64,000 nucleotides of DNA, taken from contig NC_003075.7 in assembly GCF_000001735.4 (NCBI RefSeq), positions 5,519,001 through 5,583,000 on the forward strand, in the 5' to 3' direction. The translations under genes were made by a program, and so were the position numbers. Shown here piece after piece: positions 1-64,000 of the stretch (the stretch's first letter is position 1; every line of letters starts with the position of its first letter). The notes beneath the pieces were generated by a model. It was not told the origin of the DNA. It was given only the letters and a program-made list of their open reading frames with translations, and made no database searches. This DNA comes from Arabidopsis thaliana. Its lineage: Eukaryota; Streptophyta; Magnoliopsida; Brassicales; Brassicaceae.

Positions 1-1237
1 AACCAAGAGAAGGTCAACACAAGAGTCTCATATCAATCTATATAACATATCAGATATTATCTGCATCAACCTAAATAGTTAATCATATTTTTAATTTACT
101 AATTGGCATTTTTAAAAATAGATTAAGATTTGAGTGACTAGCTGACAGCTAGATACTGTTCATAAAGCCGCTTAGGAGGGTATATACATCCATCATTGTT
201 CTCTGGCATAAGATTGACATTAATAAGATTGATTAACCAAACGTTAACCATAGCTATGACCAACTAAACAATAATATTATACTACAACTAACTAATAATT
301 AGGCCTACTAATAGAAAGTCACAAAATTTTCTGATTAACGTTTCTATCTACGTGATGAAAACATAAGTGAACATTAGAAATTAAAGTACTCAATGACTCA
401 AGTACACGAACAAGTTGGGCCGGGGCACCAACATGTTTTCCTACTATTCCTCAGAATCATTTTTTAAATTGGTAACACAAACGATTATGTACACAATCTA
501 GCTAGCATGAACGAAATAGGTTTCAGTCTAAGGCACCGATTATTTTAGTTACGAGTTTTAAAACAGTGAACCATCTCATTTGAAACGCGTTAACTCACGT
601 TAAAAATTTTGAAATTCTCTAAACTAATGTCAAATTTGGCTTGCTCAAAATTTAATGGTTACTCGAACTAGAGCCTAGACGATGATTTACGGACGGTGGT
701 CTTCGAATTTTTCATTTGCCTTTCCAATACTCAGGGTTGGTCCAGACCTAAAGCTCAGCAAGCAAATGTTTTAGGCAGCAAATTTTATATCAATTTTAAA
801 GAGAACAATATTTACAGAAACGTCTTATAGGTAGACGGTGGATGGTTCGATCCTTGGCAACCGAAAACATTAACTATTTTCTATGTTTATTGATTGTAAA
901 TGGACATCAAATTTTATTGGGCTTTAGACATGATTAGTCTTTGGGCCGGTCCAGCCAGCACAGCAGTACTGATTATAAAATAAGTCACAATCTTTTTTTC
1001 AAAAAGGTGAACTTCATTCATGTATCAAAGATTATAAAGTAATAAAGATGTATTATACATGCATAACTCCAAAAATAGTGGAGAAATGGGTACCTGTAAA
1101 TTTCCATCAAATTGTTAGTGTATGTGTTTCAGTATTTGGTCGTTTCATGCTACGCACGATATGCTATCAAAGTTAGAAAACGATTTCAGGATGCATAATT
1201 TATTTTAGAAATAATTCCTAAGATAGAACACAATTAT
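1..1237. other. AT-rich intergenic stretch, no gene seen
   Basis: No convincing coding region, RNA gene or element end was seen here. There is a tRNA B-box-like string near 845 (GGTTCGATCC), but no matching A box or poly(A) tail was seen, so no SINE is called. Confidence 0.5.
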
Positions 1238-1745
1238 ATGTTTATTTCTAGAATAGAACACAATTGGAGGTTTTTTACAGCCTCAACCAACCTTAATCCT
1301 CCTGCCCAGTTAATGGACTGTCTTATCTGGCTTTTATCTCCCTCAAGGGATAAAAATATTTGTCTCATTATCAGGCTTGCCTTTCAGGCTTGTGTTTATG
1401 CAATTTGGAGAGAAAGAAACCAACGTCTCCACTCCGGCGTCTCTCGCTCTACTGAGTCTATCTTGAAGGACATCCAGCTCACCATTCGCGCTCGTCTGGA
1501 TCCTTTGTCTCGCAGCACGGCGCATCTCCCTAACGCTCTGTCCTTGCTAGGAACTTGGTTTTCTCTTTTCTAGTTCAGGGATGTTTGTTTTGGTTTTCCA
1601 GTGTTGCAGGTTTCGTCTTCCCTTTTGTTTCTTGCAGGAGCAGGTTTGTTCTCCTGTCTTGGGCCTGTGGTTTTTATTTGGGCTTTTGTCATTATATGTT
1701 TTTAGTTGAATGGAAAATTATGAATTAAAAAAAAAAAAAAAAAAA
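1238..1745 (+). mobile_element. 5'-truncated LINE, end of ORF2 and poly(A) tail
   Basis: The 111-residue frame 1238-1573 has the look of the extreme C terminus of plant L1-type ORF2 proteins: a hydrophobic helix, then AIWRERNQRLH, then a basic ILKDIQLTIRARLDPL segment following the zinc-binding region. About 150 bp of GT-rich 3' UTR follows and ends in an A-run at about 1727-1745. Only the tail of the element is present, as expected from incomplete target-primed reverse transcription. A duplicated target site was not clear. The 15-base string around 1224 (AGAACACAATT) recurs at 1254, close to the probable 5' junction. Confidence 0.7.
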
Positions 1746-2309
1746 GAAACAGAATACATTTTTTTTTTATTACTCACATGTTTTCAGTAGTTGTGTAATT
1801 ACAATTAACATTCCTGATTAGTTATAATTAATTATTATTATTTAATTCGTTTTAACTAAAATTAAATGAAAAAACAGTGATTATACATGTCATCAATCCA
1901 TGTCATTAATATAATCCACGTCATTAATCAACTCCAAAATGCACAAACGTTTCGGTTTCTTACTGTTCATCGGCGGAAAAAAAAACTCTCTCTTTCTTTC
2001 TCTCTCGATAGGGAACGAACTCTTCACCCTATTCCGTCGCAGTTTTCGCTGTTCTCGTCTGTTCTGACCGAAAATCATACGCCGGAGTCTAATTTCTGGT
2101 TTCGCGAAGTCACATCCGACATCTGGAGTCGCATTTGTGGTTTCTGGCTAAGTTCCGGTAAGTATGATTCCAAACTTTATTTCGAATTTTCCGACAAGAA
2201 TCCGACATCTAAGTTCAATCGCAAGTGATTCCCGTCACTGAAATCGTTTTCCGTTGCTTAACGATGGTTTTTAAGGTCGTCGTTGATTGACATATGGTGG
2301 CTGATTTGT

Positions 2310-2750
2310 TAGATCTATTTGATTTGACGGCTGAGTTACTGTTTGTTTGCTGACTGATTTATGATTTATCAATTCATCTGTGTCTGAGTTTGTTTTATGC
2401 TGTGATTGAGTTATGGTTTAACCTTACATCGATGGCTGAGTTTCTGTTATATGACGGCTGAGTTTGTTTATGTTATGGCTGAGTTTCTGTTATGATATGG
2501 TTGAGTTTGTTTATGTTTTGACTGAGTTGTTGTTATGTTATGGTTTGACTGAGTTTCTGTTAATATATAGCTGAGTTAGATTTATGTTATGGCTGAGTTA
2601 TGTTATGTGTGGCTGAGATAGGTTTATGTTATGACTGAGTTATGTTATCTATGGCTGAGTTAGGTTTATGTTTTGCCTGAGTTATGGTATTTGTAGATGA
2701 GTTTGTTTTATGTTATGGCTGAGTTATTGAATGCTTACGGCTGATTTATG
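2310..2750 (+). repeat. Degenerate GGCTGAGTTATG repeats in 5' intron
   Basis: The intron between the 5' UTR exon and the first coding exon consists largely of GCTGAGTT words at 15-40 bp intervals, nearly all in the same orientation as the gene. Spacing is irregular, unlike a microsatellite. Confidence 0.8.
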
Positions 2751-3639
2751 GTTATACAGATGTCTGAAGACCAAGCAAGGGATTACCCTCCAAGACTTTA
2801 CCCAGAGGAGGATTCTAATCTGGAGAGTAAAGGCATTAATCACAACATAAAGCTGGGAGATTTCCCTGCAATTAGAGAATCAATAGGAAAAGATATATGG
2901 GAAGAACTGAAAGAGACACCGCTTGGATTAATTGCTAAGCTTGTTGATAGTCATTTTGTATGGTCTGGTAAGACTGTACATTATCTACTATGCAGACAGC
3001 TGAGAATACTGAAGAAGGAGCTTTGATGTATCGTGGCTGGTCAACCCATCCAGTTTGGATTGAACGAATTTTAACATATCACGGGTTTAAATACAGATCA
3101 ACTACCTACATAAAAGTTTGAGCCTGAAGCTGACTACAAAACGTTCTTCAGGGAATTGCGTGTGCCAACCGGTGAAGGTCCTATTCTAGATGAACTTAGG
3201 CAAGGCTTAGTAATGTGTAGAGCATGGCCTCCTGAAAAGCGTAGATGGTTTGGGTTATTGACTCTTCTATCCATTGGACTTTATGGCTTGCATACTAACT
3301 CTAGGATACCATTTGAGAGTGCCAAAAGAGTTTTCGATGACGAAGCCATGAAGACTTATTCATGGGGTTGGGCAGCATTTGAAGCCCTTGTCGTTTCTAT
3401 AAAGTTGCCGAGGCCTATTGGCAAGACGTACACCGTCAGTGGTATGGCTTTCGTGTTGCAGGCTTGGGCGTATGATTCAATCATCACCATCGGCGAGCGT
3501 TTTGGGAATGTTCTAAAAGCGGATGAGATTCCGTTGCTTAGATGGGGTGGCAACCGTACCCCTGCAACAATAGAATCGACCATTGCTGAAGATATCAAAG
3601 TGAATGGTGGTGAGGTACGTTTTCGGCTCTGTTATGATA

Positions 3640-3945
3640 GTCATTGACTGAGTTATGTTCTGTTTTTTATCAAATATTTATGTTACGGCTGAGTTGTGCT
3701 CTTTTATCACTGAGTTAATGTTTTGTTTTTTTGTCAAGTATGTTACGTGACGACTGAGTTATGATCTGTGAAGGCTGAGTTATGTTTTCTTGTTTTGGCA
3801 AATATGTTATGTGACGACTGAGTTATGTTCTATAATGGCTGAGTTATGTTAGGTGACGGCTGAGTTATGTTCTATAATGGCTGAGTTATGTTAAGTGATG
3901 GCTGAGTTAAACATACTGATGGGTTTTATTATCTCTTGTGTTGTA
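3640..3945 (+). repeat. GGCTGAGTTATGTT cluster in intron after DUF1985 exon
   Basis: The intron holds about ten copies of the motif, several as GGCTGAGTTATGTT separated by short AT-rich spacers. All of them lie in the sense of the gene. Confidence 0.8.
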
Positions 3946-4654
3946 GCTGCGTGTTCGTAAAATGGTTGAAAAGGCTGAGTTAAGCGAGCTGTTTCATTCT
4001 TGGCCAGACCAATTAGAAGACCCAACACTCGATAACTTGATCCAAGACTTACATGAGCTTAAGCTTGTTAAAGGTTATTGAGATGTGAAGACGAGTGAGA
4101 AAAAGAAGAAACTCTTAAAAGATAAAGAAACGGATGTGTCTGAATCTCCCACAAAGAAGCAGAAAGTCTCTCACAGTGAGGGTGTTCATTCTCGTGAGAA
4201 AAATGCACAAAAGAAGAAGAAGAAGAAGAATAAGAAGAAGGAAGTAGCTGTCGAATCTGATGAGGACGAGGACGAGCAGGATGTTCAGGGAGAACAGCAG
4301 CCGCTCGTGGATGTGGTGTCCAACTTGATCTCTCCCTTAAACTCAAGGTTTGACACCGTTGATAATAGCATCAAAGATATGTCCTCCCGTCTGGATGTGA
4401 TTGGAGTTCAAGTAGAATCGAAGGTTGAAGCAAAGTTTGAAAGAAGGTTTGCATCTATTGAGAACGATGTCAAACAAATTAAAGAGCATCTAAAGGGCAT
4501 AGCTGACTCAGAATTAAACTCTACTAGTTATATTAGAGATATGTTTTTACCCAAAACACAGCAAGGCTACCTTAAGCCCCGAACTCAACAGACACCAGAC
4601 GGTCCAAAGAAACCTACAAATAACCAATCTGCTACTAGTCCTCCGTCGGTAAAC

Positions 4655-4985
4655 TTTTAGTTAGTTATGACTGAGTTATCTTCATATTATACGGCTGAGT
4701 TATAAATTTTAGTTAGTTATGGCTGAGTTATCTGAATATTATACGGCTGAGTTATAAATTTTAGTTAGTTATGGTTGAGTTATTTGAATATTATACGGCT
4801 GAGTTATAAATTTTAGTTAGTTATAGCTGAGTTATCTTCATATTACACGGCTGAGTTATAAATGTTAGTTAGATATGGCTGAGTTATCTTCATATTATAT
4901 GGCTGAGTTTAGTTAGTTATGGCTGAGTTATCTTCATATTATACGGCTGAGTTATAATTTTTAGTTAGTTATGACTGAGTTATAT
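4655..4985 (+). repeat. 52 bp tandem array, two GCTGAGTTAT motifs per unit
   Basis: Units begin TTTTAGTTAGTTATGGCTGA and recur at about 4655, 4707, 4759, 4811, 4862, 4908 and 4958. The period is 52 bp, shortening at the end. Each unit carries one motif after TTAGTTAT and a second after ATTATAC. It lies in an intron of the DUF1985-Ulp1 gene. Confidence 0.85.
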
Positions 4986-5929
4986 TTATACATAGGTATG
5001 AGTTTTCGTTATTTAACGCCTGAGTTTTCGTTACGTTTATGCAGTCGAAACAAGCTGTAATGGTAGAGAATGATGCTGATATTGCTGAGGTTGGGGTAAG
5101 TAGGAATCTTGAAGGAGAATTTGCTAAGGCCTCCATCGTGTCTGATAATGATTTCATTGAGACTTCTCCTCTCAACCGCCGTTTACGCTCTACGACGGCA
5201 GCGGGGAAAATATCCAAAGCGAAGCCACCACCAAAGCAGAAAAAGTAGAAAACATTAAATGAGCTAATCGAGAAACCGCCAGAGAGAAGAAGAAGAAAGG
5301 CTGCTGCAAAGGAGCCTAAAAAGGTGCCTCCAAAGGTGCCAAAGATTACAATTAAAAACCCAAAATCATCTGAGGAAGCTAAGGAAAAATTTGAGGAAGC
5401 CAAGGACATGATTCTATACTTGATGTCACTGATCAGGTTGTATCTGAGTATAATCAAATGGTTTCTGAGTCTGATGAAGATGAGGAGGAAACCGAGAGGC
5501 TGCAGAGAGTAAAAGATGGGAGGATAAAAACTGTTAAGCTAGCCCCGGATGGGAGGTCATTGATTAAACCCGATCTAATGACCACTAACAGTTTTCCAGT
5601 CATTGGAGACAACGGGCTGAGCTGCATGAGGAAGGGTTGTCTGCCTTCACGAGCAATCTATGATCCTCTGGCACCGGTTGATCCGGCCAAACTACAGAAT
5701 CTTAAGGCTTATTTGTCAAGTCCCGACTGGTATGGCCCTTTATACCTTAATAAGTTGTTAAATACGACATGTTTACACTATTTGTTTATATTAACTTTCT
5801 TTACTATTTGTTAGCAAAAAATGGTTGGAAAGTGGGATAGACGAGGTGCATTTCTACTTTGTTATCATGGCCGAAAGAAAGAACTGGGCAGACCCCAAAC
5901 ATGGATGGCTGGGTGATGATGTAAGTTAT

Positions 5930-6180
5930 TGTTATATTCTGTCTGAATTTGTCTAATGTTATAGCTGAGTTATCGTGTCGTTCTGTCTGAGTTAAAGTAG
6001 ATAATGGCTGATTTATGATGTAAGTTATTGTTATATTCTGTCTCAGTTTGTCTAACGTTATGGCTGAGTTATCGTGTCGTTCTGCCTAAGTTAAAGGAGA
6101 TAATGGCTGATTTATTTAGGTGTTAAGGCTGAGTTTTACTTGGTTACGGCTGAGTTAATGTTGTGTTTTGTCTTAGTTTT
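5930..6180 (+). repeat. Two-copy intronic repeat carrying the motif
   Basis: The block running from GTAAGTTATTGTTATATTCT (5922) through a GCTGAGTTATCGTGTCGTTC word is repeated about 97 bp later. It fills the intron just before the exon that opens the protease core. Confidence 0.7.
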
Positions 6181-6869
6181 ATTTTTGTACAGCATATTGG
6201 TGCGTATATGAAAGTCCTCGCCCAGAGGCTCTTGCGAGATCCCACCCCATACCACAGCGAACGCGTCATGATTCTAGACCCGTGGTTCACGACAATGTGG
6301 GTTAATGATTACAAACAGTGGAAGATGAAACCGAAGAGGGTTTCTTTCAGAGATACCCCGTATGAAGGTTGGATGAACGGTACGGCTGGAGAAGACCCAA
6401 CAAATAAGAAGTGAATAACAGATGTGGATCACTTGTTTCTTGTCCACCAAACCGGAGGTAATCATTGGGTGACCCTTCACGTGAACTTGCCTAGGTCTCA
6501 CATCGATTGCTATGATTGCATCGTCGGAGAGCATACTCCGATTAGCGATGGAAAAATCCTGGAAGCTTGTAGGCCGTTCACGAGGATGATTCCACAGATG
6601 ATGAGTGAAATTCTTCCTCCCGAAGTTTGTATCCCGCAATACGACCAATTTTCATTCCGGCGGAGGCACATGACAAAGGTCCAGCAAAATATTATCACCG
6701 GGGACTGCGGCGTTTACACGTTAAAGATTCTTGACTGTTTATTGCTTGGTGTTTGTTTTGATGGCATTACTAATTCAAATATCCAGGGTCTACGGGTTAA
6801 GATGGCAGCAGAGATCTTCGATGAACTACCTGTAAGAATGCCCCTTCAGTTTTTTGAGCAGTGATTTGC

Positions 6870-7250
6870 TTTTTCGAACATGTCTGTATCTTTTGGGAAT
6901 TTTAGCATGTGATTGTACTAAATATTTACACTTTAGGATTGATAACCAGAATTATGTCTGTATGAATCTATTATTATGTTAATTATAACAAAAACCAATG
7001 TAATGGCTGACTTATCATCGCTCGATACGTTTTACGGCTGAGCTATGCTAACGTAAGGGCTGACTTGTTATCGCTCAAATCGTGCTACGACTGAGTTATG
7101 ATACCGTCACAGCTGAGTTATCGTTGTTTAATTCGATGTTTAGCTGAGTTATTCTAATGCGGTGGCTGACTTGTCATCACACAAATCGTGTGATGGCTGA
7201 GTTATTCTAACGTGGTGGTTGACTTGTCAAACCCAAACTTCCATCCCATC
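6870..7250 (+). repeat. Motif-rich spacer downstream of the protease gene
   Basis: About ten variants (GGCTGAGTTAT, GGCTGACTTGT, AGCTGAGTTAT) are scattered here with no coding region. Many have drifted to GACTTGT, suggesting an older, less constrained cluster. Confidence 0.65.
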
Positions 7251-7409
7251 AAAGAAACCAAACGTCACTGTAGGACTATACATACACCGGTTTACGACAA
7301 CTGAATAGTCAAGAACCCAAACGTCGTTAGAGGACCAAACGTTTGATTCATAGGGATACAAAATAAAAGAAATAAAATAAAGAACCATAACTCAACAAAA
7401 GATGTTTAC

Positions 7410-7704
7410 ATCTGATATTTCATACGGACAACTGAAAAAAAGTTTTCCGGTTGTAACAGGATCACGAGAAGTGGCAACGACAACCTTAGCATTGCAATCA
7501 CACTCGATCGGAACGCCCTTATCGCGCCTCCTGTTTTCGTCGTACCTCGTTCGCATCCTTATTTCCATACGATCGAGCTCCTACATTAACACAAACACGA
7601 TATACTCCACGTTAGATGGGTAACGATTTGTACTATTCAGATGTGAAGATAAATACCTCATCGACACTAGAGTCACCGTGGAAAAGAGACCCTTGAGCCA
7701 TCAT
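7410..7704 (-). pseudogene. GRF-type zinc finger gene fragment
   Basis: Two short minus-strand exons join in phase: 7704-7657 (ATG, 16 codons) and 7580-7410 (57 codons), with GT and AG at the borders. The second exon contains the GRF finger pattern: IECDCNAKVVVATS, then GKLFFSCP. GRF domains bind zinc and single-stranded or other nucleic acid in several enzymes, and plant MULEs often carry short GRF proteins of unknown role. No plausible continuation with the usual coiled coil was found after the donor at 7409, so the gene is either truncated or very degenerate. Confidence 0.55.
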
Positions 7705-7814
7705 CTTGGCTGCAATTAGTATGGTACTAAAGCACTGATTCTATATAGTCGTGTCTGCTACAAAAAGCACTAATCAAACGACGGCTTCTTGTATTGGCTG
7801 AATAAATTTAGAAG

Positions 7815-9305
7815 TGGTTGAGTTATAAAAGCATTGCGGCTGGGTTTTCACTGAGTTGTGGCTGAGTTATGTCGGGATACAATATGTTATTACTTAGCGT
7901 GTTGCTTTAGGTTGGGTTTATCAAAATTCTTTATTATATCATTATCGACATAACAAACAGCATCTTTATGGGGAACCGCCAGTAATGATTGGGTCCACAT
8001 GCACAGGAACACAAGCCAGCAGTTAATATTCAAAATAATTCGAACGTGTTCGAAATTATTCGAATAACTAAACCCTCAAATAATCAAATTTTCTGTTTTG
8101 CGGTAGAATATTATAACGTTACGGCTGAGCTATGCCAAAAAATTTCGTGGTTTGACCGAGTTATGAGAAACCATATGTTATTATGACATTTTAAACCAGC
8201 CATCAAATTGTTGGTTATATTAGTAGCGTGAAGATGTGTAATTTGAAAACAGAAAATAACTTTTATTTTCAGTAAGTGTCGATTGACAAACTATGTTGGC
8301 AAAACTTCTAAGAATGATGTTGTTGGATAGAGTATGATGTTGGATAAAGTAGGATGTTGGATAAAGTTTATAGGATATGAGCTAGTTTCACGATTCCACT
8401 ATTTGGAATGTGGTTATGATATGTAAATTACTTGATTCTACCAACTGTTGGCTCAAGAAAAGCACTTTCAGGGTTTGGCCGAGTTATAACAGTTATATGG
8501 CTGAGTTATTCCTGAGTTGTGGCTGAGTTATGTCAGAAGATTTCGATGTTCGAACTACTTATGAGAAAACCAAATGTTATTATGAGATTTGTATACAAGC
8601 ATTATTGTTGGTTCTATTGATGTCCCTTACTCAGGTAGAATAGAATATTGCTGAGTTTTGCTTTTTGCTGAGTTTATCAAGAAACAATTATTATGTTATT
8701 GTCGAGATTAAAAAAGTGTTTTTATGGGGACCGCCAATAATGATTGGTTTCATATTCACACGAACACGTCAAAAGATAATAATTCAAACGAGTTTGAATT
8801 GATTCGAATAACTAAACCCTCAAATATAAATGTTCTGTTTGGCGGTAGAATACCAATACGTTACAACTGAGTTATTGCAGAAGATTTCGTGATATGGCCG
8901 ATTTATGAGAAACCAAGTGTTATTATCAGATTTCAAACTAGCCATCAAATTGTAACAATTTTGTGTCAAAATTTAAAATCTATTATATCCAAACAGAAAA
9001 TAAAGACACAATGCACTAAGTGTCGATTGATAAACTATGTTGACCAAACTTCTACGACTGATGTTGTTGCGACTTCCCTTTTGTTGGATAGAGTATGTTG
9101 TTGGATAAAGTAGGATGTTGGATGAAGTATATAAAAAATGAGCTAGTTTCATGATTCCACTAGTTGGAATGTGATTATGATATGTTAGTTACTTGATTGT
9201 CCCAACTGATGGTTTAAGAAAAGCAATTTCAGGGTTTGGCCGAGTTATAACAAAGTGATGGCTGAGTTATGCCTGTGATGTAGCTGAGTTAGGTCAGAAT
9301 ACAGA
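7815..9305. repeat. Tandem duplication of a ~745 bp motif-bearing unit
   Basis: The same order of landmarks occurs twice: ACCGCCARTAATGATTGG (7976 and 8728), ATTCGAATAACTAAACCCTC (8057 and 8803), GCGGTAGAATA (8100 and 8842) and TTTCAGGGTTTGGCCGAGTT (8467 and 9228). Offsets are 742-761 bp. Both copies end in a triplet of GCTGAGTT words. Sequence divergence is substantial, so the duplication is not recent. No gene is seen inside. Confidence 0.85.
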
Positions 9306-9531
9306 GAAAAATAGTCTCTGTTATTGACCAGATACGACGTCGGTTTGTTCCAGAGTCTCTGTTATTTACCAGATATGACGTCGTTGTGACAAAAACCAAA
9401 TGAACACGAACACACTTATAAATCCCCAAAATCAAACCCTAAGTTTTAAAATTCCAATTTCTGATTTCAGATCTGGAGCTGCATTCCTTCTTGCTTTTCG
9501 TCTCCGAATTTCCCAACTAAAAATTAAAGAA

Positions 9532-10062
9532 ATGAGTAGCAATTCTGAGAATTCGATTGCGAGTACACAATCCGTCAGCCGTTTGGGACGTCGGTTACCA
9601 TCGAAGTGTCATTGCGGATTAGACGTGGTCATCTATACATCGACGCCAGCAAAGAACCGTGGAAGACCATACTTCCGTTGTCCTACGCGTAAAGATGTAA
9701 TTGATTTGAGGATTTTATTGGTTTCGTTGTTAATTGATTTGTGATTGAATATGCAGGACCATTTGTTTAAATGGATTGAAGATGGTACATACGAAATGGT
9801 CGTAGACAGTTGGCCAAAATTGTCCGCCATGGACAGTGAGATAAACGCAGCCAAGTCCGAGGTTGCTGTCGAGCTAGAAGCGTTACAGGTGATGGTGAAA
9901 GAACTGAAGGAAGAAGTGATGAGGAGCGAAAGGGAAAACCAGAAATGGAAATTGATGATCAAACTTTGCTGCTTTTGTCTTGGCTTTATTATCATTGTCA
10001 TTGTACTTGGTATCTTAATGTTCCCAAAAACCAAGGAACAGAGGCTTCTTCTTGGCTACTAG
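9532..10062 (+). CDS. GRF zinc finger protein with coiled coil and membrane anchor
   Basis: The gene is join(9532..9696, 9757..10062), 156 residues. A 60 bp intron with GT and GCAG borders keeps the frame. Residues ~22-60 form a GRF finger (SKCHCGL, GRPYFRCP, then HLFKWIED across the junction). Residues ~75-125 are charged and heptad-like, predicting a coiled coil. About 20 hydrophobic residues near 130-150 (CLGFIIIVIVLGILMF) predict a C-terminal membrane anchor. This architecture resembles the family represented by At4g04775-like proteins, often found in Brassicaceae MULEs. Function is unknown. It is the only element 1 gene seen without obvious lesions. The start at 9532 was preferred because upstream in-frame codons do not look protein-like. 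Confidence 0.75.
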
Positions 10063-10352
10063 TTTGTTTGATGTTTGGATGAATTGTTTGCTTTTGGAAT
10101 CCATTATGTCATTGATGTTTATCTCAGCGTCTAGGGTTAATTCGTTTTTTTGGTTCAAATATTAGCTTGCAATGAAATGGAACTTTGTGTTCGGTCAAGC
10201 TAATCCAATGTTGTGGCTGAGTTAATATAATGTTATTGCTGAGTTAAGCTAATATTATAGCTGAGATTTTTACAACGCGTTGACTGAGTTATACTGGTAA
10301 TGTTGTGACTGAGTTAATAAAACGCTATGACTGAGTTATTCTTTGTTGTGTC

Positions 10353-10650
10353 TGCGTTAATCTATTGATACGACTGAGTTATTATAATGGTGTGACTGAG
10401 TTAATCAATTTATATGGCTGAGTTAATTTTGAGTTACGCCTGAATTATGATAAAATTTAACAAGTGACCTCAAGCGATAACAACTGACTTTACTGAGAAG
10501 GCGTTAATCTATTGATACGACTGAGTTATTATAATGTTGTGGCTGAGTTAATCAATTGATATGGATGAGTTAATTTTGAGTTAGGCCTGAATTATGATAA
10601 AATTTAACAAGTGACCTCAAGCGATAACAACTGACTTTACTGAGAAGGCG
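10353..10650. repeat. 148 bp tandem duplication with motif
   Basis: The block beginning GCGTTAATCTATTGATACGA and ending ACTGACTTTACTGAGAAGGC occurs at about 10353 and again at about 10500, nearly identical. Each copy carries two or three CTGAGTTA words. The flanking 10200-10350 also holds several motif copies. Confidence 0.85.
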
Positions 10651-10749
10651 ATCGTAGATAATAGGAGATATAAAGCCATTACCAAAAAAAAGAAGAGAGT
10701 AATATACTGAGTTCATAGGAATGAGATAAAGGGAAGAGAAGTAAGAGAC

Positions 10750-11303
10750 ACAAAAGCATTCAACACATGAAACCGACATCATCTGGGCCAAATTCAGTAA
10801 TCATGTCCACCAAATCATTCCAAACTGTTGTCGTCATCCACCACGACTTATCTAAACCACGCGCTCATCCCCGTTTCAGCGCCCGCATATTGTCCCGGTA
10901 CAACGTTCTAGCCAACAAATTAAACTGCGTCCACACCGTTAGTGTGTGCCTTGAATCTCAGGTTTACATACACTACAAAGAGAGCAAATAGTAAGAATTT
11001 AGTCTACGGTTTACAGGAAGTGCTTTATATAAAAACTCGATGCTTACCGTGAGGAGAAAAAAACATCTTGCCTTGAAAACAACAGGAATCATCCGGTACG
11101 TCGGCCACGCATGGTGAAAGTTGCGTTGGAGTATATCTGCAATCGCGACAAATAGTTGGTGATTGAATGTGAACCACGTAACAATGGTTTTGTCAACCCA
11201 TGTACCCAATCCAGGGTTTAAAACTGGGAGATTCGCCCGATCAGGAGCGGTGAGCACGGCTTCGACATCTCTGATAAACTGTCCGTCAATGTGAGGAACC
11301 ATG
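10750..11303 (-). pseudogene. Possible Ptta/En/Spm-type accessory protein, decayed
   Basis: A minus-strand frame opens at ATG 11302 and reads through LNPGLGTW, then VAIADILQRNF, then AWPTYRMIPVVFKAR. After an intron (donor near 11047, acceptor near 10982) it continues towards TLYRDNMRALKRG and SWWMTTTVWNDLVDMI. The pattern of a hydrophobic helix, an aromatic-proline segment, then an R-x-x-M-x-x-x-K-x-G segment and W-x-x-x-V-W-x-x-L recalls plant 'transposase Ptta/En/Spm' domains. At least one in-frame TGA and one frame change break it. The assignment rests on pattern recall only. Confidence 0.35.
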
Positions 11304-11369
11304 TCGTTAGGAAGTGAGGATGAGACGTGTAAATGATGAGTTCAAGTAACTGATATATAGAAAAGAAAA

Positions 11370-11810
11370 GACAGGTAGAGGAATGCGAAAGGTTCCGTGT
11401 CTGTTCGTTTGGCCGGAAAAATTTCCGTGTTACGGCTGAGTTTGGCGGCAAAATATATTGTTACGGCTGAGTTACACTCAAGACATGTAACAATGTTACG
11501 GCTGAGTTGTCAAGAATTATTAAAAAAAGACAGGTAAAGGAATACGAAAGGTTTTGTGTTTGGCGGGAAAATTTTCCGTGCTACGGCTGAGTTTGGCGGC
11601 AAAATATATTGTTACGGCTGAGTTACACTCAAGACATGTAACAATGTTATGGCTGAGTTGTCAAGAAATATTAAAAAAAGACAGGTAAAGGAATACAAAA
11701 GGTTGCGTGTTTGGCGGGAAAGTGTATAGGTTACGGCTGTGTTTGGCGGCAAATTGTACTGTTACGGCTGGGTTAAACCACATTACGGCTGAGTTGTCAA
11801 TAAAGTATGA
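11370..11810. repeat. Three-copy ~155 bp tandem repeat with motif
   Basis: Units start GACAGGTARAGGAATRCRAAAG at 11370, 11529 and 11680 (periods 159 and 151 bp). Each contains TTACGGCTGAGTTTGGCGGC, a second TTACGGCTGAGTTA word and a third before TTGTCAAGAA. There are thus three motif copies per unit. Confidence 0.9.
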
Positions 11811-11986
11811 CGTTCAATTCGATTTACTGACTAACCGATTTACGGTTATATCTGGCCCAATTAACACCAGTTTAATACGCCTATAAAAACGGCTTCTCCC
11901 ATAAACTCCCAAAGCCTAAACTCTCACAAACAAAAGTTCACGAGTTCAAAATATTTCTTTACTTTTCAACGACTCGGAATTTCACC

Positions 11987-13002
11987 ATGGGTTACGACGG
12001 CCTCCGCGACTTGAATCCTTGCATAACTTGCTGGATGATTTGTGTTATGGTTCTTAGAACGTACAGATCATTTTTCACAGATAACTCATTCGAACTACGG
12101 GTCGTCTTTGTCGATGAGTGGGTAATGGAATCTTCACTAATGATACAAGTCGTACTTAACCTTGTTCTTATCTTATTCCCTATATAACTCATCCTCCAAT
12201 GTTGTTTTCATAGGGAATCCAAATTGAAGCTATAATCGGAAGTCGTTTTTCTCAACGTTACTTCGACATGCTCAAAGAGAATCAGTGGAAAGAAAGCAGA
12301 ACTTTTGGTGTCATTGAAAACTGTGGTTTTGTCTGTCAACAACCCACAAATACATGATTGAGTTCATGAATGCAACTGAGATAACTCATTCCGACCCAAG
12401 GGAAACTGTATTATTTAACAGATTCACACATTTTGACAACATTATTGAAGACACCGCTCATACTGAAAATTTGGTAGGTAAGTAATACGTATCTAATGCA
12501 GATTTCATACTTTCACAAATCACATGCCTGTTTTTAATCTTTATTTCATACTCCCATATTTGGTTGGTGCACTCGTCGATGTCGGATGTCTGACAAATAT
12601 TACAGAAAATGGTTTCAAGATTACAGATTCACACTTACCTTCGAGATTATGTACAAATAGTACAATTTTTTTTTATCAATTACTTCTAAATTTCTTTCTT
12701 TTCATCATATATTTTTCCTGAGAGGGGTATAATTATAAAACTGTTTTATATGTTTCAGCAAGGAGAGGTTGAAATGTGAGGCTTTTGGCCAAATGGCCGT
12801 TGACTTGCATAGCAAATTTCGATCTTTTCGCAATGACAGTATTGTTATTGACAATATTTTTATTGCACTCACATGGTGGAAGATCTTTAGGTATCATACT
12901 GACCCCAAACATGTGAAGATCCAAAATTATGCAGATATATCAGATGTGACTGTCGATCCCAATATCGAAGAACTGCAAGAGTTAAAAATGGTCCTCGAGT
13001 AA
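11987..13002 (+). pseudogene. OB-fold (DUF223/RPA1-like) DNA-binding protein, decayed
   Basis: Pieces follow in the order expected for plant DUF223/replication protein A-like proteins. First comes an N-terminal strand block (LNPCITCWMICVMVLRTY, 12010-12065). After an intron come IQIEAIIGSRFS and ESRTFGVIENCGF (12212-12335), then FDNIIEDTAHTENLV (12430-12475), then LVGALVDVGCLTNITENG (12555-12612). The last exon holds EAFGQMAVDL through DVTVDPNIEELQELKMVLE to the stop at 13000. A frame shift near 12345-12355 and an odd junction near 12760 indicate decay. Such OB-fold genes are carried by Helitrons and MULEs and are thought to bind single-stranded DNA. Confidence 0.6.
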
Positions 13003-13129
13003 TGCAAGATGGAAGGAATCGGGTTATTACCATTGTTTACTTTTCATATCCTCCTATGTATCCTTCAAACAAATATTTCTGGGAATTTCATTTTGTGTTT
13101 GCCTTCAAAATTCAGTTTCATAACTCAGC

Positions 13130-13460
13130 CGTATTATAATTGAATAACTTAGCCGCTAAGTAACATAATACGAATATAACTCAGTCGTAAGTAATTCAGC
13201 CGTAACATGTAAAATGAACTCACCTTTCGACTGCCGTAGTTTTATAACTCGGACGTAACATGTAAAATGACCGAACCTTTCGACTTCCCTAATTATATAA
13301 CTCGGCCATAACATGTAAAATGACCGAACCTTTCAACTTCCATATTTATATAACTCAGCCGTAACATCACCGAATGACCGAACCTTTTGACTTCCCTATT
13401 TAAATAACTCAGCCGTAACATGTAAAACGGCCAGAATATTTTTGCAAATAACTCAGTCGG
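13130..13460 (-). repeat. Five-copy 53 bp tandem repeat with motif in reverse orientation
   Basis: The word CRTAACATGTAAAATGA recurs at about 13201, 13254, 13307, 13360 and 13414. Each unit carries ATAACTCRGCC, the complement of GGCTGAGTTAT. It lies between the OB-fold gene and the 3' end of the transposase gene. From here to 17.2 kb the motif mostly runs on the minus strand. Confidence 0.85.
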
Positions 13461-14039
13461 GACGTTAAAGAAATTGCAAATATTACGGTGCTTAGAGTCT
13501 ACAATGTCACGAAATACATATCACGGTTGCCAAACAAGGAAAAGAAGAAACATATAGAGTACAAACAGTACTATGCACATCAAGTTTTAACATTGTGCCC
13601 AACTTTTTTACATCGAGAACATGTGTGTTCCTTCCTAGGGCGTTTAGTCTCAACGGCGACTTCTAGTGTTGATTTCATCCTTAGTTTCTTGGGCCTGCCT
13701 GGCTGGTTCACAACAATCAGAGGCAAGCACGGTTGGTCAATTACAAATTGAGGAACAGGGACTTCCGTATCTGAAGGCATGATTGCACCAGCATACGCAT
13801 TGACCAAATGACTGCTCTTATAGTAAGGACTGCACATGGATATACGAGACACACCCATATGCTCTGCAGCTAGGATTGCATGGATGCATGGTAATTTCTC
13901 TTTCTCGAAAAGACGGCATGTGGCATTTTTTTCATCCACATTTACAACATGCAAAGATGCTCCATAAGCTACTTGAACGCGGGAAGCATCAATCGTTTGT
14001 ACATCCAGAAGTCTTGACGAGGTGACATGGGTCTATTAG

Positions 14040-14160
14040 TGAGAAGAAACAAGAAACAAAACAAATACGTTATGGCTGAGTTATTCTCATTATGACTGGG
14101 TTATCATTATTTGACGACTGAGTTATGCACTAGTTACAGCTGAGTTACCTGTAACAGTTT
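14040..14160 (+). repeat. Motif cluster in transposase intron, opposite orientation
   Basis: The intron between the catalytic and SWIM exons contains four GCTGAGTTAT-type words on the + strand, antisense to the transposase gene. This breaks the otherwise minus-strand pattern of the right half. Confidence 0.7.
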
Positions 14161-15049
14161 CTCAACACCACGTGTGAGCTGAGTATGCTGTTTGCTTGCA
14201 TCATCTCTTCGTTCAGCAAACCATCTTGTCATCATCTGTCTTATCGCTTCTAACAGTCAAACTATGGGAAGATTTCTGGCTTTTGACAGTAATCTGTTCA
14301 TTGATTCCGCTATATTCGTAGTCATTAAATTGTATCTATCACCGGAGAAATGAGCACGCGCCCACATTTCAACACCCGCTCTTTGGAGGTATGCATGTAG
14401 TAGAAGATCACGCTCTTCAATCTTGTTGAACGCGTTATCAAAATCATTTAGCCTATAACACCTTGCCGCTTTTTTCACCAGAGGGAACAAATCTTTTCCT
14501 TTGAATTTTAGCAAAATGTTCTTATACAGATGGTAAGTACAAATCCCACGAGCAGCCAACGGATACACTTCACCAATTGCTTTCCCTATTGACTTATCTG
14601 TCCGATATTATTGCCAGGTCCGTTGCGTCAGGAATAATAACTTTGAGTTGCGTAAAAAAACCAACGCCAAGATTCATCATTTTCAGTGTCAACTACACCG
14701 AAAGCTAACGAAAAAATCTGAAAATTACCATCATGAGCTAGGGCTGTCAAGAGCGTCCCTTTGTAACTACCATGGAGAAACGTACCGTCGACAACAACAA
14801 CTCTGCGCATGTAATGAAACCCAGCGATACTGGCACCAAATGCAATGAACATATAGTTGAATCTTCTACTCTCATCAATTTGAAGACGCGCGACTGTACC
14901 CGGATTTGCCCGTCTTATCATGTATAGGTAAGAAGGCAGTTCTTCAAAACTACTATCATGGGTCCCCAGAGTGAGCTCCCTTGCAAACCTCAGCGTCTTG
15001 TATGACTTTGAATAACTCATCTGTTAACACAGACATATTAATCGATAAG

Positions 15050-15245
15050 TCAACCATAATATATTTACAACGCAGTCAAACTATACCACAACTCAGCCAC
15101 AAAGTGATCTTAAGTCAGCCTTTAAAGGGTCATAACTCAACCGAAATGTAATTATATGTCAGCCATACTATATCAATAAGTCAACCGTAAAATATGTATA
15201 AGTCCGCCAACAAATAAAAAATAAGTCAGCCGAAACATTGTAATT
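15050..15245 (-). repeat. Motif cluster in first transposase intron
   Basis: Seven or eight AACTCAGCC or AAGTCAGCC words lie between the DNA-binding exon and the catalytic exon, in the sense of the transposase gene. Confidence 0.7.
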
Positions 15246-16559
15246 ACCTTTACTCAAAAATGCTTAGTGATGATTATTCCGACTGTTTTTGGTTTAACAT
15301 TCGGACCAACGTCACCAAGATAGTCCCTGTAAAGAACTCCCAGAACAAAAGGTGTTGTTTGTCGGGATCGATCAGAACGTTCCGTCACAGAACATGTGTG
15401 TTCCGTATCGTATATATAAACATAAAAATTAGGATTATCCCCTTGTCTAGATGCACGAACTCTCCAACGACATCTATCCACCCAGCACTCGTAATATACT
15501 GTAGTCTTATTAGAAGTTGGTACATCAAAATCAAATCCATCCCTTATCGCAAGAAGTTTGAGTCGATACTCCAACTCAAATTTGCTACGGTATTGTTGGC
15601 CTACCGCGAGTGTTAGCGTAGACAGCTCCAACTTTAAATCAGTCAGGCTCCCAGTAGATCCGATCATTTCCATGGTCTTAGTTCTCTTCGTAGGAGTAAG
15701 TTTCGGTGAATCTTCGTCTTTATTCTTAGGCTCGCCGTATACAGCAAAGTCCTCATCATCAGATGAGGCACCATCGGAGTCGTCGAAAACATCAAACCGG
15801 CTAGAAAATTCATCATCTTCTTCTTCGTCACCTGCTTCTTTGTCAGATGCTTCATCGACACCTGATTCATCGTCCCATTCTTCATCATCACCTGATTCAT
15901 CGTCCCCTACTTCATCGTCTTGATAATCGTAACAGACGCCTTCAAACCCCCCACCCGGAACTTTGAATGTAGATTCTGCTCTTGAGTCAGATTCGATAGG
16001 GCGTTTCGAACCCCTTCCTCTTGATCCGTCCTTCCGACTAATATCACTTGAATCTTCAGCCGTAAACTCCACACAGAGACGTAGCTGCTCGAATTTTGTC
16101 AAACCTAGATAACATTGCAATTGTCGATCATTAGAGATATAAACTGTTGGAGTATCAAACGACATATTTTTCAGAGTCTTGTTAGAGAACATGTAACTCA
16201 GCCTTAACTGATGGGTCGACTGATACAAACCGTAATCATCGACCACCAGCTTCAAAAGACTGTCGTGCGTTGCTCTTTCTGCTTCTAGCTGCACAACTCT
16301 ACACCCTCTTTCGTCGGGGTTAAATACGAATCTCTGTTTCTTAACCCACGAACCGGAAACAACTATGACCGTAACGGGATCAGCCATATCGAGAGAAAGA
16401 TGAAAGAAATTGAAGATGTATGAGAAGATGAATGAAGAAGTTGTAACGTTCAGGCGTTAAACACAGTCTGGGAAGACGAGTTAAAGAAGCAAGGGACGTT
16501 TCGTATTTCCGTTGAGGATGCTGACATGGAATGATGACATGGAAAATTACAGCCTACGT

Positions 16560-17190
16560 CGTTTTGAAGTGATGAGGTGGCAAGTAAGCCACCAAACGAA
16601 CAGTTCATAACACAACCATCAAGCAAATCTATAAGTCAGTCGCAACATGAATACTATTACAGTAATTAAAACAGGAGAAAAACAAAGTTAAGTCAGTCGT
16701 GGTATGTCGTAACTAAACTAACTCAGCCGTAACGTTTAACAACTCGGCTGTAACTGCATGCTATTATAGTAATTAATCTTTTGCAAATAAGTCAGCCATA
16801 ACAAGGCTGAGTTTTACCGTAATCCAGCTATTAGCGGCTGATTTATAACACTCGACCATAACTTAGCCGTCACATCATTCCATAACTAAGCCGTCCAAAA
16901 ATATAACTCGGCCGTGTCGCGGAAATAAGTCAGCCGTTTTATCATAACTCAGCCATAACGTTGTCTGGGTTATCGTATAACTTTTTATAACTCGACCAAC
17001 ATTCTTTAACTCAACCATACCGTTGCCTGGGTTATATTACAACTCAGCCGTAACGTCTGGCTGAGTTCTACTCATACTTCGCCGTTTTGTTATGACTCAT
17101 AGATTTTTGTCGTAAGTCAGCCGCAATATACCGTAACTCAGGCGTAACTGCCGCTGTATCGCGTTACGGCTGAGTTCATTTAATCCACGT
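16560..17190. repeat. Terminal motif-rich region upstream of the transposase
   Basis: About twenty copies of ATAACTCAGCC, AAGTCAGCC and similar words occur, interspersed with a few in the + orientation (16804, 17053, 17165). No coding region is seen. It would include the promoter of the transposase gene, and it ends within 50 bp of the proposed element border. Confidence 0.75.
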
Positions 17191-17239
17191 CAGCAAATTT
17201 TGACGTGGCAGTGGCATTCTATATAATTATGTTTTTTCC

Positions 17240-17764
17240 AGTAACGTTTAGTAGAGACACGCTGGGTATTAAAAAAAAAGACAAAAATATCATAATAATT
17301 AAAAAAAAGTTTTGTCTTGTTTTATTAATAACACCTAATTTGTTACCCATCAAAGTAAATCTTCTTTATTTGATGGAATTCATTTTTGGGAAAAACGGTT
17401 CCGAGGACTACAATTCTTGAATGTTTTTTTATATATAGATAAAGAGCAATTCTTCTATACACGAAACCATTTTTGTTTAATGTTGTTTAACCAATATTTT
17501 AATTAAGCTTTACATTCATACTTTTAATATAAAGACAGTTATTGTAATATTTAATTTTATATCTTGTAGATATTTTTTAAAGTAATAAGTCCCATTTCTT
17601 ATATTCTTATCAAATTAAGCAGCCCAGCGCATATTTCACATTGTATTACGGTTGCATGATTAAAAGCAACAAAAAAACATAACATGTCTTCCAAATCACA
17701 ACCATAACAATGTAGAATTCAATTCATAGATCAAAAACAAAGAAAATAAAAGTAAAAGCTGTGG
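17240..17764. other. AT-rich 3' flank of the lipid-transfer gene
   Basis: No gene or element end is supported. The stretch spans the right border of element 1 and the 3' UTR of the minus-strand lipid-transfer gene, whose stop is at 17765. Confidence 0.5.
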
Positions 17765-19210
17765 TTAATTAGAAAAGGCCGAAATGTAAGCGACAGAAGA
17801 AACAATAACGAAAACAATGGTGAGTGCAGGAACTGAGAGGATGTTTGTGCCAGAAGATGAAGGAGAAGGTGCAGTCATTGACGGTGTCTCATCCGAAGAT
17901 GGCGAAGTTGCCGAAGTTTCCGGTGACTTGGCTGCAGATGGTGAAGTCGTAGGTGCTCCAGCCGATGGGGAAACTGCATCCATATTTATCATTCATACGT
18001 TATATCTTGTAACATACGAAAACACTATTTATTTAACAAAAAACAGAAAGGAGTGACACAAATGCAATGTGTTATAGTATTTCAAAATTCTAATTGATAT
18101 GAATTGATAACAAAATGAAACTTAATAGAAGTACCACAAATCAACAATAGTTATGTTTGGTATTTAGAACTTATTTTGAAAGCATGTTAAATAAAAACTT
18201 TGAATATCTGATATGGTTATATAGTTTACAGATTTTTTTAATATTTAAATGTATCAAAGCGGATATTCGCAAATATCACAAATAATTCCGGATATTCGAA
18301 ATTTTGGATATCTGGAAATTTCGAAGTAAAGCAAATCACAAAATCAAGTATTCGGTTAAAACGAATCGAATAACAAATATCACAATTTTTCCGGATATCC
18401 GCTTCGTGCCCAGACCTAGTCAATTGTAAAAAGTAAATGAAAGACCCACATTTGGAGGAACAGAACTGGGTTGAAAATCTAACTGACCAAATTTTTTTCT
18501 CATTTGAAATTAAAAAAAAAAAACTGAAAAAATGATTCAACATTCAAAAACTATTAACTCATTTTGTTTTCAACTTATATTTGTTCAATCATTTTCCTAG
18601 AGACAATCCTCAAGGGGAACAAAACACAAAAGCCTTCAATCTTAATTACGACCATAACATGAAAATAAGTCAACACGTACCAGGAGATGCACCTGGTGTC
18701 GTAGCGCCTGAAGTTATTATACCTGCAAGGAAAGAAAATATTACTTTCAAACCCTAAAAATATAAGGCAAAAGAAAGCAAAAAAAAAAAAAAACTTAATA
18801 TTGAGACACAATAGAAATAAATATAAAAAATCACCACAATGAGGAGGAGCAATGGAGAGTTTGCAAGCCTTAGGTGTTGCAAGAGCTCTTGTGCTATTCA
18901 GTTCAATTCCCATTTCGCCAGCACTAACCAAACCAGCACAAATACATTGTGGGTTATATTGTAAAACAGTTTCTATTCCAGTACAACACGATTTCTCTGG
19001 CTTAGTTTCGTTTGATCCGACACCAAGGTACCCGAGACAATCCATCATGCTATATATTACTGTAGAACAATCGGAACTTGATGGTCCTGGTGCTGGAGCA
19101 CCAACAGGAGACTTTGCCGGATTTGATTTGTTACGTGCATGGATTGGTGTCACGAGTGATGATGATGAGAGTAGTAGTAACACGAAGGATAGAAGAAGAG
19201 ATTGCTTCAT
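17765..19210 (-). CDS. GPI-anchored non-specific lipid-transfer protein (LTPG)
   Basis: Three exons join in phase: 19210-18835, 18722-18681 and 17973-17765, giving 208 residues. Residues 1-25 are a signal peptide. A short Ala/Pro/Ser-rich linker follows, then the eight-cysteine lipid-transfer domain: DCSTVIYSMMDC, SCCTGIE, QCICAGL and the last pair KACKLSIAPPHC. The C-terminal half is Ser/Pro/Thr-rich like an arabinogalactan protein. It ends in a hydrophobic tail (LTIVFVIVSSVAYISAF) typical of GPI-anchor addition. Such proteins sit on the outer face of the plasma membrane and are implicated in moving cuticular lipids. Order and sequence recall A. thaliana At4g08670. Intron 2 (707 bp) holds an old repeat. 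The gene looks intact. Confidence 0.9.
18240..18420. repeat. Old hAT-like repeat remnant inside LTPG intron 2
   Basis: The stretch is made of variants of CGGATATTCG/CGGATATCCG and ends in CGTGCCCAGACC. This is a terminus shape common in degenerate hAT-like elements of Brassicaceae. The opposite end and target duplication are not recognisable. Confidence 0.4.
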
Positions 19211-19313
19211 TATTGATGTTTTTTTTTGCTTTGAAGAGCGTTAGAGTTTATTGGTTTCTTATTGTTAATTAGCTTTATGTTTTCTTGATTGAGATGATGA
19301 TAGAAGAATGGGG

Positions 19314-19322
19314 TTTATATAT
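19314..19322 (-). promoter_or_regulatory. TATA box of the lipid-transfer gene
   Basis: The minus strand reads ATATATAA about 105 bp upstream of the ATG at 19210, a suitable place for a plant TATA box. Confidence 0.5.
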
Positions 19323-20317
19323 GGAAGTGAAGTTAGGAAAAAGAAAAGATAAGAATTGCGTTGTTTGTTTTTTCTTTGATTTTGAAGTCCTATTCTTGTT
19401 CCTTTAATCTTGGAGATTAGAGATTATTGTTGAATAGGTTATTAGTTTGTTGTCATCGATTTTAATGTTTTGTGATCATTTGACTATCTGTTTTTTTTTT
19501 TATAGAATTAATTCATTATCTGTTATCATGATGATTTCTGTTTGGATAATCAGATTTAGTAAAATACGTGAAACATTACTAAAAATAAATACATTTGACT
19601 TCTCATATTCATTTTAATTTTGAAATAACGGAAAATGATGATAAATCGTTGGAGCTAGTAGGGTGCCTTTTTGTTTAAGAAAACAATGGGTTTTACTTGA
19701 CAAACATTTTGTTTAAATCAAAATAAAATAAATAGATTGTGTAATGTTAATTGTCAGAGATTCTCTTCTGATAATTAATGGGTATATTGAAATATGACTT
19801 AAGGAACCGAGAGAATCTAAGAGGTATAAAAATAGATTGTTAACGTTCTTCAAAACATTTTCGAAAAACTAATCACTCATAGTTCAAAAGACAAAAAAAA
19901 TAAAAAAAAATATAGAAAATCTATTAATAGCTTTGGATAGTCCAATTGTGGGAAGTAGCAATGTGGGAAAAAACTCAATTGGATCCTATTGAATCTAGAG
20001 CTATTAGTTTATTAGAGAAAAATTGGATAGTTCAAATCAAAATATAAGATGTTGGATTGATGGTTCATGAAAATTCATGGATCCAATTATGGGCCTATGT
20101 TGGTAGTGTTTTCAAGAAAATGATTATACTTTACTGCTTGGTGCAAAGTGTTTTTCCAGGTGCCCCTCACCCCTTCACTCGGAGTAAGAAGCATTACTTT
20201 GTGTTATAAAGAATAAAAAAAAGTTGATTGTTATGCGTTTGAAACAAATGATTCAAAGTTAGTCTCGATTATACAGTTTCCTGAAAAATGATCCGCTTTC
20301 TCAAATCTACTAAACGA
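19323..20317. other. Upstream region of the lipid-transfer gene, no gene seen
   Basis: The stretch is AT-rich, with no coding frame or element terminus recognised. It probably includes the promoter of the minus-strand lipid-transfer gene. Confidence 0.5.
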
Positions 20318-21448
20318 CTAGATTTTAACCTGCGGTATACCGCGGTACGATTTATTTTTTAAAAGTAATATATATTAAAACTTGCAAATTTTATTTTTAT
20401 AAAATATTTTTATTTTACAGTTTATAATTGTTATTAAGTAAAGCTATACCACGAATCCATGAGATAATTGTTAAAAAACTGAAGTTTTAATCCCTATTAA
20501 AACAGCATATTAATAATATTTTAAAATTTTATAAATATTGATTCAAATACATCCACCATATAACCCAATTCCAAAATAAAACCCGTTCTGTAATTTGTTT
20601 ACCCGTCCCGTGATTTTTTTGTTTAAAGTAGTAATTTTTAAATTTTAAGAATTATTTTTTATATATAAAAGTTTTGCAAATTGTATCATTCTCTAATACA
20701 TTTATATTTTATTGTTTAATTTTATATATAGTAACATTATACATACCACATAACATTTTTGGTTTTATATAATCTTTTCTAAATTAGGATGATTTGATAT
20801 GTTTAATATTAGTGGTCTTAAAAAATAATAAATTAAAGATTTAACCCGTATTGAAACGGTGGATTAATTATATTTTATTTTTTATTAATGTTGATTCAAA
20901 AACCCGTCCCTCCAAATTCGTCTTGCCAAAAACCAATTTATTTTATTAATATTAATTTTATTAATGATATGACTTTGAATTATATTCTAAACATTTTTGC
21001 TAATAACATAGGTGTGCACCATATTTATTTAATAGGGGAATGTACCATATGATCCGAATGCACTTTTATCCAAATCCACCAAAAAAGTCTTGCAAAAATA
21101 CTATAAAGATAAAAAACGATAGTCGGTTTTGATAGGTATAAGATTAACAAATATATTAGTTAGCTTAAATTAGTTAAAGAATACAAATTGAAAAGGTATA
21201 TTACATTATTCGAATATAGTATCAAAACTTATATAACACAGAGATTTGATAATGTTTTAATTGTTGAATAATTTTTTTTGTGCTAATTTTATATGTGATT
21301 AAGATTTAATTGATTTTGTATATAAAATATTAAATTGACTTATTTGTTTATAATTTGGTAACAGATAGATATTTGAATATTCAGTATATTTTGCTTCAGT
21401 TTAGGAAATCTTTGATGACCCGTCTTTAGATCCAATAAGCCCTATAAT
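20318..21448 (-). mobile_element. Helitron-like 3' portion
   Basis: Read on the minus strand, the sequence ends in a GC hairpin (ACCGCGGTATACCGCAGGT), then about 8 bases, then CTAG at 20318-20321 followed by host T. This is the Helitron 3' signature. The interior is AT-rich and non-coding. A matching 5' TC end is not seen before the neighbouring Helitron at 21449. It may share that element's 5' end at 22388 or be truncated. Confidence 0.5.
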
Positions 21449-22388
21449 CTAGATATTAACCTGCAGTATACCGCAGGTAGGCTTGTATTTTAGTTAAACT
21501 AAAAACTTTTATTGTAAAGATGATTTAAAAATATATGATATTATTTTATTTGATTTTAAATGTATAGTTAATTGTGAGTTGTATATGTTTTGTTGATATT
21601 ATCTATATTGTTTAGTGTTTAAGATTATACACTTGTACTTTGATTGTTAATTTAAGAGTTTCGCATATAGTATTCCATCTTGTATTAATATCGATCTAAA
21701 CCCGTCAATTCTAGGATTTTCCAGCTTGTATTAAAAATTGAATCACATCTAATATGTTATTAATTATTGTAGTATATAAGATTATAAATTTTCAATATAA
21801 TATGTATGAAATTGAATATAAATATTTCAAATTATGACCCGTTACTCAGTAGAAAGTTTTCTTAAATCTATTTTTCACTCGTTATAATATTTTTTCATGT
21901 ATTGAACAGTTTATATTCGTTTTTAAGAATTCAAATTGTGGCATATGCGAAATAACTCTAATTATTTCTTTTATAATGATGATATTATTTTCCGCAAAAA
22001 TAGAATCATATAAAGATGAGAAGTGAACTATAATAATTAATAAAAAAATAATATGATAATTTAGATATAAAATATAATTTGTTGATTTTAATTGGTTACT
22101 TTTTTGGAAATTAATAATGTATTTTGTTTTTCTAATTAAATTAAATTAATTAAAATTTAGATATCAAATCTTATATGTTGATTTTGATTGGTTATTATTT
22201 TTGGAAATTAATAAGGTATTTCGTTTTTTAATTAAATTTAATTAATTAAATTAGTATTTGACTTTTTAATCCTTAAAGAGATAAATTAATTTACTCTTTT
22301 AATTTTTTTTTCTAATGGCATATTTATGTAATTACTTACAAAAATTAAGGTTACATTTAAAATGTACTTCCCAAATAATATAGTAGGA
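21449..22388 (-). mobile_element. Non-autonomous Helitron, ~940 bp
   Basis: On the minus strand the 5' end at 22388 reads A|TCCTACTATATTATTTGGGA, matching the TC-(C)TA-TATT style of Brassicaceae Helitrons. The 3' end is the hairpin CCTGCGGTATACTGCAGG followed by CTAG at 21449-21452. The next host base is A rather than the canonical T, so the 3' junction is degenerate or part of a larger element. No protein is encoded. Confidence 0.55.
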
Positions 22389-22888
22389 TTTTGGTTGCTT
22401 CGTATCTCCTTTCCATTTATACTAGATTCTGATCCGCACATACGTGCGGGGTTTCATATTTTAAGAAATATATTAGAATACATTTTTAGTGAAAGATATT
22501 GTAGTGTATAAATTATAAGGTGTATAGAAAAGTATATAGTATTATTTATTATATAATAGCTATTTTTCATTAATTTATATTATTGATATTATATTTATAT
22601 TTTGCATAGTAAATAGATTGTTAGATTTGTTTTGATTTTCTGAATAATATAAAGATATTTGGAAAATCTGTGTATTTTTATTTAGTTTGATGTATATATA
22701 AATTAATTGTTTTTGTTTGAAATTTGATCAATTAGATGATATAATGTAAAATTTACTCGGCGATACACCGTTGGTCGATTTTTTTGTAACTAACTATTTG
22801 AATGTTAAGTTATAGTTGTTTTGTAAATATTGTTTCTTTTGTTTAGTGTTTATGATTATATAATTGTGTTATAATTGTTAATTATTTA

Positions 22889-23180
22889 GGGCTACCTATT
22901 GGAGGCCCCCTCAAATATATTGTTTCAACTGGGTTCCACCCAAACTCTTAGCCTCTTTCTATTTCCCCCTAATCAACTTAAATTCTTCTCAATTCCACCT
23001 AATATATATAATCCCACGTAATTAACCAACATTAATCAAGCTGCTAAAATGCGATTTAAAATCATAAAATCACGTTTTAAAATTAATTAGCCTCGATTAA
23101 ACCGATAATCCTACCATAATCTATTAACCCAAATTGAAGCCACTGTATGAGAAAGAGGCTTCAAATTTTCTTCTTAAAAC
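22889..23180 (+). repeat. Left terminal inverted repeat of the MULE
   Basis: Pairs with 26242-26533 over about 292 bp. The innermost shared string is GGCTTCAAATTTTCTTCTTA. Confidence 0.9.
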
Positions 23181-23430
23181 ACATCATTAGTAGCATTGTT
23201 GTTCTGTTATAAAACCTTTGTCACGGAAAAAATTAAAATCTGAATGAAAGAGAAGGATATCATAATAGTAAGAATCAGAGACAAGCCAATTAGTCCAAAA
23301 TAACCAACATCATCATTAGTCTAGAACCAAAACACATCCAATTCGTCAATAATATTGTTAACATTAAAGTAACTCCAAAAAACATGACAACACATTCAAA
23401 TGCCATTTCTCGAAAAGCATAACATATAAA

Positions 23431-25862
23431 CTACTCTTGTGTTGCTTGAGAAGGTTGTGTGATGAAGATTGTATCCGGCATGTGAGTCTCCTTCTTAGAC
23501 TTCTTCTCCTTCTTAGAGTCCTTCTCATTTGTATCCTTCTTATCATTCTTAGCCTTCTTAGCCTTCTTTTCAATCTGAGTAAGCAAGTAAAGATACTAAG
23601 ATACAGAGAATGTGAAGAAAGATACTATACAACAGAAACATACCTCATCATTGCCATCATTCTTTGACTTTCTCTTTCTCGGTACCTTCTCTTTAGGGAA
23701 TTTTTTACATCGTAATGCGTTATGCCCAGCTTCACCACAGCTCTTGCAATGTATGATTTTACCTTTTTTTCCAAGCTTTTCAACTTCATTTTTCTTTCTT
23801 TTTTTCTTCTTTGGCGACTCATTCTTCCCTTTGATCCTTGCAAACTTCTCTTTTTTAGATTTTTCTTTCTTTCTTCCAGGCAGAATAGGTTCTGGTGGTG
23901 CGGTTACCAACCCGTAACTAGAATTCAACCAATACTTAGGTCCCCTTAATGGCATGGTGGCTGTCTCATAGCTGTCTCTCCACAGATCTGTCGAGAAGAA
24001 CTCGGATATGTAATTCTCAGCATCCAAACCAGCCTCTATCATAGCACCATAAGAATGCTCACAAGGTATACCACTTATTTGCCACTTCCCACATGAACAT
24101 TGTGTTTTTGGTATATCCACTCTATGACCATTCTCATCTATATATACCTCAAAAACGCCATGTGTGCAACGATATACCTTACTTCTATCTGCATCTGTCT
24201 TCTCTAATGCAAGCATCTTTAAAGCATATTTAGTAAATCTACCTTCATGGCGCAATGATTTCTTGTTCCTCTTAACAATCCGAGTCATTCCTTGCCTCCT
24301 TATTGTTTCTAGCATTGGAATTAATGACTTCGCTCTTGCTTTGGTGATGGTTGAGTTGAATGACTCGGTAGCATTGTTGTCAACATCCTCACAACAACTA
24401 CCGAGCTTATAGAAACACCTTGACCAAGTATGTGGTTCCTCATTCAAGACATCATTGTACAATGCTTCATCATAGCATCTCAAGTTATTGAGATTCTTCC
24501 CATACTCCTTCTCATTGTAACTCCAAGCCAATTTCCAGACTAATGTCTTTAGCATATCCTTCTTGGCATGGTTCTTCTTTAGATTCTCTACAATATGCTT
24601 CACACACATTCTATGTTCAGCATTTGGCAATTCCTGTTTAACAGCACTCAGAAGACCCTGTTAAACAATTTGAAAAACATAATGAGAACTTCGTTACATA
24701 CCAATATACAAAGGGAATGAGATGAGATTCTTACCTTTGAGCGATCTGATAGAATGACAAACCGACTGCCATCCTCTAGGTTCAAGTCCTTTTTTATTTG
24801 CTGGACAAACCACAACCAGTTCTCGGCATTCTCAGATTGTACCACAGCCCAAGCAATTGGATAGATTTGATTGTTTGGATCGTGACCAACTGCAGTCAAT
24901 AGAACTCCTTTCACAACAACTTTCAAAAATGTACCATCTAGTCCTATAATAGGTCTACAAGATCCAGCCCATTGTGTTCTAAGTATATTAAAACATACAT
25001 AAAACCTATTGAACACATCTTCACCTTTTTCATTTCGATATGTATCAATGAAGGCAACAGACCCTGGGTTTTGAGAATGAATTTCTTCAACATATCCCCG
25101 GATATGAGCAAATTGTTCCTCATACTCCTTCTTAAGCATTTTGAGGGCAAGAAGTCTACCTCTTTGGCATTGTGGGATTGTAGACACCATTTTCCAACGC
25201 TCTTTGATATATTCCTGAATATCCATAGGCATAAACTTCTCATTTAGCCTCAACTTGTCCAAAAACAACCTAGCAATTACAGGACTCTTCAAGATCTGAC
25301 ATTTCCCATTAGGTGAGCAACTATGCCACGTGCATGATGTCTTAACCACAAACAGTTGCCTATCTGGATCATATGAACAATACACTCTCCATTTACATTT
25401 CCCGCCCATACCACACTTGAATGAAATCTTCTCCTTTTCCCATCTATCTTGAACAACATTATGCCCGTGCTTTAATGTCACCTCTAAAATAGCTTCTTTG
25501 AACTCAATCCCTGTGAAGAATGTACTTCCAATCACAAACTTATCACCCATAGCCCTTCTGATTCTTCTATCCCTCACCAAAATAGGATCCTCGTCTTCAT
25601 CTGAGCTCTCGGGAATTATATCTCGGCCTATCGGTATCTCGTCTTCAAAATTTGCTACTCCATCATCTACTTCAAAGTCAAAACGCTCAAGAGGATCTTC
25701 TTCATCCTTTTTCTTCTTCTCTTTCTTATTCTTCTTCGTATTCTTCTTACTTCTAACAATTTCTTCTTCAATCCGCTCTTCACTCTCTGATTCGTTACCC
25801 CCATTGTACTCGACATCACCGTCACTATATTTGTAAAACATATCAACATCATCGTCAAACAT
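23431..25862 (-). CDS. MULE transposase (MURA-like), intact
   Basis: Three exons join in phase 0: 25862-24735, 24657-23644 and 23574-23431, giving 761 residues. Order of parts: an acidic and Lys-rich N terminus; a MuDR DNA-binding domain (about 120-190, with FKCGMGGKCKWRVYCS and HSC); a catalytic MULE domain (IIGLDGTFLKVVVKGVLL, WAVVQSENAENW, then VILSDRSKG at the exon junction); DNNATESFNS; a SWIM finger near residue 563 (CSCGKWQISGIPCEH); a zinc knuckle near residue 690 (CKSCGEAGHNALRC); and a Lys-rich tail. It catalyses cut-and-paste transposition, recognising the terminal repeats. No internal stop was found, so this could be an autonomous element. The start at 25862 follows an in-frame stop. 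Confidence 0.9.
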
Positions 25863-26241
25863 CTACTTATCACTCTCAAATATCAACTAATCCAAACAAA
25901 TACATACAATTCCGAACAAGATAAAATTAATACAAAATCAACCAAATTACGACATCTTTGTGGAAATTATGAGACTCCAACCAAATTACGTTTCAGATTC
26001 GATCAAACCAAGATTCCAAGCACCACCACACGACGAAGCACCACCACAAGACGAAGAATAAGAAGAAGAATCAAAGAAAATCGAATTTGATGTTCGAGTA
26101 ATAGAGTTGCAGGGTTCACACCAAAGAAAAAAAAAAAAGTCGCAAGGAAGAAGAAGAATATGCGAGTGCGACCCTAATAAAGTTTTTCCCCAAATTGTTT
26201 TTTTTTTTGTGTGTCTAATCCCTAAATTGATTTTGTTTTGG

Positions 26242-26533
26242 GTTTTAAGAAGAAAATTTGAAGCCTCTTTCTCATACAGTGGCTTCAATTTGGGTTAATA
26301 GATTATGGTAGGATTATCGGTTTAATCGAGGCTAATTAATTTTAAAACGTGATTTTATGATTTTAAATCGTATTTTAGCAGCTTGATTAATGTTGGTTAA
26401 TTACGTGGGATTATATATATTAGGTGGAATTGAGAAGAATTTAAGTTGATTAGGGGGAAATAGAAAGAGGCTAAGAGTTTGGGTGGAACCCAGTTGAAAC
26501 AATATACTTGAGGGGGGCTCCTATAGGCAGCCC
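26242..26533 (-). repeat. Right terminal inverted repeat of the MULE
   Basis: This is the complement of 22889-23180. It lies about 380 bp upstream of the transposase start, so it probably carries the promoter. Confidence 0.9.
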
Positions 26534-27719
26534 TTTTAAGATATCACTCGTTGATTATCTTTCCGTATTAATATCAACTCAAACTCGTTCCACCATATAA
26601 CTTCATTCCATAAAATTAAATATTATTTTGTTATTTTCAAATATTTTTCTTGTAATATATAAAAAAATCGAGGGCTTGACCTGTGGTACATCTTGGATTA
26701 ATATATTTAAAAATAATTTGTGATTTATTAATTTATGATATTGTAGTTTATAAAACCGATTTTTATTATATACCTTTCAATAAGATGTAGTTCTTATAAT
26801 TATGAATATTCCAAAAGCTTGTAACTATTATAATACGTTTAAAAATATATTCTTTTTTATAATTCAAATTTAGTTTAGTGATATATTTTTAAAATAATGA
26901 AAATTACCTGTTTTAAAAAATACTTTAAAAGTTTATATCATTTAAATTATAATAAAAATGTTAAATATTTTAATCTATACTGAAAATATTTTCTAGATAT
27001 TTATAAATCTAAAATCCAAAAATTATGTTTTGAATATGTTAAATCATCATTTAAAATCTTTTTTTATGTGTACTAATGAGAAACAATTAACATAGTTTTG
27101 TTAAGGAAATTGTTTAAAATCTAAACTAAATGATAATTTGGTATTAAATTAGATTGAAGTTTCCGAATTATCTAATAACATATTACTAAAATAAATAAGT
27201 TTACATATATACAATTTCGAATTAAATTTGCCTGAAATGTTATGGAAACCTTTTGAAATGATTTCCAAAATTATTGGGTAGTTATTAATTTTTTGATTTA
27301 ATTCGATTTTTTTTTAAAACAAAATCCAAGATATTTATTTAGTTGTAGTAATTGTTAATTTACAAAACTATCCATGTAAAAATTCATTTGGATAATCTTA
27401 TACTACCCTTACAATGTTGTAGTTCACACAATGTTTCCCAATTAATAGTATAGATGTTTTCTTTTATTTCTCGTTTATGTAATTATAAGGCGTATTGTTT
27501 AGCTCGATCCTCTACACTTATATTTTCTAAAGTTATTTTTGTAATAAAAAAAATTTATGAACAATTTGCTCATCAAAATCTGTTAAATTTTTAAGATTTT
27601 CATCTAAATTTTTAAGATTTTCTAAAGTTATCTCACATCTTTTCCCACAGACACATATTCTTCTTTCTCTCCCATTTTTCCTAATTTCAAATAGTACGTT
27701 CTGAACATTTTATAGGCTA

Positions 27720-29711
27720 CTAGATTCTGACCCGCACGAACGTGCGACATTTCATATTTTAAGAAATGTGTTGTATGAAATTTATATTTAATATAGATTT
27801 TTTGTTTTATTATATTATAATATATGTAAAGAAAATTGTCGATTGTTATTTATGTTTGTTTATGACATAATAGGTAATATTGTGAACTATAAGTCAAATT
27901 CTGTAGTTTTAAACTGAAAAGTAGATTAAAAAACATCTTAGATGGAAAATTATCTTAGGTTATAATGATGTAAAGTATTGTTATATAAAAAATTATGGTT
28001 AGAGAATTGCAATAGAATTTTGTGTTATGGATGGTGAAACACAAGTTAATTTTGAATTTGAAAATTTTAATGGTATGTGTGAAATAAGAATTTGTGTTAC
28101 CATGTTAAACTATTTAAATATTGATGCATTTTTTGTATATGTGTTTGGGCTATATTTAATTGGCTGCTTGTAAATCCATATTTTGCCAAAGTAATTTAAA
28201 CTAAATAATGGTAAAGAGAAAACTCTAAAATCACTAAACATATTATCTATAGTTGGCCCATGTAGAACTTGTAAATTGTTTTGTAAGTATGATTCGATTG
28301 CACAGATGAGCTAAGTCATGTTTTCTATCATTGTATGTTGAATTCTTTTATGCATAAGTATAGTAAGAATTCTCTAAGTTAAATGATTCTTGTTATGTCA
28401 CCGTAAAAATATATTCAACTTCCTAAACTATTGGAAAATTAAGATTGTTCTATTATTTGCTCTTTCTTTTAAGTGATCTAATAATAGAACTCAAATTTTG
28501 TTATGATATAATATTTTGCTTGCAAAGAGATAAAAAATTTAGACATTTACACTTTAGAATGAAATTGTATACATTTATCTCTAACTATTTTTATCTAAAT
28601 AAATTAGTAAACTTTTCAAAGTAATGACACTCAAAAATTACATTTTGTCATTTATTTATTGTTTAATTTTATATTACAGATATGGATAATTAAAAATAAA
28701 AAATAAAAAATTATAGTCATCTTAATATAAAATCAGAAATATAAGTTTATATAACTATTTTGCTTGTATAAAGATATAGTTTAATATATGACATTTTATA
28801 ATGAGAGTGTTTAAATTTATATAACCTCATGTATTTATGTAAAGAAAATATATAATTACGAATCAAGAAATTATGGTTCAACCCATACTCATTTTATATA
28901 TCATCAAAGATAGCAAAATCAAAATACATCTCATCTTTGATTTGTATCAATCTTTGGAAATGAAAACGATAAAGCAATAAAATTAAAAGAAGAGATGATT
29001 AGTAAGTGATAAACATGCACACAAACCCTATATTTATAGCATCAGAAAGTAGGCTACTATCTTTTAAGGTTAATGACATTTAAAGAAAAAAATAATTGGT
29101 AGCTAGGATTTTTGAAACAAATCGGAAGATTTTTTTTTTGTCAATTAACAAATCCGCAAAATATGGTTTATTTTAAGGATAGCAATCTTTAAATTTTAAT
29201 TAAAATAGAAAATATTTGAATTTATGCTAGAATTATTTTCTAGATATTTACAAATCTAAAATCCAAAAAGTATTTGTTGAATATGCTATATTAAAAATTA
29301 AATGATGGTAGTTTAGATTACATATGACAAATATAATAAATGTTTTTTCTTATTTGAAAATCGTTTTTTCAATGTGTACCAATCATAATTAATCAGTTTA
29401 GTTTTATTAAGGAAATTTTTAAAAATCTAAACTAAATGATAATTTGTTATTAAATTATATTGTTGTTTCCGAAAATATCTAATAGATTATTACCAAAATA
29501 AATAAGTTTACATATAAACGATTTTGAATTAAATAGCATAATTTGTTATGGAAACTTTATTAAATGATTTACAAAAATATTTGGTAGTTTTTTTTTTAAT
29601 TGTAGTATTTGTTAATTTACTAAATTACCCATGCAAAAATTCATTGAGTTAGTTTTAAACTACCCTCACAATGTTGTAGTTCACAAAATGCTTCCCAATT
29701 AATAGTATAGA
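27720..29711 (-). mobile_element. Non-autonomous Helitron, ~2.0 kb
   Basis: On the minus strand it opens A|TCTATACTATTAATTGGGA at 29711. It ends in hairpin CGCACGTTCGTGCG, 12 bases, then CTAG at 27720-27723 followed by T. The interior is AT-rich and non-coding. The 29210-29711 part closely resembles 26980-27454 of the neighbouring Helitron. Confidence 0.75.
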
Positions 29712-31562
29712 TAAGGAAAATTTTTAAAATAGGTCTTTAGACATGTAAATTATATAATCAAATTTCCTAAAAAATTTTATGTTGTGGCTACAGCTTACAA
29801 ATGTATTCTTTTAAGTTTTTTTACCTCACACTTATTTTTATTTTTATTTTTGTGTTTTACCTATAATTTTGTTTTTGGATATAATTAGGTCGGTCTCTAA
29901 TATAGTAGGGCTATATTAATTGATATGCCTGGAGGATGAATAAATTAAAAATCTATGCATAAATATTAGTTATTTAGGTAAGTATGAAAGATTAATAATA
30001 TATAAATTAAAAATATCCTTTAAAAAAATAATAATTACAAAAATGCCATTGAATAAAAATATCGCGATAAGTTTATAAATTATTTGTTAAAACATATTTA
30101 TCGATTTAAAATTGTAAATTGGTATTTTTTATTATGTATATTAAGCACAATAAAAGGGAATTAGACTTTTTCTTACATAATTAACATGATAATAATTATA
30201 ACAACATGATATATAGAATAATAACATGCTAACATATTATATAACGGAATAATATTTATATGAAAACGTTAAGATATTCGATATGTGAATAATATTTACT
30301 CTAACGTATAATTTATACATAATATTTACCAATAATTGTTAACGGGGTTAACCTGCTAACAATGAAAATATTTAGTAAAAAAAATAAGATGTGAGATTTT
30401 AATTAAAAAAAGAAAAATAGAGAAGGATAATAAAGTAACTTCATTAGTTCTTTTACTATTGAAATATTCAACAATTCCTCCAACTAATTTTTTTTGAGTT
30501 TTCTGAGCATATGGAGTGATATTTTCCAATATCTCTTAAAAAACTGTCCATATTACCAAAAACCCCAAAAAGTTTAACCCATTTTTGATGTTCATAGTGA
30601 GCATCTCCAATAATTGGCTTCAAATATTTTTTCAAAATAAAGAAAAAAATGATTAAGAGTTTTCCAATGATTTTCTTCATTTCTACTTCAAAAAAAATAT
30701 TATAAGTTTAATCAATCGCTAATTTATTATTATTTATTAACAACATTTTTTATTTTCAAACTTATAAACTGTAACCATTTATTTTATAACAAGCAAATGT
30801 TCGATAAATTTTGTCTAGAGTAAATATAACTATTTTGGGTAATATGTTAAGGGATTATTGTTAATTTTGCCATTTTTTCTCAAAATCTTTTGAAATTGTC
30901 ATTTTTAATTAAATCTTACGAATATGCCATTTCTAACACTTAATAGAAGTATTTAAGTTTTTCTTTTGGTAAAAATACTTACAATATACCACAAAAATCA
31001 TATTTTTTTGCATAAAAAGGAAAAACTTCACAAACTATTCAAAAAAAGGTAAATTTTACAAACGACATAAAAAAAATGGCAAATCCATAATTAATTTATA
31101 TTTTAATTATCTTACTGAAAGAATGTAAAATTTCAAGCATTATTAGAGATAGTCTAAAAGACAACTTTACTTAGGGAATACTCCTCAATCCAAAAAATTT
31201 GATCATCATCATACGGTCTTATTAACGAATTATGGCATTTTCACTTTTAATAAATCCACCGCATCAACGACTAATCCACTACTCTAAGAATTTTACACAA
31301 CCAACACTTCGACGACTTACATTCATCCACGTCATCAAATACCCCGACACTACTGTTACTTACATAAGTAACGGCTTCTCTACTTCGGCTCGTACAAGAA
31401 AAACACCACTTCACGCGCCTCAATCATTACGTTTGTTTTCACATTTAAACGACACTTAAGTGCCCACTGGCCACTTCCATTGACACCCATTATTACTCTG
31501 TCTGTGTCCTCTCTTTTAAAACCTAATCCTCTGTGAAACTTTTCCAGTTAAAATCTTTTGCA
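29712..31562. other. AT-rich intergenic region and SAH7 promoter
   Basis: No coding region is supported. Short frames here look random. The last few hundred bases should include the promoter and 5' UTR of the SAH7-like gene. A CT-rich leader lies just before its ATG. Confidence 0.5.
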
Positions 31563-32259
31563 ATGTCTAAAGCAGTTCTATTGGTCGCTCTCTGCTTTTT
31601 ACCGGCTCTAGCCATCGCGGCTAGACCGAACAAGAACCCTTTCGTCGTGCGAGGCCGTGTCTATTGCGACACTTGCCTCGCTGGTTTCGAAACTCCAGCC
31701 TCTACTTACATCTCCGGTACGTTCATAAACATCCAAGATCTACTTTAATCGTATTTACAAATTCAGTTATGGATCTTGATATGTTCACATTTTTGCCAAT
31801 AATGTTCGTATGGACTTGTGGATCTATAGAGTTATGAATATGATCTACGTTTTCGGGTTTTGTACTAAAGTAGATTTGAGATCTTTAAGGTGATTAGGCT
31901 AATTGATTATATACTATACTATGAATAATATAGGTGCAGTGGTTAGATTGGAATGTAAAGACAGGAGAACAATGGAGTTAACGTATAGCCACGAGGCGAG
32001 AACTGACTCGACAGGATCATACAAGATCTTGGTTAACGAGGATCATGATGAGCAGTTCTGTGATGCAATGTTGGTTCGTAGCTCTCAGTTACGGTGTTCC
32101 AATGTGTCCCCTGGTCATGACCGTGCCCGTGTGACTCTCACTCGCTTCAACGGTATTGCTTCTGACGACCGTTTTGCTAACAACATGGGATTTCTAAGGG
32201 ATGCAGCTATGCCGGGTTGTGCGGATATCATGAAGCTATACCAAGAAACCGAGGACTAG
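31563..32259 (+). CDS. SAH7: SAH7-like secreted protein (pollen Ole e 1/extensin family)
   Basis: Two exons, 31563-31716 and 31934-32259, join in phase to give 159 residues. Residues 1-20 form a signal peptide (LLVALCFLPALAIAA). The mature part starts with the Ole e 1 family opening FVVRGRVYCDTCLAGFETPA and keeps the expected cysteines (CKDRR, QFCDAML, LRCSNV, PGCAD). Family members are small secreted proteins of the cell wall or extracellular space with poorly known function. The sequence is nearly what I recall for A. thaliana At4g08685. The gene ends 261 bp from the stop of the convergent Sec14 gene. It appears intact. The start was chosen at the ATG that opens the signal peptide, although an in-frame ATG lies 30 bp upstream. 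Confidence 0.92.
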
Positions 32260-32520
32260 TTTCTCTGTTTTGTTAAGTATGTGGTATTAAAATGTATTGC
32301 AGCTTGTGTTATGTGCATTTTATCTGTGACGGTTTTATTACTAATCGAAAAAAATACATATTGAATCTCATCGCGAAAAAAATACATATTGAATCTCATC
32401 GCGGTGGAGAATAGGTTTCGAAAACATACAATGGTTGCAGCTACAACCTCATGAAGTGGAATTAGATTTATTCCAAGTGTGCTTGAAGTTACAAACATTT
32501 GATGAGTCCTTTCTCTGTGG

Positions 32521-33713
32521 TTAATGCTCATCCTCAGAGACATCATGAGAGCTAGGGTGAGCACTGTTAGAGGCGGTACCATCAGAGACCGATAAAATGC
32601 TGAGCGAGTCTAGAGAAGCGGAAACAATGCCCTCCAACGAAGCCAATCTTTTCTTGTCGTCCTCTTTCATTCTCTCTGAATGTTTCTCTATGTTAAAACC
32701 CGAGTCATCGTTACCACCAAACGCTAACTCCATTTTCTCCATATCAAAGTTCTCCTCCATTATCACCTTAGTGTTTGGATCATCCGAGTAAACAAACTTC
32801 ACTTTGTTCCGTGTCTTCGGCTCTAAGAAGGGCCGCGCCACCTATAATCACACCCATTACACTTTAGACCAACATAACATTTCTAAAAGTGAGTGATCCT
32901 ACAAACTTTACCTTCCAGAAAGGTTCAAAGAACTTAGGAGGATTGTAGAGAACAGCAAAAGCTAATCTCTCAGGGTAATGTTCTTGTAATACATGAGCGG
33001 TTTCTTTCGTTGTTCGTAACGATACATTCGCCAAACTATAACCGTGAAAATCTATCATCCACACCATCTGTTCTTCCCCTGGTGGCAAATTTTGTACTGC
33101 ATTCTCCATACAATACACAAGGTATCTAATCTGGCCTTTCACCGATTTAGAATTCTGACACAACTCAAAAAATTCTGATCACAAACTAATCCAGAGCTTA
33201 AAACTAAAGAAAGTCTCTGCATTGTACAAACCTCAACACTCGGTCTCATAATGAGAACAGGTCGTCCAAGTTTATCGACACAACTCGATCTATATATCTT
33301 CCCTGTCTCTGCTTCACCAGCTACTTCCTCCTACGAAAACACAACTCATTGGTCATATAAACTCAAACATATCAACAATGTTACTTCATAATTCAATAGT
33401 GTACCCAACAAATCTCCTCAGGTTTGTATTGAACTCTCCATTTCAAAGTTTCTTTAAGCATCTTAGTAGCTTTCTTGACATGCCAATTCCTTGCCCTTAG
33501 ATACCTTAAAACTGCATCATCGGAACAAAAACTCGAAAGCTTCTCCGGTAATGGACCTAATAGCTTCCTCACTTCCTCAATCTAAAGTCAAATAACACAA
33601 ATCTTATCAGAACATAAATCTAAAATAATGAACAAAGTTTAAGTTACCTTTGCTTGTTCTTCTTCAGTAGGAACAGGTTTAACAAACCCATTAGTCACTG
33701 GATTAGTGTTCAT
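32521..33713 (-). CDS. Sec14p-like CRAL-TRIO phosphatidylinositol transfer protein
   Basis: Five exons join in phase: 33713-33648, 33581-33405, 33330-33232, 33154-32912 and 32841-32521, giving 301 residues. The CRAL-TRIO N-terminal helices (LLGPLPEKLSSF, DDAVLRYLRARNWHVKKA) precede the lipid-binding lobe (YRSSCVDKLGRPVLIM, VWMIDFHGYSLANVS, ETAHVLQEHYPERL, AVLYNPPKFFEPFWK). A Ser/Asp-rich tail ends in DVSEDEH. Such proteins exchange phosphatidylinositol and phosphatidylcholine at membranes and influence phosphoinositide signalling. The 5' UTR contains an intron (acceptor near 33727). The length and gene order agree with what I recall of A. thaliana At4g08690. It appears intact. Confidence 0.92.
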
Positions 33714-34140
33714 AACTTCTTTAAACCCTACAAAAATTTTAGTTTGGTAAATTTAACATTAGTTTCAAAAACCCAAGTCAACTATTACAGAGACAAGAGT
33801 AATGACTAATTAATTAAGAATCTAATCATTAAAGCTAAGACAAATCAGTGGTTGTGTAATGTCGATCTTAATCTTACAGAGACCACAATCGTTTTTCACG
33901 GAAGCAAAATGTTTGGTCGGGAGGATCTTTGTCTACAATCCAAAAAGTACGGACTCAAAAAAAAAAAAAAAGCCAAAGGAGATGACTATTAAATCACGAA
34001 GATGGACATTGAAGAAGGATTTGAAGATTAAAAACTAACCTTTTGGAAATAGTCGTTTTGGGAATCGAAGCAAAGAGAAGAGCTTAGAAACGTAGGAGTT
34101 TTTGAGGTCAAACAAACAAAAAAAATGGTGACTATGTAAA
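33714..34140 (-). promoter_or_regulatory. 5' UTR intron and promoter of the Sec14-like gene
   Basis: The minus strand shows an acceptor TTTTTGTAG just before the sequence leading to the ATG, so the leader is spliced. The donor is not certain. An A-run at 33958-33972 lies inside the likely leader. Confidence 0.45.
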
Positions 34141-34295
34141 GCTAGAGAAATGACGAAAATCTGTTGGACTATTTTATAAATAAATGATACTGTTTGTCAT
34201 TGAGATCTGATCTAATGGGTAGGTGACAAAATATGGAGTATTCAACTTTTGTTATTTTATTACCAATGTTTACAATTTTTAGTGGTAAAAGTAAC

Positions 34296-34625
34296 GAAAA
34301 AAATTCATGAACTTTGAAATTTGAGACGAAAAAAATATTAATTTTCGAAATGTTATTGAAATCTCAAAATTTAGGTTGATTTTACAATAAAATGGTTACG
34401 TTTTGTTGATTCGGTCATTTTAGGCATTGTCGTTACTTTTTGTTAGATGTTATAGAAAATTAACTTTGTTATCTTTTAAATAACAAAAAAACGGCATGCC
34501 TAAAATGACTCAATCAACACAACTTAACCATTTTATTGTAAAGTCAAATTAAACTTTGAGATTTAAATGACATGTCAAAACTTCATGGTTTTTTCGTCCC
34601 AAATTTTAAAATTTGTGATTTGTTT
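34296..34625. mobile_element. Foldback MITE with ~150 bp arms
   Basis: The left arm (ACGAAAAAAATTCATGAACT through TTACAATAAAATGGTTA to CATTTTAGGCAT) is mirrored by a right arm (ATGCCTAAAATGA through TAACCATTTTATTGTAAAG to TCATGGTTTTTTCGT). Together they form one long hairpin around a short loop. No coding sequence. Target duplication not resolved. Confidence 0.65.
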
Positions 34626-34639
34626 TGACATTTTTTCCA

Positions 34640-36036
34640 ATTTTAGTGGTAATTGTTAGGTTTGTCAGAACTAAAGCTTTCTAATCCCACCCTGACTGCT
34701 CTACCGTGAGGTTGGTGAGGGTCAAACCCGTGTGTTTACGGGTTATTTGCAGGCTTTAAAAATAAAATATATAATTATTAAAAATATATATATATATAAG
34801 CGTAATATATATATATAGATAAATATATTAATTAATTTTATTAAATTAGATTATATTAATATTAAATGATATATTCAAAGTGTAAATTGTAACTTAGATG
34901 ATATCCAATAAAATATTAAATTTTAAACCTAAAATAAAACTAAATAAAGTATTTTCTTAACATCAATAACTAAATAAATATATAGATACATAGTTGTAGA
35001 TCTAAAATATTTCATATATCATCTTTCAAATTAAAGATACTTGTGATTCTCCTTGTTTATAGTTGTATAAAGTAGGATCAATTATGAGAAAAACACTTAA
35101 AACCTTGTCCCTTTGTAAGTATCGGCATTTTTTTTGTGCCTTACAGCTTCATGTACTTTTCTACTTTCTGTTTTACCGTTTTAATCTTAGTCTCCCCCAA
35201 ATCTTTTCCACCTACAAATTATATCACTATCTCTTTCCCTTCCCGAACCAGATCAAAATTCAAGCTGATTTTTAATAGCAGTTCTTTTGTTTTGGATTAA
35301 GGAACTGAAAATTGATATTTTTGTTATGATTTTGGATTCTCTAGCTAATTCATGTTGAAGAATTTTCTATATAGAAGAAAATCCGGAAATTTCCAACAAA
35401 ATTCATCAACAACATACAAACAAATTAAATTGAAATAAATTTCAAAAATAAATAGATTAGACAAAACCCAAATAAATCTCTAAACCTAGACAACGAACCA
35501 ACAAAATTGCAAAACCAAAATCTCAAAATCTTAAACTTTTATCAAATTTGGAAATTGTTTTAGCGTTCTTATATTCTTATCAAATCGGTTTAATTATTTT
35601 GTTTGGGTTCACTTTTTACTATCCCTTAGGGTATAGATTTCATTATTATTGGATTTTTGTGATCAAAAACAAAAAAAAACCAAAAAAAAAATTGAGATTT
35701 TCTGGAAATATTAAGAAGAGAAATAAGCGATGAAGAAAGAAAGAAAGAATAAAGAAAGAATAAAGAAAGAAGAAGGAGATTGAGGGCAAAATGGTAATTT
35801 TGTCTAACAGAAAATGCTTATCTCTATAAACCAAACAAAAAGTGATTTATTCTGACTTTTTTAACTTAAATGTACCCAAATCTATAAAGCCCCGTAAAAA
35901 GTACTTTTATCTTTATTTATTTTTTTGTCAAACTATATACTAGTTATTGTGGAGATTGATTAGTTGTTGTGTTTATCTTGATTCATAACCTTTAGAAAAT
36001 ATATATTTTAAATTTATTTGAAACAATTATAGGAAA
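34640..36036. other. AT-rich intergenic stretch, no gene seen
   Basis: A (TA)n tract occurs near 34785-34830 and A-rich microsatellite near 35670-35770. No protein-like frame or element border was recognised. Confidence 0.45.
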
Positions 36037-36051
36037 GAAACATAATATGTC

Positions 36052-37504
36052 GGGTTTTTTTTGGACAAAAGAACTTTCATTCACTTAAAACCTCAAAAAG
36101 AGGAAAATTCATACAAACTGAAATTAAGATAATGCATGGAAAAGAAAGCTAAAGGCTCAATGTGTTTTTAAAAAGATGCTCAACTTGGAGAAGCTTGCAA
36201 TGTTTGAAAAATCTTTTGATGCCATAGGAGATTCAAATTCGAAGACAAGCTTCGAGAAAATCCCGACCAACTGGTGGTGATAGACGGCTTGCGCGATTGA
36301 CGCAAATGAGCTTTTGGTAGAATGCTCCATCGAGGAGACTGCCGGTGGAAAGATATTCCAAATGCCGGATAAGATTTGTCGAAATCGCCAAAGATAATCA
36401 CAAGGCCATAACCAAAGGAACATTGGGAGACTAGATTGGTGTCGTTCAATCAAATCGCAGCCACAAATCAATGATTCAAAAAGGCTTGAGAAAGTGTGAG
36501 GTTGAAAGTACCTAGGCGTGTTCTTCAATAAAGTTAGAGAGCGTTGAGGCTTGTTCTTCGGTAAGGTTTGAGAGATTGGAGGCGTGTTCTTTAGTAAGGT
36601 TTGAAAGAGTTGAGATGCATTGCTCCTCAAAGCAAATGACGCAAGATGATTCAGCTTGAATTCAAACATGTCTAACCACAATCCAAAACGTTTCGAGATT
36701 AATCTTACATCGAATACAAAACGAGCAAATCAATCCACCAGGTTTCGAGAAGGATAATAACAAGTCCAATCTAAATCCATCGCTACTTTCTTAGGTAGGA
36801 GTCCAAATAAGTAAGAGATCTTCAGAATTGTACTTAGCACGATGAAGAGAAAAAACAAACCTGTGCCTTATAATAGATGGGCTTATGCCCCTTAGTTTAT
36901 GTCTGAGCTGGGATAGATTGTAAGGTGGGCTGGATGGAGAAAATAAACTTCTTGGGCCAGGCCCATTACGAGTGAAAAATAGTAGAATTAGGGTTAGGGT
37001 TAACCCTTCCTTTGACTTCTTTTCTGACTGCGGCGGCGGATCTGTGGTTGTGGTGCCGTTTTGGGATGATTCTTCTACCGTCATGTACTTCATCGGCTCC
37101 AGCGTCAACGCAGAGCTCCGTTCCTGTCGCAACCAAGCAAAACACTTGGTGAGGGGATCTGAGTCCCAGAAAGAGGAGCATAGAGGTGCTGGTCTTGACT
37201 TCGAGGAGAACCTGTGAGAGGGACGAACGACGAGAATCGCGAAGATTTTAAAGAAAATTGATCTAGAGACAGTTTTGATAAAGATTTCATTTGCATCGGT
37301 CGTGATAATGTTGGATATAAGGGTACAACTTCGAAAAAAGTAGAAGAAAGCCATGAAAAAGAAAGAAATAGATGAGAGAGTGTTTGAAAACGAGTTGTCG
37401 GAGAGGAGAGAAAACCCGGCGCCGGCAAGCAGGAGCCCTACCGACGCCGGAAAACATTGTCGTAAAGGTGACCTTGATAATTGTGTTTGGGAGAGAAAAG
37501 GAAT
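36052..37504 (-). mobile_element. Poly(A) retroposon with 15 bp target duplication
   Basis: GAAACATAATATGTC (36037-36051) and GAAACATGATATGTC (37505-37519) differ at one base and flank the block. At the minus-strand 3' end, next to the first copy, is a short A-run (36055-36062). This fits a retroposed transcript inserted by LINE machinery. The minus-strand frame 37627-36791 has no family I recognise and starts outside the element, so it is probably not a gene. It could be a Sadhu-type non-coding retroposon or a processed pseudogene. Confidence 0.55.
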
Positions 37505-37945
37505 GAAACATGATATGTCTAAAAATAAAAATAAACCTTGATATAAGTAAATAAATATTATAGATCTATTTATAGTAAAGATATTATAGGTTTTTGTTAA
37601 GTGAAAAAATGAATATGCATGGATCAAAGAAAGAATTGATCATATGATATAGGGGTCATTGTGAATACGTTAATCCAAAACTTCTAATTATCTTAGGAAA
37701 CTTATCCTATAATTTAAAAAATTATAAATTTTTTAGGGTCAACTTACCATTTTTTGAACGTTGCATTTGATTCTGCCATTGTATATAGTATTAAAATGAC
37801 TATATGTAAAATAATAAATTAAATTACTTATCTTTAAAATAATAATTTGTATGATTGTACAAGTAAAGTAATCATGTAAGTGGTTGTGAGAATTTTTGGA
37901 CTGTAAAAAGAGCATCTTGCAGATATTTAATTTGAAAAAATGTCA

Positions 37946-38345
37946 TTTAAATTATCAATTTACCATTTTCGTGGGTTTAAAGCATGAAATTTGGATATGG
38001 TAATTTAAATCTTCAATTTTATGTTCACTTCCGATTTAATCACGAATTCTCGTTGACTAAGCAAGTTAAGGCACATCGTTAGAAATTCTTCTAATCGAAA
38101 ACCTTAGATCTTCAAAATCGATTTCTGAATTTTTTTCTCTTTTTTCGAATTCAAAGTAATCTCTCGTCTCTAGGTCAACTGATGGCGCCGAAAAAGAAGA
38201 GCTTGTCCCTCAATTGGCTTAGTCAACGAGAATTTCTGATAAAATTGAAAGTCAACATAAAATTGAGGATTTAAATCACAATGTCCAAAGTTCATGCTTT
38301 AAACCAACGAAAATAGTAAACTAATGATTAACATGACATTTTTCC
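37946..38345. mobile_element. Foldback MITE (~400 bp) with ~90 bp inverted ends
   Basis: The left end AAAAATGTCATTTAAATTAT through GTTTAAAGCATGAAATTTGG is mirrored by the right end CCAAAGTTCATGCTTTAAAC through TTAACATGACATTTTT. The unpaired centre is about 200 bp. This is the structure of small MULE-type or foldback elements. The central frame is not coding. Confidence 0.7.
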
Positions 38346-38480
38346 GTATATAATTTAGATACTTTCTTTAACATAATAATAATAAGAACATAGAAAGTAG
38401 GAGAGATACACTGGAAGGGGTTCTTAAATAATAATTCATGATTTTTTTTTTTAAACTCTTGATATACATGTCACCATATG

Positions 38481-40668
38481 GGGAAAACGGCCAATTTTGC
38501 CCCAAACTTAGTTGTTTTATCGGATTCATACATATATCTTTGTTGTGTACGTAAAACTACATAAACGTAAGTTAAATTTTAATTACACGAATAAAACAAA
38601 TACGGCCTAAACCCATAAAGCTGTTAATGTTCTATTAACACGAAGCTCATTAGGATGTCACGTTGTACACAAAACGACGTAGTTTTGTTCTCCAAAAAAA
38701 AAAAAAAAGAAAAAAAAAAAAGATGAAATCAATGACCTTACTTTAACCCAGAACCTATTAAAGCTGAAAGCACACTTATACCGGCTGTACAACTGTAACT
38801 AGTGTTGCTAATTCGGGTATGAAAACCTCATTTAATAAATGGATATGTAGAAGAGAAATTGACCCATTTAAACTCATTTATTAAATGTGGTTTCACACAA
38901 ATAATTGGGTACCCAACTAAACTCATTTATATTTCTTTTGTTATTAGTTAGTTATCTTTATTAAAAATGTTAATATATTAATACATTAAAACTAAATTAT
39001 TCAACTTAAATTCATTTTTTTGTATAAATATTTGTTTTTAACTGCAAAACTGTAATTTTCGCAAAACCATAAATTAATATTTTTCCGCCAAAACCGAAAA
39101 CAGATGTCCCCCCCCCCCCAAACCGTTAAACCACGTTTTTCGGCTAAAATCGTAAAGCCGTATTTTTTTTTGTTAATATTGCAAAATCATATTTTTAGCC
39201 AAAATCGTAAAATTGCATTTTATTACCAAAAAAACACTTTTCTATGAAGTGAAGTTTTTCCTCAAAATCACAAAAAAATATTTTCCGCTAAAATTGAAAT
39301 CATGTTTTCCCGCTAAAACTGTAAACCGACGATTTCTCGCCAAACCGTAAAATCACGTTTTCTGCTAAAATAGTAAACCCGCATCTTCCCACCAAAATCG
39401 TAAATCCGCATATTCCGCTAAAATCGCAAAACCCTTTTTAAGCCAATATCGGAAAATTGCGTTTTATATTACCAAAAATAAATATTCCCATAAAATAAAG
39501 TTTTCCCGTACAAATCACAAAAAGTGGTTTCCGCCAAAACCGTTCACCGATGTTTTCCAGCCGAAACTATAAACTGATGTTTCCCCGCCAAAACCATAAA
39601 ATTACGTTTTTTCCACCAAAATCGTAAACCCACATTTTCTGCTCAAATCGAAAAACCGTGTTTTCAGCAAAAACCTTAAACCCGTATTTTCTCGCCAAAA
39701 TTGTATTCTTGCCAAAAAATATATATTCACCCATAAAAAGCTGTATATTTTAAATAATTATTAATTATATTATGTTATATGGGTCTAAATAAATTTTTTA
39801 ATGGGTCAAATATAATTAATATGTATTTAAATAGGGAGGAGAAATGAGGTATAAACTTAAATGAGGTTAAATGAGTTTAGAGTAAATGGGGTGGGTTTTA
39901 AATGGGGTGGGTTAGCCTATATTAACATCACAACTGTAACAATTGATATAATTGCAGATAAATATATTTTTATTCATAACTATGGTAGTTTTCTTCCTTC
40001 GTGTATGTTCCCAAAACCAAATCCGCGAAGAACGAAACCAATTCTCCATTATCTCTTCTTCATTACTAATTGCTTTTCATTTACTCACATTCTTCCCTAC
40101 CTCAACTCAGTTTCTCAAGTATTTCTGGGGAAGATTGCCTTCAAATTACGGAGCTTTCAAAGAAAATGTCAAGAATTTGAAGATTAGGAAAACAATCGCA
40201 AGGCTTGATTAATTGAAGAGTGTGTGATGAATTGAGGGATGATAAGCTCGTTGATTTTCAAACTCTTCCCATACGATTTATGTTTTAAGAGAATGAAACA
40301 GGGCACTATGTATATAATAATATATTCGTTTGGAATAATAAATAAAAGTATGGTGGCTCAATTGGTATTGAGTCGGCAGTTATGTCTTTGGAGCCACAGA
40401 TTCGTGTATCTGATTTAATGTTTCATTTTTTTCTAACATTTTCTTTGAAAACTAAACTACGTTGTCGGATTTGTGCATCCTAATCATCGTCGTGTTAAGG
40501 AACATTAACATCGTTTTGAGATTTGTGGGTTAAGACCGACCGGATTTCATTTGTTCGTGTATGAAATTCAAATTTAACTTGAGTTTATGTAGTTTTAGGC
40601 ACACAATAAAATTCTATGTATAAATACGATAAAACAACTAAGTTTGGGATGAAATTATCCGTTTTCCC
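38481..40668. mobile_element. Non-autonomous MULE-like element with 10 bp target duplication
   Basis: The perfect direct repeat TCACCATATG flanks the element at 38471-38480 and 40669-40678. Its ends are GGGAAAACGGCCAATTTTG and the complement CCGTTTTCCC. The arms stay related for roughly 200 bp, for example AACTTAGTTGTTTTATCG versus CGATAAAACAACTAAGTT. No transposase is present. The interior includes the nested insertion at 38800-39929 and about 500 bp of unassigned sequence with a short non-conserved frame (39952-40212). Confidence 0.85.
38800..39929. mobile_element. Nested low-complexity element with 11 bp target duplication
   Basis: ACAACTGTAAC occurs at 38789-38799 and 39930-39940, directly bordering the insert. 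Its ends resemble each other inversely (TAGTGTTGCTAAT versus GATGTTAATAT). The interior is a run of variants of 'CCGCCAAAACCGTAAACC' and 'TTTTCCGCTAAAATCG', each about 35-40 bp, plus a C-run at 39109-39118. It is non-coding and inserted in the MULE-like element above. Confidence 0.75.
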
Positions 40669-40759
40669 TCACCATATGTATGCTTCAACTTGTTTTTATT
40701 AACTCAAAATTTAATTCAATAACGAAATATTAATATTAGTTTGATAAGATACTCTCTTA

Positions 40760-41010
40760 GAGCATCTCCATTGCACAAATAAGGAGAGTGTCTTCCTACA
40801 CTTAAAATATAATATGTCAAAAAAAATATTATTTTAATTTTTGGATGTCTTTAAAATAAAGACACAATGTCTTAAATGTCTAAGTAAAGACATATTTTAG
40901 AGGATGTCTCCAATTTAAAGATCTTTCATATTTGATTATTAATATTTTGTAAATTTAATATTTTAATATTGTTTAAGACATCCTCTTTCTATTGTGCAGT
41001 GGAGGTGCTC
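40760..41010. mobile_element. PIF/Harbinger (Tourist-like) MITE
   Basis: Inverted ends GAGCATCTCCATTGCACA and the complement of TGTGCAGTGGAGGTGCTC lie within duplicated TTA (40757-40759 and 41011-41013). The 251 bp interior is AT-rich and non-coding. This is the classic form of Harbinger-derived MITEs. Confidence 0.85.
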
Positions 41011-41013
41011 TTA

Positions 41014-42758
41014 AGTGTTCTTACCAATAGAATATGCTCTAAAATATTACATAAATAATAATTTTCTCAACTATTTTATTTATTTATTTTTGTTAACAAC
41101 TTTATTAGATTACTAAAACAAGCTAGTTTTGGAGAATATTATTTACATAAGTTATAATATGCGGTTGATTACGAACAGTTCATGCCAATTTATCCACTTT
41201 TATATTCGCATTACAAGACACCAAAAATAAAGAAAAATTATAAAACTCATAGTTGTCACCCTAAATCGCTTCAAGGTATGTTAAGAAGGCTGGCCACTTT
41301 GTCGGAGAAGACACTATCTTAACCAGATCTGACCAATCTATTCAAACGTTACCTTTCGCTTCTTTTGGCTAACAGAGTGTTTCTTTAGGTATATCAATCA
41401 AGTTTTAGCTACTTCAAAGTAACTACGAAGTCCCTAAAAATTTTCACAGCCCAAACCTTTTTTCCTACGTTTGTATATGTTCTTTGAAAAAAAATATTCC
41501 TCCATGGTTTCGAATAGTGCAAGCGAATCAAGCGGTACGGAGCAGGCAAATCAAGCAGTTCATGCAGTCAACTGTGGATCAAGCGTATTAGGCGGATCAA
41601 GTTAAAAAAGTGCGGATCAAGCAGTTAAAAATCTATGTTGAGTGGTGAAATAATAGAAAAGCGGTTTAAGTAGTAAAAATAATTACAAAATATTGAAAGT
41701 TAATATTTTAAATAAAATAAAAATAGATTAAAGAATATACGTTGGTTTCTTCGGACAAAGAAAGAACCCTTGAAAGTTCTCTAAAATCCGCTGGAAGAAA
41801 AAAATGAAATGTTAAGAGTACCAACCATGGGGAAAAAAGTGACCTTTTTAGATCTTGAAAGCGAAAAAAAATAAAAGGATTAAAACCTATAGCTACTAGG
41901 TCTTAAGCTTCTCACCTTGATATACGGTGGTTGCTTCGGAGAAAGAGCCCTGGAAAGCTCTCCAAAGTCCTTTGGACGACAATAGGAAAGCTAGAGAAAT
42001 GTGAGAGTGACTACTGCAAACTTGAAGGAGAAGAATGGGCCGGAAATAACGATAATACCCTTGATCTTTACAATCCTTATCTTGTTTTAGAAGTCTTATA
42101 ACACGTGGACAAAGAGAAGCATAGAAAAAACACTACTTACAACTATATATTTAATTAAATACACTAAAAATACTAAACCCTATATTTCTAAAGTTACGTT
42201 CTTTCTATTTTCACGTATTTGTTTTTTGTTTTTTTCCTTTCCTCAATTGTTAAAAGCATCTTAATATACAATTTTTTTCTCTATGTCTTATGCATAAATA
42301 TGTTAAATTCTAAAATTAGTTTTTGTCATGACACCAGTTTAATTTATTATACTTCTAAACTTAAATCTAAAATTAATACTAGATTTTAACATGTTTTGTT
42401 TAGGAGAAAAAGGAAGAAAGAAAGACTAATAGTATGAGTGGAAAATTTTCTTTTTAAAACTGAAAGTTATTTTAATATATATCAAATATATAATTTTATA
42501 CTAAAAATTAAAAATGATTGTTTCATTAATTATAAGAATATTATGTATATATATTCGAGACAGGTGTAATTATATCTAATTTTGATTTATTAAAAGATAA
42601 ATATAATTATGTTTTGTATATGTTATACATGAAATAAATACAAAATAACACATGAAAATGACTGAAACTTCTATTGTCCCGTATTTTCTGAAAATAACAC
42701 GTTTTTTTGTTGATGATTGTCATTTCATTTTTTAGTTTATAAAAAAACATAAAAGAAC
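41014..42758. other. Intergenic region with old repeat traces
   Basis: At 41515-41640 degenerate GCGGATCAAGC words recur, probably a decayed low-complexity hAT-like repeat. Near 41735-41800 and 41930-41990 two related 60 bp stretches (TTGSTTCGGASAAAGA, TTCTCTAAAATCC/CTCTCCAAAGTCC) form a direct pair about 190 bp apart. No gene was seen. Confidence 0.45.
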
Positions 42759-42766
42759 CCCCAAAC

Positions 42767-43477
42767 TAGGCATGACCACGGTTACGGTTATTACGCTTAC
42801 GGTTATAAATTTTTTTAACCTTAACCTTAACCATTATATATACGGTTAAAATGGTTACGGTTAAATACGGTTACGGTTGTATACGGTTACTGTTATTTGA
42901 TAATTATGATATAGTTAATATATGAGATAAAATATTATATTTTTTAATCTTTATAATAAAATAAATAAATAAATAGTAATATATCAAATAATATTTATTT
43001 TACGTGATTATATGTTTTAAATAATCACGTAAACAAAAACAATACTAAAGAAAAGATGTTGTAAGCATTAAGAAACAGTTTTAAGAGTATAAATAATAGA
43101 TAATATGAACTACTTATGATTTGATTTATGGTAAAAAGAGTAGTAGAGTAACTTCGATCGTAGTAGTGGGCATATTAAACGATTTAAAGTACTATTTTAG
43201 TGAAATAATTATTTATTTAGTTAACCGCGTGGTTACAACTATACACACTTACAACTATATTTTTAAAGTTTTAAGAATACGGTTAAAAGAGCGGTTAACC
43301 GTACGGTTAACCGATGGTTTTGATACGGTTACGGTTAGTATATTTTCTTAACCGTAAATGATCGATTTTCACGGTTACGGTTATTAACCGTTTTATACGG
43401 TTACGGTTGGGTTACAGTTAATAAACGCTTCGGTTACGGTCCGAATTACGGTTACAGTTAGATTTTGGTCATGCCTA
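42767..43477. mobile_element. hAT-type non-autonomous element, 711 bp, 8 bp duplication
   Basis: Terminal inverted repeats TAGGCATGACCA and TGGTCATGCCTA are flanked by a perfect 8 bp duplication CCCCAAAC (42759-42766 and 43478-43485). Both sub-terminal regions are built from ACGGTTACGGTTA-type words in opposite orientations, so the element could fold on itself. No transposase is present. Confidence 0.9.
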
Positions 43478-43485
43478 CCCCAAAC

Positions 43486-43800
43486 ACTCCACACCATATG
43501 TAGTTTTACTGTTTAAGGTATTTCAATCTTCTTCTTCACAAAATCTGAGCCGCTTATACAGTAAGTATGCATTTTCTTTTTTATTATTATTTAATTAAAG
43601 TATCTTTTTGTACCACCTTTCATTCGATGAATGGTGACAAAACCACAGTTCACCCACACTGTGGTTGACCCACCCTAAATTCCACTCACCATTCACAACC
43701 TATATGTGACATTTTTTTTTAAATCATAGTTTTATTTTTAAAATAAAAATCACAGCATAAAAGTCATAGTTGAAAACACATATTTGTGGCTAAATCTATA
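43486..43800. other. Short intergenic stretch, no gene seen
   Basis: Between the hAT element and the LTR-like block, a small imperfect palindrome (CCACAGTTCACCCACACTGTGG) lies near 43647. Nothing else is supported. Confidence 0.4.
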
Positions 43801-44760
43801 TGTTCGAGTACGTGTATGTTCGAGTGCGAGTATGTATGAGCACAAAGTAAACGACACAAAGAGTTTATTAACGAGTTCGGTTTATCCTACATCCCTGGGA
43901 CCTAGTCCAGAACAAATCCACTAGAACAAGATTACAATTACAATTGCGTATGATACACTACATTACTATACCTATCATTCTTTTCTAGATGAATAAACCA
44001 CCAATAAATCTTACATCATATCTGGTTGGACGACGCCACACACTTTGTGTGCATCTCTCGAGTACTCTGAGGCGTGTGCATTCTCCATGAAGCGCCATCT
44101 TAGTATTTATAACAATTGATCAACCCCTAGAATAGACAATTTTTCTATTCTTCGCTAATATGAATTTCCCTTTTTTACAACAAATAAGAATTGACAAAAA
44201 AAAATTCTTTATAAATAAGGAAATTTATCTTCATGTTACCATCTTGAATAGTATATTTAAGATGTTCATCTAGCTCAGCAACTGCCTCTTGGCTTATCCA
44301 AGTTGGCCCAAACTTCTGTATTCAAACTCTTCAAAGTAGTCACACAACTCAGCTTCATGTACTATTCCATGTATTAATGTCGGAAGTAGCACAAGAACTT
44401 ATTCACACGTCTGATACATCCTCCGATATAACTGACTGCAAGTTTCTTGATTCAACACATCATCTTCTCTTCTTTGTGTGAACAACTGATACAAGTAATG
44501 CTTCATTATCTCTGATTCATTTATCAGAGTCACTTCTTGTATCATCTTTAATCTCATGACATGTTGAGATAGCTTCTAAAACTCAGTCAACACAACATCT
44601 TCAATAGTATAATGTTAAAGTAAAAGTCTAAATCAAAAGTCCTAACCAATCACCTCTTAAACTAGCAAATTAATTAAGAGCCTTAAGTGTAATATTTTCC
44701 CTTAAAAAACTCCTCCTAGGATTCATTTTATGCCGAGTTAATCACAAAATTGAACGTTAA
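43800..44760 (-). mobile_element. Probable Copia-type solo LTR or LTR remnant
   Basis: On the minus strand the segment around 43850-43930 resembles the 3' part of Arabidopsis Copia LTRs: GGACTAGGTCCCAGGGATGT, then a stretch leading to AATAAACTCTTTGTGTCG. The upstream part is non-coding. No retroviral-type protein domains are nearby. The exact TG...CA borders and 5 bp duplication were not identified, so the extent is approximate. Confidence 0.45.
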
Positions 44761-45584
44761 CAATCTTAATATCAAAGCATTTATGTTTCCATATTTTTTT
44801 TAAAATGTAAAATTTATTTTAACTAAAAAAGTACTTTACTTTTACGATATATGCAACCGTGTGTTTAAAAAGATGAAAGAATTTAGAAGTTATATATTGC
44901 TTAAAGTCATTCAATTGCTATGTTCTCAAGCCAAACCAAAGACGTCGTCCGTCGTTTAGTTTTGGTGAGCCCTGCATCTAAACTCTAAAGGGAGGAAAGC
45001 TAATTTCGAACTATATTGCCATCTATTTGCTTGATGAGAGTTTGAGGAAGGTTTGAACCAATTATACATTTTTCTAATGTTAGAAAACAAAACATTTTTC
45101 CCCCACATGTTGTACCACAACCGTCTCTTCTCTTATCAGCCAAATTGCTCATGTTGTTCAAATAAGGTTAAACGAAATGGCATAAGGAGAGGTCGAGACT
45201 GCATGCATAATAACAGGATTTGTAATAGTTTGAGGCTATGCCCTATTTTGTACCTAACAAAAGTGGCAAGTAGATGTTTGGTTTTCCAACATTGGTTCCT
45301 ATCATTTTCAGTTAACGACATAAATTCCTTATTTTCATTGTTAATATGGTTTCAAGGTATTTGGTGTCTCCTAATAACTCAAAAGCGTATCATGCCTAAA
45401 TCTAACTGAAGTTTGCGGTGGTGGAAGAACTGGATCGGAAAAGAGGGATTTTGTTGTAAGATATCTAATGAAACTTTTGCTCGAGTTGATAGCTCATTTA
45501 AAGAGGAAGATAAAACCTTTACAATTTGTAGCCGATATCTATTCTTATTCGATCACAGCGAGGAAGCAAGTTAAAATAGAAAAA
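44761..45584. other. Unassigned sequence before the plastid insertion
   Basis: A 118-residue frame (45053-45409, +) exists but shows no family resemblance. Plastid or mitochondrial origin is possible given the neighbour, but I do not recognise it. Confidence 0.35.
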
Positions 45585-46400
45585 CTCACATTTATTGGGT
45601 TTAGGGATAATCAGGCGACACTCTACCGCTAAGTTATATATATATATATATATTCTCCCATCAAGAAATAGAACTGACTAATCCTAAGTCAAAGAGTCAA
45701 GAAACTCAAGGCCACTATTCTTGAACAACTTGGATTGGAGCCGGGCTTTCTTTACGCACTACGACGAGTATGAAATAGAAATAATGGAAAGTTGGATTCA
45801 ACTGCCCACTACTCTCAGGGCCAGCTTAGAGGATGTGCCAACGGTGCATTTGTACAGGATCCACTATTTTTAAGTGAGATTTCTTTAAGCAATTAGGATC
45901 CTATTTTCTCAAAAGTTATGTAAAAAAGGTCCAAACCTATGCACATATAATATATAAACTGTTTTTTTAATTACGCTCAAGGTCCCACTTTTCTCTTTGT
46001 CGGCTCTAAATACTCCAATCACAAATAGAATTGATTATGGATTCGAGCAATAGCAAATGGTTTCATAAAACTGTATGATTCTCTCGATCTAAATCAATCT
46101 GGTTTTACATGAAGAAGATTTGACTCCGCATGTTCTATTCGATACGGGTAAGAGAAATGATATTCTTTTCTTAAACTTATAAAAATAGAGAAATAAAAAC
46201 CAAGTCAAAATGATACGGATAAATCCTTTATTCTTGCGTCAAAGATCTTTCTATTTCCAAAAGAACTGGAGTTACATCTCTTTTCCAATTACATTCAAGA
46301 GTTTCTTATGTGATTCCACACTCTTTAAGACCTCGAAAATTTGACAAATTCCCTTTTTTTAGGACCACTTGCAAGATAACAAAAAAAAAAGGAATGATTA
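45585..46400. other. Nuclear plastid DNA: trnV-GAC to rps12 spacer region
   Basis: 45605-45645 contains the 3' and 5' ends of plastid trnV-GAC in minus orientation (GGGATAATCAGG, then CGACACTCTACCGCTAAGTT), with the anticodon arm deleted. Downstream landmarks (AGAAATAGAACTGACTAATC near 45664, TTCTTGAACAACTTGG near 45719, AAAATGATACGGATAAA near 46207, CTGGAGTTACATCTCTTTTC near 46266) match the plastid spacer between trnV-GAC and rps12 as I remember it. Many small indels and substitutions show that this is an old transfer. The tRNA is not functional. Confidence 0.75.
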
Positions 46401-46494
46401 CCACACGATTAACTATTTTATTTATGAATTTCATAGTAGTAGAAATACTTGTCTTAGCAAAACAAAATTTGTAGTAGACATAGTAGCAGTTTTC

Positions 46495-46610
46495 GGAAAC
46501 GGACCTCTCCTGAAGGTAATTTTAATGTGGAACCCGCTGCTCTAGCTAATTGTCCACCTTTTCCGAGTGTGATTTCTATTTTATGTATGGACGTGCCTAA
46601 GGACATATTG
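46495..46610 (-). pseudogene. rpl2: Plastid rpl2 fragment, rearranged
   Basis: The minus-strand frame reads [19 protein letters not shown] followed directly by [10 protein letters not shown]. In plastid ribosomal protein L2 these two segments are separated by a dozen or so residues, so an internal piece is deleted. In the plastid genome rpl2 is not next to trnV-GAC, so at least two plastid segments were joined. No function expected. Confidence 0.8.
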
Positions 46611-46636
46611 GTAACTAGATTCTTCTTTTTGATCAA

Positions 46637-46870
46637 TCAAAACCCCTTAATAACCATCTTCCTCTTTGATGAAGAAGCTTTCAAAGTTGAATCATCAACA
46701 TGTTTATTGCTTTCAACCATGTTTGTTTCAAGATCAGCAACATCATGATCTTCTGAAACAACATGTGTGTCTCCGAGATTCTCGATGAATCCACCATTAT
46801 ACTTAACCTCATACGTTGATCTATTACGTATGTAGATTCTGCATAGAACTTTGGCCCGTAAAAACAAGCT
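46637..46870 (-). pseudogene. Uncertain protein remnant, weakly NAC-like
   Basis: A 76-residue frame contains KVLCRIYIRNRSTYEV, which resembles the end of a NAC domain (VLCRIYKK). The rest is hydrophilic and Lys-rich. No other NAC subdomains were found upstream on the minus strand, so this is at most a fragment. It may be a chance resemblance. Confidence 0.25.
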
Positions 46871-46997
46871 CCATATGCAATTAGTATTATGTATATTATC
46901 ACCGGATTATGAACTCTACTATATACAATACAACACTTGTAGCTAGCTTGTTCTAAGAAAGGTTACTAACAAAATTAACTAATAAAACACAGCAGAA

Positions 46998-48286
46998 CTA
47001 TTCAGCCTGAGCTTCTCGTGCTCTTTGTACTTTCAGGTCATCAAGATAATTCTGGTAGATATAAAACCCGAACCCCATGAAGGCAATGAGCATCGCGACC
47101 ATCTTAACCTCAGTCAGCTTGTCGTGGAACACCGCAATGGCTGCAAGAGGCGTAACAATGAGTGAGAGTGTACCAATAAGGTTCGAAAACAGCGAAGAAA
47201 CCAGAAATATAAGCGCCACGGCTCCTACAGAACCCAATTGCCACGAAACCGCGGTCCCAACCAAAGTCAAAACATAAATGACTTGACCCTCGTGAAACTC
47301 TTCCATCTCCACACTCAACAACATCCATTCCCCGCTCGCAAACAACCCGATAACCGCAACACAAGAAGCCACAAGCGACGTATAGATTTGCATCTCGAGA
47401 ACCATAGAGAACGTCTCACTCTTGAGAACATTCTCGAAAGAAAACTGCATAAGAGAGAGCTGAAGAGAATAGATAAGAGAAGCAAAAACAGTACATAAAC
47501 AACCAATCAAGTAACTCCACTTAGAATCTCCTGATGGGCTATTGGAATCATCGTCAAGAGAAACCAACACAGCAGAGACAGAGAGAAACAACACAGAGAA
47601 GAGAATCAAACAAGTGATTTTCTGAGAATTGATGTAATAAGAGAAGACACCATTGAAAGCTAACTGTGAAGAACAAAGAATCGAATAAGTTGAAGCAGAG
47701 AGATACAAAAGACCAAAAGAGTATAAAAGATTGTCTAAACCAATAGCAAAACCAAGAGAAAGATAAATCCAAACCAGAGTCTTGAAAGAACAAGAAGATG
47801 AAGAAGAGTGTGAAGCAGGAAGGAAACAAAGAGGGAGATAGAGAATCGGAAAACCACAAGTTTGGACAAGAGTAGAGATCCATTTACTGTTTCCACCTTC
47901 GTTGTAATAAAACCGACCAAGAAGAACAGCAATGGCTTGTGCAGAGATGAGGAAGAAGATACTTATAAAGACAAGAATCCACCAATGGGTTCGTTTTAGT
48001 TTCATGAGTTGTGTAGGAACACTAGTTCTTCTTGTTCCTTCATCTTCTTCCTTTAGCAGTAACATTGCTTCTTCTTCATCTGTTACCCAAAAGAAAAAAA
48101 CACATAAAGTTTTCATCTTTTAAGAAATTTATCATTTTTATGAAAACCCCAATTTTTTGTTTTTGACAATTTTAATCTGGGGATTAAGAAAAATCTGGGA
48201 ATTGGGTTTTGACAATTAATCAGTTTATTTCATTTCTAGAATCGAAACTGAAATTGAAGTAAGGAACATTAAAGAGATATACCCAT
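46998..48286 (-). CDS. PUP13: Purine permease (PUP family, PUP13-like)
   Basis: A 4-base coding mini-exon (48286-48283, ATGG) joins the main exon 48079-46998 in phase to give 361 residues beginning MDEEEAMLLL. Ten hydrophobic segments follow, typical of plant purine permeases of the drug/metabolite transporter superfamily. Landmarks are HWWILVFISIFFLISAQAIA, GLDNLLYSFGLLYLSASTYS, the SSQLAFNGVFSYYIN segment, and VTPLAAIAVFHDKL near the C terminus. These proteins move adenine, cytokinins or related compounds across membranes with protons. The substrate cannot be read here. Gene order recalls A. thaliana At4g08700. A VANDAL-type MULE lies 87 bp upstream of the start codon. Confidence 0.9.
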
Positions 48287-48363
48287 TGTGAAGGAAGATT
48301 TGTTGACTGATGGATGAATCGAGTCTGCTTCAGGATTGAGAGACAAGTCTCGTATCTTTTCTC

Positions 48364-48373
48364 CGGCGAGGAC
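48364..48373. repeat. Target-site duplication, left (CGGCGAGGAC)
   Basis: Identical to 56604-56613 on the other side of element 3. It lies in the leader or promoter of the purine permease gene. Confidence 0.85.
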
Positions 48374-48726
48374 GACCAATCATCTCATAACTCCCTTTTT
48401 GCTTGAAGAAAATCTCATATCTTCCCACAAAAAACAGAACCTATTTGTGATTTAATTTAAATACATAAATGAAGGATTTTACCAAGATATCCTCTCACTT
48501 TAATTTGAAAACCAAAAAAAAAAAAAATTCAGACTCAACACTTACAATTTTTTCGTTTTTTCCTCACTCAAAGAAACGAGTTCCGAGAGAAACCGCTCTC
48601 TCTCTCTCTCGATTCTCTGTGAACACAAACAACTCCTCTCCCTTTCACTCAAATTCTCAACAACACGAACCCTAATTCTCTCTCTTTTCTCTCAGAATCG
48701 TTTCTTCTCCTCTAATCCTAACCCTA

Positions 48727-51572
48727 ATGCCGCCGAAAACAATGCCGCCTCTAAAGAAGAGGAAGAGAGGAGTTGGAACGACCGTGAAATCAACGACGGA
48801 GGAGACTGCGACGGCAACGAAGGAGACTGCGCCGGCAACGAAGGAGACTGCGCCGGCAACGAAGGAGACTGCGCCGACGATAACGAAGGAGACTGCGCCG
48901 ACGAAGGAGACTGCGCCGGCAACGAAGGAGACTGCGCCGACGAGGACGGAGGAGCCGTCGCTGACAGAGCAAGATCCGGAGAATGTTGAGGAAGAAGAGA
49001 GTGAAGAAGAAGAGAAAGAAGAAGAAGAGAAAGAAGAAGAAGAGGAAGAGGAAGGGGAGGAAGAGGAAGAGGAGGAAGAGGAGGAAGAGGAGAAAGAAGA
49101 AGAGGAGAATGTTGGCGGAGAAGAGTCCTCCGATGATAGTACTAGAAGCTTGGGGAAGAGACCTCCGCCGATGAGAATATGGATGAGGAGACATCAACTG
49201 CAGTGGAAATTCCGGCGGCTATGGTAAGGATTTCGAGTCAATTCTCAGTCTTTGAATGGTTTGAAACTGGTAGAACAGGATAATACTATGATTTGTGGAG
49301 AATACTGTCATTACTAGGATATAGCTATGCGTTTTTGGGTCATACTGTCAATACTAGGAAACAACTACGTGTATGATTTGTGGAGAATACTAGGATATAA
49401 CTATGCGTTTTTGGGTCAAACTGTCAATATTAGGAAACAACTACTTGTATGATTTCTGGATAATACTGTCATTACTAGGATATAACTATGCGTTTTTTGG
49501 TCAAACTGTCAATACTAGGAAACAACTACGTATATGATTTCTGGATAATATTGTCATTACTAGGATATAACTATGCGTTTTTGGGTCAAACTGTCAATAC
49601 TAGGAAACAACTACGTGTATGATTTCTGGATAATGCTGTCATTACTAGGATATAACTATGTGTATGATTCTATGTACCATCGGTAGTAATATGAATGAAT
49701 GTCTGTTGCAGGAGATCGACGAGGAAACAGAAGCAGTACCACCCTTGAGTATGTATTTCCCGCCCTCGGAATATGTGAAGAAAATCAAGCTTTCAACTCG
49801 GTGCTATATTCACGAATTGTTGACTACATTCGATAAGTTGGAGCCGCCGATGAGCAAGTCCGAGAGGTTATGGTTTGAGAACCATCCTAGTTTCCAACAT
49901 ATCTTCCACATGCCAAGAGACCCGAACCACCGACTTATGGGGATGTGGATGCTCCTTCTTCGCACGGCGCGCATTGAAAGGAAGAAAGAAGCGTGGTTCA
50001 TCGTCAATGGCGTTCCAATCCGATATGGAATATTGGAACACGCATTGATATCGGACTTCAATTGCAAGAACTATAAACTTGGTTACAAAAATACGGGGAA
50101 TTTGGATTTCAAGAGGAAGCATTTCAAGGATACTGTTGTGAAACGCGAAGACGTGAGAGAGAAGCTCATAGGAATGGTACCGGAGGGTGAAAGATCAAAA
50201 GAAAGGTTGAGGATGATGGTCTTGTATTTCTTAAGCAGCATTATCATAGCGCCTATCAAGACCGGAGATAAGGCACCTCAAGTGGATGAATTTTTCCTCA
50301 AGGTGATGAGTGATCTCACGTTCTGTAGGAATTTTCAGTGGGGGAGGTATTCTTTCGATTACATGTTAGGAACCATCTCACACACGGTGAATCATTTTAA
50401 TGGTTCAGTCACCAACAACGAGAAGTACATATGGCCGGTTCCGGGTTTCTGTCTTCCGATGGAGGTTAGTTACAACTTATAGAATAGGTGATTGTTTGCA
50501 ATACTGATAATACTGGGAATACTATTTGTGATTTAAAATTGTTTTTTTAGTCTGTAGCTTCTTGCATTCGAGGCAATTTCACAGTTGAGGGAAAAATTTA
50601 TTGAGGAAATTGCAGAAGCAGATCCGGGATGTCCTAGGATGTGCAAGGTGAGGTTCAAGAAGAACCATTTGAAAGGCTTTCCTCTTGATACCATTTATGC
50701 AGAATTGGGTACAACTCAGGTTAGTTGTCTTAAGATATACTGTTTCACAAATGATAGTTATTATATTTTCTTATAATAATCCATTCATACTGTTTATCTT
50801 TACAGGTCATTGATTCTATCGTCACACTTGGAATTGAGGAGCAAAAACTCATGAAAGCAATCACTGAAGAAGAAGACGACGTTGACGTGGCTGATATGGT
50901 GGTTGAAAGTTGGGAGAAGCGTCGTAAAGAGGGCCGTCTAATTAGGTTTGATGAGCTCTACCAGCAGGATATTCAAGCCCTGCAGATCATCGCAGGTCCA
51001 AAGATTCCGGGTGCGGAGGATATTCCCGCAGTGCGTGGACAAGAACTCCCGAGTTTGGTTTCTGTGGTTCAGATGATTGAAAACTTGGATAAGAAGATGG
51101 TAGACCAGATGAATAAAATTATAATAATGATTTCTGATTTGGATAGAAGAGTTGAATCGTTGGAAGCATTCAAGGATGAGCAGAAAGCAAAGGAGGAAAA
51201 GGTACATATTGATAATTGCGTAATACTAAGTAACACTATGATAACTAGAGTATAATTGCGTAATACTGATATAACTTCGTTCAATCGCAGAATCAAGATG
51301 AGATGAACCAAGAGGAGGCTGGTGATTCGAGAGAGAAGGATCAAGAGGAGGATGTTGTTCAAGAGAAAGATGGTGATCAAGAGGAGGATGTTGTTCAAGA
51401 GAAAGATGGTGATCAAGAGGAGGATGGTGTCTCGAAAGAGAAGGAACAAGAGAAAGAGAAGGACCCGAAAGAGAAAGAGAAAGAGAAGGACCCGAAAGAG
51501 AAGGATGGAGGTCCTTCAAAACCCGTGGAAGCAAACGTCACGAGAAGGATCACTCGGAGAACCAAGAATTGA
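48727..51572 (+). CDS. VANC-like DUF1985 protein, candidate anti-silencing factor
   Basis: Exons: 48727-49223, 49712-50464, 50558-50719, 50806-51201 and 51291-51572, about 690 residues. The N terminus has seven or so ATKETAP-type repeats and a Glu-rich tract. Exons 2-3 form DUF1985 (ERLWFENHPSFQHIF, WFIVNGVPIRYGILEHALIS, FNCKNY, YFLSSIIIAP, YSFDYMLGTI, then LLAFEAISQLREKF). Exon 4 ends in a coiled coil (SDLDRRVESLEAF). Exon 5 is Asp/Glu/Lys-rich with EEDVVQEKDGDQ repeats. DUF1985 proteins of VANDAL MULEs (VANC) bind element-specific motifs and remove DNA methylation from their own family. Exons 2-5 are open and in phase. Exon 1 needs a 1 bp frame change between about 49130 and 49165, or a non-standard donor at 49111, so integrity is uncertain. 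Confidence 0.75.
49265..49670 (+). repeat. ~85 bp tandem array in VANC-like intron 1
   Basis: The unit runs through GGATATAACTATGCGTTTTT, GTCAAACTGTCAATACTAGG and GATTTCTGGATAATACTGTC. It recurs with TATGCG at 49326, 49404, 49489 and 49574. Each unit has up to three AATACT or ATTACT words, including perfect ATAATACTG. Confidence 0.85.
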
Positions 51573-51799
51573 ACTTGGTTGTCTTTGTTTGGTTTTAGGA
51601 TTTGAATTTGGAATGTTTGGATTTAGGATTTCAAGCTTTGTGAAGATTTGAATTTGGTATGCCGTTTTTTGGTTTTAGGATTTGAATTTGGAATGTTTAG
51701 ATTTAGGATTTCAATTTGCCTTGTGGAGATTTGAATTTGGTATGCCGTTTTTTGGATTTCAATTTGGATATGAATTGGAAATTGATATTCAAGGACTTA

Positions 51800-52020
51800 T
51801 CGAAAATACAAAGAATACAAGAGAAAACTAAGACTTAACGATAATACAGAGAATACAAGAGAAAACTGTGAATACAATGGAATACTGAGAATACAATAGA
51901 AAACTAAGAATTGACGATAATACAGAGAATACAAGAGAAAACTGTGAATACAATGGAATACAGAGAATACAAGGGAAAACTAGATAACCATAATACTGGG
52001 AGTACTAGAGAATACTCAAT
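51800..52020. repeat. AATACA/AATACT-rich repeats between the DUF1985 and GRF genes
   Basis: The string GATAATACAGAGAATACAAG, then AGAAAACTGTGAATACAATG, occurs at 51840 and 51917, with further GAATAC words. A perfect ATAATACTG lies near 51990. It is in the 3'-3' spacer between convergent genes. Confidence 0.7.
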
Positions 52021-52074
52021 AAAAGTCTTACTAAACAAAGGCAGAAATTAAGTTCACACAAACCAATCAATTCC

Positions 52075-52531
52075 TCACTCTCCACAACAAATCCTCCACA
52101 AAGTCCCCATCTTTTTCTGGATCTCATCCAACTTCGAACGCATTTGTTGGTTATAGTACTCCAAGCTTTGAATCTTTTGGTGATGGTTATCAACTTGCTC
52201 TCTTAACCTATTCACCTCTTCTACCATAGCTTTATCCCAAAGTTTTCGAATGTGTAACCCATCATTCTACAAAATATGAATTCTAACAAGCTTAATGAAT
52301 TATTCTAAAACAATATTGATGATATCTTCAATTTACCTTATAATTGGTGCATTCATAGAATCTTTTTCCTTTGTCACCATCTTTCTCAGAGATTATGTCA
52401 AGGATGCGTCCACCACAAGGACAAATTGGCGGAATTCCCTCCATCATTGCCACTTCTTCTAGTTGTTGCATTATCCTCTTTGCGCTCTTCATCTCACCAT
52501 ACCATGGGTCACTCTCACACAATCGATCCAT
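52075..52531 (-). CDS. Small GRF zinc finger/coiled-coil protein of element 3
   Basis: Two exons, 52531-52337 and 52266-52075, join in phase to give 128 residues. Residues ~35-65 hold the GRF finger (PPICPCGGRI, GKRFYECTNY). Residues ~75-120 form a coiled coil (EEVNRLREQVDNHHQKI, MRSKLDEIQKKM). Unlike the element 1 protein it lacks a membrane segment and ends in RICCGE. Function is unknown. The recurrence of GRF proteins in both DUF1985-bearing MULEs suggests a role in the element's life cycle. Confidence 0.75.
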
Positions 52532-52539
52532 AGCTGATT

Positions 52540-53389
52540 GAGAGAGAAGGAATTTTGAGAGAGAGAGAGAATGGAGAAATGATTTTGAGATCGAGAGAGA
52601 GAATGATTTTGAGACGGAGAGAGAGAATGATTTGAAGAGAGAGAATGAATTTTGAGTGAGAGAGAGAAGAGATATTTGTTTGGTTTTGGGGGGAATTTGG
52701 TTTTGGTGGGAAATTTTAATGGATTTGGGGGGAAATTGAAATTGGAGAGAAATTAATTTTTTTGGAGAATAAGGTGATTTCCACGTGTGCGCCGTAATTT
52801 ATACACGTGCGCCGTTTTTTTATATGCAGTTGTACCCTAATTATTGGTTGTACAAAATGTCCACGTAGTTGTATTTTCTTGTTTTATAGTTTAAACAGTT
52901 TTACATATCATTCAAAATGATTTATCTAGTTGTTCAGTTGAGAGAAGTCTATCACTATTAAATTCTAAATGTTTAGTGCACTCACATGTTAACAATATAT
53001 AAAATTGCAAAATTTCAATCCTAAGTTGGAATTTATATCAAAAGTGAGCTTAAAAGTACAAGGAATATGTAGGATAGAGTCTATTAACATGTATTTTCAA
53101 CAAATATTTTTCCTCTTTATTTAATTCGTTTAAATTAATTTTTAAGAGTTCTTTATCTCTTTACAGTCTATTTAATATTTGATGTTTCAAACAAACATAA
53201 ATTCGAATTTTCATATCATTCATAGTTTTTCTTGTATTCCCAGTATTATCGTCAAATCATAGTTTTCACCTGTTTTCTTAGTATTATCGTTAAACTTGAA
53301 TTCCGAGTGAAATAAAATATAGTTTTACAGAACGAAAGTGTAGTGTTACATAGTTGCACACAACGCGAATAAGGTTTACATGATTAAAA
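52540..53389. other. Spacer between GRF gene and transposase 3' end
   Basis: It begins with a GAGA-rich leader (52550-52680) and has two copies of CACGTGYGCGCCGT near 52784 and 52805. YAGTATTAY words lie at 53241 (CAGTATTAT) and 53280 (TAGTATTAT). No coding region was seen. Confidence 0.6.
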
Positions 53390-55725
53390 TCAAATACTAC
53401 GGGTGCCAAATAACAACCATTGCAGAGACTGTCTCGGCCTCCTTTTGTTCTGAGTCCTTTGACGTTTTGGACGTCTTTCTCCAGTGGATGGAATCCTAAG
53501 CACTTTTGTTCTGCCCTTCTTCTTTTTCCGAGGCAGAGGTAATACCTTCAACGCTTTGATATCATCCGGGATATCCCACTGTGATCTACCCGGAACTAAA
53601 TAAATAGTCCCATAATACGCCAATGCCCACAATTCCGCCCAATAATACTTAGAAACCAATTCATGTAATTCCATACCTCGAGTTCTTGTTGTATCGCTAT
53701 CGAATACAATGAAAGCGGCTAACGCATGAATACATGGATACTTTTGGATATCAAACACCTTGCAACTGCAAGTTTTGAAGTGCAAGTTGACCAAATATTC
53801 GTTCCCTTCAACTCCCCGGACATTGTACTCGAGCCGGAATGTGTTTAGCTCTGTTACTTTTAGTTTCTCAGCATCCACCCATAAATTATGCAAGTAGTTC
53901 TCCACTAAAGGCACAAACTTATTATCAACAGATCCTGAAGCGGCATCTTTGCGATGTTATTGAACCAAAAAGAAATTTTGGCCATGATCGCATCTAGCAT
54001 GGGTATTAAAGAATACTTCCTTGCATTGAGAAAAACAGAATTCAACTATTCCACACAGTTGCTGGTGTCCAAATTGTATCGTTCCCCCGGAAAACAACAC
54101 CTACCCCATTTTTCTTTCACGGTTGAATCCTCCAAATAATTCACCGCGGTAGGATATCTCACCTTGAATACTCTATACTCCCTCTCAAATTCTGACCAGG
54201 TATAAATCCGACTTAACTCCATGAATCTCCAAGCGAGTACGTCTCTGTTGATGTTAGTGGAATGAGCTTTGACATTTTGGGATAAATGCCAAACACAATA
54301 CCCGTGATGAGCCGCAGTATACGCATTACGTATGCCCTTGATGAGGCTTGAATTTCTGTCACTCATAAATACCAATTCTGGAGTATCGGGTACAACACTT
54401 AGCAGCTTCTCAAAGAACCATCCCCAACTAGCATCATTCTCACCGTCGAGTACGCCAACCGCTATGATATAATGATGACGATTTGGATCTCGAGCTGAGG
54501 CAAAGACTAGAACACCACCATATCCGTTCTTCAAATGTGTTGCATCCACAATTATCACTTTCCTCATCGCTTGAAAGCCTTCAATGCTAGCTCCCAAAGC
54601 TATGAATAGGTATTGGAATTTCCCGCTCTCATCCAACTTCATATATGTTACTGTACCATCATTTACCTTCTTCAACATGTACAAATAGCAATTGATATCC
54701 TTGTAGCTATCTTCCGCGCTACCTTTTAAATCACAAACGGCTTGTCTTTTCCCTCTCAATGCGGTGGAGTATGATACCTTCACACCTAATTTAGTCTGAA
54801 CAAGCTCCATGATAACCTTAGGAGGTGGAGTTTCCAACAGTCCAGGAAACGTATCATGAAGAAGAGCTGCTACTAATTCAGGGGTACCTTTCCTCTTCCT
54901 CATCCTTGTACTACTCTTACTAATCCGGGTACAACTATGCATCTTGTTGTACCTTCTAATAGAGTAAATACTTGTATCTTGAACACATGAAGCTTGTATA
55001 CGCCAGTCACAATTCGCTTTTGAACACGTTAGAACATACCGCTCCTTATCAGACTTTTTAATAACATAATCAAAACTGTTAGCAAATGCACCTTTGTCCA
55101 CCACTTCCTGCAATGCTGCCCTACTTGGAAATTCTTGTCGCAAAGTCAAACCGATACCGTCTTCCCATTCTTTCTTAAACTGACTAGATTCTACATCAGG
55201 CGGTGGCTCAACGTATTCATCCCCCCTATCATCATCATCCCTATCATCACGTGATCCAATCTCATGATCTTGAGTATCATCAACCACCACTATTGCCCCA
55301 TTTAGTTCTGTTCCTTGTCCGTCCAATTCGCCTATCACAATGGTTGCATTATCTCTCATTTCATCCTCATTTGAACCCAAACCATCATAGTTCTTACCAA
55401 TAGAACTTTTATTGACGACCTCCACTCTCGACAATTCCTCGGGCAATTCCGGTGGAGTGATGACGTCAACAGTCAAAGGATATCTACTAACCATTTCACC
55501 CGAAGATATATAGACACCGACATCCTCATCATCACTAATGTGTATCTCTTGAGTTAGTCCCAACATCACTGCATTGTACTTCATTTGCAACTTAACCTTA
55601 CTTTCATCTAATCCAAGCTTCGAGCAAATCCTACTCTCTAACATGGAGAGAGTTATTTTCCCATTCATCATCAAGCTGTACGCTCGATCTTTCCATCTAA
55701 AATATATGATCACCTTCTCCACCAT
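53390..55725 (-). pseudogene. MURA transposase of element 3 (VANA-like), two lesions
   Basis: From ATG 55725 the long frame to 54046 carries a PB1/ubiquitin-like N terminus (KVKLQMKYNAVMLGL). An acidic linker follows, then the MuDR DNA-binding domain (CSKANCDWRIQASC, MHSCTR). Next comes the catalytic MULE domain (VIIVDATHLKNGYGGVLVFA, AVGVLDGENDASWGWFF, LVFMSDRNSSLIKGI). In place of the usual ESINS motif after NCVE there is a TAG (about 54044). The frame then shifts near 53945. The final frame 53914-53390 holds the SWIM finger (CSCKVFDIQKYPCIHALAA) and a Lys/Arg-rich tail. With only two lesions, decay is recent. Confidence 0.85.
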
Positions 55726-55739
55726 TGTATCCTACAACA

Positions 55740-55985
55740 ACAATACAAAAACTCTGTCAGATATACTAGTTATACTACAATTCTGGGTAACACAAGTATA
55801 ACTAGTCATACTACACCTATTTGTATAATACATGTATAACTAATAATACTACATGAAAATGGGTAAAACTCCTGTACCAAATAAATACTACATGAAAATG
55901 GGTAATACTACTAAACCCAAATAAATACTACATGTAAATGGTTAATACTGGTGCAACTAAGTCATACTACACATATTTTTTAATT
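55740..55985. repeat. RTAATACTR cluster upstream of the transposase
   Basis: At least six TACTACATG or AATACT words lie in 250 bp, including ATAATACTA near 55847 and GTAATACTA near 55900. They sit directly upstream of the transposase ATG, in its probable promoter. Confidence 0.7.
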
Positions 55986-56249
55986 GAATCATGTGCAGTT
56001 CTACGCAGTTCTACCAGATGTATTTCCTGACAAGAGCTCAAATCGAATGGATTCGGGTTCAAAACTGAAATTCACTATGATTCAGTTGTTGGAAACCATT
56101 TCTTACCCATTTAAAAATCTATTCAACCCAGAAAGTATGCATAAACTTCCAATGTGCATACCCAAACACAATTTGCTTAATCTCAAATCTAATTGACAAA
56201 ATCTCTTAGTTCTAATCTTCAATTTTAAGCTTCATTCAGCTCGAAAAAC

Positions 56250-56603
56250 TTACCTTTTCTTTCTATGACGAAGAAGCTCGCCGAAGATAAGGATATGGCA
56301 ACAATGGTGAGCGAATTCCGGCAAGAGAGTAGACGATGAGTGAGCAAGAGAGCGATGAGTGAGCTCGAGAGAGAGAGGAGAGGAGAGGAGAGAGAGAGGA
56401 GAGGAGAGAGAGTATCGTTTTCTGTTTTTTTTTTTCAATATAGTTTTTTTTTAATTATTTAGTTTTATAATAGATATTATAAAAAGAAGGAGGAGGGGTA
56501 ATTTAGTCTCTATACATCTCATTAAAAGAGAAAGGGATATAGAGACAATAAGGGGAGTTGAGAGACTTGTTGATTGCATAAGGGGAGTTATGAGATGATT
56601 TCT
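56250..56603. repeat. Right terminal region of element 3
   Basis: It contains a GAGAGGAGAGG microsatellite (56365-56412). A direct pair of GGGGAGTT words (56550, 56582) and the right inverted end follow. No coding region was supported. Confidence 0.6.
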
Positions 56604-56613
56604 CGGCGAGGAC
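56604..56613. repeat. Target-site duplication, right (CGGCGAGGAC)
   Basis: Matches 48364-48373. The sequence after it is the original upstream DNA of the purine permease gene. Confidence 0.85.
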
Positions 56614-56624
56614 TTTATTCTATA

Positions 56625-57110
56625 GATAAACTAGCATCGACAAATAAACTGAATTCGAACCAAAACCGAATCAAAAAAATCGACCCGAACCAAACCGAAT
56701 TAAACCGAAAATTTGAAAATAACCGAATACATATAAAATTCTATAAGCAAAAGGACCAAAACCGAATCGGTGTCGGTAACGAATCGAAAATATCCAAAAT
56801 ATAATTATATTTTCAAAAATATTAGTTATTTCTATAATAAATAATTAAAAAGACATGAATATATAAATAAAATAATAAAAATACTCGAAAATAACCAAAA
56901 AATATCCAAAAAAAACCAAAATATTCGAAAATATTTAAAGCAAAATAATCAAATAGATACTAAATTATGAACCGAAAGATCCAGAACCAAACTGATACCG
57001 AACCGAAATTTCAAAATAATCGAATGGATATTAAACTTTAAAACCGAAAGAACCGAAAACAGAATGGACATCAACCGAAACCGAATGGATAACCGAATGC
57101 CCAGGACTGA
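56625..57110. repeat. Low-complexity CCGAA-repeat element, hAT-like remnant
   Basis: It consists largely of AACCGAAT/ACCGAAAT words with AT spacers and ends in ATAACCGAATGCCCAGGACT. This is a terminus style shared with the remnant in the LTPG intron. The left border and target duplication are not clear. Confidence 0.45.
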
Positions 57111-57119
57111 TAAATCATA

Positions 57120-57815
57120 AAGTACAAACAAAACAGTAGAGAGATTACAAAGGCCATTAAAGCCCAAAATCCATACGACTGCTTGAGCCGAGTTTGATTT
57201 AAAAAAAAAAAAAAAATCTACAGAAATAATAGGTTCTACAAATTTGAGAAAACAACAAAAATTTAAAGATAATGGGTAAGAAAAAACTCAAACTCTTATA
57301 CATGTTTTTTTTTTCCTTTTTATAAATTACCAAAGATGATCTATAGTTCCGTACTTTTACCATTTGACAAATCTCTTAACAATGAGTGTAACCGGCGAGT
57401 TGCCCACTCAACGATTTTTTTTAATGAACATAAAACATAGAACTATTTCGACTAGCCAAATGGCGTGATTTAGTAAATTTTGCACTAGAGAAGAATCAAT
57501 ATCTAACCTAGACTTACAAGATGACTCCTCTTTTTATGAAAACGTACCACTTAGTTACACATCTAAAATGTTACCACCAAGTTCTGGTTTTATGGTGCGC
57601 ATGTTGGTTCATGGAGTCAGTGACTACAATTGCTCTTCCTTCGGCCAGAAGGCCCAAACTAGAACTGGTGTAGACGTCAATTGATTGGTTTATAGTACTA
57701 CATGATAGTGATCACGAGGTTCCTTTGTGAAGTTTATTTCTTAGAGTTATTTGATCGCAATAAAACTCGCACAACAGACACCCTGAAATAGTTCCACAAA
57801 CATTGACAAAACATG
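57120..57815. other. Intergenic stretch, no gene seen
   Basis: An A-run near 57200 and no protein-like frame. It lies between the purine permease upstream region and the nucleolin-like remnants. Confidence 0.4.
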
Positions 57816-57819
57816 TCAC

Positions 57820-57905
57820 TATAAGTTACTATCCTGTCATGTCACTTTCATTAAGTTCCAATGCCTTCTTTGCACCTTTTTTAGATTTAATAAAAGCCAC
57901 TCATA
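57820..57905 (-). pseudogene. Third nucleolin RRM fragment
   Basis: The minus strand reads VAFIKSKKGAKKALELNESD then MTG and a stop, clearly related to FAYIDLKEGANKALELNGSD in the next copy. It is only about 25 residues long, so it is a remnant. Confidence 0.55.
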
Positions 57906-58389
57906 AAAGAAAATTTAAAAATAGTAATAGAAATTCGTATAGCCACGTCCTTACCACTAAAATTTGTTGTTAATTTATACTAAACCACGATCTACTCAAT
58001 AAATAGCCACGAAAATGAAAAACCAAAAATCTTTGCTTTTCCATGGCAATTTCGTTGTTCCGTATGCACAAGTTAGTCACATAAGAATCAATAGTAAATT
58101 TTGCTATGACATAGTCACTATCTATTTGTGGTCTTCTTGCATGCACTAAGTCTAAGGGATTAAAACTAAGTCTGTTGTCCTCGACCACCAAAAAAGCCTC
58201 AACAGCGGCGACACTGGCTATTAGCTTGTATATACTTAGTCTATACTTGTACATAATAGAAGTGATTAAGGGCTCGGTATAGTCCCGGTTTATTCATCTA
58301 ATTAAGCACAAGTATGAATAGATAGTGACTATGTCATAACGACCACCACAAAGTCTAAGGGCTCGGTATAGTCTCGGTATATACTTAGT

Positions 58390-59779
58390 CTATACTTGTG
58401 CATAATACTGGCCAAGACCTCCACAACGACCACCACCAAATATACCTCCAACACTGCCAAAACGTCCACCAAAACGGCCGCCAATACCTCCATTACAAGA
58501 ATAGCCAAGGTATGAATCTCTCATTAGTAGAGCCGTCTTAACTACAAGTTCCTTTCCTGCCATGTCACTACCATTAAGTTCCAATGCCTTATTTGCGCCT
58601 TCTTTTAGATCAATGTAAGCAAATCTGTAAAAAAAACATGGGTTTTTACTAAAAACTTTTTAGTTAACCTTTAAATTTACTTGTCATAAATTTGAGGAAA
58701 TCACAAACCCTTTGATAGCACCGGTTCAGGGTTTGTTGGAATAAAAACCCTTGTGATCTCTCCACATGCACTGAAATGTTTACTTGATATCATCCTCCGG
58801 AAGCGAAGAGCCAAATCCTTTAACGTAAATCGTTTGAACACTACCACCACCAGTGAGATCAGTCCAATAATTTCAAGAGAGATACATTATCTACGTACAC
58901 AAGAACATCTAACAAAAACATGGAAAAATCAATTTACCTGCCTCTCTCAGCAACCACTTCATCATTAGAATCTTTATCTGCTGGATCTAGCTTCTGTCGT
59001 AGCATGTTTACATTTTCATAAACAAGTAATTAGAGAACCGTTTGATATTTATATAGGTACAAAAACACAAAAAGTAGCTTGATCATAGTAAAAAAAACTA
59101 TATATACAAAGTTAGTGATTAAAAAAATATACAAAACTCAAGACATGACAAGAATGAGATATAAAGTATATCACCTTCTCATCATGAGAATCATCTTCTA
59201 ATTCTTCCTCATCAGAAGATTAATCATCCTCAGAGGAACTGCTCGCTACGAGATTCTTGGTTTCAGGAACTTCCTGATCAATTTAAAAGTAAAAGCAAAG
59301 TCATATTTACATAATTATAAAGTAAGAAGGCCGCAATTGTATAACAATTTTGATTAGGAAACGGAAACAAAGCTCTATATCATCTGAAGACGAACTGTCA
59401 GATGAGTCCTCGCTATCTGAAGCAGCCATAGCAAGAGTCTTCTTGGCAGGAACATTCTTACCCTGAATTGTTTAAAGATAATATTAAGAAGCTACTTCAT
59501 GAAAACATTAATTGAACGTAAATAATACTAGAATATATACTTCACTGAATAAAAAAAATTCATAAAGAGAAAAAAAATAAAAACAAAATAAAGTTATACC
59601 TTCATTGAGGTTAACATCGCCTTTAGATCTGAATTTGTCGCACACAAATTCATCTTTGAGGTCAACAAATCTACATTTGTCGCACACAAGTCCATTTTTG
59701 AGGTCAATAGATCCACTTTTCTTGCTAACAAATCGACCTTTGTTTCCATCACCTGAAGAAAGTTGGTGAATCCTTCCAT
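58390..59779 (-). pseudogene. Nucleolin-like protein copy 1, decayed
   Basis: Minus-strand exons in order: 59779-59600 (60 codons, MEGFTNFLQ, then repeats of KVDLL, SKMDLCATN), 59462 to about 59370 (GKNVPAKKT, then an acidic Ser/Asp tract), 59270-59170 (EVPETKNL, SSSSEDD, stop, SSDEEELEDDSHDEK), 58860-58700 (QTIYVKGFGSSLPEDDIK, truncated), and 58620-58390 (FAYIDLKEGANKALELNGSD, then a Gly/Arg-rich tail). The layout of acidic N part, RRM (RNP-2 and RNP-1) and Gly/Arg-rich tail is that of plant nucleolin, an rRNA processing protein of the nucleolus. An in-frame TAA and a deletion in the RRM exon inactivate it. The first exon is not part of ordinary nucleolins. Confidence 0.6.
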
Positions 59780-60040
59780 TGTCTCCTGTTATTTAAATTG
59801 AGATGATGATTACTTAGTTCTAGGATTTCTTGCTAGACTTTCCCATTGAGAACGATTAGAAGTTTTGAGAAGAGCGACTGAGAGAGAGAGAGGGACGCAA
59901 AATTCAGTTTTAGGTCTACGATTTCTTTTTCCTTTGTTCTTTTAATTTTGGTTAGGGTTATCTTATAAGGAAAACGTGTTGCACAAGTAAAATATACAAA
60001 TACTTTGTCCCTTTCTTATTATATAAAAGAACTATGATAG

Positions 60041-60988
60041 TGTTGGGATTGGATTGGGCCTACTCGTCCCAAGGCCCAAACCAAACCAAAGGCCCAAAAC
60101 AGGTTTCGAGCCCAGGGTTGAGAAAAGCGGAGAAAGCCCATTATGGGATGATCAACCACCTTTGTTAAACAGAGTATTAGGTCGAGGGGTAGATTCTTCA
60201 AATCTCCTCGACGTGCGTCCTACACAGAGTGGTATAAATACGGAATAGCATGTCTTGTCAAAGAAAGGGGGATCCAGGCTGACACACAAAGACAGAGAGA
60301 CGCTCCTCAACGTTCACAAGCTCCTCACCTCGTTCCAAGCTCCTCAAGCAATCAGCTCTTCCTCGTCAACAAGCTCCTCAGCTCGTCCTGGACAACAAGC
60401 GATCAGCTCGTCTTCGTCAACAAGCTCATCAACTCGTCATGCACAACAAGCAATCAGCTCGTTTTCATCCTTGGATCGTCCAGCTCGCAACCCATCCTTG
60501 GACACGAAGCTCATCTTCGGGAACCAGGATCGTCCACAAGCAATCAGCTTGTTCTCATCTTGGATCGTCCAGCTCGAAATCCGTCTTTGGACGCGAAGAA
60601 CACCTTCAGATGTCAGGATCATCTTAAGGAATTAAGCTCGTCCTTATACGTCAAGGCCGTCCTCGGACATCAAGATCGCCTTTCCGGCCACTATCCCGTC
60701 TTGCACCAACTATCGGCTCGTTCTTTCTCCATCCATACTCGTTAACAAATCATCCTTTGTAATCTGTCCGATTCGCCTAAGTCGCTAGCTCGTTATTAAC
60801 AGAAATATTCTTTTTCCTGTCCCCAGAGATCTCATTTTCATACTTGTGTGATTAGTGCATAAACAGATAGTCCGTCTAGTCGCGGTAATCCATGTTACGC
60901 TTGCAGATCGAAAGTGTTAGAAAACGTTTTAGGTTTGCACGCATGTGTTGGGCTCGTTTAGCCTCATGGTTTTAGGTCTAGCGTAACA
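60041..60988. mobile_element. Probable solo LTR
   Basis: The block starts TGTTGGGATT and ends GCGTAACA. It contains a TATA-like GGTATAAATACGG at 60230 and is more GC-rich than its surroundings. Repeats of CAAGCAATCAGCTCGT and TTGGATCGTCCAGCTCG, about 55-60 bp apart, fill 60330-60580. No matching 5 bp duplication was found (GATAG left, TCCCT right), so the borders are tentative. No coding function is proposed for the frames inside it. Confidence 0.45.
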
Positions 60989-61235
60989 TCCCTAATTAAA
61001 TTGAGTTTTAATTAATTTTTCAAGAAAAAAAGTTTAAATTATTGTTTTATTTGGACAACTTCTTTAAAATTATTGTTTTTTAAAATTTTGTAACACGAGA
61101 ATAGATTAGAAAATTTGTTGTCAATGGTCAAGAAACAAAATGAACAAAATTAGCTATCGTTTGTCTTTATGTCGATGAAGGTAGTCTTCTTGAATGCACT
61201 AAGTCTGTTTTCCTCGACCACCAAAGACCAAACCC

Positions 61236-62270
61236 TCAACAGCGGCCACAGCGACCATAACCTCCACAACGACCACCACCAAATATGCCACCAACAAAGC
61301 CAAAACGTCCGCGAAAACGGCCGCCAAAACCAGGATATCTACCAGAATAGCCAGGGTTGGAATCTCTCATCGGTAGCGGCACCGTCTTTACAACAAGTTC
61401 CTTTCCTGTCATCTTACTTCCACTAAGTTCCAATGCCTTCTTTGCCTTCTTTTAGATCAATGTAAGCAAATCTGTAAGAAGATAAATAAAACATTGCTTC
61501 TTCAGTTAACCTTTTCTCTCTAGTAGTAGTCACAAAAATTAAGGAGGAAATAATCACAAACCCTTTGATAGCACCGGTTGAAGGGTTTCTTGGAACAAAA
61601 ACTCTAGTGATCTCTCCACATACACTGAAATGTTTACTTAATGCACTCTTGATATCATCATCCTCAGAAAACGAAGAGCCAAATCCTTCAACATAAATCG
61701 TTTGAAAACTACCACCACCAGTGTCAATCCAATAATTTCAAGAATCAACACAAGAACATCTAACAGAAACAAATCTCCCAAACATGGAAAAATCAATTTA
61801 CCTGCCTCTCTCAGTAACCACTTCATTAGAATCTTTATCTGCTGAATATGAAATACTAGTAGGCAGATCTAGCTTCTGTCATATCATGTTTACATTTTCA
61901 TAAACAAGTAATTAGCAAACCGTTTAATATTTATATAGGTTAAAAAATGAATACAACATCTAGGTTGATCCCTAGTAAACAAAATACATACGCAATACTA
62001 TAAACTCATGACATAACAAGAATGAGATATAAAGTATCACCTTCTCATCATGAGAATTATCTTTTGATTCATCCTTAGATGCAATGCTCTCTGCCTTCGC
62101 CGTTAAAGAACCATTTTTATCAGCTGCATCTAGATTTTTGGTTTCAGAAACTCCCTGAAAATATTAGTTATAGGAAAGTAAGTTAGCGTATATATACTCT
62201 AAAGAGAAAAGGTCTAAAATTGCATAAAACTAAAAAAAGGTAACAGAAGAAGAGTCTTAAGACTTCTTTG
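61236..62270 (-). pseudogene. Nucleolin-like protein copy 2, 5'-truncated
   Basis: Minus-strand pieces: 62255 region (AKKS, stop, DSSS), 62160-62042 (GVSETKNLDAADKNG, ending DNSHDEK), 61875-61800 (KLDLPTSISYSADKD), 61735-61560 (QTIYVEGFGSSFSEDDDIKS, EITRVFVPRN) and 61470-61236 (ALELSGSKMTGKELVVKT, then a Gly/Arg/Phe-rich tail). The RRM exon is complete here, unlike in copy 1. A small MITE and then an LTR cut off the 5' part. The two copies were probably formed by a local duplication. Confidence 0.55.
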
Positions 62271-62286
62271 CAGTATAGTTCGATAG

Positions 62287-62435
62287 TATCTCCAATGTCC
62301 AACTCTATTTTAGAGTAAATATAGTTGATTTTGCTCTATTGTATATCTTCAAAATAGAGTTACACATACAATGGAGCAAAATCAACAATATTTTCTCTAA
62401 AATAGAGGAAAATATAGAGTTGGGTATTAGAGATA
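62287..62435. mobile_element. Short MITE next to nucleolin copy 2
   Basis: ATCTCCAATGTCCAACTCTA at the left and TAGAGTTGGGTATTAGAGAT at the right are imperfect inverted ends of a roughly 150 bp AT-rich palindrome. It resembles the 'GAGCATCTCCA' MITE class. The target duplication is unclear. Confidence 0.6.
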
Positions 62436-62679
62436 GGTCTTAGTAAAAGAAAAGGAAACAAAGCAGTGTTTGAAGATAATAAGAAAATCACGAATTGAAT
62501 AAAAATAATACTAGAATATATTAAACATATAAAGCAACTTAAGTTTCAACTTTCATATAGTCATACTGTAACGACCGCGTCCCGCGTTCATAAAAAAGGC
62601 CGGTTTGTTTTAAGAGAAAACTAGATCATGGTCGAGGAACGGACCAAAATACTTAGTAGGAAGAACGAGAAAGTTCAAG

Positions 62680-62880
62680 CCGAACCAGCTAGGTGAGCTG
62701 GACAAGCTGGATGAACTAGCTAGCTAAGCTAGGTGAGCTAAACCAGCTGTAAAACTAGCTAGCTCAGCTAGGTGAGCTGACCGACAGCTCGACTGAGCTC
62801 GGTGAGCTAATCAAGTACTGACCCAGCTGGGTGGTCCGGTCAGCTGACACTCGAGCTGGTGGACTGTGGTAGCTCACGGG
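62680..62880. repeat. GCTAGGTGAGCTG repeats in the LTR
   Basis: The words AGCTAGGTGAGCTG and ACTAGCTAGCT recur at irregular 20-45 bp spacing. Confidence 0.7.
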
Positions 62881-62924
62881 TGAAGAGGTGTCTCGGCCAA
62901 AAGGTGTAACGTCGAGCGGGTACC

Positions 62925-63045
62925 AACGAACGGTTGCATCGCCCAAAGGATGCAAGGAACAGATGTGACCTTTCGAAAGGATGCAAAGAACGGATGTGAC
63001 CTTTCGGAAGGGTGCAAGGACCGGATGTGATGCTTCGGGAAGCAT
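62925..63045. repeat. ~33 bp repeat, three copies, in the LTR
   Basis: AAGGATGCAAGGAACAGATG, then TGACCTTTCG, recurs three times (62955, 62988, 63020) just upstream of the TATA box. Confidence 0.75.
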
Positions 63046-63284
63046 CCATTCGCCTCCTATATAAGGGAGGACGCCCAAGGCATCTCACATCATCTCACAA
63101 CATGCAAAACACCATAAAACATTCTTAAAGGAGTTCCAACACATCCTAGAGTTGTTGGTCGGAAAGGGGGTGCGGCTCGGCGAGTATAACTCGACCGAAC
63201 TGATGCGCATGCTACCTCCCGATCCAACGGTTCGATGGAGTGTAGAGGATGGAGAGGGTAGACCGTTCGGCTTAGAGACGAATC

Positions 63285-63450
63285 GGATCTGGTAGACCGA
63301 TCGTTGGATCAGATCGGCCAGACCGATCGTCAGACGGATCGGATCGGCCAGACGGATCGGACAGACCGATCGTCGGACGGGTCGGATGGGACATGCCGAT
63401 CGTCTGACGGATCGGGTCGGACAGACCGATCGTCGGATGGGATGGATCGA
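63285..63450. repeat. GGACAGACCGATCGTCGGA repeats in the LTR
   Basis: The word RGACCGATCGTYGGA recurs about every 35-45 bp (63293, 63322, 63362, 63423) with GGATCGG spacers. Confidence 0.75.
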
Positions 63451-64000
63451 GAAAAGTGTTCGAGGAAGCACAAGGATAAGTGCATCCGAACACACCCAAG
63501 GATCGCCCATGGATGCAATCTTACCGATAAAGGGAGAAAGCACCAAGAATGGGTAAGGAACGTGATTCACCATATAGGATCAACATCGCGGCCGCCTTCA
63601 TGTATCTATCTCCTCAGCCATGGTGAAACCGATCAGAGATCGGTAAGACCAAAGGGTGACTCGACGGATAACCAACGGGAAAGTCCACGGTGGGAACCGA
63701 TGGACAAAACGGATGTTGGACCCGCGAGCAAACCTAAGGCCGACGGAAGAAAGATTTCATGGGCTAGCCTACGATGATCCAGTGGATGAATCCACGGACC
63801 CTTGGGTGTGATAAGGATATCGTTCGGACCGCATGGATGGATCATTAAGCCGAAAGCTTTATCGACCACCATGGACCGGACGGGTAAACGGTTAGTAAAC
63901 CGTGGGCGGTCGTAGTGTTAAACGACCGGAACGGAAACATGGATGGTTCGATAAGCCGATGGCTCAATCGTCCACCATGTAGCCGGAGGGGCGTACGTTT

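Follow-up and report, generated by a model that had tools for sequence, protein, structure and literature searches.

A VANDAL-type element and its genes

The window that we analysed, a 64-kb stretch of Arabidopsis DNA, carries a large element (element 1) with genes for a DUF1985-Ulp1 protein and a Mutator-like transposase, and with arrays of a short repeated word in and between them (Table 1). Comparison with relatives located the left break, common to those relatives, at 1747-1754; the relatives extend ~40 bp further, to GAAATAATTCCTA, at which point the window has a poly-A tract. Homology on the right side stops at 17362-17371, and the exact right end is our own reading. The initial annotation had given the span as 2310-17190, which does hold all of the words; the real extent is larger. 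The ends of the relatives, GAAATAATTCCTA... and ...AATCTCCC, are by eye not inverted copies of each other and hence lack long terminal inverted repeats. A candidate 9-bp target-site duplication, ATTTAATTT, again found by eye, is exact at C2:10.59-10.61 Mb; two further relatives agree at 8 of 9 positions, the site in one being barely more than a T run. The left tip of element 1 is lost.

Table 1. Features of element 1 in window coordinates
Feature	Position	Strand	Basis or detail
Element 1, non-TIR MULE of VANDAL type, ~15.6-kb	about 1748-17365	+ (DUF1985 gene drawn on +)	homology to relatives
Word array 1, upstream of first coding exon	2329-2749	+	periods about 22 and 43 bp
DUF1985 exon, broken	2761-3615	+	PF09331
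Word array 2, intron	3646-3910	+	periods 21 and 64 bp
Second exon, lysine-rich	3948-4650	+	ORF 4085-4660; relatives L039/L040
Word array 3, intron	4669-4983	+	52-bp unit, two words per unit, spacing 24/28
Word array 4, intron	5963-6158	+	99-bp unit
Ulp1 C48 protease exon	6193-6863	+	PF02902, 112.9 bits on 6424-6864
Word array 5, downstream of DUF1985-Ulp1 gene	7005-7205	+	53-bp unit
Words in ~750-bp repeated spacer	7816-9270	+	repeat apparent against L054
Small gene, GRF-type zinc-ribbon start	9532-10062	+	PF06839, 24.4 bits, under its 25.9 cut-off
Word arrays 6 and 7	10215-11797	+	22/147-bp and 151-bp units
DUF223 (OB-fold-like) gene remnant	11987-13005	+	PF02721 on matching stretches of relative L051; L051-window homology
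Word array 8	13120-13458	-	53-bp unit
Mutator-type transposase gene (DBD_Tnp_Mut, MULE, SWIM)	13580-16387	-	profile matches
Right terminal word array	16718-17069	-	8 copies on -, 3 on +

In a profile search PF09331 matched at 65.9 bits at C4:5521988-5522392 (window 2988-3392), with a partial match of 27.5 bits. By our reading, five exons on the same strand, the first matching PF09331 and the last PF02902, would be spliced into one gene spanning 2761-6863. This gene is broken in element 1, its DUF1985 domain having three in-frame stops (one TGA and two TAA), and the domain is free of internal stops in 9 of the 10 other clade members described below. The PF02721 match consists of L051 letters, carried to the window by homology. 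The best reading of element 1 is as a degenerate member of a single VANDAL-type family of Arabidopsis, in which the better-preserved copies appear to encode a VANC-like DUF1985-Ulp1 protein.

Structure prediction for the DUF1985 exon from a 25-row alignment gave a mean pLDDT of 48.1. The plant mobile domain (PMD) profile gave a weak signal at four DUF1985 loci, including L048, and matched one protein, that of L048, at 24.0 bits, under the cut-off. Because hhalign of 51 DUF1985 rows (excluding L048) against 8 PMD rows returned a probability of 1.5%, we claim no link between the two.

Abundance, placement and form of the word

With up to one mismatch, GGCTGAGTTAT has 86 matches in the window, every one within 2329-17069, as compared with a mean of 0.96 and a maximum of 4 in 100 shuffled windows, none of which reached 86. 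Exact copies number 25 in element 1 and zero in the rest of the window; with two mismatches allowed, the counts are 142 and 5. Anagrams of the word (n=200) averaged 0.40 matches in element 1, the largest count being 10. The initial annotation had described an 11-mer saturating the non-coding DNA of the element, nearly missing from its exons and with none noted outside it, and these counts bear it out: 84 of the 86 matches lie outside coding exons, and the two fully inside the exon set are at 3973, in frame in the lysine-rich exon and read as KAELSE, and at 16193. Density is 8.6 per kb in non-coding and 0.34 per kb in coding DNA, given an exon set that is our own (built from ORFs, homology and splice-site-like sequence) and that leaves the DUF223 remnant, along with possible minus-strand genes around 7.4-7.7 and 10.7-11.3 kb, in the non-coding part. 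Words also lie in transposase introns, near 13.97-14.15 and 15.02-15.25 kb by our reading of the intron limits, and orientation is mostly to one strand per half of the element.

The 11-mer proved to be the core of a longer unit, GTTAYGGCTGAGTTAT, of about 16 bp, which contains GTTAY twice, 11 bp apart. Most copies stand in tandem arrays, so we considered whether the word might be a neutral product of repeat slippage in non-coding DNA, read by no protein. The word is, however, common to arrays whose units measure about 21-22, 52-53, 99, 147 and 151 bp, and the 86 copies fall into 40 flank contexts (60% single-link threshold) and thus do not derive from one duplicated array. Slippage would also have copied the spacers as readily. 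Conservation among relatives was strong in a loose test, in which word sites differed by 0.035 and spacers by 0.076, and modest to weak in a strict one: with a filter against misaligned repeats at an 85% threshold the word/flank ratio was 0.69, against 0.86 (sd 0.08) for random sites, with a lower value at 16 of 22 sites; at 90% the ratio was only 0.84. The weakness of the strict test favours slippage; the retention of the word across the whole clade does not, and we regard slippage as very unlikely.

Spacing between words suggests helical phasing. Counting distinct spacings only, at 10.5 bp, gave P=0.0066 for element 1; we grade the phasing as suggestive because the pooled relatives gave P=0.16 and because, once repeats are included (R 0.58 and 0.60), the counts lose their independence. 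It is conceivable, though we hold it doubtful, that the VANC of this clade reads a paired site, the two GTTAY halves 11 bp (one helical turn) apart in GTTAYGGCTGAGTTAY, and that neighbouring sites near whole turns (21-22, 31, 42-43 and 52-53 bp) let the protein assemble along one face of the DNA.

Distribution across the genome and the DUF1985 clade

The word is not private to element 1, as had been supposed, but is carried by a whole family: the genome has 284+278 exact copies, against 13+9 for the reversed pattern. To relate these copies to DUF1985, we built a tree of 52 loci out of 150 scored genome matches and counted words within +-1.5 kb of each. All 11 loci of one clade (support 98/96) have 11-26 copies; outside the clade 40 of 41 loci have zero and one has a single copy, the sister locus L058 being among those with zero. 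The enrichment near close DUF1985 homologues for which the initial annotation proposed a test is present, and it extends to L042, L044 and L049, which were chosen by DUF1985 score with their word content not known beforehand (21, 11 and 17 copies). Proteins related by DUF1985 also turned up in Capsella and Brassica.

Of the 562 exact copies we took the first 100, made up of the full C1 set of 48 plus 52 from C2. Of these, 77 lie inside or within 3 kb of recognised family elements: 61 are in paired family elements, and a further 16 have an end no more than 3 kb away. Away from recognised ends, C1 also has 13 single copies and three places that together hold 9 exact copies. These outlying copies, and the zero count at the sister locus L058, weigh against the recognition word proposed below. 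Equal frequency in unrelated transposable elements, which the initial annotation had set against its own reading, was not what we found over the part covered, namely these 100 copies and the 41 non-clade DUF1985 loci. We found twelve short derivatives with paired ends; those of 2.2-2.6 kb have the ends and the word, and no DUF1985 gene was found there. The word is thus largely confined to the element family and tied to one DUF1985 clade.

This distribution also bears on the idea that in the word the element gathered a signal of the host, for a transcription factor or for splicing. Many intronic copies read in the sense direction of the DUF1985 gene, and the word contains TGAGTTA, which we take to be similar to bZIP-type sites and count in favour of that idea. 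We nevertheless give it scarcely any credence, given the concentration of the first 100 exact copies at family elements, the near absence from the 41 other DUF1985 loci in the tree, and two copies near 14.1 kb that are antisense in a transposase intron.

As controls we used L046, taken for Hi/VANC21; L045, taken for VANC6; and L047, which we take from TE-number order to be the VANC1 locus (VANDAL1). At these three loci and at L048, GGCTGAGTTAT with up to one mismatch has zero copies. The same word count ranked AGTATTAC first at L046, as a positive control. At L045 the published words AGTTGTCC/AGTTGTAC occur 6 times but rank below the top eight by enrichment, which shows that a known word can escape this count. 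L047 combines DUF1985 with Ulp1 and still has GTACGTAC as its top word; its word TACGTAC is accompanied by zero copies of ours, so the word goes with clade membership and not with domain content. In the window, element 2 (DUF1985 at 49658-50482) has zero copies of GGCTGAGTTAT and 10 of YAGTATTAY. Conversely, 2310-17190 has zero copies of YAGTATTAY and one of AGTTGTCC/AGTTGTAC, so that by word it belongs with neither VANDAL21 nor VANDAL6.

A candidate VANC recognition word

We consider it likely that the family's VANC-type DUF1985-Ulp1 factor binds GTTAYGGCTGAGTTAT and removes silencing, as reported for VANC21 and VANC6. To the arrays, the non-coding placement, the family restriction and the clade tie, which are seen directly, this reading adds binding and demethylation by analogy with those two proteins. 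The DUF1985-Ulp1 protein of less damaged members would recognise GTTAYGGCTGAGTTAT, load onto the arrays in introns, spacers and ends, and strip DNA methylation locally, and every element with enough words, including the 2.2-2.6-kb derivatives, would be derepressed. Element 1, with its own DUF1985 domain broken, would be a target and not a source.

A different product of the element, such as the transposase or the zinc-ribbon protein, could instead be what binds the word, either for transposition or in a role like that of TnpA. In maize, Spm TnpA is an element-coded protein that binds a short repeated word and lowers methylation; it is unrelated to the protein considered here, and its sites are subterminal. 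Copies in element 1 are dense at its right end, as they are close to its left end, and mostly face inward; the four short derivatives with individually listed copies retain both ends together with 5-9 exact words. Moreover, since every gene of the element is inherited along with the word, the transposase, zinc-ribbon and DUF223 proteins fit the clade tie as well as DUF1985 does. Against this, copies run throughout introns and spacers over 15 kb and not at the ends only; L051 and L039 are more like element 2, which has a different word, in transposase (39%) than in DUF1985 (27%); and the non-coding arrays of VANDAL21 are bound by VANC21 (PMC5735166). We therefore judge a site for another element protein unlikely, and favour the DUF1985-Ulp1 factor.

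VANDAL21 (Hi), as reported in PMC5735166, resembles the element 1 family in its DUF1985 protein, in its many short words of the same orientation, in their placement in tandem arrays in intronic, intergenic and terminal non-coding DNA, and in the restriction of the word largely to its own family. It differs in its word, YAGTATTAY as compared with GTTAYGGCTGAGTTAT, and in that binding and demethylation are established for VANC21, whereas we know the element 1 family from its sequence. The 6-kb L046 showed no Ulp1 signature in a loose motif scan, which is weak as a test because it also missed the Ulp1 of L047. VANDAL6, by the same source, likewise has a DUF1985 protein (VANC6) and word arrays in non-coding DNA, with words unlike those of the element 1 family. 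KIU-carrying VANDALs, and VANDAL1 with its VANC1, are described as non-TIR MULEs in which a single gene combines DUF1985 and Ulp1 (PMC13317346; PMC10398659).

The initial annotation had spoken of an undescribed anti-silencing system. According to a 2026 review citing a 2022 study, the VANC genes that carry Ulp1 (KIU) act on KIU-carrying Vandals by recognising motifs in them and making them hypomethylated (PMC13317346); on that account the element 1 family adds a new example and not a new kind of system. Its word is a new or unchecked example: our literature search, which did not extend to the primary EMBO J 2022 study, found neither of the 9-mers CTGAGTTAT and ATAACTCAG alongside VANDAL, the eleven papers with both being on other subjects by title.

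These results provide a concrete candidate pair of word and protein for one Ulp1-type VANC clade, with relatives in which DUF1985 has no stop. The 2017 paper left for later work the question of what within a VANC determines its target (PMC5735166); another Ulp1-type locus of this genome, having a different word, offers a contrast for asking it. Paired-site reading, if true, would be a specificity so far untried in any VANC and usable as an orthogonal address for epigenome editing. Retention of the word in the short derivatives is what would be expected if they are rescued in trans.

The word GGCTGAGTTAT in element 1

The initial annotation had proposed that the 11-mer GGCTGAGTTAT fills the non-coding DNA of a MULE encoding DUF1985 and Ulp1 domains (element 1), and the counts bear this out. 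It had read the 11-mer as the word recognised by an anti-silencing factor. With up to one mismatch allowed, the 64-kb window contains 86 copies, all within 2329-17069, against a mean of 0.96 and a maximum of 4 in dinucleotide shuffles; only 2 of the 86 lie wholly inside coding exons. Exact copies number 25 within element 1 and 0 in the remaining window (200 anagrams of the word gave a mean of 0.40 matches within the element, maximum 10), and at up to two mismatches the counts are 142 versus 5. Word density is 8.6 per kb in non-coding and 0.34 per kb in coding sequence according to our own exon set, which was read from ORFs, homology and splice-site-like sequence, with no transcripts, and which leaves a DUF223 remnant and possible minus-strand genes in the non-coding class. 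All 61 copies in 1748-12000 are on the plus strand; in 12000-17365, 20 are on the minus strand and 5 on the plus strand.

Features of element 1 and of the second MULE of the window (element 2)
Feature	Position	Strand	Basis
Element 1, left limit	1747-1754		homology to relatives starts
Element 1, right limit	17362-17371		homology to relatives ends
Element 1, DUF1985 and Ulp1		+	domain matches
Element 1, Mutator-type transposase		-	domain matches
Element 1, GRF-type zinc ribbon			weak match
DUF223 gene			domain match made in a relative
Element 2, VANDAL-type MULE	47000-58000		
Element 2, DUF1985	49658-50482		
Element 2, transposase	54046-55725		

Relatives extend about 40 bp beyond the left limit, where the window instead has a poly-A tract. 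By eye, a 9-bp repeat flanks the ends of three relatives, exactly in one (ATTTAATTT) and at 8 of 9 positions in two, one of which is little beyond a run of T. By our reading there are five exons, with DUF1985 on the first and Ulp1 on the last, and we infer that they are spliced together.

When sites were anchored on part of the word, conservation extended upstream to give the unit GTTAYGGCTGAGTTAT in element 1 and likewise in its relatives (194 distinct sites). Both ends of this unit are the same five bases, GTTAY, spaced 11 bp; element 1 has 23 such pairs, a figure that counts the word itself, versus 4 in the next 46.6 kb on its right side. Word-to-word spacings concentrate near 21-22, 31, 43 and 53 bp, and off-beat spacings such as 24 and 28 also occur. 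The strongest periods among those tested were 10 to 10.5 bp; for distinct spacings, the 10.5-bp period gave P=0.0066 in element 1 and a non-significant P=0.16 in pooled relatives.

Such arrays could reflect selection on the word or mere slippage. With word sites set by a third copy, differences between relatives were 0.035 in the word, 0.076 in spacers, 0.090 in exons and 0.074 (sd 0.006) in random 8-mers. Because misaligned repeats could favour the word, this test was rerun on gap-free, well-matched neighbourhoods: at an 85% threshold the word/flank ratio was 0.69 versus 0.86 (sd 0.08) at random sites, with 16 of 22 sites lower, and at 90% it was 0.84, without a matched control. At best, this is a modest effect. 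The varied array units holding the word (about 21-22, 52-53, 99, 147 and 151 bp) and the 40 flank contexts that its copies occupy in element 1 argue more strongly than the divergence test against an origin by slippage alone.

The word across DUF1985 loci and the genome

The genome searched (119.66 Mb, 7 contigs) gave at least 150 matches to the DUF1985 profile PF09331 (150 scored among 297 candidates), from which we compared 52 loci, the top 30 by score and 22 hand-chosen. The word was counted 1.5 kb to either side of the domain, or less where the fetched sequence stopped: 11 loci held 11-26 copies, one held 1 and 40 held 0. In the DUF1985 tree, the loci with 11-26 copies, and no others, make up a single clade (support 98/96). 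Besides element 1, 7 of the 10 clade loci had been picked with word presence nearby already known. Three picked on score alone (L042, L044 and L049) carried 21, 11 and 17 copies. Another six loci with comparable scores (L058-L063) lacked the word, and all lie outside the clade; for the two on contig C1, the lack of nearby exact copies was known beforehand. L058, with 0 copies, is sister to the word-bearing clade. Judged by these comparisons, GGCTGAGTTAT belongs to element 1's family. The DUF1985 domain of element 1 has 3 stops; in the 10 other clade members it is stop-free in 9 and has 1 TGA in one. For Ulp1, L039 gave a full-length match (202.1 bits), L041 and L042 have stop-free segments bearing Ulp1 signatures in a loose scan, and at L040 the frame is interrupted by a stop.

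Control loci carry words of their own. L045, L046 and L047 were located by way of the published numbering of genes and TEs, and we take L046 to be Hi/VANC21 and L045 to be VANC6. No copy of GGCTGAGTTAT was found at these three or at L048, a further DUF1985 locus. The enriched-word count ranks AGTATTAC first at L046; the published VANC6 words are present 6 times at L045, outside its eight most enriched words, so this count misses some known words. L047 (G000:C1:17044518-17050517) encodes DUF1985 and Ulp1 and has its own word, TACGTAC. This intron word, TACGTAC/GTACGTAC, gives 14 counts at L047 versus 0.14 expected, being a palindrome counted on both strands; it also occurs at L032 and L034-L037 (Ulp1 was checked in L047 only), and is a candidate VANC1-type recognition word. 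Element 2 has 10 copies of YAGTATTAY and 0 of GGCTGAGTTAT, and its DUF1985 clusters with the Hi/VANC21 locus (support 99/95). Sub-threshold plant mobile domain matches came from four DUF1985 loci, among them L048 (G000:C2:6599553-6599975), whose protein scored 24.0 bits; profile comparison on a set excluding L048 did not confirm a link between the domains.

Searches with the end sequences of element 1 gave 45 and 40 matches. After omission of 9 small ones, 40 left and 36 right ends were paired with the nearest same-strand partner within 30 kb, yielding 24 elements, the longest of which may include chance pairings. Twelve measure only 2.2-2.6 kb, a short non-autonomous subfamily with both ends of element 1; none contains a DUF1985 among the at least 150 PF09331 matches listed, and the four that the listed word places cover, on C1 and C2, hold 5, 6, 7 and 9 exact word copies. 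Of the first 100 of 562 exact genomic word places, 61 fall inside paired elements and 16 lie no more than 3 kb from an end. The remaining 23, in neither class, are 14 isolated copies plus 9 shared among three places. A 23-kb relative (G000:C2:5198650-5205253) has a word pair nine times, with 6 of 8 steps at 745-747 bp and the others at 1491 and 604, which we read as a large tandem spacer expansion. The derivative L006 (G000:C1:11703166-11706176) carries the left end of the family together with a 53-bp word array, followed by unrelated gene-like sequence that gives the impression of an opposite-strand F-box-type gene; gene capture is possible.

Relation to known anti-silencing systems

The initial annotation had also called the system undescribed, a view that is not supported. 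According to a 2026 review citing a 2022 study, some Vandals have KIU, a VANC gene that has captured an Ulp1 domain; KIU genes recognise motifs in KIU-carrying Vandals, leading to hypomethylation (PMC13317346). A 2023 EMBO Reports paper covers VANC1 of VANDAL1 alongside VANC21 and VANC6 (PMC10398659). A literature text search, which the 2022 EMBO J paper lay outside, did not find GGCTGAGTTAT together with VANDAL. The abstract of that paper reportedly puts the number of Arabidopsis systems at ten or more and also mentions motif density and a helical periodicity. Given the review, the 2023 paper and that abstract, this kind of system is known, and GGCTGAGTTAT may already be among the words listed by the 2022 study.

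Between element 1's relatives and element 2, identity is 27% for DUF1985 and 39% for the transposase. Because DUF1985 differs more, it, rather than the transposase, is hinted to be the putative word binder, the single such hint here; all element genes are co-inherited, so the tie between clade and word fits any element-coded protein in that role.

In a 2017 paper (PMC5735166), the DUF1985 protein VANC21 binds a short word arrayed in its own family's non-coding DNA and causes methylation loss, and the VANC6 words were inferred from demethylated regions, with in vitro binding to a word-rich region. The sequence features tested in element 1's clade agree with the VANC21/VANC6 scheme, which predicts word binding and methylation loss for it as well.
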